Of a stretch of DNA of 51,745 nucleotides, positions 1-51,745 are shown in pieces. A program made the translations under genes and the position numbers. The stretch's first letter is position 1. Each line of letters starts with the position of its first letter. The notes below the pieces were generated by a model. That model ran no database searches, was not told where the DNA came from, and saw only the letters and a list, made by a program, of their open reading frames with translations. The stretch is from a virus, in IMG/VR virus record IMGVR_UViG_3300030109_003169, positions 1-51,745 of that record; one strand, 5' to 3'.

Positions 1-89
1 TCAAAGAAGAACTCATCATTAATTTCATCTTCTTTTAAAAACTTATTTGCTATAGGTTGTCTACCTAAATCTAAAAACTCTTTCTTCAT
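1..89 (-). CDS. SAM-dependent methyltransferase with N-terminal zinc-binding domain (5' part only)
   Basis: Only the first 29 codons are in the window; the gene continues past position 1. The start contains FLDLGRQPIANKF, which matches the LDLGxxPxANxF stretch of the small zinc-binding domain found at the N-terminus of one class of SAM-dependent sugar C-methyltransferases. In that family a CxxC usually precedes this stretch, and it is absent here, so the protein is either shortened at its N-terminus or its metal ligands lie further on. The ATG overlaps the stop of the FkbM-like gene (ATGA), so it is the next gene of the glycan operon. The assignment rests on a short stretch. Confidence 0.55.
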   Translation of the reverse strand, partial: MKKEFLDLGRQPIANKFLKEDEINDEFFF

Positions 90-739
90 TTAACTAACTC
101 CTTATTTGTAAATAATAAATCTTTCTGAACTATTGTTTCTCCATCATAGTGTTCGCCAAGACTCATTCTTTCTTCAAAACCAATTTCATTCATATAATCA
201 ATAGTCTCTTCAGCTGTTGGTGCGCCCTCATTGTATTCTATAAAAGACACTTCCAATATAATCGCTTGAGCTTTACTAACTAAATCTTTACCACCTTTTA
301 ATATATCTATTTCAGAACCTTGCGTATCTACTTTTATAATATCAAATACTGCATCATTTTCAAATAAATTATCTAGCTTTTGTAATGTTACTTTAGTTTC
401 TTGTACCAATTGTGGTATATCCCAATAGTTATGTTCTTTGTAGTAAGAATTACCCTCTGTATGTGGTTTGTCACTTCGGGTGTAAAAAGTAACTTCTCTT
501 TCTTCATCTCCCATCGATGCTATTAGATATTGGTCATTACTAAATCTGATAAGATTTTCTAAAGTTCTTTCGTGTAGTGGATTAGCTTCTATCATCCAAA
601 TCGGTACATCTGGCCAAACTCTTTTAGCCCAACCACGAAACTGACCTGAATGTGCACCTATGTCTAAAATAAAAGTGGGATGTATTCCTAATTTATCAAC
701 ATCCTCTAATCTCATTGTTTCGCCAGCTCTATACGCCAT
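86..739 (-). CDS. FkbM-family SAM-dependent methyltransferase
   Basis: This 217-aa class I methyltransferase carries the SAM-binding motif FILDIGAHSGQF near residue 25 and the FkbM signature IIKVDTQGSEIDILKGG near residues 138-154. FkbM proteins O-methylate sugars or polyketides and are common in surface-polysaccharide clusters. The acceptor cannot be read from sequence; a sugar hydroxyl is the natural inference given the surrounding glycosyltransferases. The length is normal for a single-domain member. The gene overlaps its upstream neighbour by 11 nt and the next gene by 4 nt, so it is translated within the same operon. Confidence 0.85.
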   Translation of the reverse strand: MAYRAGETMRLEDVDKLGIHPTFILDIGAHSGQFRGWAKRVWPDVPIWMIEANPLHERTLENLIRFSNDQYLIASMGDEEREVTFYTRSDKPHTEGNSYYKEHNYWDIPQLVQETKVTLQKLDNLFENDAVFDIIKVDTQGSEIDILKGGKDLVSKAQAIILEVSFIEYNEGAPTAEETIDYMNEIGFEERMSLGEHYDGETIVQKDLLFTNKELVK

Positions 740-1463
740 TATAAATCTCCAATTTCTCTACATCTTCACACACTTTTTTGATTTCATTATAATACTTTCC
801 GTGACCTTTTGCTGGATTAGCACCCCACGGTTTGTGTAATCCAAATGGTGCTTTGTCATCTAATGGATACATATAACCATTGTCTATTGAAAAGTTTAAC
901 ACATCTCTTACCTTTGGTTTAGTCCTTATCCTATCTGTTACAAAATAATCCTCACAAGGATTTCCACCCCTATCTAAATATGGTTGTAATTCGTTTTTAA
1001 TTATATCCAACATAAAACTTTTCTTTCTAATTGATAGTCCACCATTCATAACCTTTGAGTAATCATTGTCTAACATATCTAATTGATTTCCCCAATAACC
1101 ACCTATGTAATCAAAGTGTTCAAAGTCCTCAACTTTATGTTCTGAATTAGGACATAGCATCGTATCACATTCAAAATACAATACAGTTTCACCGACTACC
1201 TTATTCCAAAAATCTTCCGTTAGCATAATTTCCAAGCTCGAATCATCAGCAGTTATAGTGTCTATTTCTAAATCATTACAGAAAAAATCTCTGCCACCTA
1301 AATATGGATTTTCTGAAATTACTTCATCTATATAATCTAAATTATTAGAGCCGTGAAATATCTGTAAATCCCAATCTTCTGGCAAAACTGACATAACATT
1401 ATTGAGAACAAAAGGTAAGGCTTTATGTTTTCTCGTTTCTACTATAACTGCTACTTTACTCAT
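729..1463 (-). CDS. DUF5672-like putative glycosyltransferase
   Basis: This 244-aa protein begins with a short beta-strand segment (VAVIVETR). It contains HFDYIGGYWGNQ and VMNGGLSIRKKSFML, which resemble the DYIGxPW and GNGGFSLR blocks of DUF5672 proteins, a family found in polysaccharide clusters and thought to act as glycosyltransferases. LYFECDTMLC around residue 138 could supply an acidic metal-binding site. The acceptor and donor sugars are unknown. It lies between two methyltransferase genes with 4- and 11-nt overlaps. The family call is by motif recall, and catalytic activity is inferred. Confidence 0.6.
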   Translation of the reverse strand: MSKVAVIVETRKHKALPFVLNNVMSVLPEDWDLQIFHGSNNLDYIDEVISENPYLGGRDFFCNDLEIDTITADDSSLEIMLTEDFWNKVVGETVLYFECDTMLCPNSEHKVEDFEHFDYIGGYWGNQLDMLDNDYSKVMNGGLSIRKKSFMLDIIKNELQPYLDRGGNPCEDYFVTDRIRTKPKVRDVLNFSIDNGYMYPLDDKAPFGLHKPWGANPAKGHGKYYNEIKKVCEDVEKLEIYNGV

Positions 1464-2185
1464 TCAAAATCCATAAAAGCTAATGTTGTTGGCCATTTAT
1501 AATCTTTATATGAGTCCATCCCAACCTGTACTGTACAACTATTCATTCTTTCTCTAATATCAAGCAGCCGTTCTTTCGTTATATGTTTAGTCTCTAATAT
1601 TGAACCATCATTATTTTCAAAGTCCTTCATTAAATCTAATGTTAAAGTATCACCCTGCTCAATAACAACATATCCATATAAACTTACCCATTGGTTACTG
1701 CCAGTATGTAAATCTTCTATTACATAAATTCCATTTGATTTTAAATCATTGTAGAGAAATCCAAAAGATGTTTGTTGCTGTCTCATTGTGTGTCCACCGT
1801 CATCTATAATAATATCAAATTCTGAACCACACTCACCACGAAAGTTATTTAAATCTTCAATATTTGATTGGTCTCCATTAAACACAATCAATCTATTTTC
1901 ATCTCTGTCATCCCATCCATCAACCATTGTCAATCTTCCACCAGTACGTTTATTAGTAACATACTCTTCATAAAGTATTCTGTTGTCAATGGCATAAACC
2001 ATAGCATTTGGAAAATACTCTAACCACATTAAATGTGAACCGCCCGTATTTAAACCTATCTCTAATATCTTAGTAACATCATTTCTAATGGATTCAAATT
2101 TCTTTTCGTAATGTTTTAAATAACCTAAATCATATTTGTCACAATTGTATTTTAAAGCTATTTCTGTTATTGATAATTCACTCAT
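1460..2185 (-). CDS. Class I SAM-dependent methyltransferase, macrocin/MycE-like
   Basis: This 241-aa protein has the N-terminal block KYNCDKYDLGYLKHYEKKF and the SAM site ILEIGLNTGGSHLMW, followed by AIDNR, FDIIIDDGGH and YVIEDLHTG. The DxDDGGH metal/acid block and the 'DKxxxGYLxxYE' N-terminus are typical of macrocin O-methyltransferase/MycE-type sugar O-methyltransferases, which need a divalent metal. It probably methylates a sugar of the glycan built by this cluster. The ATG overlaps the stop of the upstream Fe-type alcohol dehydrogenase gene by 4 nt, which links the methyltransferases to the phosphonate cassette in one transcript. Confidence 0.75.
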   Translation of the reverse strand: MSELSITEIALKYNCDKYDLGYLKHYEKKFESIRNDVTKILEIGLNTGGSHLMWLEYFPNAMVYAIDNRILYEEYVTNKRTGGRLTMVDGWDDRDENRLIVFNGDQSNIEDLNNFRGECGSEFDIIIDDGGHTMRQQQTSFGFLYNDLKSNGIYVIEDLHTGSNQWVSLYGYVVIEQGDTLTLDLMKDFENNDGSILETKHITKERLLDIRERMNSCTVQVGMDSYKDYKWPTTLAFMDFE

Positions 2186-2967
2186 ACTAAAACCTCCTGT
2201 AAAACTTTCTTATCTATAAATATCTTACTCTCATTAATCTTGTCATATTTTAGAGCTTCATCTATTACCATTTCCATATCAATATTAAAATCAAATGTAA
2301 AGTTTTCATATTCATCTATTATATCACTTACATCATTATTCATAAGTTTTGAAACCTTTGGTAAGAAATAACCCAAAGCTAATCCGTGAGATACATTATA
2401 GTATCCTGTTAAAGGATAAGAAAGGGAATGTAACAAATTAGTGCCAGCAATTTCTATAGCTTTTCCTGCTTCACGACCAGCTCTTATTAAATCAACATTA
2501 CCTCTACCTCTATTTCTTAATATTTTTAGAGCTCTGTTACAATAACCAATACTTTCTTCTGTAGATTTCTTTGAATTTAAACTATCCAAACAATGACTTA
2601 CGACATCAAATGTAGTCTCAGCCACAACACTATATGGTAAATCTAAAAACTCTGAATTTATAATAACATCTCTTGGCTTGTGTCTTTTTATACTACATTT
2701 CTTACTACCATCCCAATAAACAGACCAAGAAGTTTCTGTAGAACCAGCTGCTGTGGTTGGATAGCAAACTATAGGATTCTTAGCCAATATCTTCGCTGTA
2801 TCTATCACAGCACCACCACCTATCGCAGTAACCTTTTCATAAGCACCAACCTCATCTAAAATAGTGGCATCAGGAGCTCCTTTTACAACTCTAACTTTAT
2901 CAAAACCATTTATAAATTTTTTAGTAGACTCCGAGCATACTAATAGTGTACCATTATATCCTCTCAA
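2182..2967 (-). CDS. Short iron-type alcohol dehydrogenase, putative phosphonoacetaldehyde reductase
   Basis: The protein has the NAD(P)-binding motif GGGAVIDTAK near residue 50, the PTTAAGSTE block, and metal-site segments FDVVSHCLDS (D and H spaced as in the family) and NVSHGLALGYFLP. Group III iron-dependent alcohol dehydrogenases include PhpC, which reduces phosphonoacetaldehyde to 2-hydroxyethylphosphonate, and the adjacent PEP mutase and decarboxylase genes make that substrate the obvious candidate. At 261 aa it is about 100 residues shorter than usual, missing much of the C-terminal helical domain. The start is TTG, with AAAGGAG 5 nt upstream; TTG overlaps the stop of the preceding gene (TTGA). 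The fold is secure; the substrate is inferred from context. Confidence 0.7.
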   Translation of the reverse strand: MRGYNGTLLVCSESTKKFINGFDKVRVVKGAPDATILDEVGAYEKVTAIGGGAVIDTAKILAKNPIVCYPTTAAGSTETSWSVYWDGSKKCSIKRHKPRDVIINSEFLDLPYSVVAETTFDVVSHCLDSLNSKKSTEESIGYCNRALKILRNRGRGNVDLIRAGREAGKAIEIAGTNLLHSLSYPLTGYYNVSHGLALGYFLPKVSKLMNNDVSDIIDEYENFTFDFNIDMEMVIDEALKYDKINESKIFIDKKVLQEVLV

Positions 2968-3419
2968 AATAACTCCTTTATTTGTTTTGTATTCTTTTCA
3001 CAATCTAATTCTACTCTTCCCTTTTTACCATCTTTGCTAATTGGAATTATATCATCAATACCTAAATAAGAATCTTCCAATTGAGAACTGAAGAATCCAC
3101 CAACTGATTCGTGGCATCCATTATCTAAAACATATACAAAAAGATTACCCAACTCTCTGTCAGCTATAGTGTGAGTTATTCCTAAGTGCATTAACAGAGC
3201 AGCATCACCACTTAAAACTACAATCTCTTTATCTGTATTAAGAGCCATTCCCAATCCGATACACGGAGCCAATCCCATACTACCTTGCATATAAAATATA
3301 TTCTTATTCTTTGGATACATATCATAAACTGCTCTAGATATATAACCTGTGTTGGTTACGAATATAGCATCGGGATGTCTCTCAAAGATAAATTTTATTG
3401 CTCCTTTTCTACTTGACAT
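2964..3419 (-). CDS. Phosphonopyruvate decarboxylase, C-terminal (TPP-binding) subunit
   Basis: This half carries the thiamine-diphosphate site: GDAALLMHLG followed about 25 residues later by VLDNGCHESVGGFF. The NGxHxSVGG block is characteristic of phosphonopyruvate decarboxylase, which converts phosphonopyruvate to phosphonoacetaldehyde and CO2. I place the start at ATG 3419 because GGAGA lies 6 nt upstream; the frame stays open to 3431. It overlaps the N-terminal-half gene by 11 nt in a different frame. Phosphonopyruvate decarboxylases are normally one chain of about 380 aa. The two-gene arrangement resembles sulfopyruvate decarboxylase ComD/ComE, but the active-site wording fits the phosphonate enzyme and so does the neighbouring PEP mutase. 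Confidence 0.85.
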   Translation of the reverse strand: MSSRKGAIKFIFERHPDAIFVTNTGYISRAVYDMYPKNKNIFYMQGSMGLAPCIGLGMALNTDKEIVVLSGDAALLMHLGITHTIADRELGNLFVYVLDNGCHESVGGFFSSQLEDSYLGIDDIIPISKDGKKGRVELDCEKNTKQIKELF

Positions 3420-3798
3420 TATTGTCTCCATCCACTATTATATAATTCCAATAACCGATTAGGTCTAACATTTGTTTATCCACCCTACCCATTACTGCGT
3501 GTTGTGGCAAAGTATGTCTGTGTCCTATTACCAACAATGGAAGTATATTGTGTGGCATACATAGACTTGTCAATGGATTTATACAATTACCAAGACCTGA
3601 GTTTTGTAGGTAGACACAACTTTTCATACCAGCTAATTCTGCACCGACTGCAATTCCAATCGCTTGCCCCTCATTAGTTGCAGGTATGTGTTCAAATTCT
3701 GATTTTTGTATCTCTTTGATAAAAGGTTTCAATCCACTATCGGGTACGCCTGTGAAGAAATTATAACCATCATCTATAACTGATTTGAGTTTAATCAT
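3409..3798 (-). CDS. Phosphonopyruvate decarboxylase, N-terminal (PYR) subunit
   Basis: This 129-aa protein matches the N-terminal third of phosphonopyruvate decarboxylases. It has FFTGVPDSGLKPFI near residue 15, the cofactor-activating glutamate in PATNEGQAIGIAVGAELAG, and YLQNSGLGNCINPLTSL. It should pair with the downstream TPP-binding subunit to form the active site at the PYR/PP interface, as ThDP enzymes do. Reading stops at QMLDLIGYWNYIIVDGD, where the full-length enzyme would enter its middle domain, so the complex is compact (about 280 aa in total). ATG 3798 lies 8 nt inside the end of the PEP mutase gene, giving tight translational coupling. Confidence 0.85.
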   Translation of the reverse strand: MIKLKSVIDDGYNFFTGVPDSGLKPFIKEIQKSEFEHIPATNEGQAIGIAVGAELAGMKSCVYLQNSGLGNCINPLTSLCMPHNILPLLVIGHRHTLPQHAVMGRVDKQMLDLIGYWNYIIVDGDNNVK

Positions 3799-5074
3799 TT
3801 GGTATTAACTCCAATACTTCTTTTATTGGTAGACAATTTTTACTAGCCTCATAAGACCTTTTATTTTCTAAAATTGATTTAGCAGTATCAATCATCGCTG
3901 GATAAGAACTTCTCAATAAATGATTAGCATAAATAACCACATCAACTCCAATATCAATTAATTGTTTTTCTACCACTTTATTATAAGTAGATGGTACAAC
4001 TACCAAAGGAACTTTTTTCTTAAACTTTTTATAGTGTTCACAAAAAGATAGTATTTCAGAAACATCTTCACTCTTACTATGAATCATAATACCATCAGCT
4101 CCACTATCTATATAAAGATAAGCTCTATCAATAGCATCAACAACTCCCTTTCCTAAAATAAAACTTTCTATACGAGCTATAATCATAAAGTCTTTTGTAA
4201 CTAATGTTTTCTTACCCTCTAATATTTTATTGGCAAATTCACTTGGTTTATCTTGCGTTTGATTGGAAGTATCATCAAATAGAGAGTTTCTTTTTGAACC
4301 AATCTTATCTTCAATTATTACTGAAGATACACCCATTCGTTCTAAAGTTCTTATCGTAAACTTAAAATGTTCAATCATCCCACCATTATCCAAATCGACA
4401 ATCATTGGTTTTGTTGTCACATCAAATATCTCACTCAAAGTTTGACTAACTGTGGTTATATCTACATACTGATTATCTGGCTTACCTTTAGATGCTGAGT
4501 GAGTTAGGCTACTCAACCACATAGCATCAAACTCATCATTACCAACCTTTGTCTTTTCTACAATCAAACCAGTCAATCCATTGTGAGCTTCTAAAACTCT
4601 CACTATCGGTTTCGACTCTATCAATCTTTTCAACATCTTTCTTCTTACATCAGGAGTAGTTCCAATTTCTTTTAAGTGATTATGTAATTTAGTAGATGAT
4701 ACTCCTTTTGTGTATGGAACATCAATAACTACACCACCCCACTCTTCTAATTTATCAATCACTCCTTGCCTAACTTGCTTTTGAACTCCCTCTTTCCAAT
4801 CATCTCCGTGCACCACATATTTTGGTTTTAGTTCTTCTATATTAGGTATATAATCCAATGTCTTTTGTGGTATAACTTTACTGACACCGACTATATTCTC
4901 TACAACTATTTTTCTTTCTTCGTAACTTAAAGCAGGTAGTCTTTTGTAACTAGCTATAGCAGAATCAGTAAGTAAACCAACTGTAACATCTCCGTATTTT
5001 TTAGCTTCCTTTATTATATTAAGATGTCCGTGATGAATTAAATCAGCACACATTCCAACATAAACATCACTCAT
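3791..5074 (-). CDS. pepM: Cytidylyltransferase / phosphoenolpyruvate phosphomutase fusion
   Basis: This 427-aa two-domain enzyme (start MSDVYVG, overlapping the upstream stop by 8 nt) has an N-terminal nucleotidyltransferase domain with HHGH at residues 14-17 and GVSSTKL near 125. The C-terminal PEP mutase domain carries EAHNGLTGLIVE near 162 and the signature EDK(x5)NS at residues 255-264 (EDKIGSKRNS). PEP mutase forms the C-P bond, turning PEP into phosphonopyruvate. The same domain order occurs in Fom1 of fosfomycin producers, whose N-terminal domain makes CMP-hydroxyethylphosphonate, and in bacterial phosphonoglycan clusters. The first committed step and a plausible activation step are therefore in one polypeptide. 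The mutase call is very strong; CTP as nucleotide substrate is by family analogy. Confidence 0.93.
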   Translation of the reverse strand: MSDVYVGMCADLIHHGHLNIIKEAKKYGDVTVGLLTDSAIASYKRLPALSYEERKIVVENIVGVSKVIPQKTLDYIPNIEELKPKYVVHGDDWKEGVQKQVRQGVIDKLEEWGGVVIDVPYTKGVSSTKLHNHLKEIGTTPDVRRKMLKRLIESKPIVRVLEAHNGLTGLIVEKTKVGNDEFDAMWLSSLTHSASKGKPDNQYVDITTVSQTLSEIFDVTTKPMIVDLDNGGMIEHFKFTIRTLERMGVSSVIIEDKIGSKRNSLFDDTSNQTQDKPSEFANKILEGKKTLVTKDFMIIARIESFILGKGVVDAIDRAYLYIDSGADGIMIHSKSEDVSEILSFCEHYKKFKKKVPLVVVPSTYNKVVEKQLIDIGVDVVIYANHLLRSSYPAMIDTAKSILENKRSYEASKNCLPIKEVLELIPND

Positions 5075-6254
5075 CAGCTGTTTTCCTAAAATACCATTCC
5101 CAAGGCCCATCCAAAAGATGTTGTTTTAATTCTGCACCAATGTGATATTGTGGTACATTTGGTGTATCGATAGTATTTTCTGTTTTGTTATAGATAATAA
5201 TTCTTTCTTCTTGATTATGAAATTGTCTTTTATGTGCGTTTGGTGAATGATTTACATATTGTATATACCGATGTTCATCCAAAGCCTTTATAGCAGATAC
5301 TGTTGAAGCAAAGTTAGGGCTAACAGCACTTCTTCCATCTTCACGAACATAAATTCTATTCATATCCAAATCTGACAAAACATCATTTGGTAAAGGGATA
5401 TATTCTTCATCTTCCTTACTTGTATCGTATACTCTATTTAGAACTGTGTTCTTAAAATCATCACATCCTATTATTTTTTTAGTTACTTTTTGATTAGATA
5501 TATTATCTTTAACACCACACCAAGCCAACCAAGAATCTGGTGGTGGCATCATCTCACTAATATTATGTGGTTCTCCGTGGTCTGCAAATACCCAAAACAA
5601 AGAATCTGGTTCTTCAAAATCCATTTGTTTTATCATATCAGCGTACATATCTATTATAGCATCTGAAGTAGATGGAATATCAGTTCCACCATATTTAATA
5701 AATTTACCTCTAGAAGCATCGTGGTAATGATTCCACTTCAAAACTATAAGATGATTTGTATCTTTATCAAATTTTTCATCTATTTTCAAATCAGGACCTA
5801 CTCTAACTTTTGGTATATTTTGCATCTTCTTCATAAAATTATCTTCATCGTGCGAATCATCGTAATTATAATATCGCATATTATTTGTTCTACCACATAT
5901 ATCATCAGGTAAAAGTTTGAAACTAGGATTAGAAACATCACCTGTTCCGTGGTCTCCTCTAGTCAATGGCATTGAATGAATATGTATCGCCCAATCATCA
6001 GGAATCATATGAAATAACATCTGTTCATCCCACACTTTTTTATCTGATACTAATCTATCGTATGTATGTGAGTGACCAACTCCACCTATTCCGTACATCT
6101 CCGTTGGTGTCTTACCACTAAACATAGTTATAAGAGTTGGTACAGTAGAGCTACAAGTTATGTGGTCTGAAAATTCCACTCCTTTACTGCGAAAAGCATT
6201 TACTATTCTTCCATCTCTCGGAACTGTATCCATTAGTATACAATATATTTTCAT
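5067..6254 (-). CDS. Alkaline-phosphatase-superfamily (sulfatase-like) protein, possible phosphonate-group transferase or hydrolase
   Basis: This 395-aa protein has the metal-binding start ILMDTVPRDG, the nucleophile segment SSTVPTLITMFSGKTP with Thr where sulfatases have Cys/Ser, and the late metal motif WVFADHGEPHN near residue 235. Thr nucleophiles in this superfamily are typical of phospho- and phosphonate-ester hydrolases and of phosphoglycerol/phosphoethanolamine transferases rather than sulfatases. There is no signal peptide or membrane segment, so it would work in the cytoplasm. It is translationally coupled (8-nt overlap) to the PEP mutase fusion, suggesting it handles a phosphonate or phosphate ester. 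Direction, hydrolysis or transfer, cannot be decided here. Confidence 0.7.
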   Translation of the reverse strand: MKIYCILMDTVPRDGRIVNAFRSKGVEFSDHITCSSTVPTLITMFSGKTPTEMYGIGGVGHSHTYDRLVSDKKVWDEQMLFHMIPDDWAIHIHSMPLTRGDHGTGDVSNPSFKLLPDDICGRTNNMRYYNYDDSHDEDNFMKKMQNIPKVRVGPDLKIDEKFDKDTNHLIVLKWNHYHDASRGKFIKYGGTDIPSTSDAIIDMYADMIKQMDFEEPDSLFWVFADHGEPHNISEMMPPPDSWLAWCGVKDNISNQKVTKKIIGCDDFKNTVLNRVYDTSKEDEEYIPLPNDVLSDLDMNRIYVREDGRSAVSPNFASTVSAIKALDEHRYIQYVNHSPNAHKRQFHNQEERIIIYNKTENTIDTPNVPQYHIGAELKQHLLDGPWEWYFRKTADE

Positions 6255-7015
6255 TATATTCTCCGTTCTAAATAGTGGTCTTGTACAGCATCGTGACCAA
6301 CGTGTAATATTATTTCATTTCCACAACCTACGTGCCCAACACCAACTCCCCATTGTTTTGGCATTGGATACGGATATACTCCTGTATTCCAAGCTGCTCT
6401 GGTTAATTGTAAAGGACCCCTCTTTGGATTCTCTTTCATCAATCTAAGAAACTCACTTAGATAAGCCCTGCCTCTATTATCTTCTGTGAGAAAGCCTGTC
6501 CACCACAAATCATAAGTCAATATATTGCCACGACTTTCATCTTCTCCGATATGATAATCTCCATCATTTCCACGAGTATATAATCCATCGACTTTAACCA
6601 TTTGTCTTTCGTTTTGTGGACAACAAATTCCAAACTTTTTTATTATTGGCACTAAAGTTTTAACTTCATCTGAAACAAACATCAAATCAGAATCCATCGC
6701 TATAGCTACATCTGCTGTAGATTCAAGTAAACCTTTTATCTGATAGTAATCACAACAATGGTAGCCCCATTTTAACTTACCACTACCCTCTCTGTAATCT
6801 TTATCGAAAGGTGTTGATTCAGAATCTATATGTCTAACTTCCACATCGTATCCATCTCCAATAGATTCATCATCACTATAACAAATTATATTAGCTTCGG
6901 GAAAGAAAGATTTTACACTCTGATAAGTTGGGTCTAATCTACCTATAGGATTTGACCACTTCTGATTTGCTTTGTCTCTACTGCCAAATTCTGCAAAAAT
7001 TATATCTAAACTCAA
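6254..7015 (-). CDS. GT-A type glycosyltransferase-like protein
   Basis: This 253-aa protein has a DxD-type metal/nucleotide-sugar motif in VAIAMDSDLMFVS near residue 100 and a second conserved-looking block WWTGFLTEDNRG, with GHVGCGNEIILHVGHDAVQ at the C-terminus. The overall layout fits a GT-A glycosyltransferase; family, donor and acceptor are not identifiable by eye. The start codon is TTG: AGGAGG lies 6 nt upstream, and TTG overlaps the stop of the GT9 gene as TTGA. Its stop overlaps the ATG of the alkaline-phosphatase-like gene by 1 nt. No membrane segment is visible, so a cytoplasmic role in glycan assembly is likely. Confidence 0.6.
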   Translation of the reverse strand: MSLDIIFAEFGSRDKANQKWSNPIGRLDPTYQSVKSFFPEANIICYSDDESIGDGYDVEVRHIDSESTPFDKDYREGSGKLKWGYHCCDYYQIKGLLESTADVAIAMDSDLMFVSDEVKTLVPIIKKFGICCPQNERQMVKVDGLYTRGNDGDYHIGEDESRGNILTYDLWWTGFLTEDNRGRAYLSEFLRLMKENPKRGPLQLTRAAWNTGVYPYPMPKQWGVGVGHVGCGNEIILHVGHDAVQDHYLERRI

Positions 7016-8154
7016 TACGTTCCTCCTAATAAAACTCTTCTTATAGATTTATGTACATCTTTAGCTGATATTAAACTCATACATTTACCATCATAAGGAC
7101 ACGGAAATTGGTCGTAACAATTTAAACAATCCAACTCCTCTCTAACCAACTTAATTCCTAAACCAAAAAGGTTTACTTCTTGATGTGGTGTCGGACCAAA
7201 AAAACTAACTATCTTTGTTCCTAATGAAATAGCCATATGTAAAGCAACTGTATCTCCTGTGACAATAACACTTGCCATTTTAATTAAATAACTAAACTCT
7301 TCTAATGTATAATTATCTGTTAGGTTTATTAAACTGTCTGATTTATTTTCCTCATACAATTTTTTATTTAACTCAACTTCAGATTTTGAACCACACAGTA
7401 AAACAACACACTCACTATTTTTTGATAAAAGTTTTATAAGTTCATTGTATCCATCATAAGTCCATTTCTTATGTGGGTAGACAGGTCCACAACCAGTGTT
7501 TAGTATTACTAAATCTTTTACATACAAAGGCTGTTCATTATCATCGTCATATAGAAATTTTGATTCAAAGTTTTTGAACTTAACAGAATCTAATTCAAAA
7601 AATGGTTTCTCCATATCATAATCTAACTCAGCCATTTCAAATATCAACTCTTGATAGCTCTTTGTATTTTTAGTTTTTCCACCCCAATTATCCAAACAAA
7701 TATTGTAGTGATATTTAGCCCCATCGTTCAAAGGTGTGGCGTGCCCCTCAGAACTTAAACCATAACCTCTCTTATCTTCCGAATTAAAAGACATCATCAT
7801 TGATGTGGCTTTTGGGTCTTTATCTAAATTTATAATTGTATCAAATTTTTCAAATTGTAATTGTCTTACTATTTCAGTATTGTATTCTAAAACTCTATCT
7901 ACAAATGGATTTGATTCTACAAAAAACATAGCATCTTTTACAGTAATCCAACTTAACTGGCAATTAGGATACTTCTTTTTAATTCCCTCTGCTAGAGCAG
8001 TTGCTCTAACCACATCACCTAAAGCATCTAATTTTATTAATAGTATTCTTTCGTTATATGGATTATGGTGTTCACATTCAAAACAATCCCAAGACCTATC
8101 TATCCAATAATATTTGCAAGGTCTGTCTCCTTTGAAATGTCTACATGCTTTCAT
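7012..8154 (-). CDS. GT9 (ADP-heptose:LPS heptosyltransferase-like) glycosyltransferase
   Basis: The 380-aa protein matches the GT9 layout. The N-terminal Rossmann half starts ILLIKLDALGDVVRATALA, followed by KKKYPNCQLSWIT and FDTIINLDKDP. The C-terminal donor half has ILNTGCG...HKKW and VVTGDTVALHMAISLGTKIV then FFGPTP. GT9 enzymes normally add heptose to LPS core; here the donor may be another ADP- or NDP-sugar. An extra N-terminal Cys cluster (C4, C13, C24, C27) precedes the domain and may bind zinc. The gene lies beside an HldD-like epimerase, supporting a heptose-type sugar. It overlaps the epimerase gene by 14 nt. Confidence 0.85.
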   Translation of the reverse strand: MKACRHFKGDRPCKYYWIDRSWDCFECEHHNPYNERILLIKLDALGDVVRATALAEGIKKKYPNCQLSWITVKDAMFFVESNPFVDRVLEYNTEIVRQLQFEKFDTIINLDKDPKATSMMMSFNSEDKRGYGLSSEGHATPLNDGAKYHYNICLDNWGGKTKNTKSYQELIFEMAELDYDMEKPFFELDSVKFKNFESKFLYDDDNEQPLYVKDLVILNTGCGPVYPHKKWTYDGYNELIKLLSKNSECVVLLCGSKSEVELNKKLYEENKSDSLINLTDNYTLEEFSYLIKMASVIVTGDTVALHMAISLGTKIVSFFGPTPHQEVNLFGLGIKLVREELDCLNCYDQFPCPYDGKCMSLISAKDVHKSIRRVLLGGTY

Positions 8155-8944
8155 TGAGATATTCTTTGTATTTTTTTATCCCCTTTTCCAAATTGTATTT
8201 TGGTTTCCACCCATCCATAAATTTCTTCTCATCTGATTTTGTATAGAACTGATAGCCTTTTGGTATTTCATACTCACCTTTATATTCATATGGTATTTCC
8301 ATTAGTTCTAATACATCCTCAAACGATCGAGCTTCACCACTACCAACTTCATATACACCGCAAGGAATATCATTAAACAAAGGATACAAAGTGGCATCAA
8401 CAACATCATCTATATAAACAAAATCTCTCAGAGGTTTTTTGGGAAATAACATAAACCTACCAACTGAATGGGCTTGGTGTGCTACGGAAGCCATCTTACC
8501 TTTATGTTCTTCTCCAGGTCCATACACGTTGAAATATCTAAGAGCGTAGAAGTCATCAAGTGCAGCAATTCCATACTCTTCAGCTATGTATTTAGACCAC
8601 CCATAAATATTTGATGGTAATCCTTTGTCGCCAGTATTAGCAGCAGATGATGAATAGACAACTGTTTTCTCATATATAAATGCCAAATCAAACAACTCTT
8701 TACTAAAAACATAATTGTATTTTAACATTTCATTTGGGTCTTTCAACATAGTATCAGAAATAGCACCGATATGTAATATAACATCTGATTGTTCCACAGC
8801 CTTAGATAAAGTGGTTTCCCAACCAATGTGATTCATATAATCTTTTTCAATACAAGTTATGCTACTGACATCTTCTATTGTTTTTAGTTTTTTATATACA
8901 CTCTTACCAACAAATCCCTCTGAACCAGTTAAAAGTACTCTCAT
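8141..8944 (-). CDS. NAD-dependent sugar epimerase, HldD-like
   Basis: This 267-aa extended SDR has the NAD-binding start VLLTGSEGFVGKSV, a YxxxK catalytic pair in IYGWSKY, SSSAA before it, and the block LRYFNVYGPGEEHKGKMASV, which is close to the hallmark sequence of ADP-L-glycero-D-manno-heptose 6-epimerase. RDFVYIDDVVDA and the C-terminal YQFYTKSD segment also fit. It should invert C6 of an ADP-heptose or a related NDP-sugar feeding the adjacent GT9 enzyme. It is shorter than bacterial HldD (about 310 aa). Other heptose genes (GmhA, GmhB) are absent from the window, so the phage would depend on host intermediates. Confidence 0.8.
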   Translation of the reverse strand: MRVLLTGSEGFVGKSVYKKLKTIEDVSSITCIEKDYMNHIGWETTLSKAVEQSDVILHIGAISDTMLKDPNEMLKYNYVFSKELFDLAFIYEKTVVYSSSAANTGDKGLPSNIYGWSKYIAEEYGIAALDDFYALRYFNVYGPGEEHKGKMASVAHQAHSVGRFMLFPKKPLRDFVYIDDVVDATLYPLFNDIPCGVYEVGSGEARSFEDVLELMEIPYEYKGEYEIPKGYQFYTKSDEKKFMDGWKPKYNLEKGIKKYKEYLNESM

Positions 8945-9747
8945 TTATATAACTCCTCATATACACGTTTCATCCAATAAGTTCTATCTCTTCCAATTTC
9001 ACTTGGTGGTATAGCATTGAACTGATAAACCCAACCTGAATTGTAAAGGTTTGTTAAACTATCTTCCCAAAAACAATCTGGATGCCAATGAAATAATTGT
9101 TTCCTAACCATATCCATCATACCAAATTGTCTCGGTAAAAGTTTCATCTCTAAACCAAACTCTTTTCTCATACAATTCATTAGTGTTATATCACTACCAG
9201 TTAGTAATATATCATACGAATCGATAATTTTTTGTTTGTTTTCTTCATAAAAATCAAATACTTTATCGAAGAACTTTTGATGCTCTGAATTAATAATAAC
9301 AAAGCCAGTTTGAAAGAACTCAAAAGATGGTATACAAAACTCTTTGTTCCAAAACATTTTAGAGTAACCATTTATAGCTCTGTTAATCCATTCAAAGTCA
9401 CCATCAGTTAATGTGCTTGTGAATTTACCATCCGTCATCTCAAAGAAATTAGGACAATCAGGATGAACTATTGAATCAGCATCGACAACTAATACTTGGT
9501 CGTAGTCTATTTCATTATGTTCTAATATATTTAAGACTTGCCATCTTTGCCAAGTTATTAACATTTCAGATTCATCACATAATAAGTCTGACATAATATA
9601 GACTTCGTGACCATTTTTTTCAGCCCACGCTTTCCAAGAGTTTATACCATACTCATAACCTTGATGTCTGTTTGAATGTCCAATGCTTGATTTGCCAGTC
9701 AAATCTTTTTCTCTTTTTATGTAGGGTATAAAAATTATATTCTTCAT
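8941..9747 (-). CDS. GT-A type glycosyltransferase-like protein
   Basis: The 268-aa protein contains QVLVVDADSIVHPDCP near residue 88, a DxD motif in the setting typical of GT8-like and related GT-A enzymes, and a late DITLMNC...LPRQFGMMD region. ITWQRWQVLNILE before the DxD fits the nucleotide-sugar domain. There is no transmembrane helix. It is linked by ATGA overlaps to the epimerase gene downstream and the DUF616 gene upstream. The glycosyltransferase fold is likely; the sugar is unknown. Confidence 0.65.
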   Translation of the reverse strand: MKNIIFIPYIKREKDLTGKSSIGHSNRHQGYEYGINSWKAWAEKNGHEVYIMSDLLCDESEMLITWQRWQVLNILEHNEIDYDQVLVVDADSIVHPDCPNFFEMTDGKFTSTLTDGDFEWINRAINGYSKMFWNKEFCIPSFEFFQTGFVIINSEHQKFFDKVFDFYEENKQKIIDSYDILLTGSDITLMNCMRKEFGLEMKLLPRQFGMMDMVRKQLFHWHPDCFWEDSLTNLYNSGWVYQFNAIPPSEIGRDRTYWMKRVYEELYK

Positions 9748-10430
9748 TTCTTTCCTATGTGTGCTCCAGTACTTCTATTAAAATATTCATTGTCTCTGGA
9801 ATCTCCATCCATATAATTAAATTTCAGATTGTTCTTCCAAGCACAATAATTAAAACTTAACTGGTCTCTCTTACTACCATATTTAATTTCTGTCCACCAA
9901 TCTTCCATTGTTTCTATACAATCTTTTTCGTTGTGTCTCCTTAAAATAACCATACCAGTAATTAATCCATTGTCTTTTGGAAACCCCACCATAGAATATT
10001 TAGTCATCTGTTTTTGAATCAGATAAGGATCGTCTTTGTAATTCAACATACCTCTTTCAGGTGTAAGTTTCATATTCTTAGCTCCCAAATCAAGTATGGT
10101 TTGAGCTTCTTGATAAGGACAATTTCTAGCATCTAAATAATTGTTATTGTGACTAAAGAAAGCGACATTAGAATCCTTCAAATATTTATCCACCAACTCA
10201 TCTAAGTTTCCTACGACACTCATATTCCCATCTATAAACACACTGTATTCGTAATCTTTTAAATATCTATGTGGTAAGACTTTGAACTTCTTAGCGTTCC
10301 TATTATTATCTTCGTATATTGGCATATGTGTTTCTTCACTAAAACATTTCCAATCCCAACCATCAGAACTCTGCTCTACAACATTGTCATATCCACCGAA
10401 TACAGAAGTGTAAATTATACGCTCTGACAT
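9744..10430 (-). CDS. DUF616 (TOD1/MUCI70-type) glycosyltransferase-like protein
   Basis: This 228-aa protein starts with IIYTSVFGGYDNV. It has AKKFKVLPHRYLKDYEYSVF followed at once by IDGNM, and ends with RDQLSFNYCAWKNN. These match the start, the K-x-LPH-Y-L block with the IDxN motif, and the DQxSF block of DUF616 proteins, which are glycosyltransferase-like. The IDGN segment takes the place of DxD. It sits between two other glycosyltransferase genes with short overlaps (4 and 16 nt). Its role in glycan assembly is inferred from family and neighbours. Confidence 0.75.
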   Translation of the reverse strand: MSERIIYTSVFGGYDNVVEQSSDGWDWKCFSEETHMPIYEDNNRNAKKFKVLPHRYLKDYEYSVFIDGNMSVVGNLDELVDKYLKDSNVAFFSHNNNYLDARNCPYQEAQTILDLGAKNMKLTPERGMLNYKDDPYLIQKQMTKYSMVGFPKDNGLITGMVILRRHNEKDCIETMEDWWTEIKYGSKRDQLSFNYCAWKNNLKFNYMDGDSRDNEYFNRSTGAHIGKK

Positions 10431-11857
10431 ATTATACCCTCATAATCTTTTAACACTTTGTTTTGTGTTGTGGGATAGAAAGTTCCTTTTAACTGTCCTA
10501 TCTTTTTCAAAACTTTTAACTTACCCATATTAACATACTCATCTATACATTGTTTTAAATCAGGAAACAAACCATAATCATCAAAAGCAATTATAGTTCC
10601 CTTTCCAAATTTTAGAGCATTTTCTATATCACTTTTTATGTGAGCATAGTCGTGAACACAATCTATAAATACAGCATCCATCTTACCAAATTGTTCCCAA
10701 GATTGTGTGTACACATCCATCACAACATAATGTATGTTATGTCTATCAGAATTTAATTGCTTTGATTGTTCGTGTCTTTCATATAGATTGTCTAATGCTG
10801 TAACTTCTCTGAACAAATGGCTCAACATTTTTGTACTATGTCCTAATGAAGAACCAACTTCTAAAATTGACATAGATTTATATTTGTCATCACTAAAATA
10901 GTTAATAAAATCGGCTTTGAATTTCTTACTAGTTGTAGTTTTAGATTCAGATTTATCGGGCAACCCATTTAATATTGACCTAACTTTACTATCTGTTAAA
11001 TAAATTTCACCTCTGACAAAATTACCAGCCAAAGGAAATTGTCTCTGTACAGAAAATACATCTGAATATCTGACTAACAATTGTGATGTACCACATTGAT
11101 TGCCGACATTGTATCTAGCTTTAGATTTGATATAGAGTTGCATTCTAACTGGCATATGTCTCATATCCAAAGCCTTATCAATAAAATTAAATGAAGTTTG
11201 TTCAATTGGTCTTTCTGTCCAATAGAAATGTTTTATGGTTGGGTCTATAACACCCTCTATCAATCTATCCATAGAGTAATCATATCTATCTGATATAAGT
11301 AAACAACCGAAGTCTTTCCCATCAGTATATTCATTGATAATTTTATCACCCATCTCCATTTCTTCTTCACTAAAATATATCTCTGGCTTAGAGTCTGACA
11401 ATTCATCTTTTTCGAACTGCCAAAACTTTAACATTTGTTCTACCAATGGAATATCGGCACAGTTTTTATCATAAACTCTATAGTGGTCGTGAAATATCTC
11501 ATCACCTACACTATCTACAAAATCATCCACATATGGATTATGTTTGAATACATTGATTGCATTTTCAAAAGGGTCTTTCCAAGTTCCCCATTGGTCACCA
11601 ATGTCTCCACAGATTTTTTCTAATAATTTTACTGATGGAACATACACCTTACAATTTGGATACTTCTTTTTCAATAATTTGGGCATCGCTGATATGATTG
11701 CCCAATCACCAATTCCGTGACAAGTTCTCATAATTGTAAATTCACCTTTTTCAAGATATTCATCAGGAATCCTAATTCCCTCAGATTCTTCAAAACCTAA
11801 GTTCTCAACTTCGCCAGAGTGATATAATTTGTCACCCACAATTCTAAAGAAAATCAA
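10415..11857 (-). CDS. Fusion: GT9-like domain plus C-terminal SAM-dependent methyltransferase
   Basis: The 480-aa protein has two parts. Residues about 40-300 begin with TIMRTCHGIGDWAIISAMPK and KKKYPNCKVYVPS, as in GT9 heptosyltransferases, and end in a diverged donor half. Residues about 310-480 are a class I methyltransferase: MSILEVGSSLGHSTKMLS, VTALDNL, VFIDCVHDYAHIKSDI and IIAFDDYG. One chain may therefore transfer and methylate a sugar, or the GT part may only bind substrate, since its donor half is weak. The start is TTG with GGAG 6 nt upstream and a TTGA overlap with the GT2 gene. I see no stop or frameshift between the domains. Confidence 0.65.
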   Translation of the reverse strand: MIFFRIVGDKLYHSGEVENLGFEESEGIRIPDEYLEKGEFTIMRTCHGIGDWAIISAMPKLLKKKYPNCKVYVPSVKLLEKICGDIGDQWGTWKDPFENAINVFKHNPYVDDFVDSVGDEIFHDHYRVYDKNCADIPLVEQMLKFWQFEKDELSDSKPEIYFSEEEMEMGDKIINEYTDGKDFGCLLISDRYDYSMDRLIEGVIDPTIKHFYWTERPIEQTSFNFIDKALDMRHMPVRMQLYIKSKARYNVGNQCGTSQLLVRYSDVFSVQRQFPLAGNFVRGEIYLTDSKVRSILNGLPDKSESKTTTSKKFKADFINYFSDDKYKSMSILEVGSSLGHSTKMLSHLFREVTALDNLYERHEQSKQLNSDRHNIHYVVMDVYTQSWEQFGKMDAVFIDCVHDYAHIKSDIENALKFGKGTIIAFDDYGLFPDLKQCIDEYVNMGKLKVLKKIGQLKGTFYPTTQNKVLKDYEGIICQSV

Positions 11858-12525
11858 GTTCCTCTCCTTACATTCATCTCTGCACTAAAGTTTTGATTAT
11901 AAAAGATATTTTGTTTTTCTTGTTTATCTATAGTTTTTGGATGATATAAGCTCAACTCCTCTTGTGGTGGCAAATGTGCGTAAGTTTTACAACCAGTGAT
12001 ATATTCGTGAAGTGGTCTTGTCCATCTTATGTTTTTATCATTACGAAATACACGCGCTTGATAATCAGGATAATTTACCCAACCATTCTCAGAGACTTTC
12101 CATCCCCATCTATCTATATGTTTTTGTTCCATATCATCAATGGTATTTACTCTTGGCACCCAAATTAAATCAACACCCTCATTCATCTCCAATATTCTAT
12201 GTAATTGTAAAACTAAAAAATTGTGTGGATATTCATCAGCATCAATGTGAAATATGTAATCACCTACTGCGTTTTCTATAACTGAATTTTTTTGAGCAGA
12301 AAAGTCTTTATTAAGTTTCCTCTGATATACTTTCATCATTTTACTATGAGCATATTGTTGAGTCCAACTATCTAATACGAATCTTACTGCGTCATCTTCA
12401 CCATTTGTATCATCGATACAAACTATTATTTCATCTTCAGAATTTGTCTTATGTACTAATACCTCTAATAACTTATTTAATTCATCAGCCTCATTGTGTA
12501 CTGTAATCCCATAACTAATTTTCAT
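11854..12525 (-). CDS. GT2-family glycosyltransferase
   Basis: The 223-aa protein shows the GT2 pattern: MKISYGITVHNEADELNKLL at the start, IIVCIDDTNGEDD for nucleotide binding, and a DxD-type DYIFHIDADEYPHNF near residue 93. RWTRPLHEYITG follows the acceptor region. There are no membrane segments. It is the middle of a run of glycan genes and is coupled to both neighbours (11- and 4-nt overlaps). The donor is likely a UDP- or GDP-sugar by family; specificity is unknown. Confidence 0.85.
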   Translation of the reverse strand: MKISYGITVHNEADELNKLLEVLVHKTNSEDEIIVCIDDTNGEDDAVRFVLDSWTQQYAHSKMMKVYQRKLNKDFSAQKNSVIENAVGDYIFHIDADEYPHNFLVLQLHRILEMNEGVDLIWVPRVNTIDDMEQKHIDRWGWKVSENGWVNYPDYQARVFRNDKNIRWTRPLHEYITGCKTYAHLPPQEELSLYHPKTIDKQEKQNIFYNQNFSAEMNVRRGT

Positions 12526-12928
12526 TCTTCAACTCTTCTACAAATTGTGTTGGTAGTCTTAAATCCTCTAAAAATACTTGACTCTTTTTAGCTTTTTCTA
12601 AGGTATAAGTTCTGTAAATATCGTGTCTTTTTATTAGTCTTTTTAATCTACTATAAACTGCTTTTGAAGTTCCATCCAACAAAACTTTGTATATCTTTTT
12701 ATTTTCATCAACTATCTGAGTTTCTCCAGCTTTCTCTAATAGCTTTTTGATTTCTCTATTAGTGGGAACATTAGATACTTCTAACTGAATTCCGTGTAAT
12801 AACTTTTTTCTATTAGGTTCTAAAACAAGTATAGTTCTACGAAGTCTCCTACCCTCTTTTGTTTCATAAACAAATGATATAATATCACCAGCACTAACTT
12901 TTGCCCAATTATATGGTAGTTTAGCCAT
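12515..12928 (-). CDS. Uncharacterised small basic phage protein
   Basis: I do not recognise a named family. The 137-aa protein starts with a probable small beta-barrel segment (SAGDIISFVYETKEG, RRTILVLEPN) and continues with a Lys/Arg-rich helical part (KAVYSRLKRLIKRHDIYR). The first segment recalls nucleic-acid or protein-binding SH3-like barrels. It is coupled to the GT2 gene by an 11-nt overlap and to the zinc-ribbon gene by 8 nt. It may be a virion or regulatory protein embedded in the glycan operon; no function is claimed. Confidence 0.5.
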   Translation of the reverse strand: MAKLPYNWAKVSAGDIISFVYETKEGRRLRRTILVLEPNRKKLLHGIQLEVSNVPTNREIKKLLEKAGETQIVDENKKIYKVLLDGTSKAVYSRLKRLIKRHDIYRTYTLEKAKKSQVFLEDLRLPTQFVEELKNEN

Positions 12929-13388
12929 TATCTTTTATTATTCCCATAGCTTTACAGGCTTCCATAAATTCAAATTGTCCAAACTTTTGTGGATTCTCAA
13001 CATCCAATCTTTTTTCGTGACCATCGTATTTATGTCTTTCTTCTTCAGGTATTTCTACAACTGAAGCGTAGTACCAATGCCAATTACTGACATCACCCTC
13101 TGGATAAATTACTCCCTTTTCTCCCATATTAATTACAGATGGAAACCAAACTATACCTCTTTTTTTATCAAAAATCTTTAAATCATTCATCAGTTTAGTA
13201 TGGCTTTTCGTATACTCTTCTAACTTTTCACTATCGAATGCCAAATAAGAATTTGATGTCATACCACATTGAAAACATATGTAAGAATCAAATGGTTTAC
13301 CCTCTATCTCTGTTGATTCTACGAAACAATTACTGTGCATCTCTGCACATAAAGGACAATCTGTTTTTACTTCTACGTGTTCTGACAT
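12921..13388 (-). CDS. Zinc-ribbon protein of unknown function
   Basis: The 155-aa protein has two CxxC pairs, CPLCAEMH at residues 11-14 and CFQCGMT about 25 residues later, forming a likely N-terminal treble-clef or zinc ribbon. The rest contains acidic, aromatic segments (NWHWYYASVVEIPEEE) without a family I recognise. It lies between glycosyltransferase genes with an 8-nt downstream overlap and a 1-nt upstream gap. It could be a substrate-delivery or regulatory protein, but nothing in the sequence decides this. Confidence 0.5.
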   Translation of the reverse strand: MSEHVEVKTDCPLCAEMHSNCFVESTEIEGKPFDSYICFQCGMTSNSYLAFDSEKLEEYTKSHTKLMNDLKIFDKKRGIVWFPSVINMGEKGVIYPEGDVSNWHWYYASVVEIPEEERHKYDGHEKRLDVENPQKFGQFEFMEACKAMGIIKDNG

Positions 13389-13389
13389 A

Positions 13390-14733
13390 TTAAACCTTTT
13401 TCAATTTCGGTAGTTTCATTTTAGTTGGTTCAGCAGGTTTTTCTTCACCCACCTTTTTTAATTTAGGTAATTTTAAATTAACTGGCTGTGCTTGTTCTAC
13501 AAACTTAGGTAGATAATCATCTAATATATTTTCAAACTTCTTATCCATCTTTTTCAGAGAGAAATTTCCTCTATTGAACATAGCAAGCTTCTTAGCTTTA
13601 AAGGTGTAATTCTTTTTTTGTTTGAATATAGTCTTTAACATTTGAGAAGCGTACTGATAGTTTATTGTAAACCATTGCGCCTGTTCTACCAACATATCTT
13701 TTGGAAATGCTGATGGTGGAACTTTTGTCATAGAGCCTGGCAATAATACAGCATTTTGTTTATTTAAGAAGTCTACCTGTCCACTCCAATTAGGAGCAAT
13801 AACAGGCTTCTCTGATACGCTGGCTTCTAACAAAGGTCTACCGAATCCCTCACCGTGAGTAAAAGTAACATGCGCTTTTACCTTTGGGTGATTATACATT
13901 TCATTCATTTCTTTATCAGTTAAGTCTCCGTGTAAAAAATAAACATTTGGAAGTCTACCTTTTACTGTCTTTTTAATCTCTTCTATTTTTCCTTTTATAT
14001 CATCTCTATCAATAATAGAAAAAGTAGCACCACTCGTTTTCATTAAAAGTGCTGGTGGTCTTTTGTGATTTTTAAATGACTCTAAAAAAGTCTTTACCAA
14101 CATACCAGTGTCTTTTCTATCTTCTCCTAAACCACCCTGTAACCAATGACCAGTATAAAGAAATACAAATTTCTCAGGAATTTTCTTCATCTCATCATTT
14201 AATTCATCCGATATTTCATTTGTTTTTTTATAAATATCTGTATCAATACCCTCAAACAAAACCTCAATAGGTTTAGTAAGTTTTAGTTCACCAGTCTTTT
14301 GACCTGTTTTTTCATCCATCTGTTCATATATGGTTTTTTTAAATACTTCTTTTGTAAACTTAGATGGAACAATATTTAAATCCATCATATTCATACCTTT
14401 AATCCACTCAGCTTTTGGTGCTGTATTTTCTATACCAGCGGTTATTCCAATATTGTATTTTGCCAAAGGTGCAAATTCATTTGGAACTGATATGTGGATA
14501 TGTATATCAGGTTGTCTTGCCATCTCATTTGCATTAAGTATTCTATCCAATATTATCTTATCATTTGGATTCTTATCATCTAATACATTCATTGGGCAAT
14601 TACCCCATCTCATTGAAGCTATTTTTATATCAAACTTATCCATAGCTATTAGACTTCTAACCAAATCTCTACTATGCGAACCATATCCACTTCTAGTATT
14701 AACAGGTCCTGTAATTAACATTAATGGTTTCAT
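13390..14733 (-). CDS. GT-B (GT4-like) glycosyltransferase
   Basis: This 447-aa protein has the GT-B start LMLITGPVNTRSGYGSHSRD, a glycine-rich acceptor-domain opening, and in the C-terminal half KFVFLYTGHW, then VTFTHGEGFGRPLLEASVSE, the E-x7-E retaining GT4 signature that binds the nucleotide sugar, followed by KPVIAPNWSG. The C-terminus carries two copies of a KLPKLKKV repeat within a Lys/Pro-rich tail (residues about 420-447), which is odd for GT4 enzymes and may anchor it to a partner or nucleic acid. A second GT4-like gene follows upstream at 14742. Confidence 0.85.
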   Translation of the reverse strand: MKPLMLITGPVNTRSGYGSHSRDLVRSLIAMDKFDIKIASMRWGNCPMNVLDDKNPNDKIILDRILNANEMARQPDIHIHISVPNEFAPLAKYNIGITAGIENTAPKAEWIKGMNMMDLNIVPSKFTKEVFKKTIYEQMDEKTGQKTGELKLTKPIEVLFEGIDTDIYKKTNEISDELNDEMKKIPEKFVFLYTGHWLQGGLGEDRKDTGMLVKTFLESFKNHKRPPALLMKTSGATFSIIDRDDIKGKIEEIKKTVKGRLPNVYFLHGDLTDKEMNEMYNHPKVKAHVTFTHGEGFGRPLLEASVSEKPVIAPNWSGQVDFLNKQNAVLLPGSMTKVPPSAFPKDMLVEQAQWFTINYQYASQMLKTIFKQKKNYTFKAKKLAMFNRGNFSLKKMDKKFENILDDYLPKFVEQAQPVNLKLPKLKKVGEEKPAEPTKMKLPKLKKV

Positions 14734-14741
14734 TCTAACTC

Positions 14742-16154
14742 CTACCCTTCAAAAATTGTGTAACGTTTACGTGGTGTCCATTTATCAAAAGCCCTATCCA
14801 TATGTTCCATAAATAAACCTGACATAGCTTTAGCAGTCATCATAGCATCATCACTCATAACAAATTCGTGACCTAACCTACCACATCTTTTTCTTTCTTC
14901 AGCACCCATATCATACCACTCTTTTATAGCAGCAGCAAAGTCCTCTGAACGAGGTCTGTCATCATAAATGTATGGTGTTGGAACTGAACCCTGCAAACTC
15001 CTATTAGACGGCCAAACTGGTTTACACCACTCACCCCAAGTTAAATCAGGATTATCTTTCCATTTAAATTCATCGTGTAAAGAGTGTATCCATTCGTAAT
15101 CTTCATAAGTTATGAATTTATCTTTATATTTAAATCCAACTTGGTCTTGTAATCCACCAGTAACAGTTACAGATATTGGTGTTCCACACATCAACGACTC
15201 ACAAGTTCCTAAACCAAATCCCTCATTAGACGCCATATTCATTGTAACATCAGCTAAATTGTACATATAACACATCTCTTTGTCACTTAACTTTTTGTGT
15301 GAAAATATAACATCATAATCAGGACAGAGTTCTTCAACCAATGCTGGCAAATCTGTACCATTCTCATCGCGTGGTTGAGTGTGCATTATTAATGCACATT
15401 TCTTAGCTTGTTCTTTTGGTAAAGTATCACAAAATTGTTTGAATGACATCACAACATCACCAGGTAATTTTCTTCTAATATTTCTATTATTCCAAAAGAC
15501 TATGAAATCATACTCTCTACCCTGCGTTACAGTTCTTTTGAATTGTAATAAATCACCCCACTCTTTCATATTCAGTTCATCAACAGGATAAAAATTATCT
15601 TCATTGATTCCGTGAGGTACATAAGTATTATCCCAATCTGTTCTTGGTCTTTTCTGACAAACATTATCAACAATATTAACTGTCTGTTTAGATATATTCA
15701 TAATCAAATCACAACTCTCATAGAATGGTTCATTCCATCTTGGATAAGGCAAATCATCCCAAATATTGTAATAGAATATTGGAATATTTTGTCGTATCTC
15801 ATGCTCCATTTGATATAACCATCCCCAAAACCTTGGGTCTGTATAGTGAAGTATAGCATCGACACCAACACCATCTTTAGTTTCCATCCTCAGAACTTCT
15901 TTTAATAAGTCACCATTACCATATCCACTAACAGGATATATTTTAAGATAAGCATCTTTAATACCTGTCTCCTCTCTGACAGACTCATTCATATCAACGA
16001 TTTTGCCTTCATCTGGATGTTTGATTGCCCCACCTATCTGAACCCATTGGTAGTGTTCCAATGTTCCCAAAACAAATTCACGAGACATCGTACCAACTCC
16101 AGACGACATTCTCATATCATCTGAAAGAAGTAGTATCTTCTTTTTATTTTGCAT
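14742..16154 (-). CDS. GT-B (GT4-like) glycosyltransferase
   Basis: The 470-aa protein starts KILLLSDDMRMSSGVGTMSR, a GT4-type N-terminal domain, and has DYDVIFSHKKLSDKEMCYMY, NMASNEGFGLGTCESLMCG and TPISVTVTGG, the C-terminal E-x7-E donor site. The C-terminal helices (EERKRCGRLGHEFV) also fit. Longer insertions (YDDRPRSEDF) separate it from its neighbour, so the two are not recent duplicates. It is the first large gene of the glycan block in the transcription direction, 8 nt from the second GT4 gene. Confidence 0.85.
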   Translation of the reverse strand: MQNKKKILLLSDDMRMSSGVGTMSREFVLGTLEHYQWVQIGGAIKHPDEGKIVDMNESVREETGIKDAYLKIYPVSGYGNGDLLKEVLRMETKDGVGVDAILHYTDPRFWGWLYQMEHEIRQNIPIFYYNIWDDLPYPRWNEPFYESCDLIMNISKQTVNIVDNVCQKRPRTDWDNTYVPHGINEDNFYPVDELNMKEWGDLLQFKRTVTQGREYDFIVFWNNRNIRRKLPGDVVMSFKQFCDTLPKEQAKKCALIMHTQPRDENGTDLPALVEELCPDYDVIFSHKKLSDKEMCYMYNLADVTMNMASNEGFGLGTCESLMCGTPISVTVTGGLQDQVGFKYKDKFITYEDYEWIHSLHDEFKWKDNPDLTWGEWCKPVWPSNRSLQGSVPTPYIYDDRPRSEDFAAAIKEWYDMGAEERKRCGRLGHEFVMSDDAMMTAKAMSGLFMEHMDRAFDKWTPRKRYTIFEG

Positions 16155-16163
16155 ATAACCCTC

Positions 16164-16403
16164 TTAATCTTTTAATAACATTTTTTCTGTTTTTACTTTC
16201 CCATCTTTTGCAAAGTATTCTTGTAGATTTTGTAAGTTTTCTATAGCTTCAGACAATTTACCTGTCCAATCGTGTATTTCCTTAGATATATCAGAATGTT
16301 CTCCAATACCTACTGAATCATTAAAGTATAATTCTAGCGTAGCCAATGATTGAGACTTTTGAGATTGCCAATAATCTAACTCTGCTTTTAACCACTTATT
16401 CAT
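16164..16403 (-). CDS. Small uncharacterised helical protein
   Basis: This 79-aa protein is rich in Leu, Glu, Gln and Lys and probably all helical (LSEAIENLQNLQEYFAKDG), perhaps a coiled coil. No family is recognised. It is separated by 2 nt from the 36-aa gene upstream and by 9 nt from the GT4 gene downstream, so it belongs to the same transcript. Its position and helical character give no functional clue. Confidence 0.5.
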   Translation of the reverse strand: MNKWLKAELDYWQSQKSQSLATLELYFNDSVGIGEHSDISKEIHDWTGKLSEAIENLQNLQEYFAKDGKVKTEKMLLKD

Positions 16404-16405
16404 AC

Positions 16406-16516
16406 TTACTTACTCTTTTGTTTTTTTATTGCATTTTCTATATTTTGCAATCTTTCATTCATTGAACTTAAAAGATTGACTATTTGATTCAATGCTTTTT
16501 CTAATTTTTCATTCAT
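16406..16516 (-). CDS. 36-aa predicted coiled-coil microprotein
   Basis: The short reading frame encodes MNEKLEKALNQIVNLLSSMN and then a Lys-rich helix, with Leu/Ile at heptad spacing. Its ATG overlaps the stop of the upstream 62-aa gene as ATGA, and its stop lies 2 nt before the next ATG, so it fills a gap exactly as a translated gene would. The function is unknown; it may oligomerise or cap a partner such as the adjacent 79-aa helical protein. Confidence 0.5.
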   Translation of the reverse strand: MNEKLEKALNQIVNLLSSMNERLQNIENAIKKQKSK

Positions 16517-16701
16517 AATGCACTCCCACTTGGTTTAAGGTTTTTCCATTCGTTAATCGATGTTCTAAACTCTTTGTCGTGAACATACATATCCATAGAA
16601 CGATTAACTAATTTTTGTAAGGTAAAGCTATCATCTAAATTACTTATCTTAAATTTTTTATAAAGATTGTCCAATAACTTTACGGATGTCAATTTCAACA
16701 T
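16513..16701 (-). CDS. Small uncharacterised protein
   Basis: The 62-aa product (MLKLTSVKLLDNLYKKFKIS at the start) looks like a beta-strand plus two helices, a layout compatible with small ribbon-helix-helix-type DNA binders, but I cannot confirm it. An excellent ribosome-binding site, GGAGG, lies 8 nt upstream of the ATG. It is the first gene after the repeat-containing gap at 16702-16740, so it leads the transcript that enters the glycan block and could be an early regulator. Confidence 0.5.
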   Translation of the reverse strand: MLKLTSVKLLDNLYKKFKISNLDDSFTLQKLVNRSMDMYVHDKEFRTSINEWKNLKPSGSAL

Positions 16702-16713
16702 AAAGTTTCCTCC

Positions 16714-16737
16714 GTATATATGTATATAAGTATATAA
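16714..16737. repeat. Three 8-bp tandem repeats upstream of the 62-aa gene
   Basis: On the plus strand GTATATAT, GTATATAA and GTATATAA lie head to tail, within the 39-nt gap 16702-16740. On the minus strand this reads TTATATAC twice and ATATATAC once, directly before GGAGG. Likely a promoter or repressor-binding region; no clear -35 is visible. Confidence 0.5.
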
Positions 16738-16740
16738 GAA

Positions 16741-17142
16741 CTAACTTATTATTACATATTTTTTTTGTTTTTCTTTAGCTTCATTTAGAGCACTTTCTGT
16801 ACCTTTAGACATAGTATTTTTAGGTAAAAATGCCACCATAACATCACAATGTTCAGCTATCTGTGCGTTCCTTTTGTGATAATTACTCTTATAAAAAGCC
16901 TTGCCATATCTGTATTTTGGTAAAACACAATGTATATTATGACTGTAATGTGCTGGCGGAAACTCTGAATAATCTACATCAAATTCAAGAGCATACTTTT
17001 TAGCATACCCATCAGCACCCTCTTTTTGTCCACCACTTACTATTTCTAATTTTTCACCATATTTTTGTTTCAACTTAAATACAAATTCTTGAATCTTTCT
17101 TTTATTTGTATATTGCCTACTTCCTACTATCGCTACTTTCAT
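16741..17142 (-). CDS. SLOG/DUF2493-like Rossmann protein
   Basis: Starting at ATG 17142, the 133-aa protein begins KVAIVGSRQYTNKRKIQEFV and has EIVSGGQKEGADGYAKKYA and MVAFLPKNTMSKGTESALNEA. These are the GSR, SGG-x-GAD and GT blocks of the YspA/DUF2493 branch of the SLOG superfamily, nucleotide- or nucleoside-derivative-binding proteins often linked to phage or defence functions. I chose 17142 because AGAGGA lies 6 nt upstream; an ATG 6 nt earlier and a longer frame to 17211 also exist but bury the start in the previous gene. The ligand is unknown. Confidence 0.75.
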   Translation of the reverse strand: MKVAIVGSRQYTNKRKIQEFVFKLKQKYGEKLEIVSGGQKEGADGYAKKYALEFDVDYSEFPPAHYSHNIHCVLPKYRYGKAFYKSNYHKRNAQIAEHCDVMVAFLPKNTMSKGTESALNEAKEKQKKYVIIS

Positions 17143-17545
17143 AGTCATTCCTCTTTTGTCTTTTGGGTGGTTTATCGGATGAACAAAATTTAGCACATTT
17201 ATGAAACTCATCCAAACCTTTTAAAATACTTTCCGGTTTACTATAAGTATATTGAAACCTAACTTGATTACCATCTAATCCATATTTATCTGTTATATCG
17301 TACCAAATAAAGTCATTAGGTTTTAGTGTGTCTCCTACAACTATATTAGTTTTAAAATGTAAATTAGATTCATACTTCAGCATAAAATCTTTTAAATCTT
17401 TAGGTTTCAAAGAACCCTCTTTATACCATAATATCAAATAAAATTTAACATTATCTTTATGTGCTTTCTCTAATTTATTTATCACCTCTTCTTCAAAAGG
17501 TTTGTATAAAAAATGAGCTAGATTCATCCGTAGATTTACTTTCAT
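17117..17545 (-). CDS. Uncharacterised protein
   Basis: The 142-aa protein has no family I recognise. It shows a mixed alpha/beta pattern (KFYLILWYKEGSLKPKDLKD, FKTNIVVGDTLKPNDFIWYD) and a basic C-terminal tail (KPPKRQKRN). Its ATG overlaps the stop of the PD-(D/E)XK nuclease gene by 1 nt (TGATG), so it is probably translated by coupling. It overlaps the SLOG gene by 26 nt. Position between a nuclease and a nucleotide-binding protein suggests nucleic-acid metabolism, but this is only context. Confidence 0.45.
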   Translation of the reverse strand: MKVNLRMNLAHFLYKPFEEEVINKLEKAHKDNVKFYLILWYKEGSLKPKDLKDFMLKYESNLHFKTNIVVGDTLKPNDFIWYDITDKYGLDGNQVRFQYTYSKPESILKGLDEFHKCAKFCSSDKPPKRQKRNDYESSDSRK

Positions 17546-18411
17546 CACTTAACTCCTGCGTCACAATATTCTGTTTGATTAAAATCGCAAAATCTGCAAT
17601 TTTTCTTAGATGCCACTTTACTATAAATATGCTCGGTGTTGTATTCTCCATCAGGTTTAAAACATTCTTCCATAAATTCACTCAATCTTTTTGTGACTTG
17701 GTTAATAGATGGTGTTCCATTTGCAGGTGCAAACTTCTGAACTCTCTTTTGTGGAAAGTCTAAGTTCTCATATAATTTTCTTTTTACAATAAAGTATTCA
17801 ACTTCTATCCTATCCATTGGATGATTAAATTGTTTTGAATAGAATTGTTTATATAATAATAATTGGTCTGTTTTGATTTTATCAGCCTTCATATATTTGT
17901 TCCAACCCATAGTGGAAGTCTTTATATCATATATCTTAATTACATCTCTAACTGTATCTCTAATTACTACATCGATATAACCAATAAACTTAACACCATT
18001 TGGCAAATCATATTCCAAAGGAACTTCTATACCAACTAACTCATAACCTTTCTTACTAAAGTATTGAGCTCTTTTCTTTTTTATGAAATCTAATATCAGT
18101 AATCCGTGTTTGTAAAACTCTACCATATCAGCTTGAGTACAGAACTCAACACCACCATTCTTTGTTAGGGCATCTTCGTAATTTCTCTTCATTCTAATTC
18201 TTAACATTTCAGGTAATGGTAGAGCTTCAGCTGCTTTGGCAGTATCTTCATACATAACAGTTAGAAATGTCTGTATAACTTCGTGCATCGATGTACCAAA
18301 AAGAGTATGTATACTTTCTGTATACTCTCTCTTACCATCTACATACGCAGTTTTCCATCTATGTGGACATTGAGCCCACATTGAATATTGACTATAACTT
18401 ATCTTATTCAC
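17545..18411 (-). CDS. PD-(D/E)XK nuclease with Fe-S cluster cysteines, Cas4/RecB-like
   Basis: This 288-aa protein starts at GTG and opens with SYSQYSMWAQCPHRWK, the Q/C region of RecB/Cas4-type exonucleases. GTSMHEV supplies the first His; GYIDVVIRD and IKIYDIKTSTMGWNK give the D and D-x-K active-site residues. The C-terminus has CRFCDFNQTEYC, which with Cys15 makes the four cysteines that hold a 4Fe-4S cluster. The likely role is processing of DNA ends during recombination or replication. GTG overlaps the stop of the 45-aa gene by 1 nt; the next in-frame Met would cut off part of the first motif. Confidence 0.8.
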   Translation of the reverse strand: MNKISYSQYSMWAQCPHRWKTAYVDGKREYTESIHTLFGTSMHEVIQTFLTVMYEDTAKAAEALPLPEMLRIRMKRNYEDALTKNGGVEFCTQADMVEFYKHGLLILDFIKKKRAQYFSKKGYELVGIEVPLEYDLPNGVKFIGYIDVVIRDTVRDVIKIYDIKTSTMGWNKYMKADKIKTDQLLLYKQFYSKQFNHPMDRIEVEYFIVKRKLYENLDFPQKRVQKFAPANGTPSINQVTKRLSEFMEECFKPDGEYNTEHIYSKVASKKNCRFCDFNQTEYCDAGVK

Positions 18412-18548
18412 TAATCAGCCCATTCGCCATAATTAATTAAATGCCAGAATCTATGTAGTAACACCTGACATATTAAGAAAAACAAATTATCATTTTCGTA
18501 GTGACCTTCTTCCACTTCAAGTCTGTATTTAGGTTTATACTTTGCCAT
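18411..18548 (-). CDS. 45-aa uncharacterised protein
   Basis: A short frame encodes MAKYKPKYRLEVEEGHYEND followed by an aromatic, hydrophobic segment (LFFLICQVLLHRFWHLI) and a short acidic tail. It fills the gap between the nuclease and the DUF1599-like gene exactly, with 1-nt stop/start overlaps at both ends (TGATG upstream, TAGTG downstream), which supports real translation. The hydrophobic stretch could be a single helix at the membrane or a packing helix. The function is unknown. Confidence 0.55.
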   Translation of the reverse strand: MAKYKPKYRLEVEEGHYENDNLFFLICQVLLHRFWHLINYGEWAD

Positions 18549-18952
18549 CACTTACCCCACTTACCATTCTTTACGATTGTAGCCATAATACCATAGTTGG
18601 ATACATCAAGAAAAGCATCTTCCATCGGTTCATTTTCTACAGCATTTTCACGACCACTCATCAATAAATTCTTTAGTCTCTGTATCTTATCATTCATTCT
18701 GAACCATAGACCTGTAAGAGATAATTGTATCTCTTCGGGTGTTTGTAATTGTGTTCCAACTGAAATATTACCTGGACCGTAGTCGTGTTGTTTGTGTAAG
18801 AACAACTCATATTGTTCTCTTTGTAATTTACGAAACTCAGCCGTCATTTGTGGCCATTCTTTTTCCATCATTGTAACAATATCACCATTTGTTTTATTAC
18901 CATAATGATTTGTGTAAACTTCTTTTGTTTTAGATTCTTTTATATTACTCAT
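18548..18952 (-). CDS. DUF1599 (Nmad1-like, MazG-type helical fold) protein
   Basis: The 134-aa protein has LHKQHDYGPGNIS, then WFRMNDKIQRLKNLL, and MEDAFLDVSNYGIMATI, the helical pattern with E/D residues seen in DUF1599 proteins, a family connected to nucleotide modification and related to MazG-type all-alpha nucleotide pyrophosphatases. A nucleotide-pool or DNA-modification role fits its place next to a Mom-like gene. A GGGGTG ribosome-binding site and a good promoter lie just upstream. The family call is moderately secure; catalytic activity is not shown. Confidence 0.65.
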   Translation of the reverse strand: MSNIKESKTKEVYTNHYGNKTNGDIVTMMEKEWPQMTAEFRKLQREQYELFLHKQHDYGPGNISVGTQLQTPEEIQLSLTGLWFRMNDKIQRLKNLLMSGRENAVENEPMEDAFLDVSNYGIMATIVKNGKWGK

Positions 18953-18975
18953 TATAACACCCCAATTTACAGTTA

Positions 18976-19005
18976 AATATACACATTTTTATGTATACAA
19001 GTCAA
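18976..19005 (-). promoter_or_regulatory. Predicted promoter for the DUF1599-like gene
   Basis: On the minus strand TTGACT (19005-19000) is followed after 18 nt by TATATT (18981-18976), with the ATG 24 nt further on. The -35 lies inside the end of the Mom-like gene. The box sits in an 11-nt sequence (AAGCTTGACTT) repeated upstream of the DNA polymerase gene. Confidence 0.6.
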
Positions 19006-19621
19006 GCTTTTTTATTTGTCTTTTAATTTTTTTATTAAGATAGTATACATAAATATGCTTTGGTTTTGTGTTCTTCCAAAATATATTTTCATCACCAGCT
19101 TCGTATCTTCGTTTTAATTCTCTTCCATACGGCCTGTCTAATTGATTCAAAGACCTACTATGCATTTCTTTACCATCTACCATTAGTATCCTACCTCTCG
19201 ATGTCTCACCTAAATAATCAAAGTTAGTAGCTTTGTAAATCACACCCGTATGTCCGTGATGTTGGTCAGCAAACGAAACTATAACTTCCATATCTGTATC
19301 TCTTTTTAGTAATTTAAATGTCTGTCCTATAAAAAAACTTTCTGTGTTTTTAGGTGTGGCATCAATACAAACTAATCTTCTAAGTTCTAAACACTTAGTG
19401 GGATTAATTGGATTGTATTTAGCTGCTGTAGCTGGCATTGATGGATGAGCATACATCATAGCCCCAATCATTTTAGGTATTCCGAAATTTCCCTCTGTAA
19501 ATAATCCATAATGATATAAAGATTGGACACCATTTACATTGTGTGAATAGTGATGTTTCTCTATAAACTTTACTACTGATTTTCTAGGTACTTCTTCAAC
19601 TGTGAAGTTCTTTACGCTCAT
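18989..19621 (-). CDS. Mom-like GNAT-family protein (first copy)
   Basis: This 210-aa protein has HHYSHNVNGVQSLYHYGLF, ELRRLVCIDATPKNTESFF and SFADQHHGHTGVIYKATNF, which follow the conserved blocks of phage Mu Mom and related phage GNAT-fold proteins. Mom modifies adenines in DNA to protect it from restriction enzymes. The same family in other phages is often unassigned, so DNA modification here is by analogy. A second member lies at 22004-22768. It sits 2 nt after the clamp-loader small-subunit gene, within the replication transcript, a suitable place for a DNA-modifying enzyme. Confidence 0.72.
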   Translation of the reverse strand: MSVKNFTVEEVPRKSVVKFIEKHHYSHNVNGVQSLYHYGLFTEGNFGIPKMIGAMMYAHPSMPATAAKYNPINPTKCLELRRLVCIDATPKNTESFFIGQTFKLLKRDTDMEVIVSFADQHHGHTGVIYKATNFDYLGETSRGRILMVDGKEMHSRSLNQLDRPYGRELKRRYEAGDENIFWKNTKPKHIYVYYLNKKIKRQIKKLDLYT

Positions 19622-19623
19622 TT

Positions 19624-20079
19624 CTATGATATTAAACCGAGCTTACGAATCTCCTTTTGTTCAACTCCATACTTTCCTAAAATATCTGCTAATTCCGATT
19701 GTCCGCCAGCTGATATTTCATACATCTCTACGGCGTCACTCGCTTCTCTAACACTACATTGTAAATGTTTAGAAACTATTTCTAATACCCATTTTGGATA
19801 TTTCATCTTCTTATCTCCTTTGATATATTTTAACCATTGTTTCTTCTTTGGTAAAAAATCTATATAAACTTTATATAGCTCTTTTGGTTTTAGTGGATAT
19901 TTCTGAACCTCATTCACAAGTTCTATCCACTCAGGCTTCATAGAAAGAAACCTATTAACCATAAAATTTGACCACGACTTTTTGTCATCATCAGAAATCT
20001 CATCCCAATAATCAGGATGTTGCTGACTCGTGACAGCATTAACGTGATCGAATAAACTTTTCTTTTTAACTTTCGCCAT
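19624..20079 (-). CDS. 62: Clamp loader small subunit, T4 gp62-like
   Basis: The 151-aa protein has SLFDHVNAVTSQQHPDYW, then WSNFMVNRFLSMKPEWIELV and YKVYIDFLPKKKQWLKYIKG. This FMVNRxLS...KKxxxxKWxK arrangement is the pattern of gp62-type clamp-loader small subunits of T4-like phages. It would partner with the AAA+ gp44-like subunit at 21078 to load the sliding clamp. The start is ATG 20079; the TTG codon before it is less likely. Two other genes, a zinc protein and a sugar kinase, are inserted between the two clamp-loader genes, an unusual arrangement. Confidence 0.8.
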   Translation of the reverse strand: MAKVKKKSLFDHVNAVTSQQHPDYWDEISDDDKKSWSNFMVNRFLSMKPEWIELVNEVQKYPLKPKELYKVYIDFLPKKKQWLKYIKGDKKMKYPKWVLEIVSKHLQCSVREASDAVEMYEISAGGQSELADILGKYGVEQKEIRKLGLIS

Positions 20080-20317
20080 CAAATTCCTTCATTAATGTGC
20101 TTGGAACTTTACCACAATTACCACAACTATAAACCTGTATTGGAATCATAGCTTCTTTACCTGTAGGTGATACGATTGGCGACAATCTCCTTAGAAATAC
20201 TGCTGGTATAAATACAGCATTACCACAATCCTCACACACAAATGGTTCTGTATCTCCCATAGTAACATTTACATTTGATGTTGGTTTGTTTATTGGTTTC
20301 ATTGGTTTCATACTCAT
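20066..20317 (-). CDS. Small zinc-ribbon protein
   Basis: The 83-aa protein has FVCEDCGNAVFIPAVFLRR and YSCGNCGKVP, two CxxC pairs about 35 residues apart that should bind one zinc as a ribbon. A Met/Pro/Asn-rich N-terminal tail (MSMKPMKPINKPTSN) precedes it. Small zinc ribbons in phage replication operons can be transcription or replication accessory factors, but I cannot name one. It overlaps the gp62-like gene by 14 nt and the kinase gene by 4 nt. Confidence 0.6.
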   Translation of the reverse strand: MSMKPMKPINKPTSNVNVTMGDTEPFVCEDCGNAVFIPAVFLRRLSPIVSPTGKEAMIPIQVYSCGNCGKVPSTLMKEFDGES

Positions 20318-21081
20318 TTTATTTCCTCTTTAGTAATTGTTGAAACTCCACTTTTTTTAACTACTTCGGTAGCTGCTTTTAGAGCATACTTTATAGCCCT
20401 TTGTATTTTATTAGTCTCACCATACTTCACAACTAAAGCCGCCATAAAAGTATCTCCTGCGCCTGATACATCTCCTCCTGTAACTTTAGTTGTGTCGTAT
20501 ATTTTTCCATCATACTGGCATCCATCTTCTCCGAGAGTAACTATTAATTTATCATCATACCAATTAGTTATAGCATTCTCTTTAATAGCTTTGTATTCTA
20601 ATTCATTTATCTTTATATAAGAACACTCTGTCATATATTCATCGATTGGTTTCTTTGTATCTATAAATACATTAGTGTTGTTTTGGCAAAGGTAAGCTAT
20701 ATCTTCCTCATCTAAAAATCCTTTGTTATAATCAGCAACCACTAAAGCATCAAACTTCCAATCACCCACAGCATTATTTCTTATCTTATATAAATAATCC
20801 TTTTCAATCCTATCACATCTATCATTGTCATCGACTCTCATAACAAGTTGGTTGGAGCGTTTATCAACATATCTGGTTTTAACTATACCCACTTGATTAG
20901 TGACATATTTTACTTCAGCACCCAATGATTCTAAGTTAGCCACTACATTCAGAGCCATCCCATTATTACCCTTTTCCCAATCTCTATTGAACACTGGAAC
21001 AGGTCCTTCAGGACATATCCTATCTATATCACCATAAACAAATATATCTTGGCAACTATCTCCGATTACTAACACCCTCAT
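20314..21081 (-). CDS. PfkB-family sugar kinase, HldE kinase-domain-like, shortened
   Basis: The 255-aa protein begins VLVIGDSCQDIFVYGDIDRI and CPEGPVPVF, as in the kinase domain of HldE (heptose 7-phosphate kinase), and has GNNGMALNVVANLESLGA, VADYNKGFL and the anion-hole motif GGDVSGAGDTFMAAL with the catalytic Asp. KTRYVDKRSNQLVMRVDDND also matches. About 40 residues are missing between the Ala/Asn-rich helix and KTR, which in HldE include part of the lid/substrate region, so the substrate may differ. It probably phosphorylates a sugar for the HldD/GT9 genes, yet it is located in the clamp-loader operon. Confidence 0.8.
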   Translation of the reverse strand: MRVLVIGDSCQDIFVYGDIDRICPEGPVPVFNRDWEKGNNGMALNVVANLESLGAEVKYVTNQVGIVKTRYVDKRSNQLVMRVDDNDRCDRIEKDYLYKIRNNAVGDWKFDALVVADYNKGFLDEEDIAYLCQNNTNVFIDTKKPIDEYMTECSYIKINELEYKAIKENAITNWYDDKLIVTLGEDGCQYDGKIYDTTKVTGGDVSGAGDTFMAALVVKYGETNKIQRAIKYALKAATEVVKKSGVSTITKEEIK

Positions 21082-22016
21082 TTTATAATTCCCAACAATT
21101 CTATCATCATAGCCATCACATTTATTTCTTTATCAACAACCTGCGCATCTGATAATTGATATTTAGCAATAGTCAATATACATTCTGCTACGTGTCCTTT
21201 ACCATAATCATCAACTTCATCATACAACAAACGGAACACATCAGCAAAGTCTGATATTTGATTATCACCTAACATCTTTCTTATAGTCACAAAAGCGTCT
21301 TTCTTACTTTGTGTTTTCAATACATTGACAACTTGAGTAGAAAATACATTTACATTCAAATCAACTGCAACTAAATTATCTTGGTCGATTGACAACTTAC
21401 CATCAACTACTTGCCTTTGAGCAAAGTTTATAACTCTACGAATATCAGGATAGCCACCATTAACCAATGTAGCTACATCATCAACTTCGAACCCAACACC
21501 CTCTCCTTTTAAGATTTCGTTTAGGTGAATAGCAACTTCTTTTCTTGATGGTGGTACTATCTGAAATGGTTGGCAACGACTCTGTATTGGATCGATAATC
21601 CTTTCTACATAGTTACAAGTCAATATGAAACGAGTATGTTTAGAAAAAGTCTCCATAAGGTTACGCAAAGCCGCTTGTGCGTTAGGTGTGATATAATCAC
21701 ACTCATCTAATATAACAACTTTCATATCTTTGAATCCAATAGTAGAAGCAAAACCACGAACCTTATTACGAACTACATCAACACTATTCTCATCTGAAGC
21801 GTTAATATATAAGTGGTCACAATCTATATTATTGACAAGCAATTTAGCAAGAGTGGTTTTACCTGTACCTGCCCTACCATATAATAAAAGGTGTGGCAAA
21901 TCCCCACTCTCTAAATAAACCTTAACCTTACTTTTTAGATGTTCATTTCCTATATAAGATTCAAGTGAATTAGGGCGATACTTTTCAACCCATAAGGTAT
22001 TATCTAATCTTTCCAT
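21078..22016 (-). CDS. 44: Clamp loader AAA+ subunit, T4 gp44-like
   Basis: The 312-aa AAA+ ATPase has Walker A GRAGTGKTT at residues 47-55, Walker B VVILDECDYI, sensor FILTCNY and the SRC motif (IQSRCQPF). It starts LWVEKYRPNSLESYIGNE, as in RFC/gp44 proteins. It forms the motor of the clamp loader with the gp62-like subunit and opens the gp45-like clamp encoded just upstream. The length is normal for gp44. Its start overlaps the end of the second Mom-like gene by 13 nt. Confidence 0.93.
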   Translation of the reverse strand: MERLDNTLWVEKYRPNSLESYIGNEHLKSKVKVYLESGDLPHLLLYGRAGTGKTTLAKLLVNNIDCDHLYINASDENSVDVVRNKVRGFASTIGFKDMKVVILDECDYITPNAQAALRNLMETFSKHTRFILTCNYVERIIDPIQSRCQPFQIVPPSRKEVAIHLNEILKGEGVGFEVDDVATLVNGGYPDIRRVINFAQRQVVDGKLSIDQDNLVAVDLNVNVFSTQVVNVLKTQSKKDAFVTIRKMLGDNQISDFADVFRLLYDEVDDYGKGHVAECILTIAKYQLSDAQVVDKEINVMAMMIELLGIIK

Positions 22017-22768
22017 TTTTCGTTATTAACCTCTACTTTTGTTATTTCAATATCGTGTTTATAGTTTTTAGGATAGTCCATTTCAGGATGTTTCATAACA
22101 CTATGAAATTTTCTATTCTCTTTTTTATTACCAAGAAAGTAAATGTATCTATGTTTACTAGCTTCTTTCTTCAACCAAAAGTCGTGTCCAATAGCCTTAA
22201 CCATTTTCTTAGGATCTGATGAACCAAATTTAGAATAAACACTTCTACTATGTATCCATTCTCCATCTTCTTCTAATCTCAGAGAATAGGTTGGCGCCAT
22301 TTGAAAAGCACCACAACCTTGATATATCCAATTAGTTGCTTGGTAGATAGCACCATCGTGTGATTGTTCAGGGTCAGCATAAGATATTAGAACCTTTATA
22401 TTTTGAGCGTTCTCTTTCAACCATTTGAAAGTCAATCCCAATGCCAAAGACTCAATATTTTTGCCATATCCATCGTGGATGAAGAGTCTCGTAAGTTCTA
22501 ATATGTTTTTATTCTCTAATATTTCTTCAGAGAAGATAGAACCGAGAACTCTTCTTCCAACAGGAAAACCATAACATGCAACTCCCACAAGTTTCTCTTC
22601 AGCTTCTGCAAAGAATTTGTGTTCATTATCAGTTTGATAAAAGATTCCAAGAGGATAGCGACAAGATGACAACCTACCACTATAATGGTTTTTTTCTATT
22701 ATATCCTTAGCCAATGGTTTATAGATTGGTCTAACGGATACTCTAGACTTATCTACATATTCTTCCAT
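22004..22768 (-). CDS. Mom-like GNAT-family protein (second copy)
   Basis: This 254-aa protein shares the blocks of the first copy: NHYSGRLSSCRYPLGIF, ELTRLFIHDGYGKNIESLA and SYADPEQSHDGAIYQATNW. The two are diverged, so they are not a recent duplication, and this copy has a longer C-terminus (IYFLGNKKENRKFHS). It lies between the sliding clamp and clamp-loader genes, which in T4-like phages are normally adjacent. It may modify phage DNA as it is replicated, by analogy with Mu Mom; the substrate is not known. Confidence 0.72.
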   Translation of the reverse strand: MEEYVDKSRVSVRPIYKPLAKDIIEKNHYSGRLSSCRYPLGIFYQTDNEHKFFAEAEEKLVGVACYGFPVGRRVLGSIFSEEILENKNILELTRLFIHDGYGKNIESLALGLTFKWLKENAQNIKVLISYADPEQSHDGAIYQATNWIYQGCGAFQMAPTYSLRLEEDGEWIHSRSVYSKFGSSDPKKMVKAIGHDFWLKKEASKHRYIYFLGNKKENRKFHSVMKHPEMDYPKNYKHDIEITKVEVNNEKWKD

Positions 22769-23484
22769 TACACATCTTGTTCAGCAACTAAGTAATATGT
22801 GGCATTATACTCATCAACTTTAAAATTGATTCTAGCCAAACCGCCTGAACTTACTTCTAATGTAGCACCCTCACACTCTTTGTTTGCAACCAATACATCT
22901 CTGAATAGATTAGCATTGAAAGATACATTATCAATCTTATCATAAGATTCTGTTTCCACAGGAAGAGTAACACGATTAGTGTTAATCTCAGCATAACCAA
23001 TCACAACCTTTACCCCATCATCGTTAGTCAATACTGTAAAATTATCAGTATCAGCCAAAGCACTTTTACCAGCAATAAACTTCTGCATAAAAGACTTATC
23101 GACTTTTATCTTTACCTCAAAATCAGGTATAGATTTAAGATTAGGTGGCGAACTAATAACAGATAAATCTGAAAGCATATAATTAACATCAGATTTACTA
23201 TCTGATATTTTAAGAGATACTGCTTTATCTCCAGCTTTAGTAAGATTCATTGTGATATTCTCTGACAGAACTGAAAGTAGTTTAACAAGCTGCTCTGTAT
23301 TATATACACCTAAATCAGCCTCATCGAACTTCCAACCTGACATAGTTAGTTCTCCAAGTAAATTTTTATCACCAGTAATAAATCTAGTAGAAAGAGAATC
23401 TCCTTTACTATTAATTACAACCGATGAACAATTTCCGCCAAGATAGTACTTATCAATAAAGCGGCTTAATGAATGTTTGTTCAT
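22768..23484 (-). CDS. 45: DNA polymerase sliding clamp, T4 gp45-like
   Basis: The 238-aa protein shows the repeated beta-rich pattern of a PCNA/gp45 clamp (LGELTMSGWKFDEADLGVYN, VKLLSVLSENITMNL). It holds the family B polymerase on DNA. It sits between the polymerase gene and the clamp-loader genes, the expected T4-like order with one extra gene. I take ATG 23484, because AAGGAG lies 5 nt upstream, in preference to a GTG two codons earlier. A promoter and an 18-nt near-perfect palindrome precede it. Confidence 0.85.
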   Translation of the reverse strand: MNKHSLSRFIDKYYLGGNCSSVVINSKGDSLSTRFITGDKNLLGELTMSGWKFDEADLGVYNTEQLVKLLSVLSENITMNLTKAGDKAVSLKISDSKSDVNYMLSDLSVISSPPNLKSIPDFEVKIKVDKSFMQKFIAGKSALADTDNFTVLTNDDGVKVVIGYAEINTNRVTLPVETESYDKIDNVSFNANLFRDVLVANKECEGATLEVSSGGLARINFKVDEYNATYYLVAEQDV

Positions 23485-23506
23485 TTTCACTCCTTATGTA
23501 GTTTTT

Positions 23507-23524
23507 GATATATAAATATATATC
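23507..23524. repeat. AT-rich inverted repeat upstream of the clamp gene
   Basis: Arms GATATATA and TATATATC (8 bp each) flank AA. It overlaps the predicted -10 of the clamp promoter and lies 22 nt upstream of the start codon, so it could be an operator. Confidence 0.55.
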
Positions 23525-23545
23525 AGTTTTTATTTTCAAAATCAA
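23517..23545 (-). promoter_or_regulatory. Predicted promoter for the sliding clamp gene
   Basis: TTGATT (23545-23540), inside the end of the polymerase gene, and TATATA (23522-23517) are 17 nt apart on the minus strand. The -10 falls within the inverted repeat. A weaker match than the promoters at 18976 and 30975. Confidence 0.4.
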
Positions 23546-26037
23546 AAAAATCTTTCCATAGATGTCTTTTTATTTACTGGCTCATTCCACTTCAATGAAT
23601 CATAAAACATCATTATCTTTTTCTCTAACATTTGAGCATACATCTTTTTGTAGTCAATATTAGTTTTAATAAATTCTATTATTTGTGGTGGATCTTCATA
23701 ACCTTTATATCCACAAGACTCTAATCCTAAATCATTTTGTCTTAGATAAACCCACTTTATCTTTTCAGAGTTACTTATCTTTTCATATTTTTTACCAACT
23801 CCGAAATGTCTTAGTAAATCATTATAAGTTATAGCGGCTTTGATATGAGCTGGTGCACCTTTGGCAAACTTTGTAAACTTACCCATCTTACCATCTGAGT
23901 ATTTCTTTAAGTTATTTATACCAGTTGGCATCGCTATCCTATCGAAGTCTACCAACTTCATAGATTCCTTAAAATTTATAATTCTCTCATCTATCTTATC
24001 CTTTGGCACAGTTGCCAGAATATCCTCTAATACACTTTTTAATAACTCACCCATAGCCTTTGGAAAATTACTACGAACTAAGTCCAATCCTTTGACATGC
24101 AGTTTGTTTACCTTTACTCCATTGTCATTGATAATCTTCATACCATATCGTTTCTTCACAATAAACAAACCACTCTTAGCAATCAATTCCTGCTTTATCT
24201 CAAATCTATGTTTATCCAAATTCAAAAACCTTTTGGCAAAGTAATCATAAGACTTATTCAGAAATCCCTGCATCTCATCAGCCACATCCAATATCCTCTT
24301 ACTCATCATAGTCTCACTATCGAAGTCCATAGTAGGAAATCTTTTCTTAACTAATGGAAGCGCTGAATAGAAAACTGAATCAGTATCAATATAAATACAA
24401 TAGTCATTATTATCTCCCAACTCTTTGTTGTAGAAATGATTACCAATCTTTTTGGTAAACTTAATTAGTTCTTGACCTGTAAGTGTAGTAGCCTCAGCAT
24501 TGTCTAAGTCATAGAATCTAAATACTGGCAAACCTAACACACCATATAATGAATTTAGAACCACCTTTTGAATTAACTGACGACTTTTGAAGTAAGTATA
24601 CTTCTCATTATCACCAGCATCACCGAACTTCTTCATCAACTTTCTATACTCCACACGAGTATCGAACCACTTTTCTAACAGAGCCGGAATCAATCCTTTC
24701 TTATCACTACGATATAATACACCATTAGAAGATACTGAAACTTTATTATTATCAAAGAAATCTTTTAGTTCTGTTTCAGTAAGTTTACCCATCTCTTTTT
24801 CGCCTGACATAAGAGTATAAGTTTTCTTAGTTCCTTTCATAAACTCTTCAGCATCCCAACCTTTTAATTTACCCATCTTTGTTTCAGGCGATACATTCAG
24901 AGACATAATAACTGATGGATACATAGATGTAATATCTAAATCAAATACCCAATCGTGTTTACCTCTTTGTGGTGGTTGTACATAAGCACCAGCAAACTTC
25001 TCATCACTATTCATATTTGGTCTGGTTGGTTTATTAGGGGCTATCACTCCTAAGTTTTTTAGATAAACTAAAATAGCACCCTCTAAATAACGAGATGAGA
25101 AATAAACATCTTCATATGGAACGTGACCTACGTGACATACACCACGAGCCATATCAATTAAATCTAATTTTTCGTGTAATCTTCTTACAAGTCTAACATC
25201 GTGTATGTTATACTCTACAAATTTATCTATGTTATTTTCATATAAATCATTTAGTGTTCCACTATAATCAATTTTCTTTTCACTAAGTTCGTGTTCAGCT
25301 ACAGCATCTAATCTGTAAGATGATAATTGAGTATAGGTAAATAATTTATATAGAGCCAAATAATCCAAACAACTAACACCAGCAAACATATATCTCTTAC
25401 GATGTTTGTTCCATTTAACTTCTCTTATAGGTGATATTAGATTAGCTATATCCGAACCAACTATTTTACAAGCTCTGTTATATAGATATGGCATATCAAA
25501 TGAATCTGAATTCCAACCTGTAATTATGGTTGGTTTCCAATCTAAATATAATAGAAAAAATCTTTGTAGTAAATCAAACTCATTTTCAAAAGATTCGATA
25601 ATCACATTATCTTTTGATTCTAAACTGAGTTTCTTTTTCTCATCCAATACTAAACAATGATACTCATCTTCTTCTGAATTATGTACAGCAATCGCTGTCA
25701 CTTTGTTTTTGGCATCTTCAGGATATGGAAAACCATCTGTTACTTCAACCTCTATATCGATTGTCATAATACGATGGCCTTTAGACATTTCTTCTGAATC
25801 TGTGTAATTGTCTACTAATACACGAGTTTCAGGTGGAACATCTGATTCAAATAAATTTGGTGTGTCGGGATCGAATCTATAAACCTTTTTAAGTTTATCT
25901 CCATATAAAGATATATGAGTTCCAGCCCTATCCTTTACATAAGCATATTTTTTATGTGGAAGTGTATAATAACCACTTTCATCATCCCATATATGAAACA
26001 ATTGTTTTTTATTATCGAAGTAAACATTTTGGTACAT
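23542..26037 (-). CDS. 43: Family B DNA polymerase, T4 gp43-like
   Basis: This 831-aa replicative polymerase has proofreading motifs Exo I (IDIEVEV, D94 and E96), Exo II (GWNSDSFDMPYLYN) and Exo III (YNIHDVRLV), then polymerase motif A (DLDITSMYPSVIMSL), motif B (KVVLNSLYGVLG) and motif C (YIDTDSVF). All catalytic aspartates are present. It is slightly shorter than T4 gp43 and is not split. The clamp gene follows 57 nt downstream. Upstream is a terminator-promoter region separating it from the TonB receptor gene. No Shine-Dalgarno sequence is obvious at its ATG, and a TATAAT lies 3 nt upstream of it. Confidence 0.97.
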   Translation of the reverse strand: MYQNVYFDNKKQLFHIWDDESGYYTLPHKKYAYVKDRAGTHISLYGDKLKKVYRFDPDTPNLFESDVPPETRVLVDNYTDSEEMSKGHRIMTIDIEVEVTDGFPYPEDAKNKVTAIAVHNSEEDEYHCLVLDEKKKLSLESKDNVIIESFENEFDLLQRFFLLYLDWKPTIITGWNSDSFDMPYLYNRACKIVGSDIANLISPIREVKWNKHRKRYMFAGVSCLDYLALYKLFTYTQLSSYRLDAVAEHELSEKKIDYSGTLNDLYENNIDKFVEYNIHDVRLVRRLHEKLDLIDMARGVCHVGHVPYEDVYFSSRYLEGAILVYLKNLGVIAPNKPTRPNMNSDEKFAGAYVQPPQRGKHDWVFDLDITSMYPSVIMSLNVSPETKMGKLKGWDAEEFMKGTKKTYTLMSGEKEMGKLTETELKDFFDNNKVSVSSNGVLYRSDKKGLIPALLEKWFDTRVEYRKLMKKFGDAGDNEKYTYFKSRQLIQKVVLNSLYGVLGLPVFRFYDLDNAEATTLTGQELIKFTKKIGNHFYNKELGDNNDYCIYIDTDSVFYSALPLVKKRFPTMDFDSETMMSKRILDVADEMQGFLNKSYDYFAKRFLNLDKHRFEIKQELIAKSGLFIVKKRYGMKIINDNGVKVNKLHVKGLDLVRSNFPKAMGELLKSVLEDILATVPKDKIDERIINFKESMKLVDFDRIAMPTGINNLKKYSDGKMGKFTKFAKGAPAHIKAAITYNDLLRHFGVGKKYEKISNSEKIKWVYLRQNDLGLESCGYKGYEDPPQIIEFIKTNIDYKKMYAQMLEKKIMMFYDSLKWNEPVNKKTSMERFF

Positions 26038-26075
26038 TTAGATTATAAAAACCCCTTTTTCAACACTTAAAGTTA

Positions 26076-26102
26076 CAAACAAAAACCATTAAAGTCAAGC
26101 TT
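26076..26102 (-). promoter_or_regulatory. Candidate promoter element upstream of DNA polymerase
   Basis: AAGCTTGACTT (26102-26092) repeats exactly the -35 region at 18999-19009. The matching -10 at 17 nt would be TAACTT, which is weak. It lies directly after the TonB gene terminator, where a new transcript would be needed. Confidence 0.4.
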
Positions 26103-26110
26103 TATTTTGA

Positions 26111-26137
26111 TAAAAAGGGGGCTTTTGCAAGCCCCCC
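26111..26137 (-). terminator. Rho-independent terminator of the TonB receptor gene
   Basis: On the minus strand, GGGGGCTT and AAGCCCCC form an 8-bp stem (26136-26129 with 26124-26117) around a GCAA tetraloop, followed by TTTTTA. It lies 12 nt after the receptor stop codon. A strong GC stem, GNRA loop and U-tract make this the best terminator in the window. Confidence 0.9.
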
Positions 26138-26148
26138 AAATTACCATT

Positions 26149-28875
26149 TTAAAAATTAACAGAAAGTCCTAAGTTGAAGTGTCTTGGTGTACCCAAAAAT
26201 ACTTCAGCGTTATGAGCTGCGTGAACTTTGTCACCATACCCATTGTACTTACTATTATCGACAGCATCCTGTACATAAACATTATCAAGTGCGTTAAACA
26301 CGTGACCAGTTAGAGTTAAATCTAAACCAGCAATTTCTGGCAGTTTATATGCAAAATGCAAATCAAGTTTAGAATATCCAGGAGATTTCCAAACTTGTGC
26401 TCTGTCAGCGTCACCATCGACTTCACGAGAATCAGGACTCCAATCAGCATAGTGATTGTCGTATATCCTATAAAGACCCTGTAAACTAAGTCCATCGATT
26501 GGCTTTAGTGTAAGACCACCAACATAAGCAGTTTGTGGCATATCACCAACCATTAAACCATCGAGAGCGTATTCATACTCTGTAGAAGTCTGACCAATGA
26601 TTTGATTATCATCGTTGTATTCCATCTCTGTATAATCACCTTTAGCATCGCCATCAAACTTCCAAGAACCAATACTTACTGCTACATCCAACTCAACCAT
26701 TTCGTGAAGAGCAACTTTAGACTCTATCTCAAAACCGCTGTGACTTTGGTCGACACCTTTAAGATAAATAATATCTGTGTCGCCTGAGTCACCTTGACCT
26801 GTTGTTACAGATTTAGTAAGGTTTCTATCTTTCCATTGAGTGTTATAGAAACTACCTTTGATAGCAACTAATTCACTGTTATACTCACCACCGATTTCAT
26901 TAGATATGAATTTCTCATTATCTGGATTCTGTGATACATTACCATCATAATCGATTACATTATCTAAGATTGGTGGTTTCTGAACATACCCAACATTGGC
27001 AAATGCTGACATTCTATCATCAAGATTGAATCTACCACCACCTTTAACTTGAAAGGTTGTAATATTATCAGCCTCAACTACATCAGCATCAACAGCAAAA
27101 TGGTCGTGATAAGTATATCCAATTGTAGATACACCACCCATACCATAAAGGTTGAATTTTTCAGTATCATATTTACCTTGCACAAATCCACCTAACCAAT
27201 CAACAGTAGTTTCGTTATGATAAGCGATAATATCACCTAACCTAACAACTTTACCATCAGCAGCGTTGTCATCAGCAAAATCAACATAATAGTCACCACC
27301 TAATAAATCACGAACTTCACGAGCGTGTTCTATACCAGCAGTTCTCCAATCAAGACCAATCTGAACTTCAAGTTCATCTGAAACATCATAGTTTAATTTA
27401 GAAATCAAACCATAAGTGTTTTGTCTATTGATTGAATTACGAAGTATACCTGTTGAGCGATTTTCTGTATCAGACCAAGCAGAATCTACATTAGCAGAGT
27501 TCTGTTCAATCTCAGCGTTCCAATCCCACATCCAAGGTGAACTTGCGTACCAAGCATTTCCTTCAACTGCAGGTATTCTACTGACACTACCATAAGTACC
27601 AGTTCCACCACCTGAACCACCAGACCAATAGAGTACAGAACTTAGTCTCATCTCATCATTGATGTCATAGAAATGGTTAAGGTTTACCAATGGTTTATGA
27701 AAGAAGTTTTCTCTTTCATTCAACATATTGGCATTATACCTATCGGTTGTTCTCGCACCATACATATACCAATACTGCTGGCCTTTGTATGATGGATCAA
27801 CAGGTGCCCAATTTTGGTTGAAAAACCTACCAGCTTCGTGCTCAAACTTCTCACCCTCAACATAAGCTGAATCGTTGTATCCATCGATACTACCAGCTAA
27901 CTCTTGTGAATAAGTTGCTATGTTCTGTTTATATAGGTTTTGTCCGTGCCTTTGTGGTGCACCAATTGCGTATAACTCAAATCGATGTTCGTCATTCATC
28001 TGATAGGAACTACCAAAGTAGTAAGCCCATGCGTCTGTCCAAGTTCCATCAATGAAACCATCACCAGTCTTACGAACTATTGTTCCACTAAGTGCCAGTT
28101 TGTCATTGATTAGACCTGAGTTATAGTTTAAAGTAGATTTAAGGAATCCACCCTCACCTACTTCTTGCTTTATTTTACCACCCTTTTCGTGAGCAGCAGG
28201 ATCTGTGATGATGTTCATAGTTCCACCAATTGACGGTGTTGCTAAATTAACGGCTGATAGACCTCTTTGCATCTGTATGGAATTAGAAGCATCTGCGACA
28301 CCATCCCAATTAGACCAATAAACCCATCCGTTCTCCATATCATTTTGGGGAACACCATTTATCATCACTGCAACATTTCGTTGATTGAAACCTCGAACAT
28401 TGATACGAGCATCACCCGCACCACCGCCTTGCCCAGTTGCGTAAACACTCGGTGTAGTATTCAGAGCCATTGGAATATCTTGTGAGCCAAGACGGAATTC
28501 CAAATCTTCCTTACTAACATTAGTGTAGGCAACAGGTGTTGTTTCATCAGCGCGAGAAGCTAATACTTCAAGAGCTGATAATGTAACAGCATCGATTTCT
28601 AAAGTGAAATCGGCATTTACATTACTTTCACCCACTGTTACTGTCACAGTAACTGATGAGTACCCAATGAATGAAGCAGTTACATTGTGTGTGCCAACTG
28701 GTACATCTACAACATAAGAACCATCTTGTGTTGAGACAGCTCCTAAGTTAGTACCATCAACAACCACATTCGCTCCAGCCAAAGGTTGCTTACCATCAGT
28801 TACAATTCCAACTACAGATTGAGCAAACAATCCTGTCATCATCATAAATGATAGTATTAGATTACGATATTTCAT
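26149..28875 (-). CDS. TonB-dependent outer-membrane receptor
   Basis: The 908-aa protein has a signal peptide (about residues 1-19, ending LFAQS), a CarboxypepD-regulatory-like domain (about 20-95, GANVVVDGTNLGAVSTQDGS), a plug with INVRGFNQRNVAVMINGVP and SIQMQRGLSAVNLATPSIGG, and a long beta-barrel ending in Phe as OMP barrels do. Such receptors import siderophores, cobalamin or glycans in FCB-group bacteria. I see no frameshift or truncation. It has an AAGGAGAA ribosome-binding site, an upstream leader with a predicted pseudoknot and a terminator. A complete receptor in a phage replication region is very unusual and was probably taken from the host. Confidence 0.95.
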   Translation of the reverse strand: MKYRNLILSFMMMTGLFAQSVVGIVTDGKQPLAGANVVVDGTNLGAVSTQDGSYVVDVPVGTHNVTASFIGYSSVTVTVTVGESNVNADFTLEIDAVTLSALEVLASRADETTPVAYTNVSKEDLEFRLGSQDIPMALNTTPSVYATGQGGGAGDARINVRGFNQRNVAVMINGVPQNDMENGWVYWSNWDGVADASNSIQMQRGLSAVNLATPSIGGTMNIITDPAAHEKGGKIKQEVGEGGFLKSTLNYNSGLINDKLALSGTIVRKTGDGFIDGTWTDAWAYYFGSSYQMNDEHRFELYAIGAPQRHGQNLYKQNIATYSQELAGSIDGYNDSAYVEGEKFEHEAGRFFNQNWAPVDPSYKGQQYWYMYGARTTDRYNANMLNERENFFHKPLVNLNHFYDINDEMRLSSVLYWSGGSGGGTGTYGSVSRIPAVEGNAWYASSPWMWDWNAEIEQNSANVDSAWSDTENRSTGILRNSINRQNTYGLISKLNYDVSDELEVQIGLDWRTAGIEHAREVRDLLGGDYYVDFADDNAADGKVVRLGDIIAYHNETTVDWLGGFVQGKYDTEKFNLYGMGGVSTIGYTYHDHFAVDADVVEADNITTFQVKGGGRFNLDDRMSAFANVGYVQKPPILDNVIDYDGNVSQNPDNEKFISNEIGGEYNSELVAIKGSFYNTQWKDRNLTKSVTTGQGDSGDTDIIYLKGVDQSHSGFEIESKVALHEMVELDVAVSIGSWKFDGDAKGDYTEMEYNDDNQIIGQTSTEYEYALDGLMVGDMPQTAYVGGLTLKPIDGLSLQGLYRIYDNHYADWSPDSREVDGDADRAQVWKSPGYSKLDLHFAYKLPEIAGLDLTLTGHVFNALDNVYVQDAVDNSKYNGYGDKVHAAHNAEVFLGTPRHFNLGLSVNF

Positions 28876-28908
28876 TTCATCGTTCTCCTTCTTTGTTCAT
28901 TAATGAAA

Positions 28909-28942
28909 GGCACATTTTTCTACAGGTGTGCCGGCTGCCTGT
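28909..28942 (-). promoter_or_regulatory. Predicted H-type RNA pseudoknot in the leader of the TonB receptor gene
   Basis: On the minus strand ACAGG (28942-28938) pairs with CCTGT (28926-28922), while GGCACA (28932-28927), lying in the loop of that stem, pairs with TGTGCC (28914-28909). Stem 1 is 5 bp, stem 2 is 6 bp, loop 1 is CAGCC, loop 2 is zero and loop 3 is the A-rich AGAAAAA. This is the geometry of compact riboswitch or translational-control pseudoknots. It ends about 18 nt before the ribosome-binding site. It matches no known class that I can identify. Confidence 0.5.
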
Positions 28943-28950
28943 CCGCATGT

Positions 28951-30933
28951 TTAATTTCCATATTCAGGTACTTCGCAAACATCATTGTTACAAAATTTAT
29001 CGACATCTGCTTCTTCGTTCTTAATTACACCAAATGATAATTTACCTAATTTACTTACCATCTCATTATATTCAGCTTCTGTAATAGCTTCGTATGGCAT
29101 TTGTTTATAAGCACCTAACTCGTGCCGTGGTAATAATGATATACCTTTCAACTTATATTGAAAGTAATTAAGTACGTGTGGTAATTGTTCTGATTCTGTT
29201 TCAGGATCAAATGTAGCAGTACAACTTACTTGATTATCTGCCCAATGTCTTTGTAGAAAAGCGGCTAAACTGAATTGTTCCCAAATAGAAAGTTCAGCCG
29301 CAGTTCTGATCCCTTCTCCCACATCCACGGGTACTTCTACAACCATTGTCGTATCTTCTGAACCGAAAGCTGGTTCTAATGGATAGTTAGCTTTCTTTAG
29401 TGGTTCTAATAATTCTGAATGTTTTGATAATCTCATTCTCCTAATATAAAACCTCGACTCAGGATAGTGCATTCCTGGAGTAGCGCCAACCAATAATGAA
29501 ACTGTACCACTCGGTTTAACTGAAGTAGTTTTAATTGACTTTGGTACAGCAAACCAATCACTATATTGTTTATCCCAATCTTGAATAGTGTCATATCCTT
29601 TCTCCAACCATTTCTGTAATTCACCCATTCCATTTTTGGTAATAAACTGAGCTACTCCACTTACAGAACATCCTATTCTTCTATTTCTTAACATAACTCT
29701 ATTGGTTTCAGGCCAATGAGTTCTTCCTAATGTAACTGTTTTAGCGTACAGATACGCATATTTTAAAGTTCTTTGATAATCTTCTAATGAATCGTGATTA
29801 GATGGAAATGTTTCTACTAAGCAACATAACTCATATGATTCTAATGATTGTTCTAAACAAGGATTACCACCAGCTACTCTGTGGTCTTTATCATCACCAC
29901 CATTTTTCATACGAGAGTAGTGTCTCATATTTTCTAACCAAGCAAATCCAGGCTCACCATTATCCACAATTCGTTTACACACATCAGTATAATCCATACC
30001 AAGTTCGGCAAATATACTATTATTACTTGTCCATCCATATTGCTCTCTCCCAGGATTTACTTTATAATTCTTTAAATCTAAATATTCTTCATTATCAGGT
30101 TCACCAAATACAATCTCAGCAGTTCTTCTTACATTACCTGCAACAACACATTTGCCGATAAGATTCATTATGTCTACGATTGTTGTGATTGATATTGGTT
30201 CGCCACTATTTTTATATAATACCTTTCTTATATCTTCGTGTACTTCTAATAATGGTTCGTGTCCACTACTAACTCCACCAAACCCTTTGATTGGTTGACC
30301 TGCTGGTCTAATTAATTGATAATCAAACTCTACTGGTGCAGTTCCGTGAAAGTAACTATCCAAAAGAATTTTTAGAGATTCAACCCAACCCTCACGAGTA
30401 TCAGGTATTTCAAATACTTGTTCATCTCTATTTTCATCAACTCCTTTTACAACTATCTCTCCTGCACCTTTTGTATCAAATCCAACACCAACACCCAACA
30501 TACTGGCATCCATAAGGAAACAGAATGGTTTTGAGTAATCTTCTTTTATTGTTGATGTAGATACAAATGCACAATTGTTAAGGGCGGCGTATAAACCTTT
30601 CTCTTCAGTTATGGCTGTTCCCATAGCCCAAAGACCTCGGCCAGGTGGCAAAAACTTCATATTGAACATACGCTCATACATATCTTGCGCAGAAGATTGA
30701 GCTTGCCACGGATTCCACCCTAATTGATGTGAATCAATCCATTTCTTTTGCATAGAGTAAGTTCCCTCTACAACCCTTTGTACAGTTTCCCACCATCTTT
30801 CGTTTTTACCATTGTCTTTGATTCTTGAATAGGTTCTCATATAAACTAACTCACCTAATCCGTTAAAACCGAATGGTGGTTTTTTCCTTTTAAATTTATT
30901 TATAAACTTTTCTGATAATGTAAACTTTTCCAT
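28951..30933 (-). CDS. nrdJ: Class II (adenosylcobalamin-dependent) ribonucleoside-triphosphate reductase
   Basis: This 660-aa enzyme makes deoxynucleotides with a B12-generated thiyl radical. It resembles the monomeric Lactobacillus-type enzyme: FLPPGRGLWAMGT, the redox Cys121 in LNNCAFVSTST, MLGVGVGFDTKG for B12 binding, NPCLEQSLESYELCCLVETF with the radical-site Cys, and PSGTVSLLVGATPG. The C-terminal tail ends CNNDVCEVPEYGN, a C-x4-C pair that shuttles electrons. It is shorter than the 739-aa Lactobacillus enzyme. It needs host cobalamin, which is notable beside a TonB-dependent receptor gene. A strong promoter lies upstream. Confidence 0.93.
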   Translation of the reverse strand: MEKFTLSEKFINKFKRKKPPFGFNGLGELVYMRTYSRIKDNGKNERWWETVQRVVEGTYSMQKKWIDSHQLGWNPWQAQSSAQDMYERMFNMKFLPPGRGLWAMGTAITEEKGLYAALNNCAFVSTSTIKEDYSKPFCFLMDASMLGVGVGFDTKGAGEIVVKGVDENRDEQVFEIPDTREGWVESLKILLDSYFHGTAPVEFDYQLIRPAGQPIKGFGGVSSGHEPLLEVHEDIRKVLYKNSGEPISITTIVDIMNLIGKCVVAGNVRRTAEIVFGEPDNEEYLDLKNYKVNPGREQYGWTSNNSIFAELGMDYTDVCKRIVDNGEPGFAWLENMRHYSRMKNGGDDKDHRVAGGNPCLEQSLESYELCCLVETFPSNHDSLEDYQRTLKYAYLYAKTVTLGRTHWPETNRVMLRNRRIGCSVSGVAQFITKNGMGELQKWLEKGYDTIQDWDKQYSDWFAVPKSIKTTSVKPSGTVSLLVGATPGMHYPESRFYIRRMRLSKHSELLEPLKKANYPLEPAFGSEDTTMVVEVPVDVGEGIRTAAELSIWEQFSLAAFLQRHWADNQVSCTATFDPETESEQLPHVLNYFQYKLKGISLLPRHELGAYKQMPYEAITEAEYNEMVSKLGKLSFGVIKNEEADVDKFCNNDVCEVPEYGN

Positions 30934-30974
30934 CGTAACTCCTAATTAATCTGTTTCTTCTCACAATATTAAAT

Positions 30975-31003
30975 ATAATATATACCGATTCTTCTTTACT
31001 CAA
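30975..31003 (-). promoter_or_regulatory. Predicted promoter for the ribonucleotide reductase gene
   Basis: TTGAGT (31003-30998) overlaps the end of the helicase gene and is followed after 17 nt by TATTAT (30980-30975) on the minus strand, about 42 nt before the ATG. AGGAG precedes the start codon. This is among the best sigma-70-like matches here. Confidence 0.6.
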
Positions 31004-32366
31004 ATCCCTCAGTTTTTGGTTTTAAGTCATTATATTTCTTAGATAATGTCTGCCTTAAATATTCTTCTGAATTATCCATCTTACCTTGCGCTTCTTTCCC
31101 ACCCTGCGTTGAAGCCTCATACACTTGTATGTGACCTGTATTGGTATTAATTTCTGCAGGAAATGTTATTCCATCAACACCAAATCTATTTTTAATTACG
31201 TGAACTCTGCCTGTGTTTGCAATCTTATCTTCTACCTTACGACTTACCGACATAACAAAATCCGCTGTCATTACTTTACTATAATCTTCAGCGACTTTAC
31301 TGGCATCAATCACTTCCTCTTCTAACGAACTTCTGTTTGCCTGTGATGCTGTCCATATTGGAACATCAAACTCACCAGCCATACCACGAAGATTTTCATA
31401 AGTCTCACCAGTTGCGTGTCTCTTCTCTTTATAGAATGTGGTTGGTTTTAGTATGTCAGCGTAATCCACAATCACAACATCAGGTTTGATTTCTTGTATC
31501 TCCATCTGTTTAAGATGAGAAGCCAATGTATTTACAGAAGCAGAACGAGTAGGATAATATTTTATAATTAACTTACCCTTTAAACCATCTATAACCTTTT
31601 GTACATCATCTTGATAGAACTTAATATTAGCAGTTGGTGTTCCACTAAATACTGTATCATATCTCAAACCAACATAAGATTCATTTAACTCTAAAGTATA
31701 ATGAACTACAGTTTTACCTTGCTTTACTAAATGAGCACCTAAAGATTGTAAACACCAAGTCTTACCAATACCAGCAGGCGCAACTAATACACCTAACTCA
31801 CCACCAGCCAATCCACCATCCATAACAGTAGTAACCGAATCCCAAGGTGTAGGTAGTGTTGCTCTAACTGAATCTGTAAGTCTATCTTCTAATGATATAA
31901 TATAATCGTGACCTAAGTCTCTTTCACTACCAGCTTTCATAGCAGCGTCAATTATTACTTTTATTTCATCATACTTTTTTTGTTCTAATAAATTAACCGA
32001 TTCCATAATCGATTCTTTAATAACCTGATTTTTACAAAAACCTAAAGTTTCTTGCTTTACAAATTCTAAATCAGTAGCCTCTATATTTCTCCAAGCATCT
32101 TTTAGATTTTCTATAACAGAAACCTTTAATATCTCATCTTCCATTTGAGTTATTTTAATTTTCAATACCTCTAATGTAGGAGCTTTTCTAAACTCCATAA
32201 AGTACTTACTGATTTCTTTTGTTAGCCATTTATTGGCATCTGAATCAAAGTACTCTGGTTCTAATATATCACTAATTGTTTGTATAAATTTATTATCTGA
32301 CAGTAAGGATGATATTACCTTTGCCTGAAATGTTGGACCGAATTGATTAAAATTCTCACTCGCCAT
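30996..32366 (-). CDS. 41: Replicative DNA helicase, DnaB/T4 gp41-like
   Basis: The 456-aa protein has a helical N-terminal domain (about residues 1-150) and a RecA-like motor with Walker A APAGIGKTW at 196-204, Walker B DVVIVDYADIL, the motif IWTASQANRSS and a C-terminal VHVIKNRFGVDG segment. It unwinds DNA ahead of the polymerase as a hexamer. No gp61-type primase is seen in the window. It is followed by the RNR gene and preceded by a small basic protein gene, which it overlaps by 11 nt. Confidence 0.93.
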   Translation of the reverse strand: MASENFNQFGPTFQAKVISSLLSDNKFIQTISDILEPEYFDSDANKWLTKEISKYFMEFRKAPTLEVLKIKITQMEDEILKVSVIENLKDAWRNIEATDLEFVKQETLGFCKNQVIKESIMESVNLLEQKKYDEIKVIIDAAMKAGSERDLGHDYIISLEDRLTDSVRATLPTPWDSVTTVMDGGLAGGELGVLVAPAGIGKTWCLQSLGAHLVKQGKTVVHYTLELNESYVGLRYDTVFSGTPTANIKFYQDDVQKVIDGLKGKLIIKYYPTRSASVNTLASHLKQMEIQEIKPDVVIVDYADILKPTTFYKEKRHATGETYENLRGMAGEFDVPIWTASQANRSSLEEEVIDASKVAEDYSKVMTADFVMSVSRKVEDKIANTGRVHVIKNRFGVDGITFPAEINTNTGHIQVYEASTQGGKEAQGKMDNSEEYLRQTLSKKYNDLKPKTEGFE

Positions 32367-32535
32367 ATAGTTCTCTTCTTTGTATTTCTTTCAGTTCCAT
32401 TTGTTTTTTTCTACGATAGCGTTCTCTTGCTTTTGCTTGAAGAACTGCCCTATTCTTATAGTAGTAATTCATAGACCATTTTCTCTGAGCTTCTTTTTTT
32501 TCTTCCTCTGAAGTATATTTACGTTTTCTTCCCAT
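32356..32535 (-). CDS. Small very basic protein
   Basis: From ATG 32535 the 59-aa protein reads GRKRKYTSEEEKKEAQRKW and continues with many Arg/Lys and an aromatic NYYYKN. It looks like a helical DNA-binding peptide of the kind found next to phage nucleases. I prefer the ATG to a TTG at 32568 because the longer form would overlap the exonuclease gene by 50 nt. It lies between the exonuclease and helicase genes. The function is unknown; nucleic-acid binding is inferred from charge. Confidence 0.5.
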   Translation of the reverse strand: MGRKRKYTSEEEKKEAQRKWSMNYYYKNRAVLQAKARERYRRKKQMELKEIQRRELYGE

Positions 32536-33553
32536 TTGTTTTCTCAGCCATTTGATTGAGTTTAGCAAAACATTGAACTAACCAACTATCCATATTTGGT
32601 AGTGTGGCAAACAATCTATCTTCTATGAACCTTTTTTGAAATTGTATTTTATTTAACCTATTAATAGGTTCTCTGACTTTATCTAATATTTTAGTTTTAG
32701 CAGAAGCGCTGATGTCTACTTCATCTAACTGCATTAACCTATAGTTTCTATTCAATAACTCTTCGCTCTCTTTTAGCTTTTCATCTTCATTAATAATGTC
32801 CTCTATATTAAGTATCTCATCTTCGAGCAAAAGCGGTAGTTTTTTTTGAATAGTTTTCAATCCCCACCCACGAACACCATTTATATTATCTGACTTATCT
32901 CCATCGATTGCTCTGTATACAGCAAAGTTATGTGATGGAATGCCATAGTCCTCTAATACTTTTGGAGGATCGTACATCTTCTTTTTTGTTGGTGACCAAA
33001 CTGATACTCTGTGATTTACCAACTGAAGAAAGTCTTTGTCTGTAGACATCAAAACAACCTTAGATGTTTTTAGAATTTGTTTAGTGATATAAGCCATTGT
33101 GTCATCAGCTTCTATACCCTCAATCGTAATCGTAGTGATTGGCAAATAATCTAAATAGTCAATTACTCTGGTTAATTGCATAACCATAGATTGATGTTCA
33201 TCTTCTTTAGTATTGAAATCATAAGACCGATTGAGTCTTTCTGACATTTTTCTACCAGCCTTATACTCTGGAAATATTTTTTTACGGCGGTTAGACCCAC
33301 CCTTACCATCAAATACTATAACAGTCCGAGTAGGTCTAATTGTTCGTATAGCGTATCCAACCGATCTTAGAAAACCAACTATTCCCCCAACGTGAGCACC
33401 GTCATCATTGAGAGTTGGTATAGCGCTGAAACATCTTATAAAAGTATTCAGACCATCTATAATCAGTATTTTATCATTAGGTTCTTCTGAGTCTAATTTA
33501 CCGCCTTTGTTTTTTATTTCTTCAAGTATTGACAGATACTTTTCATTACTCAC
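32519..33553 (-). CDS. rnh: 5'-3' exonuclease / RNase H, T4 Rnh-like FEN family
   Basis: The 344-aa protein begins with the metal-binding ILIIDGLNTFIRCFSA and has RTVIVFDGKGGSNRRKK, EGIEADDTMAYI, VLMSTDKDFLQLV and DGDKSDNINGVRGWGLKT, the full set of acidic blocks and the helix-hairpin-helix of FEN-type nucleases. T4 Rnh removes RNA primers from Okazaki fragments with the SSB and polymerase. The start is GTG (GTGAGTAA overlap with UvsX, 8 nt), with AGAGGT upstream; no in-frame ATG keeps the first motif. Confidence 0.88.
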   Translation of the reverse strand: MSNEKYLSILEEIKNKGGKLDSEEPNDKILIIDGLNTFIRCFSAIPTLNDDGAHVGGIVGFLRSVGYAIRTIRPTRTVIVFDGKGGSNRRKKIFPEYKAGRKMSERLNRSYDFNTKEDEHQSMVMQLTRVIDYLDYLPITTITIEGIEADDTMAYITKQILKTSKVVLMSTDKDFLQLVNHRVSVWSPTKKKMYDPPKVLEDYGIPSHNFAVYRAIDGDKSDNINGVRGWGLKTIQKKLPLLLEDEILNIEDIINEDEKLKESEELLNRNYRLMQLDEVDISASAKTKILDKVREPINRLNKIQFQKRFIEDRLFATLPNMDSWLVQCFAKLNQMAEKTNGKKT

Positions 33554-34643
33554 CGATTACCTCTTCTGTAACTTCTACATCATCAATACCTAAATCAGAT
33601 TTGGTATATTTTAGTATTACCTTATCACAAATAAGTTCATAACAATATTCTTTAAACTTTGGATCTTCTAACTTTTCAGACCAATCTTTAGATTGAAATT
33701 TAATCTCTTTTCCATTATGGTCTGTCATAGTATACCAAGCACCACCAACTTTGACTAAGTTATGGTCTTTAAGAACTTGCAACCAACTACCCTCATCATC
33801 TACACCACTTTCAAAGTAGAGTGGAAACTCAGCTTTTCTTAATGGAGGACCCAAACGATTCTTAATCACTTGCGCCAGAATAGTCATACCAATAGTATTC
33901 TTTTTACTATCTTTAATCTGACCTTTATTCTTTAATCTGATACGAGTTGAAGCGTGAAATGGAAGAGCCTTACCACCTGAAGTAGTCCACGGGTCTCCAA
34001 ACATCACACCTAATTTTTGTCTTAGCTGATTTGTAAATACTAAAGCTATTCTCTGTCTACCAATCATTTGGGTAATCTTTCTCATAGCTTTACTAATCAC
34101 AATAGCCTTTGATGTAGCCCAACCATCTTTGTCATAGTCTGCATTCAACTCAACCTTTGTCGTAGCAGCTGCTAGTGAATCTACTAAGATAGTTACTAAT
34201 CTATCTTTATCTGATTCTCTAACTTTGGTTACGATTTCTTCGATAGCCTCAAAAATATCTTCTACTGTTTCTAAATGTAGATATAACATTTTACCAATAT
34301 CCACACCTATCACTTCAAGAAAATCTTCACTAACGGCAGTTTCAGTATCTATATAAACAGCGACACCACCTTTCTTTTGAGTTTCTGCGAGTAAATGTGC
34401 ACCTACTAAAGATTTACCACTACTTTCTAATCCATTTAATTCTGTTATTCTACCAACAGCAATACCACCATTAGGGCGATTGGAAATAGCTAAGTCCAAC
34501 ATTGTTGAACCAGTAGAGATGAATTCTTTTATGTCTGTGGGTGTTGGATTTTTACCATCTAAAAAGTAAGCAACCTTATAGTCTTTAAATTTCTTATTTA
34601 GAGAGTCCGCTAGAACCCCAGCTAAATCGTCTTTAACTGACAT
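33546..34643 (-). CDS. uvsX: Recombinase UvsX/RecA-like
   Basis: This 365-aa strand-exchange ATPase has Walker A GLESSGKS at residues 71-78, Walker B VTILVDSLAA, VYIDTETAVSEDF with the catalytic Glu-type residue, and LVFTNQLRQKLGVMFGDPW followed by TTSGGKALPFH, the RecA L2/DNA-binding region. It drives recombination-dependent replication together with gp32. AGGAG lies 7 nt before the ATG. A 10-bp hairpin lies between it and the gp32-like gene. Confidence 0.93.
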   Translation of the reverse strand: MSVKDDLAGVLADSLNKKFKDYKVAYFLDGKNPTPTDIKEFISTGSTMLDLAISNRPNGGIAVGRITELNGLESSGKSLVGAHLLAETQKKGGVAVYIDTETAVSEDFLEVIGVDIGKMLYLHLETVEDIFEAIEEIVTKVRESDKDRLVTILVDSLAAATTKVELNADYDKDGWATSKAIVISKAMRKITQMIGRQRIALVFTNQLRQKLGVMFGDPWTTSGGKALPFHASTRIRLKNKGQIKDSKKNTIGMTILAQVIKNRLGPPLRKAEFPLYFESGVDDEGSWLQVLKDHNLVKVGGAWYTMTDHNGKEIKFQSKDWSEKLEDPKFKEYCYELICDKVILKYTKSDLGIDDVEVTEEVIGE

Positions 34644-34661
34644 ATATTTCTCCTAGTTAAA

Positions 34662-34687
34662 TAGTGGGGGCAATAAAGCCCCCACTA
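34662..34687 (-). terminator. Strong hairpin after the gp32-like gene, possible attenuator
   Basis: TAGTGGGGGC and GCCCCCACTA form a perfect 10-bp stem with a 6-nt TTTATT loop, just after the SSB stop codon. Only TTT follows, so it may terminate partly, lowering UvsX relative to SSB, or protect the 3' end of the gp32 message. Confidence 0.65.
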
Positions 34688-34695
34688 CACTTTAT

Positions 34696-35457
34696 TTACT
34701 TATTGAACAATTCGTCAAAAGCTGCGCTTGTGTCCTCAACCTTAGTTGATTCGGCAATTGTAGCTGAAACAGGTGCTGTTTCTTTTTTAGACTCATCAGT
34801 ACTCTCTTCGTTTGGATTCAACCACTCATTAAGAACACCAGTTAGTTCTTCATAAGATAATTCCTGATACAACTCAGCAATATTCTTTTGATTATCTAAC
34901 AGAGCTTCAAGCTTTGCTTTGTCCTCAATAATAGGTGTTTGATTCGGTTTAACACGAATAGAAGTTGATGGAAAAGATTTACCTGTTTCCTCAGCAGTTT
35001 TGAATTCGACAGCGACATCACGACCACTTACAGGATCGGTAATATCACCATAGTCTGGATCTGCAATTACAGAAAGTAATTCCTGATAAACAGTCTTACC
35101 AAAACCCCAAAAACGAACACCTTGAGCTTCTTCACCTCTTACGATTATCGGAGCAAAAGTTCTCATTTTAGCTTCCAATTTACGAGCCATTTGGTATTCC
35201 TCACGATTGCCACTCGTTTTAAGTTTTTGAGCAAACTCTTCGATTGGATCTGGACGACCATATGTGATTGGTGAAAGATAGGTTTTGTTATTCAAACCAA
35301 AGTGGAAGAACAATTCAATGAAAGGATTATCCTTATTATGTTTGTAAGGTAATACTCTAATTACTTGCTTTCCTGGTTGTGGTTTCCATAGGTTTGAAGT
35401 CCTATTGTTTGTGGTTTGTAGCTGTGTAAGCCTGTTACGAATAGAATTAATATCCAT
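34696..35457 (-). CDS. 32: Single-stranded DNA-binding protein, T4 gp32-like
   Basis: The 253-aa protein starts MDINSIRNRLTQLQ, as in gp32 N-terminal cooperative-binding regions, followed by LWKPQPGKQVIRVLPYKHN and the core block LFFHFGLNNKTYLSPITYG, RFWGFGKTVYQELLS and DPVSGRDVAVEF. The C-terminus is an acidic tail (DTSAAFDELFNK) that recruits partners. The T4 zinc-binding cysteines are absent, as in many marine relatives. It sits upstream of uvsX, next to the recombination partner. Confidence 0.88.
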   Translation of the reverse strand: MDINSIRNRLTQLQTTNNRTSNLWKPQPGKQVIRVLPYKHNKDNPFIELFFHFGLNNKTYLSPITYGRPDPIEEFAQKLKTSGNREEYQMARKLEAKMRTFAPIIVRGEEAQGVRFWGFGKTVYQELLSVIADPDYGDITDPVSGRDVAVEFKTAEETGKSFPSTSIRVKPNQTPIIEDKAKLEALLDNQKNIAELYQELSYEELTGVLNEWLNPNEESTDESKKETAPVSATIAESTKVEDTSAAFDELFNK

Positions 35458-35493
35458 TTTTCATTCTCCTTATTAGTTAATTAGCATTTTTCA

Positions 35494-35507
35494 GTTACTT
35501 TAGTAAC
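35494..35507 (-). promoter_or_regulatory. Short hairpin in the gp32-like gene leader
   Basis: GTTAC and GTAAC form a 5-bp stem with a TAAA loop in the message leader, followed by an A/T-rich single-stranded stretch and AAGGAG. T4 gene 32 is translationally self-regulated by a structured leader plus unpaired A/U, so this layout may be the equivalent operator. Confidence 0.4.
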
Positions 35508-35513
35508 CATTTG

Positions 35514-35541
35514 ATAATAAGTATCTACTATTTTTAGTAAA
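35514..35541 (-). promoter_or_regulatory. Predicted promoter for the gp32-like gene
   Basis: TTTACT (35541-35536) and TATTAT (35519-35514) are 16 nt apart on the minus strand in a 96-nt gap. The spacer contains a small inverted repeat (TACTA/TAGTA). The TSS would be about 50 nt before the ATG. Confidence 0.5.
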
Positions 35542-35553
35542 TACAAATTTATT

Positions 35554-35967
35554 TTAATCTTTTTCCCAATTTTTTGTATCAACTATACTGTGTATTTTTG
35601 TTGGTATTTTATTTAGTCCATTCTCATTTGTTAGTAATAGACTGTTCTGATATTGTTCCCAAGGTATAGGAAATCTTTTATCTAACACACCATTGTTTAA
35701 ACTTCTTATAACTTCGTTAAGTGCGTTGATTGTATACAAAGTGTTACTCTGTTTCTTTCTATGTAGTGAAATAGTATTAGGTATATCTTCAGGATGGTTT
35801 TCGGCATCATACTCTACATTATATGTACAGATGAGCTGATGGCTTTCTTTGATATTTTGAAAAACATATATCTTATTGTATAGTATATCATTACACAATA
35901 TGATAAGTTCTAAAATATCATCCAACTTATCTTTCTGTGTGAATGTGCAGAGTAGTTGAGTTTTCAT
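35554..35967 (-). CDS. Uncharacterised protein
   Basis: I do not recognise this 137-aa protein. It appears alpha/beta (MKTQLLCTFTQKDKLDDILE, LICTYNVEYDAEN) with a C-terminal half rich in Asn/Leu (LTNENGLNKIPTKIHS). It is coupled to the 701-aa gene upstream by a 1-nt overlap and lies before the SSB promoter, at the end of the region 3 transcript. There is no signal peptide or membrane helix. Confidence 0.5.
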   Translation of the reverse strand: MKTQLLCTFTQKDKLDDILELIILCNDILYNKIYVFQNIKESHQLICTYNVEYDAENHPEDIPNTISLHRKKQSNTLYTINALNEVIRSLNNGVLDKRFPIPWEQYQNSLLLTNENGLNKIPTKIHSIVDTKNWEKD

Positions 35968-38072
35968 TATTTCTTCTTCGGTTTATTTTTGAATCTACCC
36001 GCACCAGGATTTCTACTTTTACCATTTAGAGAAAATCCAACATTGTATTCAGGTGCTGGGTAGGCTAACACATCAATACCATTTGAAGAATCTATTTTTA
36101 TCTCTCTATTTTTTTCTAAAGTTTTAGTTTGAGATGTCACACTTTCATTAGAGAAATCTTGAACATCTACATTATTATTATAAGCTGCGTGTGAAATCAT
36201 TTGATAAACATAATAACTTCTTAATCTTTGCCTCATCTTTTCTTCAGCATCAGAATCGCTAGACAATCCTGCTATTTTTCTTTCTCTCATTATAAGTTTA
36301 AGAGCATTTTCTACTTTAGCACCTTCTGAATCTTTTTCTATCTGCTCTAATTCTTCATCACTAATTCCGACATCTCTGGCTAAATTACCTAAATCCATTC
36401 TATATTGGTTTTGATAATCTAAGTGACTCTGTAAATCTTCATCATCTAATTTCATACCATAAATGGCATCGTGTGCTTTTGATATAGTTAATACTTTTTC
36501 TTTTACATCTTCTTTAGGCAAGTCTCCTACAGCTCTAAAAATAGATTTAGCGACTTTAGATGTTAAAGCACTAGCGCCACCAACACCTTTCTTAACACTA
36601 ACACCATCTAAAGTAACAATCTTTCTTTCTCCCTCACCCTTTTCTGAAATTACGATAGTGTCTACAGTTTCCAATGTTGTACTTTCTGGCAGTAAAACAC
36701 AAGCACCATTTTCAGTTCCCTCTCCATTATTGTGCATATCTCTTATAGCAGTATAGACTTCTGCGTAATTAGCCCAACCCTCAGTTAGAGTTTCTTCATT
36801 TGAAAATCTTGACATTAAAGTATCGAAATCTTTCATCCATTTTTGTGGATTATCATTTGGGTTTCTGTTAGCAAATTTTTCTAAATCATCTAAAATCTCA
36901 TTAGCCTCATCACTTAAAGGTGGAGCTGGTTGTCCAGCAATCGGTTCAGATGCTAGCTTTTTCATATGACTTGTCATACCACCAATAGCTGACTTTATAA
37001 CTGTGACTCTGTTTTCAGGTGAATCGGGAGTTACTCCCTCATTCATATCAATAAAATCTAAAGTTCCGCCTTCAATAGATTTAGCATACTCATCTAAATT
37101 TCTGTTATGCCTTCTTCTGGCTTTTGCCTCTTCATCACTTATACCATCTTCTTTATCATTCTGACGATTTATTAATTGTTCTCCAATTGTTATTGACTTT
37201 GGGGGATTATTACCATCTCTTTGAACACTAGCAACTGGCTTATCATCAGAACCTAATAGTTTTGTTTGACCATCTTCACCTACATATGTTTGATTTGCTG
37301 TTGTTTTTTTACCACCAAACGTAGAAGTTCTTTGAGTTCTTATACCACTCTTTTGTAAAAAACTGTGTAATTCTTTTGCGTCTTTTCCTGTTGATGGAGA
37401 CTTAGGTATTTTTTCAGCTCTCGGTTTTGCTTTTCTAGTAAATCTATTTTCTTCTCTAGCTATGTATATTTTATATTTAGCATCTTTAGAAGCAGTAGGT
37501 TCAACAACCCTAATCCATTTGGATAGAAACTCTTTTTCATCTTCACTTAATGATTCCCCATTATATAATTTATCTAATTTTTTCTTAACTTCCTTATGTT
37601 CAGGAACTCCCGAATCGTTTAAAAAAGAATTAGTTTCATCTTTATATTTCTTTGTTACTTTAGTTTCTTCGGGAACTTTTTGAGATTGAGTCTCATCTTC
37701 ACTATCATCGCCGTCTTTTGGTTTATCTGCAAATCTATCAAAATCCATTGATGGCTTTGGCTTTCCAGCATCCTTATCTTTATCATCCTTTTTATCTACA
37801 GGTGTAACACTACCTCTTTTGATTGCCCGTTGTAATGAATCTTTATCTTGAAAGTATCTTTTTTTGCCAGCTTTAGTCATACCAACAAATGAAGTAGGTT
37901 TAACTTCGTTAATCAGATTGTTCAATAACTCAGCTCTGGCTTCTTTACTCCAACCAAAATCATTCAATACGGATTCTAATACTATGAGTTTAGCACTATT
38001 TTTGACATCGGGTTTACCATCACTTGTTCGGTAAGACCATTCTACTAATATCTTATTTAAATCTTTAATCAT
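35967..38072 (-). CDS. Large uncharacterised phage protein with charged low-complexity linkers
   Basis: The 701-aa protein starts with a compact helical module (NKILVEWSYRTSDGKPDVKN, about residues 1-60), then a KDDKDKDAGKPKPS linker, a second helical part around residues 140-250, and a long helical C-terminal region ending in a basic tail (GAGRFKNKPKKK). The N-terminal module looks like one reused at the starts of several marine phage proteins, but I have no function for it. It could be an internal virion or DNA-handling protein. It is coupled by ATGA to the polymerase-like gene upstream. Confidence 0.5.
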   Translation of the reverse strand: MIKDLNKILVEWSYRTSDGKPDVKNSAKLIVLESVLNDFGWSKEARAELLNNLINEVKPTSFVGMTKAGKKRYFQDKDSLQRAIKRGSVTPVDKKDDKDKDAGKPKPSMDFDRFADKPKDGDDSEDETQSQKVPEETKVTKKYKDETNSFLNDSGVPEHKEVKKKLDKLYNGESLSEDEKEFLSKWIRVVEPTASKDAKYKIYIAREENRFTRKAKPRAEKIPKSPSTGKDAKELHSFLQKSGIRTQRTSTFGGKKTTANQTYVGEDGQTKLLGSDDKPVASVQRDGNNPPKSITIGEQLINRQNDKEDGISDEEAKARRRHNRNLDEYAKSIEGGTLDFIDMNEGVTPDSPENRVTVIKSAIGGMTSHMKKLASEPIAGQPAPPLSDEANEILDDLEKFANRNPNDNPQKWMKDFDTLMSRFSNEETLTEGWANYAEVYTAIRDMHNNGEGTENGACVLLPESTTLETVDTIVISEKGEGERKIVTLDGVSVKKGVGGASALTSKVAKSIFRAVGDLPKEDVKEKVLTISKAHDAIYGMKLDDEDLQSHLDYQNQYRMDLGNLARDVGISDEELEQIEKDSEGAKVENALKLIMRERKIAGLSSDSDAEEKMRQRLRSYYVYQMISHAAYNNNVDVQDFSNESVTSQTKTLEKNREIKIDSSNGIDVLAYPAPEYNVGFSLNGKSRNPGAGRFKNKPKKK

Positions 38073-39376
38073 TTAAATTTCCTTGTAATGTCTTTCATTT
38101 CGTGGTAATTCCATCCCTTTGCTACTTTTACAGGATATTTTCCCTTTTGTTCAATAGTAGCCTTTACCATTTTAATAAAATCTAATCCATCTTTAATATG
38201 AAAATCAAACAAAAATGAGTCATAGCTATATAAAATCAACTTACTTTTATAATCTTTAATTTTAGGTACTAACTGTGTAAGCATACTCATATTACTTTCT
38301 GTTTCCATCAACTGAATAAGATAGTTAAAAACTTTGTTCTTATTCATATCAGACAGATTATTCCTATATATTCTCTTATTATAAATATCTGATTCTATAA
38401 AATTATTCGATTTATACCTCTTCCAAACCTCATCTATATATACTTGAACTTTTTTGAAGAATGGGTTAGATTTTAACACATCATCAGGTATGTGACCATA
38501 TAAATACTGAAATGATAGAGATTTAGCCTCTTCATAATCAACTTTATATAACTTAGCCATATGTTTATGTACCGAACCTTTTGGAAATTTATAACCAACC
38601 ACTTCACCGATTAATCGAAGATGATAAGCATCATAATCCATCTCAATCAACATACCATCTTTACCATATCTACTAATAAATTTCTTTCTACTACCATCTT
38701 TTTTGTTGAGAGCAGCAAAGTTCATTCCACCAAATCTATTAGATGGGCGGCCTGTGGCAGTATAAGGATTATATTCACTAAACACCATACCATTTATGGT
38801 TTTTAATCCATTACTCTCTACTTTCTGTAAACTCTCTAACACATCAAAGTTATAAGTTTTAAATGTAGATTCGGTTGGTTTACTACCCATAATAGCAGCT
38901 GGTGTTATGCGATGCTTTACCAACTCTCTACAATACTCTATGTGTTTCATCAAAGGAACTGCACAATTTATATTGGGTGTTTTGTAATGTGTACTATAAA
39001 AATATCTATGTGCGTTAGTGGTTACATCATCGATTGCCAATGGTGTGTTTTTTTCTAAATAATAATTCATCTGAACATCAAATACATTTTTCCAATCTAA
39101 AAAATGTAACAATTTCTTTTTATCATAAGTGTAAACCCTTTTTGATGTATTAATATTTTTGAGATATTTATGTCTTAGATTTATGGCATCAGAGTGGCGA
39201 AATGGTAATACATACTCTTCTGTATCATCATTCAGTAATCTTAAATACAATAAACACAATTCTGTTTGTTTTGGATGTACATTTGGGTCACATTCTATTG
39301 GTATTACAACAGAGTCATTCTTTTTAAACTCTGACATAAATTTATCCCACTCTTTAGATGTTTCTATTATTTTCAT
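38069..39376 (-). CDS. Short family A DNA-polymerase-like protein
   Basis: The 435-aa protein has NPYTATGRPSNRFGGMNFAA and DGSRKKFISRYGKDG, then LIEMDYDAYHLRLIGEVV, which match the T-T-G-R-L-S block and motif A (DYSQIELR) of Pol I. AKSLSFQYLYGH fits motif B with Lys, Phe and YG at the right spacing, though the usual Arg four residues earlier is missing. LILYSYDSFLFDF takes the place of the VHDE of motif C, keeping Asp but not the following Glu. Residues 1-150 may be a decayed 3'-5' exonuclease domain. It is a second polymerase beside the family B enzyme, possibly a specialised one or a template-binding relic. Confidence 0.75.
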   Translation of the reverse strand: MKIIETSKEWDKFMSEFKKNDSVVIPIECDPNVHPKQTELCLLYLRLLNDDTEEYVLPFRHSDAINLRHKYLKNINTSKRVYTYDKKKLLHFLDWKNVFDVQMNYYLEKNTPLAIDDVTTNAHRYFYSTHYKTPNINCAVPLMKHIEYCRELVKHRITPAAIMGSKPTESTFKTYNFDVLESLQKVESNGLKTINGMVFSEYNPYTATGRPSNRFGGMNFAALNKKDGSRKKFISRYGKDGMLIEMDYDAYHLRLIGEVVGYKFPKGSVHKHMAKLYKVDYEEAKSLSFQYLYGHIPDDVLKSNPFFKKVQVYIDEVWKRYKSNNFIESDIYNKRIYRNNLSDMNKNKVFNYLIQLMETESNMSMLTQLVPKIKDYKSKLILYSYDSFLFDFHIKDGLDFIKMVKATIEQKGKYPVKVAKGWNYHEMKDITRKFK

Positions 39377-40629
39377 TCTGTATACTGATACTCACAAGGA
39401 AACATTTTTCCTACTGCTGTATAATTAATCAACTCGTCAACTGTAAAACTTTGTTCATAAACTAATTTTTTATGAAGTTTTGAGACACCACCACCTTTAG
39501 GTGCAATTACTTGCAACTTATACTTACTTCCCTTTTCTAAATAAAATTCTTCAAAAAAGTAATTACCATCCACCCATTGTTTTGGTAATGTTTCTTTACA
39601 TATTTCTATAACACCATCTTTTGTTAAAAGATATTGATAGCGAATATAACCCTGCTCCCTTTTAGCTAAACAAAAAATACCTGCTTTTTGATAGTCATCT
39701 TTATTAACAACCAATGTAACAATTCCAGTGTGTTCCGATGTTACGCTGGTGTTTAATTTTGATTTTGGAAATTGACTACAATATTTTTGACTCTCAGGCG
39801 AAATATCGGTTACTTCATTATAGACGGAATCTAATTTGTGTGCCCAATTAATATTTTCATAAATGTAAGCCTCTATAGATAGTTCGTGTGCCCAAGTAAA
39901 AGCAGGAGCTACTGTATCTAAAAAGAAACCAAAACAATTATCTTTAAATCTCTGTAAACTATCAGGCCATTTAATAACATTATGAAAGAAATCTACCTCA
40001 CCAATCAAAAGTTCCATACTAATTCCCCACATTAAATCTTTACGCTTATGGAAGTTGTCATTGTAATAAATACAATATAATTTTTTGTTTCTGTCAATTA
40101 ATTTCTTTTTTACCTTTTCAAAATTACCCACTTCGTCATTGTGTAATTGAAAATCAGCTTCCATATAATTAAAATATTTGTAACCATTTTTTTTAGCAAA
40201 CTTAATTCCATTCTCAACATTTTTCAAAGCTGCATAATGCCAAGGATGTGGTCTCATAGGCGCTTGAAAATTTATACCTCTGAGTCCATCAAAATAATTT
40301 TGAGTAGTGCCAAACCCAATGTAATTTTGGTCATAAATATTTTTTTTCTGTAATTGTTGTGGTGTTAATTTCCACTTAGCCCAATCAACACTTATCCTAT
40401 CTTTAAATGATGGATAGGATAAATCTTTATGTTTTATTTTCTGATTATTATCTAAATCTACTATGGTATAATCTACTTTATCTACTATGAATTTTGGTAT
40501 TTCACAATGAGTACATACTAAAATATCAGTTGAAGTTTTTTTTAATTGGTCTACAATATTAGACATCGCTGAAATCTGTGTTTCATTATTTGGATGTCCT
40601 ACTACTATGGATAAAGTGTCTTTACTCAT
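39373..40629 (-). CDS. Putative glycosyltransferase
   Basis: From ATG 40629 the 418-aa protein starts SKDTLSIVVGHPNNETQIS, a GT2-like opening, and has YKYFNYMEADFQLHNDEVG near residue 165 with an acidic metal-site motif, and MEADF then WGISMELLIGEVDFF. The C-terminal 120 residues are beta-rich and separate. I reject the longer start at 40722 because it would bury 100 nt in the oxygenase gene; ATG 40629 gives an 8-nt overlap. It lies outside the main glycan block. The glycosyltransferase assignment is moderate; the sugar is unknown. Confidence 0.5.
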   Translation of the reverse strand: MSKDTLSIVVGHPNNETQISAMSNIVDQLKKTSTDILVCTHCEIPKFIVDKVDYTIVDLDNNQKIKHKDLSYPSFKDRISVDWAKWKLTPQQLQKKNIYDQNYIGFGTTQNYFDGLRGINFQAPMRPHPWHYAALKNVENGIKFAKKNGYKYFNYMEADFQLHNDEVGNFEKVKKKLIDRNKKLYCIYYNDNFHKRKDLMWGISMELLIGEVDFFHNVIKWPDSLQRFKDNCFGFFLDTVAPAFTWAHELSIEAYIYENINWAHKLDSVYNEVTDISPESQKYCSQFPKSKLNTSVTSEHTGIVTLVVNKDDYQKAGIFCLAKREQGYIRYQYLLTKDGVIEICKETLPKQWVDGNYFFEEFYLEKGSKYKLQVIAPKGGGVSKLHKKLVYEQSFTVDELINYTAVGKMFPCEYQYTE

Positions 40630-41179
40630 CGAAAAAAAATGTTTGGAATAATCTAGCGTTGTTCTTATCTGTTCCAAATCCAGCAACTTTACTACAATGA
40701 TAATAACAACCTTTGTAAACAATTAATCGATTATAGATATTACCAACATACCCTATTTCTTCCCATTCATCAAAATCGTTTTGACTCTGTAAATCACTAT
40801 CGCTATCTTCCACACCATCCCAAAGATAAACACCAGTTTCTTTATGTCTCCAAAAAGAAGTTCCTGATTCAACTGGCGCATTAGGTGTTAAATATAAAAC
40901 ACCAGCCCATTGTGTTTGATCGTGATGTATCCAAGTTTTATCTTTTTCCGTTGTATATTGGAAAGCGGTGTTGTATTCATCTGGCCAATGATTTATTTTT
41001 TGTTTGATAATAGAATCTTCAAAGAATTTTTTTAGATAATTATGTTGTTCTTCATAATATGATTTGGTTCTAATACCTGGATAATTTCCTGCTACATTAA
41101 AATCTAATGTTAGAGCATAATCCCTAACCTCATCAGGATTCTCATAAAAATCTTCAAATATATGTAAGCCCTCTAACAT
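40622..41179 (-). CDS. 2-oxoglutarate/Fe(II)-dependent oxygenase (DUF6445-like)
   Basis: The 185-aa protein has the iron-binding HxD in TWIHHDQTQWAGVLYLTP, a distal His in YKGCYYHCSKVAGFG, and the 2-oxoglutarate-anchoring Arg in NARLFQTFFF. This is the double-stranded beta-helix oxygenase pattern common in marine phages, where substrates are mostly unknown (protein, sugar or nucleotide hydroxylation). The start is ATG 41179, which overlaps the ThyX stop as TAATG; a TTG three codons earlier is less likely. Its neighbours are ThyX and a glycosyltransferase, so a nucleotide or glycan substrate is possible. Confidence 0.75.
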   Translation of the reverse strand: MLEGLHIFEDFYENPDEVRDYALTLDFNVAGNYPGIRTKSYYEEQHNYLKKFFEDSIIKQKINHWPDEYNTAFQYTTEKDKTWIHHDQTQWAGVLYLTPNAPVESGTSFWRHKETGVYLWDGVEDSDSDLQSQNDFDEWEEIGYVGNIYNRLIVYKGCYYHCSKVAGFGTDKNNARLFQTFFFDE

Positions 41180-41880
41180 TATTGCCAATTATGAGCATCA
41201 GCCCATATTTTTGTTATTTTTGGAAATGTATCATGCATCAAATCCAATAAGGATTTAGCATATTCTTGTATCTCTATCTGTGATGTCTTTTCATTTCTCA
41301 ATTCTATAAAATTCATTATCGCCTGAAACGATGCTGTCCAATATACTTCTGTGTATTGATTTAGTGGTAAGATGATTCTTGCCTGTTCTTTAGCCATACC
41401 AGCATCAATCATTCTATCATACGCCATTTCTACTTGTCTCATATACTCATTGAAAACACTCGACATTCTCTTCTGTTGTAAGTCATCTAATACACCCTCT
41501 GATGCTTGTTTATTGTCATCAGATTGTTTTCTCCAAATAGATGGTACATAAAAATCCTCTACTGGCACATAACGACCACTAATCTCATTCCACGCGTGAT
41601 CTTTCGCAGATGAATTAGATGTGGTTTCAATACCAACTACGTGTTTGTACCATTGTCTCATTACGAACTCTGGCGCTTTAATGTGAAACTGAACCTGTAA
41701 ATGTCTAAATGGTGAATAGTGTTTGTATTTTGCCAAATAACGAACTAATCTTTCGTCTGATTTATCCCAATATTTTTTTCTTTTACCGAATGATACACGA
41801 GCTGAATTGACGACTGTTAAATCATTTCCTAATGAATCTACAACCTCAATAAAGCCTTTATCCAAGACTTGATTTTTCAT
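41179..41880 (-). CDS. thyX: Flavin-dependent thymidylate synthase ThyX
   Basis: This 233-aa enzyme methylates dUMP to dTMP with folate and FAD. YKHYSPFRHLQVQFHIKAPE and FVMRQWYKHVVG lead into HAWNEISGRYVPVEDFY, the substrate-binding block, and LPLNQYTEVYWTASFQAIMNF carries the C-terminal FAD/dUMP region. The canonical RHRxxSxNExSxRY motif is altered: RQWYKH is followed by about 17 residues before WNEISGRY. It supplies dTTP with the class II RNR. It starts a transcript after the 54-nt gap at 41881-41934. Confidence 0.9.
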   Translation of the reverse strand: MKNQVLDKGFIEVVDSLGNDLTVVNSARVSFGKRKKYWDKSDERLVRYLAKYKHYSPFRHLQVQFHIKAPEFVMRQWYKHVVGIETTSNSSAKDHAWNEISGRYVPVEDFYVPSIWRKQSDDNKQASEGVLDDLQQKRMSSVFNEYMRQVEMAYDRMIDAGMAKEQARIILPLNQYTEVYWTASFQAIMNFIELRNEKTSQIEIQEYAKSLLDLMHDTFPKITKIWADAHNWQ

Positions 41881-41896
41881 AACTATAACCTTAATT

Positions 41897-41904
41897 TACT
41901 TATA
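41897..41904 (-). promoter_or_regulatory. T4-late-like TATAAGTA box upstream of thyX
   Basis: TATAAGTA (41904-41897) differs at one position from the T4 late-promoter box TATAAATA and lies 16 nt before the thyX ATG, in the only gap between the virion genes and the nucleotide genes. No good -35 precedes it. The box overlaps a 10-bp palindrome (ACTTATAAGT). Confidence 0.35.
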
Positions 41905-41934
41905 AGTATTAAATAAAAATCCGAAAATGTAAAA

Positions 41935-42852
41935 TTAATATGAGCTTCCGCCACCACCACCAGTTGCTCCACCTGTCATTGCGCCAGGTGGTGGGCCTCC
42001 CGAGCCAGCGCTATATCCTGATGGTGCTTGATTTTGTGTAACTGTATTTGAGCTTGTGCCTGGATCTGGAGCATTTTCTACACCATAAACAAATGCAGAC
42101 TGAGTTAATCTTTCTCTCGTTATTTCCTCAGGTGTTTGGTCAGTAATTTTTCTGTAATATTGAAAGGGATTCAATAGTCCACCAATATTAGGCCATACTT
42201 CAGCTGCTAACTCTGTTTTTCTACGATTGGCTAACTCAACTGATTCGGGAGTTCCTGTTAAATACCAATCTACATTAAGATACAAATACAATGGTGATGA
42301 ATCCATATCATCGGGTAATATTTCAAATGGTAGCGCTCTTTCATCATTTGCTTTTTTAGCAAAGCATCTTGTGAAAACACCTTTACTATAATCAGCATCA
42401 TTTGGTAAAGGAACATTACCATTTAGTATAATAGGATCTTGTTGATTCAATTCATTATAGTAACTAATTATAAATGATTGTCGATTTATTGGATAAATAA
42501 TTTCACTAAAAGCATTGTGTTTATGTGAAGTCATAAAAATCTCTTCATTTTCTCTTGTGTAATGTACGTGATATTGTGTTCCTTTTTTTATTACTTTTCC
42601 TTTTCTAGTTCTAAATTCATTTTTTTCAGCTATCTGTCCTGTAACAGCCCTAACAGTTCTATTAGTTATATCTTCAATAATAGGATTAAATAATTCAATA
42701 CCCAACCTACGTGACTCTTGAATATTTTTTCTAAATTGAAGTGTTTCGGGTGTAATAATGAGTTGGGAATCAATAACAGACTGTTCTTCTGCAATCGCCT
42801 GTGTGGCTTGTTGTTGTGTCATACCCATCATACTTTCTGCTGATAATGCCAT
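41935..42852 (-). CDS. Putative virion protein with Gly/Pro-rich tail
   Basis: The 305-aa protein has a soluble alpha/beta body (FRKNIQESRRLGIELFNPI, KGTQYHVHYTRENEEIF) and a C-terminal tail of Gly, Ser and Pro (GGPPPGAMTGGATGGGGG) like flexible ends of phage structural proteins. I do not recognise a named family. It is the last gene of the structural block in the transcription direction, 10 nt after the 1316-aa gene. A baseplate or tail role is suggested by position only. Confidence 0.55.
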   Translation of the reverse strand: MALSAESMMGMTQQQATQAIAEEQSVIDSQLIITPETLQFRKNIQESRRLGIELFNPIIEDITNRTVRAVTGQIAEKNEFRTRKGKVIKKGTQYHVHYTRENEEIFMTSHKHNAFSEIIYPINRQSFIISYYNELNQQDPIILNGNVPLPNDADYSKGVFTRCFAKKANDERALPFEILPDDMDSSPLYLYLNVDWYLTGTPESVELANRRKTELAAEVWPNIGGLLNPFQYYRKITDQTPEEITRERLTQSAFVYGVENAPDPGTSSNTVTQNQAPSGYSAGSGGPPPGAMTGGATGGGGGSSY

Positions 42853-42862
42853 TTTTTACTCC

Positions 42863-45800
42863 TTATCTATTATCGTATTTTGCAATATATGTTGAACTAA
42901 AATATCTACCGCTAGCCAGTAGTACAGCCTCATTTGAATCCACAATAGCTCTGTTTGAAATTCCAGTTGAATTTGGTGGTTCTATATTATCATCCCAAAA
43001 AGCTTGTCTGACTGCTTTTGGTACTGGTGTTTTTCCACTTGCCTCACCATAAATTTTTTGTTGTTTGTAATCACCATTATTACGTTGTGTTTGAGTACTT
43101 GCGTATTCAGTTCTCCAAAGTGGTATAATTCTATATATAATCCTATTATCTGCTCCATCAGCTTTATAAGTAGTTTTTGCTGGTACTGGATTAGATTTAC
43201 GTTTTGGTGCTTTCTGTCTTTGTTCCCTTTTAACCTTTTGTGTAGGTGTTTCCATTATCTTAGGTGGTGTTGGTGGTGGTGGAGTTGCTGGAGGCGTTGG
43301 TTTTGGTTTAGGTTTTGGAATAACTGCAACTTCAGGCTCTTCATATTCTACCACTGTAACAGTAGGCGCAACTGCAGTCTTTGGTGGTTCAACTGTCTTA
43401 ACCACTACTGGCATTGTTATTTTTGGTTGACCAGGAGACTGCTTTATAACTTTTATTATTTCTTGCTCTACAGGAACCTCTGGCTCTTCCACAACTTCAA
43501 CTATTGGCATCGGTTTTTCTGGCATAGCATCAGGCTTTTCTTCTGCTGGTGGTATTCCATTATTAATAACTGTTGGTCCTACAAATGGTTCTTCAGCAGG
43601 AGGCGTAGCCTCAGGTTCGGGAACAGGTTCAATATAATCTTCAGGATTAGGTTTAAATTTATAAGTTTCTAATGGTGGTAAAGTAAATTGATTATTTAAT
43701 CCAAAACCACTAAAAGCTGAATCTGGTCCTATTTCACCTGGTTCTTCAGGTGGTTGAGCAGGTGGTTGTGGTGTCTTTTTAAGAACTTTTGCTGGTGGAG
43801 CTTCTACTGTTTCAAATTGTAATCCATCAAGATCTGGAATAGAATTATATCTCATTTTGGTGTTAATTTCAGTATTCCAAGTTGCCGAATCTACTTTCTG
43901 ATTCAAAGTGAATATTTGAAAATAAACAAGAGGCCCAAAATCTGTATTATCTTTTACTATATTAGCATTATATTTTTGTTGTATGTAATCAGTTTGAATT
44001 AAATCACCTGGCATAATTCCACCTATACCATCTATTGTTAAACCAAGTTCGGCTGGAATAATATCATCTGTACTAAATGATTTAGTAGGTGTTGAGGAAT
44101 TAAGGTGACTTCTTAAAACAAATTTTGCATCATCTGACATAGTTATAATATTACTTTGTTCATTGTAATTATAATATTCAACAGTTTGTAATTCGTCTTT
44201 TCTACCTTTAATTGTAACTGGATTATATTGATTTGAACCTGCTTCAGTTTCTCTAATTCTAACTATTGTATCCGTTTTTGAATTTTCATCATAAATAACA
44301 GCAAGCTTTTCTATTGGTTCTTTTTCTTTAACTGTATTTTCTGTGGCTTCAGTATCTTTTTGTTCTGATGATTTATTTCCTGGAACCCATCTATTCCACC
44401 AATAACTAAATTCGTTTAGAGCAATATACATCGGGCCTTTAGTTTTATAATTATTTATTATCTTAGAATTGTAACTTGTATTTTGACTACCGATTTTTAC
44501 TGGCACAAAATAAGATTTAATACCGTGGTCACCTGATTGTGAAGATTTTTTTAAATCTTCTAAATATCTGTCTGCATATACATCAGGAGTATTTTCATCT
44601 GGCGCTTCATCACGTAAAAATAACTTACTTATCTTAGAATTATTTAAATCACTCTCATTTGACGATCCTTTAGTTTTATTTGAACTATAAAGAGTGGTTA
44701 CTGCCATAGAATCTGGAAGTTTAAATTCTAAATTTTGAGTCTTTACTATACTACCAATATTAAACGATGGAAATTTGTAAATCCCTCTTTCAGTAACGGC
44801 GTGAGAGTTTTCTGCAAATTTTGAATAAATTGGTGAATTAACAGAAGCCTTTTGGTCGACTACTTTTATATTTGTAGAATCATATGGGTCTGTAACTAAT
44901 TCAAAATTCCAAACATTATTAAAATTGTTATTTAATTTACTTAATAAATTCTTTATAGCGTTTTCTAATGTACCAGGTGGTTTTACATTAGCTTGGTCTT
45001 GTATAACCGCATCAGGATTTTCTACTCCAAAAGCAGATTGTATCTCTCTGATATTAACCCAAATATTTCTTAAAGCACCTCTTGGTTTAGTATCATCTCT
45101 ATCTACAGAAAATTCTCTTATATTTGGATTGTTCTTTATTCCTTTCCATAAATCTAATTCATATCCAGCCCTTTTGTTAATGTCAGCGTCATCACTTTTA
45201 GCAGTTGTATCTCTAGTGGGTATATTCTCTTTTATAAAAAATTTATTTGGATCGTTAGGAAATAGAAGAGGTGGATTTCTTATAAGAGTTGGTGTCTTTA
45301 CAACATCATTTAAATTTTCAGGATCGACATCTGCATCTAATATAATTCCATATTTCTCAGCCTCTGCTTTTTTATCATCAAAATTGTTTTTATCTTGTAA
45401 AATGTTTCTTAAAAAAGCGGCCTCTATCGGTTCTCCCACTTTTTTAGAATCTGTATCATCTGTGTGTAATACAGTATCTAAACTTCTCATAGTTATTTTG
45501 GCATCTTTGTCGTCTTTACCACCCATAAATGAAACATATCTATTTATTATCTGATCTTCAAACCAACCAAAAGTTACAAATGTTTCATAACTGTGACCAT
45601 GCTTTGTCATCAAAAGAACATTTGGATTATCTGGATCATCGACAATCACAGCAGTTTTTCCCTCTTTTGGTATATACTTTCCTGAAACTATTTGTTTTTT
45701 ATCAGCATCTCTTAGTCCTTTACCTGCGTTTGGAAAAACCATACCAAAGTTTTGGTCTATACCCAATTGAGACTTAACCACAGCAGCGCCTTTCGTTCCA

Positions 45801-46813
45801 AATAAAGCGTAATATTCTATCGTCTTTCTAGAAAACCCAAGTGTTGATATACTCTGTACACTTGCAACAGTAGAATCATCTGCCCAAGGATTTAAAGCAG
45901 CTGCCAAACCCACAGCCACATCCCATCCACCATTTTCAGCTAAATCTATATCTCTCAATGATGAATCAAGAACATAAGTTAGTCCAAACTGATTATAATA
46001 TATAACCTTTCTTAAATTAATAATAGCATTTATTAAATTATCAGGAGGAACAACTATTTTTGATTTTGCTTGAGGTTTACCTATAATTACAGTAGACGCT
46101 TGATTAGAACCTTTGTCTATTGGCATATCAAAAAGAGCAGCGCCCATAGCTGTGATTGTAGTGGTACAATCAAACCCACCATCTTCTCTTAATGTGTAAT
46201 TAAAGTTTTTTACTAACCCACCTATTGCATCATAATCCCCTTTCATCTCTAATATTCGTTGTTGTGGATTTGAAAATATAGATTGGTCTACCACATATTG
46301 TCCGTTACTAACATCTTTAGTTATAAAAGGTGGCACTTCTTTTTCAAAACCTTTTGTAGTGGCATTAGTCCAACCCCAATCTACAACCACAGTTTTACCT
46401 TTTGTTAAAAAATAAGGCGTTAATACATCCAAATCTTCCAAAGTAGTAACCATCCAATTGACAGTGCATTCTCTTATAGCTTTCATTCCACCTTTGTATT
46501 CTACAGAAATGTCTTTTACGCCAGCTACTGGTCTAAATTGATTTCCTCTACTACTATACAAATCTGTACCAAATTTGATTTGTCCAACTTCATCTCTTTC
46601 TCCGCCTGATATAAGAATATTTGGAACTTGAGATTTATTAGAACACATTCTAACAAATGTAGTTCGACTCATAATATCTCTTGGTCTAATAGATTCAATT
46701 TCAGAGCCTGGTGGTTTAGTTGGTTGGCTAGTATTCCTAACTTTCCAACCTAAAGCCCTCTCTTTAGATTTTAACTTTTCTTGAATATTTTTACTTATAA
46801 ACTTTGTAAACAT
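42863..46813 (-). CDS. Very large putative baseplate/tail protein with Pro-rich segment
   Basis: This 1316-aa protein has a folded N-terminal region (about 1-330, with VKDISVEYKGGMKAIRECTV and DLDVLTPYFLTKGKTVVVDW), a long middle part, and from about residue 1060 to 1240 a Pro/Glu/Lys-rich stretch (PKPKPKPTPPATPPPPTPPK) before a short C-terminal domain. The size and position beside gp53 suggest a baseplate hub- or wedge-associated protein, perhaps equivalent to several smaller T4 proteins, but I cannot map it to a specific T4 gene. The Pro-rich part may be an extended arm. Confidence 0.6.
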   Translation of the reverse strand: MFTKFISKNIQEKLKSKERALGWKVRNTSQPTKPPGSEIESIRPRDIMSRTTFVRMCSNKSQVPNILISGGERDEVGQIKFGTDLYSSRGNQFRPVAGVKDISVEYKGGMKAIRECTVNWMVTTLEDLDVLTPYFLTKGKTVVVDWGWTNATTKGFEKEVPPFITKDVSNGQYVVDQSIFSNPQQRILEMKGDYDAIGGLVKNFNYTLREDGGFDCTTTITAMGAALFDMPIDKGSNQASTVIIGKPQAKSKIVVPPDNLINAIINLRKVIYYNQFGLTYVLDSSLRDIDLAENGGWDVAVGLAAALNPWADDSTVASVQSISTLGFSRKTIEYYALFGTKGAAVVKSQLGIDQNFGMVFPNAGKGLRDADKKQIVSGKYIPKEGKTAVIVDDPDNPNVLLMTKHGHSYETFVTFGWFEDQIINRYVSFMGGKDDKDAKITMRSLDTVLHTDDTDSKKVGEPIEAAFLRNILQDKNNFDDKKAEAEKYGIILDADVDPENLNDVVKTPTLIRNPPLLFPNDPNKFFIKENIPTRDTTAKSDDADINKRAGYELDLWKGIKNNPNIREFSVDRDDTKPRGALRNIWVNIREIQSAFGVENPDAVIQDQANVKPPGTLENAIKNLLSKLNNNFNNVWNFELVTDPYDSTNIKVVDQKASVNSPIYSKFAENSHAVTERGIYKFPSFNIGSIVKTQNLEFKLPDSMAVTTLYSSNKTKGSSNESDLNNSKISKLFLRDEAPDENTPDVYADRYLEDLKKSSQSGDHGIKSYFVPVKIGSQNTSYNSKIINNYKTKGPMYIALNEFSYWWNRWVPGNKSSEQKDTEATENTVKEKEPIEKLAVIYDENSKTDTIVRIRETEAGSNQYNPVTIKGRKDELQTVEYYNYNEQSNIITMSDDAKFVLRSHLNSSTPTKSFSTDDIIPAELGLTIDGIGGIMPGDLIQTDYIQQKYNANIVKDNTDFGPLVYFQIFTLNQKVDSATWNTEINTKMRYNSIPDLDGLQFETVEAPPAKVLKKTPQPPAQPPEEPGEIGPDSAFSGFGLNNQFTLPPLETYKFKPNPEDYIEPVPEPEATPPAEEPFVGPTVINNGIPPAEEKPDAMPEKPMPIVEVVEEPEVPVEQEIIKVIKQSPGQPKITMPVVVKTVEPPKTAVAPTVTVVEYEEPEVAVIPKPKPKPTPPATPPPPTPPKIMETPTQKVKREQRQKAPKRKSNPVPAKTTYKADGADNRIIYRIIPLWRTEYASTQTQRNNGDYKQQKIYGEASGKTPVPKAVRQAFWDDNIEPPNSTGISNRAIVDSNEAVLLASGRYFSSTYIAKYDNR

Positions 46814-46814
46814 T

Positions 46815-47108
46815 TTAAGAGTTGCTGTTATAAACGGATTCTAATATATCATCTATTACTGTTGGTACTCTCAATTTGACATCTGTTCTTGGTGCAATAT
46901 CACCTTTACTTAATTCATTAGCTTTAGCTATAATCCACCAAAGATTTGAGTCACCATAATATCTTTGTGCCATATTATCAAATCTTTCTCCATATACAGG
47001 ATAAACAAATATATCTGAATCTTTAATTGGTATATTTGGAACAATAGTTGGTCTGTAAAACCTAACATTGTTTTTATCTTTCAATATTTTTGCGTTTTTG
47101 TATCTCAT
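46815..47108 (-). CDS. 53: Baseplate wedge protein, T4 gp53-like
   Basis: The 97-aa protein has VRFYRPTIVPNIPIKDSDIF, then YGERFDNMAQRYYGDSNLWW and VKLRVPTVIDDI. This matches the gp53 pattern: a short N-terminal arm followed by a LysM-like module with RYYGDSxLWWxIxxxN. gp53 joins adjacent baseplate wedges during assembly in T4-like phages. It is 1 nt from the gene on each side, fixing it in the baseplate operon and supporting the myovirus interpretation. Confidence 0.85.
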   Translation of the reverse strand: MRYKNAKILKDKNNVRFYRPTIVPNIPIKDSDIFVYPVYGERFDNMAQRYYGDSNLWWIIAKANELSKGDIAPRTDVKLRVPTVIDDILESVYNSNS

Positions 47109-47109
47109 T

Positions 47110-50073
47110 TTATGGTTGTCCTAATTCTTTATATAATGGTCTGTAATCAGAACCATTATTGTTTCTGTTTGGATAATCATTGAATCCTAAATCAGATGTG
47201 TTTGTGAATCTGTTTACAGCAGCACCCTCTACGATAGTTGGTGCTGAACTACCATCTGGCAACCATTTTAATCCATAATGTTTTCCTTTCGATGCCAATA
47301 CATTATTACCTATGTACTTAAACTCACATTGACAAGAGATAAAATGTGGAAATTGTAAACCATCACTTATTTCCCAAGTTGAGGCATCTTCTACTGTTAC
47401 AGTTAAAGAGCCAAGCAAACCCATAGCCCCATTAAACATATCACCGAGAGTCAAAGACATAAGTGGTGTAACCATTCTTTCTTCTGGCGTATATGATGGG
47501 TAGCACATACCAACTAAATAGTTTAGTTTTTCCATTAATACTGGCATTTCTTGCGCTGTTTTAGGAACTACTTTAAATCCAAAACTTATACTTCTATCAG
47601 CACCTTGATATACATAAACTTTATCTGGTCTACCTACATATCTTTCCTCTCCGTATTCAGGAGTTATAGAATCTGATATTCCATCTAAAATAGCTCTAAA
47701 TATAATAAACTTATTATTAACCATATCGTGAAATTTAAATTTTACAAAATCAGTAATAAGTTGGTCACCAATCTTTTCATCTTTCGTACCATATGGTAAT
47801 AGATTTACTTTATCAACATTACTACTTTTTACACCACCCTTTCTAAGAGCCTCAACACCAGTTAATTTATCAAATGTAGTATTGTTGTCAATTCTTCCTG
47901 GATCTCCAATAAAACCATTAGTTACTGCTTCCTCATTCTTTTTAAAATTTTCGTCACTATTTTGAATTGAGTCGGCTAATCTATTTCTTTCAGAGTGTGA
48001 ATCTAAAAAGTTTTCATACCTATTACTTTGTTTTAAATCAGCGTATCCCAATGCTGCATGTCGTTTTATATTTTCTGTGTTATTATAAGCAGTTTTTGGA
48101 TTAAAAGTACCACCTTTCTTTTCTTCAATTTGTTCTGCTTCAGCTTTAGCATCACCAATGCCACCAATAAAAGAAATTCCACCTTTACCAACTGATTTTG
48201 GAGCAGAAGATACTGGAAATAAATATTTGTTTGGATTCATAAGCAACATAGAAGTTCCTAAATCTCTTCCACCTATTGTCGCACTTCCAAAAATTCCTAA
48301 GTCTAAAGTTTGTTCTTTTACAAGTTCAGGATTACTCTGCATAGCAATTCTACTACCCCAACCTTTATCAGAACTATTAAATTTTAATCCTTCAGCAATT
48401 GTCTTTACTGTATTATCTGTTATTTGGTCTAAAATAAAATTAGGAACTCTCTCCAATGGATTGACATCTTCATATCTACCACCACCTACGTGTCTTTCAG
48501 GATGTCCTATTGGAAGAGCAGCGGTTGCTATTATTCCACCCAAACCTCTTGCGAATTCTGATATATTAGATTGTGCAGTTGCTGATGAATAAATAGCATC
48601 ATAAACTGCGTTATAAACATCTCCTCCGCCGACAAGACTAAGAGCAGATAAAGGATTATAAATTTTACTTTCTAATGTAGGATTAAGTCCTTGTAAAACA
48701 TATTGTTTACCTATAAATCCTAAACCATCCATCGTCAATAGGAACTTACCAATTCTAAATTTATCTGTTATACTTCTACTAATTAATCCTGTAAAGCCTG
48801 GTGCTCCTCTTACAAAACCACCCAATATACTATCTACAGTATTTGCAAGACCACCAAAAAATGAACCAATTGGATTTTCAGTTTCGATTGGGTCTAAGCC
48901 CCAATTGTTTCCTACTTCTCTTAAAATAAAAGGTTGTCTAAATAAATCAAAGTTGTTTGGGTCTGCCAATTCTCTATATGTTTTAGAAAATGGTTTACCA
49001 TCTTGCAATCCACCTGGAACATTTTGAAATGTACCACCATCAAATTTAAATAAATCTGCAACATAATCAGAATCCTCATAAGTCTTTTTTAATGTCGAAA
49101 CAGAAAATTCACTTTGAAGTGTGTCCATATTTGGTCCATCTTCTGTGGTTCTAAAATTTTCTCTTGGTAAATTTTGAGTTGTCTGTCCACCTGGTGCAGT
49201 AAATCCAGTTGGGAATGAATATTCATTGTCCTCACCAATTGTTTCGGGCGTAGAAAATTGTGAAGTTCTTCCTGTTAGTGGCAATAAACTAGCAAACTCA
49301 ACCACATCACCACCGATTGGCGATTTAATATCATCAGCCATAATATGTATAGAACCATCTTTATATCTATCTCTCGTATTAAGACCACCAATACTTCCAA
49401 ATTCAACTACATATTCACCCTCTAAAAAAGGACTTGGTAGCGCAACATTAGTAAATGGTGCTGTTACTGAAGAATGAAATGGTGGCGTTTCGGCCTCTCT
49501 TACTCTATCACGAAAAATAGTAAAATCAAATTGATTTTGTACAGGTAATAAAGATGAACCGTGTGCGCCTTCATATAATGGTGTATCGTCAAATGGCGAT
49601 ATTGTAAATTGTGTGGGACCTGTAGATGTGTGTTGTTCTACTGCTCTCGTCAAAGTTAAATCATTTGAGAATGGTTCAGTTGGATTGTAAGAACTCAAAT
49701 AATCTGCAATCGGTGTAGTCATAAAAGCAGAAGTAAATTGTGGTTGATTTACAGGTGACAATATTGTGTCCGAATCAAATACGTGTGATGGATCAGATAA
49801 TCCTACGCCTGGTAATTCAGAATACTCTCCTTGCTGCCCATAAGCATTTCGAGTCTTTTCATTAGGTCTAACTCCAGCATTTGGAGCAACTATAGTTCCC
49901 TCTTTAACTTTATGATAAAGAGATTCTAAATCTGTTTTAGGTGTAAATCCATCAGCACCACCAGTTTGATTATCAAAGAAATCTACACCCTTTTCAATTT
50001 GATTGTCAATACTATCGGGAGTTGTCTGTCCTTTAAAAGCCGATAAATCTGATACTAAGTCTTTAAGTGCCAC
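47110..50073 (-). CDS. Large putative baseplate/tail structural protein
   Basis: The 987-aa protein starts at GTG with TTAGGAG 7 nt upstream. Its N-terminal half is rich in Asn, Thr, Pro and Gly, low in Cys, typical of virion proteins; residues about 400-540 contain hydrophobic Gly-rich stretches. The C-terminal domain (about 790-960) with KFIIFRAILDGISDS, YVYQGADRSISFGFKVVPKT and FISCQCEFKYIGNN looks like a beta-sandwich tail-tube/baseplate fold. I cannot assign a T4 counterpart. It lies between the tape-measure-like gene and gp53. Confidence 0.6.
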   Translation of the reverse strand: MALKDLVSDLSAFKGQTTPDSIDNQIEKGVDFFDNQTGGADGFTPKTDLESLYHKVKEGTIVAPNAGVRPNEKTRNAYGQQGEYSELPGVGLSDPSHVFDSDTILSPVNQPQFTSAFMTTPIADYLSSYNPTEPFSNDLTLTRAVEQHTSTGPTQFTISPFDDTPLYEGAHGSSLLPVQNQFDFTIFRDRVREAETPPFHSSVTAPFTNVALPSPFLEGEYVVEFGSIGGLNTRDRYKDGSIHIMADDIKSPIGGDVVEFASLLPLTGRTSQFSTPETIGEDNEYSFPTGFTAPGGQTTQNLPRENFRTTEDGPNMDTLQSEFSVSTLKKTYEDSDYVADLFKFDGGTFQNVPGGLQDGKPFSKTYRELADPNNFDLFRQPFILREVGNNWGLDPIETENPIGSFFGGLANTVDSILGGFVRGAPGFTGLISRSITDKFRIGKFLLTMDGLGFIGKQYVLQGLNPTLESKIYNPLSALSLVGGGDVYNAVYDAIYSSATAQSNISEFARGLGGIIATAALPIGHPERHVGGGRYEDVNPLERVPNFILDQITDNTVKTIAEGLKFNSSDKGWGSRIAMQSNPELVKEQTLDLGIFGSATIGGRDLGTSMLLMNPNKYLFPVSSAPKSVGKGGISFIGGIGDAKAEAEQIEEKKGGTFNPKTAYNNTENIKRHAALGYADLKQSNRYENFLDSHSERNRLADSIQNSDENFKKNEEAVTNGFIGDPGRIDNNTTFDKLTGVEALRKGGVKSSNVDKVNLLPYGTKDEKIGDQLITDFVKFKFHDMVNNKFIIFRAILDGISDSITPEYGEERYVGRPDKVYVYQGADRSISFGFKVVPKTAQEMPVLMEKLNYLVGMCYPSYTPEERMVTPLMSLTLGDMFNGAMGLLGSLTVTVEDASTWEISDGLQFPHFISCQCEFKYIGNNVLASKGKHYGLKWLPDGSSAPTIVEGAAVNRFTNTSDLGFNDYPNRNNNGSDYRPLYKELGQP

Positions 50074-50083
50074 TCTATGTCTC

Positions 50084-51745
50084 CTAACTCATAGCCATTT
50101 CGCCAACTTTACCAGTTAGCGAATTCATTAATTCTGTATGTTTTGCTGTCAATTGTTTTACAGCCGCTGTGTTTTCACTAAGTAACCTTTCTGTTTCTTT
50201 CATACTAGCGCCAAAGCCCATTTCGTTTTTAGTACCTGAAAATGCTTCACCTTTATGTACTTCAGCCATACCAGTCTTTTTAACAACACCACCAGTTTCT
50301 AATTTTGGAACACTACCTTTAGCTTTTTTAGCTAATGCGTACATACTAGCAACAGCTGCTATAGCAAGTGGTATACCAATTCCAAAAGGAATCATACCAA
50401 ATGAAGAAAATATAGAACCAGCACCTTTAGCTAGTGTGGCAATTGCTCCTCCAGCATTTTTTGCTAAATCTTTTGCACCTAATAATATACCTTTTCCTTT
50501 TGTCTTATTTATAGCTTCTTCAGTTCCCAATCTTGTCATAGTTACAGCAGCAATAGCAGTATTTATTCCCTGTCCTATCAAACTAGCAACATTAAGATTT
50601 GCTGTTTGTTCAGCTAATCTTGTCATCAGACTAACTCTTTTTTCTTCTTCTGCAGCAGCATCTTTTGCTAATTCAGCAGATGTCTTATCACCAGCTACTA
50701 TCTTTGCTAAATCACCAACTTGAACTCCTACAGCATCAGCCAAAGCTTGTCTCTGAACAACATTCATAGCCTCAAAGTCTGCTTGACTACCTACTTGATT
50801 TACTATCTCTTTTTGTAACCCATCCAAATCACCTGAAAGTGCTAATTCTCTAGCTTTATCTAAATTTAATTGTCTACCAAGTAATACTGACGCTTCCATT
50901 TGTTTTTCTATAGATTCTTCAAAACTTAGTAGTGATTCGGCTATACCAGCAACAGTTGCCATATTAACACCGAGCTTTCTTGCTTGAACAGCAGCCTGTC
51001 CTATGTTTCTTCCACCATCTTTTCCGAATTTAGCAAATGTTTCTGTATCTTCGGCAATATCATTTAATACTTTTGCTGGTGATACACCCTCAGCCCTAGC
51101 TAATTGTCCAATAGCTTTTGTTAATTCAATATTTGTTTCTAAAGAAGCACCACTTACACCCTCTAAAGATTTTAAAAGTTTACCAGCGCTATCACCAGCC
51201 AATCCAAATTGTCCTGTTAAAGCACCAACCTTAGTAGATACACCCAATGATATAGTGTCAATTGAACCAAAATTTTCTTCTAAACTTAATACAGCAGCTT
51301 CTGCTTCTTGAGCATTTCCACCAAATGCTCTAGCAGCGATATTAGCAGCTTTAAGGTTGGTAGCTATTCTTGCAGATTCTAATCCAGATACACCTAAACT
51401 CTGTTTAATATCTAAGCTAGTATCTAAAAATTCTTTTGCTAAAAGTAAAGCTCCAGCAAAAGAAAATGTTTGTTTTATGTCTATAAAACCAAATGTATCA
51501 CCTATCTGTTTCATCCTATCTCTGAATGTATCAGCACCATCTAAAGTATCTTTTTCAATTTTTATCTTATCAGCTACATCTGGCATCTTCATTAAAATGT
51601 TCAATATATCTTCTAAACTGTCTGCAAAAGGACCGAGCCCGCCTTTTGCTATAGCGTCAGCTATGGTAGAAACATCATCAGCTCCTTTTCCTAAATTTGA
51701 TAATACATCAGAGTATGTTTCTGCTTGTTTAGCTAAATTTTGTGC
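50084..51745 (-). CDS. Tape-measure-like tail protein (5' end beyond the window)
   Basis: The frame is open to the right edge with no start needed: codons upstream of the TTG at 51604 read into GADDVSTIADAIAKGG, continuous with the rest. At least 553 residues are present. It is strongly helical with Ala-rich repeats (ELTKAIGQLARAEGVSPAKV), has two hydrophobic segments near the C-terminus (FGMIPFGIGIPLAIAAVASM) and the TGGVVKKTGMAEVHKGEAF block typical of tape-measure C-termini. It sets tail length and may cross the host inner membrane during DNA entry. Confidence 0.75.
   Translation of the reverse strand, partial: AQNLAKQAETYSDVLSNLGKGADDVSTIADAIAKGGLGPFADSLEDILNILMKMPDVADKIKIEKDTLDGADTFRDRMKQIGDTFGFIDIKQTFSFAGALLLAKEFLDTSLDIKQSLGVSGLESARIATNLKAANIAARAFGGNAQEAEAAVLSLEENFGSIDTISLGVSTKVGALTGQFGLAGDSAGKLLKSLEGVSGASLETNIELTKAIGQLARAEGVSPAKVLNDIAEDTETFAKFGKDGGRNIGQAAVQARKLGVNMATVAGIAESLLSFEESIEKQMEASVLLGRQLNLDKARELALSGDLDGLQKEIVNQVGSQADFEAMNVVQRQALADAVGVQVGDLAKIVAGDKTSAELAKDAAAEEEKRVSLMTRLAEQTANLNVASLIGQGINTAIAAVTMTRLGTEEAINKTKGKGILLGAKDLAKNAGGAIATLAKGAGSIFSSFGMIPFGIGIPLAIAAVASMYALAKKAKGSVPKLETGGVVKKTGMAEVHKGEAFSGTKNEMGFGASMKETERLLSENTAAVKQLTAKHTELMNSLTGKVGEMAMS

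Follow-up and report, generated by a model that had tools for sequence, protein, structure and literature searches.

The receptor gene and its neighbours

Why does a phage carry a complete gene for a TonB-dependent receptor (TBDR), where does this gene come from and what does it do during infection? The window we have analyzed is a whole IMG/VR record of 51,745 nt (51.7 kb), probably a piece of a larger genome. Its relevant features, all of them on the minus strand, are the following:

23542..26037, minus: family B DNA polymerase (PolB), downstream flank of the TBDR (E 2e-37)
26066..26098, minus: putative promoter-like sequence TTGAC...TAACTTTAA ahead of PolB, read from the sequence
26112..26137, minus: intrinsic terminator GGGGGGCTTGCAAAAGCCCCC-TTTTT closing the TBDR (terminator analysis)
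26149..28875, minus: TBDR, 908 aa, intact ORF (Pfam, AlphaFold2, Foldseek, IMG/VR relatives, tree)
26155..28182, minus: beta-barrel, read as 22 strands (AlphaFold2 and Foldseek; strands by hand from DSSP)
28219..28545, minus: plug domain, aa 111-219 (Pfam)
28522..28578, minus: TonB-box region ALEVLASRADETTPVAYTN, aa 100-118 (kept from phage to host)
28591..28818, minus: periplasmic CarbopepD regulatory-like domain, aa 20-95 (Pfam, entropy)
28819..28875, minus: signal peptide MKYRNLILSFMMMTGLFAQ, aa 1-19 (read from the sequence)
28876..28908, minus: A-rich spacer and Shine-Dalgarno AAGGAG, from pseudoknot to start codon (sequence)
28909..28942, minus: H-type pseudoknot, 34 nt, ACAGG-CAGCC-GGCACA-CCTGT-AGAAAAA-TGTGCC (position, covariation)
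28951..30933, minus: adenosylcobalamin-dependent class II ribonucleotide reductase (RNR), upstream flank (TIGR02505)
30996..32366, minus: DnaB-like replicative helicase (profile match)
32519..33553, minus: 5'-3' exonuclease, FEN-like (profile match)
33546..34643, minus: UvsX/RecA-like recombinase (profile match)
34696..35457, minus: gp32-like ssDNA-binding protein (profile match; leader without pseudoknot)

The initial annotation described a complete TBDR on phage DNA, with signal peptide, regulatory domain, plug and a barrel ending in Phe, with its own leader and terminator and with polymerase and RNR as direct flanks. All these points have been borne out. The ORF occupies exactly positions 26149-28875, and Pfam finds CarbopepD_reg_2 at aa 23-100 (E 3e-14) and Plug PF07715 at aa 111-219 (E 3e-13, 50.7 bits, cut-off 23.9). 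The Pfam barrel model, PF00593, does not match the window TBDR, a barrel is nevertheless found in the AlphaFold2 model (74-sequence alignment, mean pLDDT 73, poor in the plug region), and the C-terminal residue is Phe908. The Foldseek matches of this model are Fiu, YncD/PqqU, FhuA, FecA and FoxA, which are of the siderophore type, with E from 1e-23 to 1e-29; in the PDB, a sequence search gives as its best match the remote 9gbc, a "TonB-linked outer membrane receptor". The TonB box, LEVLASRA..TPVA, is common to phage and host copies. From sequence and model, the window ORF has the features of a TonB-dependent transporter: a signal peptide, a plug, a TonB box and a predicted 22-strand barrel with an aromatic end. 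The leader contains a covarying pseudoknot, and an intrinsic terminator is found at 26116-26137, on the 3' side. The RNR flank exceeds the curated TIGR02505 cut-off (347.8 bits, 340.05 required), which places it in the adenosylcobalamin-dependent class II.

We also considered a SusC/RagA transporter, and we have discarded it: No SusD-like lipoprotein partner adjoins the TBDR in the window, where the flanks are RNR and PolB, and the nearest folds are siderophore-type transporters.

Distribution among phages

TBDR relatives are encoded in 315 IMG/VR stretches. The best 80 of these have 75-87% identity, except L080, which is a near-copy of the window. In nearly all long-enough loci among these 80, the order is helicase-RNR-TBDR-PolB, and contigs of sufficient length repeat the longer order UvsX-FEN-helicase-RNR-TBDR-(0-5 variable ORFs)-PolB. 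The TBDR-bearing records of 94-165 kb have exactly one Plug match each. When loci are fetched by helicase alone (they partly overlap contigs from the earlier sets), the TBDR is kept in about 30 of the 34 with a readable flank and absent in four. INPHARED contains only remote TBDR matches, with about 30% identity at best. A search of related phage contigs for the same insertion had been proposed; it is found in many of them, in conserved synteny, and has been lost naturally in some.

The best example of such a loss is given by L209 and L210, which are 98.5-99.4% identical: The TBDR is present in L210 and absent from L209, which lacks 2.8 kb between two 8-bp ACCAAGAA copies (L209:4409-4416 versus L210:10906-13703), one of them at the RNR end, the other near the TBDR end. 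The TBDR terminator is still found in L209, so the absence corresponds to a deletion. L201, L203 and L205 likewise have no TBDR; in L209 and L205 the class II RNR is retained without it.

These data bear on whether the locus might be an assembly chimera, in which a host gene has been joined into a phage contig. The TBDR stretch does have a higher G+C (36-40% versus about 33%). Nevertheless, the same junctions recur in tens of independent metagenome assemblies, so that a chimera is very unlikely; since the leader pseudoknot is found only in phages and the viral alleles form a group of their own in the tree, we consider its probability practically negligible.

Two side observations concern the same slot. 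In L067, L068, L069 and L076 the polymerase is 25-27% identical to the window PolB, which suggests a polymerase replacement. Many IMG/VR contigs of the group (L155, L167, L170, L181, L195 and others) stop at the TBDR or within RNR. Assemblies would be expected to break at this point if its alleles are diverse.

Origin of the gene

A receptor phylogeny had been suggested as a way of finding the host, and it points to Fidelibacterota (SAR406) as the donor, with the viral clade nested inside. Matches to the TBDR in the genome_contigs collection correspond nearly all to Fidelibacterota/Marinimicrobia MAGs, mostly with 54-69% identity. Two others, with 74-75% identity, L081 (NZWA01000089.1, "Flavobacteriales") and L126 (PBHZ01000014.1, "Euryarchaeota"), are phage contigs by synteny, probably mis-binned into MAGs. 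In a tree with 129 rows, all 82 phage TBDRs form a single group inside Fidelibacterota sequences, with a support of 72 without the short host contig L082 and 100 when it is included. Each of the 12 host genomes analyzed contains one full-length ortholog (split over two hits in one case) with 60-69% identity, far above that of the other TBDRs in the same genomes. A single ortholog per host genome, together with the nested viral clade, makes SAR406 very probably the donor, judging from these sequences. We infer that SAR406 is the present host too. In this way an uncultured group of phages becomes linked, through its receptor, to SAR406, which is one of the commoner uncultured lineages in the dark ocean.

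The host ortholog has the same domains as the phage TBDR, including TonB box and plug. It differs in its leader, which has no pseudoknot, and in its neighbours: Host orthologs are monocistronic and lie beside housekeeping genes. Their outer loops also differ, being calmer in the phage copies. Examination of these host loci for a substrate clue gave none. The host leaders of one clade (L103, L118, L123 and L136) carry TGTGATGTCTGTCACA, which resembles a CRP-type operator.

A pseudoknot in the leader

Every intact phage TBDR leader that we have checked contains [ACAGG]CAGNN[GRCRCA][CCTGT]NNAAAAA[TGYGYC] or a variant of it. In the alignment of 61 distinct sequences, 97.6% of the cells pair, and 51 cells are double-changed, against a mean of 11 in shuffled alignments (a value reached in 0 of 500 shuffles). 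For covariation, the score obtained is 0.257, versus at most 0.074 when the pattern is slid. Helix 1 appears as ACAGG/CCTGT, ATAGG/CCTAT, ACTGG/CCAGT, CCTGG/CCAGG or GCTGG/CCAGC, helix 2 as GACACA/TGTGTC, GGCACA/TGTGCC, GACGCA/TGCGTC or AGCACA/TGTGCT. Minimum-free-energy folding, with z values of -0.4 and -2.3, does not recover the pseudoknot, which is expected, since such folding considers nested pairs only.

An IMG/VR-wide scan finds the pseudoknot in at least 119 stretches. It lies ahead of a TBDR ORF at 198 of 207 sites, the other nine are at most 106 nt from a contig end. The median distance from its end is 17 nt to the Shine-Dalgarno (5-95%: 14-23) and 29 nt to the ATG, with a spacer which is 53% A. 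A looser scan is uninformative, as 25% of random 300-nt windows pass it; the exact-core set was used instead. In 199 Fidelibacterota genomes, scanned with up to two mismatches, the element is not found.

PreQ1-I riboswitches (RF00522) and the leader of T4 gene 32 also have a short H-type pseudoknot, with a loop 3 rich in A, shortly before the start codon. The phage leader corresponds to neither of them: There is no covariance-model match to preQ1-I, no Rfam family matches even at E up to 10, and the element is missing from the window gp32 leader, where a T4-type gp32 operator would be expected. A TBDR gene with a structured leader is also known in E. coli, where btuB is under the translational control of a cobalamin riboswitch, according to PMC11162775. 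The phage leader has another size and fold, and it does not match RF00174.

Judging from the alignment, the leader has the conserved and covarying structure typical of a riboswitch, and its position suggests that it regulates translation of the TBDR. The 34-nt RNA can be made and probed directly for ligands. As a side observation, 56 of 121 distinct phage leaders have a CACATAC motif no more than 45 nt ahead of the pseudoknot. This motif, which might be part of a shared promoter, also appears in a few host TBDR leaders (L083, L090 and L096).

Exchange and selection among phage alleles

The pairwise identities of backbone genes are correlated among themselves in the 26 loci compared (Spearman 0.58-0.82). 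On the other hand, TBDR identity shows only a correlation of 0.09-0.37 with the backbone, and of 0.57 with RNR. L028 and L064 have identical helicases (100%) and TBDRs with 81% identity; for L011 and L015 the values are 52% for the helicase and 90% for the TBDR. Four-fold sites concur: In distant pairs, the TBDR is more alike than the backbone. These discordances indicate that alleles have been exchanged among backbones, while the RNR-TBDR slot has been kept.

The correlation with RNR is relevant to a possible role as a vitamin B12 feeder, in which the TBDR would import cobalamin for the adjacent adenosylcobalamin-dependent enzyme. Class II assignment of the RNR by the curated cut-off and its contiguity also fit. 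Nevertheless, we regard this role as improbable: in L209 and L205 there is a class II RNR and no TBDR, BtuB is absent from the top 50 Foldseek matches, and a scan of eight host TBDR loci finds no cobalamin riboswitch. There is one such riboswitch in 10 of the 12 host genomes, beside genes without TBDR similarity, so that BtuB by orthology has also been discarded.

Omega is about 0.14 for the TBDR, versus 0.05-0.11 for replication genes: As estimated from the alignments, selection is purifying, somewhat relaxed. With region limits set by hand from DSSP of the AlphaFold2 model, per-site entropy in phages and hosts is, respectively, 0.14 and 0.21 for the plug, 0.45 and 0.59 for the TonB-box region, 0.48 and 1.14 for the outer loops, and 1.29 and 1.25 for the periplasmic CarbopepD N-domain. 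Among phage alleles, variation in the mature protein is thus highest in the N-domain; plug, TonB box and outer loops are retained by purifying selection. Outer loops are 2.4 times less variable in phage TBDRs than in those of the hosts; since the host sequences are more divergent overall, a safer statement is the ratio of loops to N-domain within each group, 0.37 in phages and 0.91 in hosts.

Could the receptor be a selfish passenger, the RNR-TBDR slot being a recombination hotspot where the gene persists mainly by hitch-hiking, without a strong benefit? Allele swapping, variable ORFs around the slot and the natural deletion agree with this idea. It is made very improbable by the omega value and the near-invariant plug, by a conserved leader RNA dedicated to the gene and by the retention of the TBDR in most of the helicase-fetched loci. 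In terms of sequence, the TBDR has these features of an auxiliary metabolic gene: It is derived from the host, kept by the phage and under purifying selection. A homing endonuclease driving the RNR-TBDR cassette was rejected: Among the adjoining ORFs tested there are metabolic genes, a DNA methylase and genes without a known function, and no homing endonuclease.

Role of the receptor

Two roles had been proposed for this gene, nutrient import and the masking or replacement of host receptors. The former fits our results better, and the latter is less favoured. We consider it somewhat probable that the TBDR, derived from SAR406, is a regulated importer of the ligand of the host receptor and supports dNTP synthesis. 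A T4-like phage lineage would have captured, most likely once, a single-copy TBDR conserved across Fidelibacterota, and would have retained it at the end of a replication/dNTP block, UvsX-FEN-helicase-RNR-TBDR-terminator. Synteny, the single viral group in the tree and purifying selection, all of them drawn from sequence comparison, speak for this capture and for retention in that position. The phage-specific H-type pseudoknot, with its conserved structure and its position about 17 nt before the Shine-Dalgarno, would control translation. The protein would then be exported, placed in the outer membrane and powered by the Ton system of the host, and it may take up whatever small ligand the host receptor imports. 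An infected cell in a nutrient-poor environment could thereby keep phage DNA synthesis supplied with a cofactor or with building material.

Import accounts for the conservation of loops, plug and TonB box, for the type of selection, the position in the operon and the neighbours related to dNTP and nitrogen, and it agrees with the presence of a dedicated leader. When glutamine synthetase and TBDR are found in the same contig they are always adjacent (15 of 15 contigs, downstream in nine, upstream in six; for example, L004:8939-9925, L022:7337-8314, L029:7061-8056 and L071:12796-13785). Thymidylate synthase, a PNKP-type phosphatase and peroxiredoxin are found near the TBDR in other contigs. The loss of the TBDR in otherwise near-identical phages counts against import, and so does the rapid exchange of alleles, which is also expected of a gene for exclusion or specificity.

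Many related phages also encode a short secreted protein with a TonB C-terminal domain (TonB_C), found in 8 of 28 related records (five of the seven with at least 94 kb). These proteins have a signal peptide, and no membrane anchor or proline-rich linker is visible. Examples with 104-130 aa are the following:

L336:3946-4260, secreted TonB_C ORF
L337:3747-4070, secreted TonB_C ORF
L338:3994-4386, secreted TonB_C ORF
L339:3809-4165, secreted TonB_C ORF
L340:3933-4271, secreted TonB_C ORF

We have detected them in at least 55 IMG/VR contigs, and 10 of the 35 checked also have the TBDR pseudoknot. Small TonB_C proteins are present in the hosts too, as found by an HMM search. No ExbB is found in nine related phage records, so the energising machinery of the host must be used. 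Periplasmic TonB fragments inhibit FhuA and FecA function in E. coli; if the secreted domain competed for TonB boxes, it would hinder import, not help it. Pilin-like N_methyl ORFs are found in 11 of the 28 records. The secreted TonB domain has type-IV-pilin-like ORFs (GFTLIELVMV) and further exported ORFs beside it in L337:1400-3644 and L338:4440-7898. The window, itself a fragment, contains neither secreted TonB_C nor pilin-like ORFs.

These accessory genes favour a different role in superinfection exclusion or in receptor replacement: Either by itself or together with the pilin-like proteins and the secreted TonB domain of sister phages, the TBDR would flood or block the entry factors of competing phages (TBDR, TonB, type IV pili). 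It is well established that phages use TBDRs and TonB for entry (PMC11658791), and FhuA is inactivated by Cor proteins (PMC11436027). Exclusion explains the exchange of alleles among backbones and the TonB domain better than import does. It does not explain the conserved outer surface: Competition at phage-binding loops should make this surface the variable part, and what varies is the periplasmic N-domain. In addition, Cor and Llp, known exclusion proteins that target FhuA, are small, unlike a full transporter, and TBDR and TonB_C also occur apart: L158 and L042 have only the TBDR, L209 only TonB_C. We therefore see exclusion as an unlikely explanation, although one to be kept in mind, and regulated import is still the role we prefer. 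Rather unlikely as well, and clearly speculative, is a more elaborate form of import: The leader would be a new class of riboswitch, sensing the imported ligand of the receptor or a dNTP/cofactor signal and gating uptake run by the phage; in phages with the TonB domain, the whole Ton system would be taken over, the phage choosing which receptor works.

Comparison with known phage receptors

The presence of TBDRs in phages is already known, from the text available for PMC9723777 and from PMC8857322. The former describes a SusC-type TBDR in the marine megaphage Mar_Mega_1 (LR745206), with a proposed role in raising uptake during infection; a conserved slot, a leader or allele exchange are not described in that text. 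LR745206 has only about 30% identity with the window TBDR, in an alignment around the plug that covers 21% of the query. TBDR domains are also found in Bacteroides/Alistipes viruses, which are gut phages (PMC8857322). These and PHROG 5687 are, as here, cases of phage genomes with Plug/TBDR domains; the match of PHROG 5687 to the window TBDR is limited to the plug region, and the nearest hits in annotated collections have about 30% identity. Our literature search, which did not reach most subscription papers and preprints, found no TBDR in a SAR406 phage, nor a near-core, recombining and RNA-led TBDR in phages linked to SAR406. The new features are the leader pseudoknot, allele recombination with a kept slot, the selection pattern, the clean loss and the neighbouring genes for secreted TonB_C and glutamine synthetase.

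TBDRs had turned up before in a few phages, as scattered cases. In the large lineage of marine phages described here the gene is near-core, occupies one locus and has its own RNA element, so far uncatalogued. Our results suggest that phages with a SAR406-derived TBDR control what the infected cell takes in. Whether and how lytic phages control the imports of an infected oligotroph becomes testable in this system.

Two other regions of the window should also be mentioned. Positions 18989-19621 and 22004-22768 code for two Mom-like DNA modification proteins (PHROG 1384), so the phage DNA may be modified. Positions 3791-16154 contain a run of genes of the sugar/glycan type: RfaE-like, nucleotide-sugar epimerase-like, two glycosyltransferases and methyltransferase-like.

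Follow-up and report, generated by a model that had tools for sequence, protein, structure and literature searches.

In phage T4, the gp32 operator fronts an SSB gene and consists of a pseudoknot of ~28 nt followed by a single strand that contains UUAAA (PMC535899, PMC3014915). The leader described here resembles that of gene 32 in T4, T2 and RB69 in that a small H-type pseudoknot lies 5' in a T4-type phage leader, with an A/U-rich run to the ribosome-binding site (RBS). The two differ in gene, sequence and spacing; moreover, an RBS hairpin follows the pseudoknot here, and a binding protein is known only for gene 32. All copies of the present element seen in related phages precede the transporter gene, whereas the gp32-like leader of the phage under study has none. 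Frameshift pseudoknots of luteoviruses (BWYV-type) have a stem 1 that ends in GG, a loop 1 that starts with CA and an A-rich loop over stem 1. The transporter-leader pseudoknot shares these three features, but it lies outside the coding sequence, lacks a fixed slippery site and has a longer stem 2 and loop 1.

Among riboswitches, preQ1-I (RF00522) offers the nearest likeness: it is about 34 nt long and H-type, has an A-rich third loop and is found upstream of a gene. In contrast, the present fold has no middle loop with a specificity cytosine, its stem 2 counts 6 bp, and the Shine-Dalgarno (SD) sequence lies outside it. In preQ1-I, the specificity cytosine belongs to an AC or UC motif and immediately precedes P1's 3' strand (PMC11625349); here, the base before CCUGU is an A paired in stem 2 in 141/141 distinct leaders of related phages. 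The position equivalent to U6 of preQ1-I, in loop 1 directly after P1, is C in 140 of these leaders and A in one. Since both the specificity cytosine and the loop-1 U are absent, and cmscan against Rfam 15 returned no family match, whether at the gathering score or with E relaxed to 10, preQ1-I identity was rejected. PhotoRC-II, wcaG and manA are structured RNAs of marine samples and T4-like phages that lie upstream of host-like metabolic genes (PMC2864571); these marine cyanophage elements differ in structure, host and gene, and are already in Rfam. Finally, mobE of the T4-like phage Aeh1, as cited in PMC3014915, likewise combines an RBS-sequestering hairpin with linkage to a ribonucleotide reductase gene, but it is a homing endonuclease gene for which no pseudoknot is described.

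The locus lies in a stretch of 51,745 nt (IMG/VR virus record IMGVR_UViG_3300030109_003169, positions 1 to 51,745), hereafter the window, from a marine phage that its UvsX/RecA-like protein, gp32-like protein and family B polymerase identify as T4-like. The pseudoknot site is intergenic, between the gene for a class II ribonucleotide reductase (RNR) and that for a TonB-dependent transporter (Table 1); the RNR stop codon (UAA) occupies 28953-28951, and stem 1 begins 8 nt further on. The presence of a full-length transporter gene of this type in a T4-like phage is an observation in its own right, shared by hundreds of related marine contigs. The gene is flanked by those for RNR and the family B polymerase, and 43 related RNR loci are without it. 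It adjoins a B12-dependent reductase, and phages with this arrangement may enhance B12 uptake (PMC10547690). Directly downstream of RNR in several relatives (L038, L068, L079 and L159) is a glutamine synthetase-like reading frame (HKLEYLWLDG...WGFDGSST), which in some relatives precedes the transporter gene. Elsewhere in the window, two Mom-like DNA modification family proteins (phrog_1384) are encoded at 18989-19621 and 22004-22768, both in one phage.

Table 1. Features of the transporter leader and its flanking genes in the window.
Feature	Position	Strand	Basis
Adenosylcobalamin-dependent (class II) RNR, usual upstream gene	28951..30933	-	NCBIfam RTPR
GCGG directly 5' of stem 1	28943..28946	-	90/127 distinct leaders, about three quarters
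Stem 1 (S1), ACAGG/CCUGU, 5 bp	28942-28938 with 28926-28922	-	sequence; conserved, covarying
Loop 1 (L1), CAGCC, 5 nt	28937-28933	-	sequence
Stem 2 (S2), GGCACA/UGUGCC, 6 bp	28932-28927 with 28914-28909	-	sequence; conserved, covarying
Middle loop absent, 0 nt	between S2 5' strand and S1 3' strand	-	sequence
Loop 3 (L3), AGAAAAA, 7 nt	28921-28915	-	sequence
A-rich spacer, pseudoknot to SD	28891..28908	-	spacing and composition, 127 distinct leaders
SD sequence AAGGAG of transporter gene	28885..28890	-	sequence
RBS hairpin	28859..28888	-	present in 99/99 leaders; covariation of 5' arm and codons 2-6
TonB-dependent transporter, 908 aa; CarboxypepD_reg-like domain, plug, barrel	26149..28875	-	Pfam; Foldseek

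Read on the minus strand from 28942 to 28909, the segments S1, L1, S2, S1, L3 and S2 follow one another as an H-type pseudoknot of 34 nt. An earlier reading of the window made from its sequence alone (the sequence-only reading) had described two perfect interlocking stems, no nucleotide in the middle loop and a third loop rich in A, and had called the element GC-rich relative to its surroundings; the sequence agrees on every count, with a G+C content of 19/34 by direct count in an AT-rich region. That reading also placed the element just before a strong RBS; in the window, its 3' end is 18 nt from AAGGAG and 33 nt from the ATG at 28875. Geometry alone is not significant: perfect 5+6-bp pseudoknots of the same geometry occur 17 times in the window, against an average of ~8 per dinucleotide shuffle, although none but that at 28942 to 28909 joins stems rich in G+C to an A-rich L3 and a middle loop of length zero.

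Related phage contigs were fetched with the RNR, transporter and polymerase proteins, by pattern and with a host transporter query. The scan for the element was anchored on the transporter start, required pairing and an A-rich L3, scored leaders with UG and AAA at the loop/stem end slightly higher, and counted loci with at least 100 nt of upstream DNA. The element was found in 312/312 related transporter loci. These loci, redundant in their contigs, comprise 141 distinct leaders with 74 different sequences of the element. This conservation, together with covariation in both stems, makes the pseudoknot more than a chance fold. Conversely, among RNR loci with a readable next gene, 43/43 without a transporter gene in reach were also without the element; two RNR loci in which no transporter was recognised nevertheless carry it. 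By tblastn, a gene other than RNR lies upstream in 13 loci (some are glutamine synthetase-like), and the element is present there as well; its distance from the upstream stop codon varies widely. When 14 phage contigs of 55-165 kb were scanned with a covariance model, every one had a single copy; a contig with no transporter gene next to RNR had none. From the loci with and without transporter, the varying upstream gene and the single copies, it follows that the element belongs to the transporter gene: across these contigs the comparison shows it tied to that gene and upstream of no other, and the RNR gene, to judge from the same loci, is not itself tied to it. All receptors are at least 63% identical, and the family is therefore narrow.

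Both stems show the signature of a selected RNA structure, as the sequence-only reading had proposed; the covariation check that it suggested was run, and neither missing covariation nor leaders devoid of a stem spoke against it. Over 61 distinct sequences, 97.9% of pair cells hold standard pairs and double changes occur at 6/11 pairs; the observed score was reached by 0/500 shuffles, in a test inflated by relatedness and recombination. A FastTree tree of 136 receptor genes was used to count changes as well. There were 8 changes at S1 pair 2 (CG/UA), 4 at S1 pair 3 (AU/UA) and 12 at S2 pair 4 (AU/GC), equally on both sides and with no broken pair; these 24 coordinated changes are approximate, because the tree is a fast one with no recombination model for receptors at least 63% identical. 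S2 pair 2 shifts among AU, GC and GU on the same tree, and the 141 distinct leaders contain G.U at this pair in 6 cases and A.C in none, which points to RNA of the sense strand; the alignments thus show a pseudoknot that would form as RNA from that strand. The structure tolerates some departures, as the outer S1 pair is unpaired in about 17% of leaders and three leaders keep 5/6 S2 pairs. In contrast, the GG/CC next to L1, S2 pairs 3, 5 and 6, and the AAAA ending L3 are invariant in 141/141 leaders, while L1 starts with CA in 140/141 and with CAG in 133/141. The near-invariant loop ends CA and AAAA have variable neighbours. Such loop and junction nucleotides could fit a binding site, and could also reflect a triplex-stabilised fold or tertiary contacts without ligand.

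A second element lies at the translation start. In the window, GGA of the SD (28888-28886) pairs with UCU (28861-28859), and ACGAUG (28883-28878) with UAUCGU (28869-28864). The comparison shows a predicted hairpin in which part of the SD pairs with codons 5-6 and the AUG (28875-28873) sits in the loop. A stem of at least 4 bp in the start region was present in 99/99 leaders examined, and its 5' arm tracks the codons (ACGUUU/AAACGU, ACGAU/AUCGU, ACGUA/UACGU, ACGC/GCGU, ACUUUUA/UAAAAGU, AGAUUA/UAAUCU). Cognate arms average -7.0 kcal/mol versus -5.9 kcal/mol when arms are swapped between leaders; none of 5000 permutations was as low as the cognate mean (49 representatives, one per distinct coding arm), although relatedness of the leaders inflates this test. 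The transporter start is the most stable fold of the 46 gene starts in the window, and the same region averages -3.0 kcal/mol at PolB starts and -1.9 kcal/mol at RNR starts of related phages. Within the hairpin, the transporter start is overlapped by a reading frame of two codons, ATGAAATGA (28872-28880), which most relatives do not show. A leader peptide finds no support, as the distance to the start codon spans all three frames.

Between the pseudoknot and the predicted RBS hairpin, the aligned leaders show an A-rich spacer that varies rather little in length (15-19 nt in most of 127 distinct leaders) and is a possible ribosome landing (standby) site. Within it, at 28895-28908, the window has an inverted repeat, TTCATTAATGAA; several relatives share it (or TTCGTTAACGAA), most do not. 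Farther 5', TTCACATA(C), rarely TTCGCATA, precedes the pseudoknot at a variable distance of up to about 25 nt in 67/127 leaders, L038, L068 and L159 among them, and is absent from the window; it is possibly a promoter or processing motif. The leader of one Marinimicrobia receptor, L340, has TTTCACATAA. A promoter and terminator scan between the RNR and transporter genes gave nothing convincing.

An exact pattern scan of GTDB genomes found no element, and relaxed fold patterns in viral contigs led to nothing beyond this transporter leader itself and matches due to chance. The nearest cellular receptors belong to Candidatus Marinimicrobia (best segments 58-67% identical), which suggests Marinimicrobia-type hosts for these phages. 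The pseudoknot is absent from the leaders of those receptors, and the RNA model run against 245 Ca. Marinimicrobia genomes gave chance matches only, with no true copy. The match in L425 (E 8e-6) falls inside an mfd-like coding sequence and misses the 5' strand of stem 1; it was taken as chance. The better receptor model (pLDDT 76) led Foldseek to TonB-dependent transporters generally (Fiu, PqqU, FhuA, FecA) and revealed no ligand. The literature searched holds no description of the element or of the phage transporter.

We propose that a two-part, phage-specific leader, made up of the pseudoknot, an unstructured spacer and the RBS hairpin, controls the start of transporter translation in cis, and estimate the probability of this explanation as a whole, with the transporter gene as its target, at roughly 0.78. 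The RBS hairpin would hide the SD and the AUG and keep default translation low, while the pseudoknot would bound the single-stranded spacer where the 30S subunit would land and set the ease of ribosome loading. With less confidence, a trans-acting factor, either a metabolite or a protein of phage or host origin, may bind the near-invariant loop and junction nucleotides, and its binding might turn the transporter gene up or down. The sequence-only reading had offered a translational control element or a new riboswitch sensing the ligand of the receptor. Its first half is well supported, because the selected pseudoknot belongs to the receptor gene at a fairly fixed distance from the RBS, which itself lies in a conserved hairpin. 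Its second half is possible but lacks such support: the SD and the pseudoknot do not pair, no alternative fold linking the two parts is visible, nothing points to a ligand and the pocket features of preQ1-I are absent. The predicted probability of SD-pseudoknot pairing averages 0.02 with a maximum of 0.25, and the RBS hairpin shares no bases with the pseudoknot. With pairing so improbable, a classic switch between mutually exclusive folds is not visible here.

What the pseudoknot itself does may be explained in several ways, and a protein-bound operator or a passive structure would account for these data as a riboswitch would. It is possible, although we lean against it, that the pseudoknot senses nothing and is a passive structure, which shields a processed mRNA at its 5' end or keeps ribosomes that finish translating the upstream gene away from the RBS hairpin. 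Triplex-type pseudoknots are mechanically stable. The fairly constant spacing to the SD, the varied distances at which it follows different upstream stop codons and the lack of a visible switch all speak for such a role. There is, however, no obvious reason why a passive structure should keep identical loop ends and invariant pairs in nearly all 141 distinct leaders, or be restricted to one gene, even if tertiary stability could account for part of this.

A metabolite riboswitch is possible but rather unlikely. It would be a very small aptamer, of preQ1-I size, in which a ligand, perhaps the compound imported by the transporter or a cofactor tied to it, alters the stability of the pseudoknot and hence 30S loading at the RBS hairpin, the latter being a possible expression platform. 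Its size, H-type fold, A-rich L3 and near-invariant loop and junction nucleotides, its association with one transport gene and the occurrence of riboswitches, namely glutamine riboswitches, in marine phages (PMC9004378) are in its favour. However, no sequence is common to the pseudoknot and the SD hairpin, no Rfam riboswitch matches even at E 10, the element precedes a single gene family, the nearest cellular receptor homologues are without it and the receptor fold reveals no ligand. The bolder version, a new phage-only riboswitch class, among the smallest known, whose 34-nt aptamer tunes the transporter through the RBS hairpin, is more doubtful still; the imported compound that it perhaps senses might be an iron chelate or a cofactor, either the cobalamin that would serve the adjacent B12-dependent reductase or a different one.

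The use by T4 of a pseudoknot and a UUAAA sequence for gp32 makes an operator of this type a serious rival, albeit a rather unlikely one. The phage SSB or another repressor would nucleate on the pseudoknot and spread over the A-rich spacer to the RBS; the window phage encodes a gp32-like protein at 34696-35457, and the 34-nt pseudoknot is followed by a spacer that often starts with UUAAC. Against this, the gp32-like gene of the same phage lacks such a pseudoknot, the RBS lies here in a hairpin rather than in an unstructured region, and control of a transporter by SSB has no clear rationale.

A stimulator of frameshifting or stop-codon readthrough for the upstream RNR gene was rejected as highly improbable. 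Some retroviral readthrough signals likewise lie 8 nt from the stop codon, the distance from UAA to stem 1 in the window, but in relatives that distance varies with no fixed slippery site or stop position, the upstream gene differs in 13 loci, RNR genes without transporter are without the element, and a ribosome that read on in frame in the window would translate 16 codons before the next stop. Finally, a chance fold or DNA-level feature, for which the number of such folds in shuffled windows may be cited, is scarcely credible given stems that covary in 141 distinct leaders and the strand asymmetry of G.U.

From these comparisons, we rate the element as a putative new RNA family among phage cis-regulatory leaders. 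It would be the second, unrelated leader pseudoknot of phages; the comparative support is strong, and the case comes from uncultured marine phages, in front of a transporter gene that the phage itself carries. It also makes testable the question of what signal sets the time at which a phage places an uptake receptor of its own in the outer membrane of its host.
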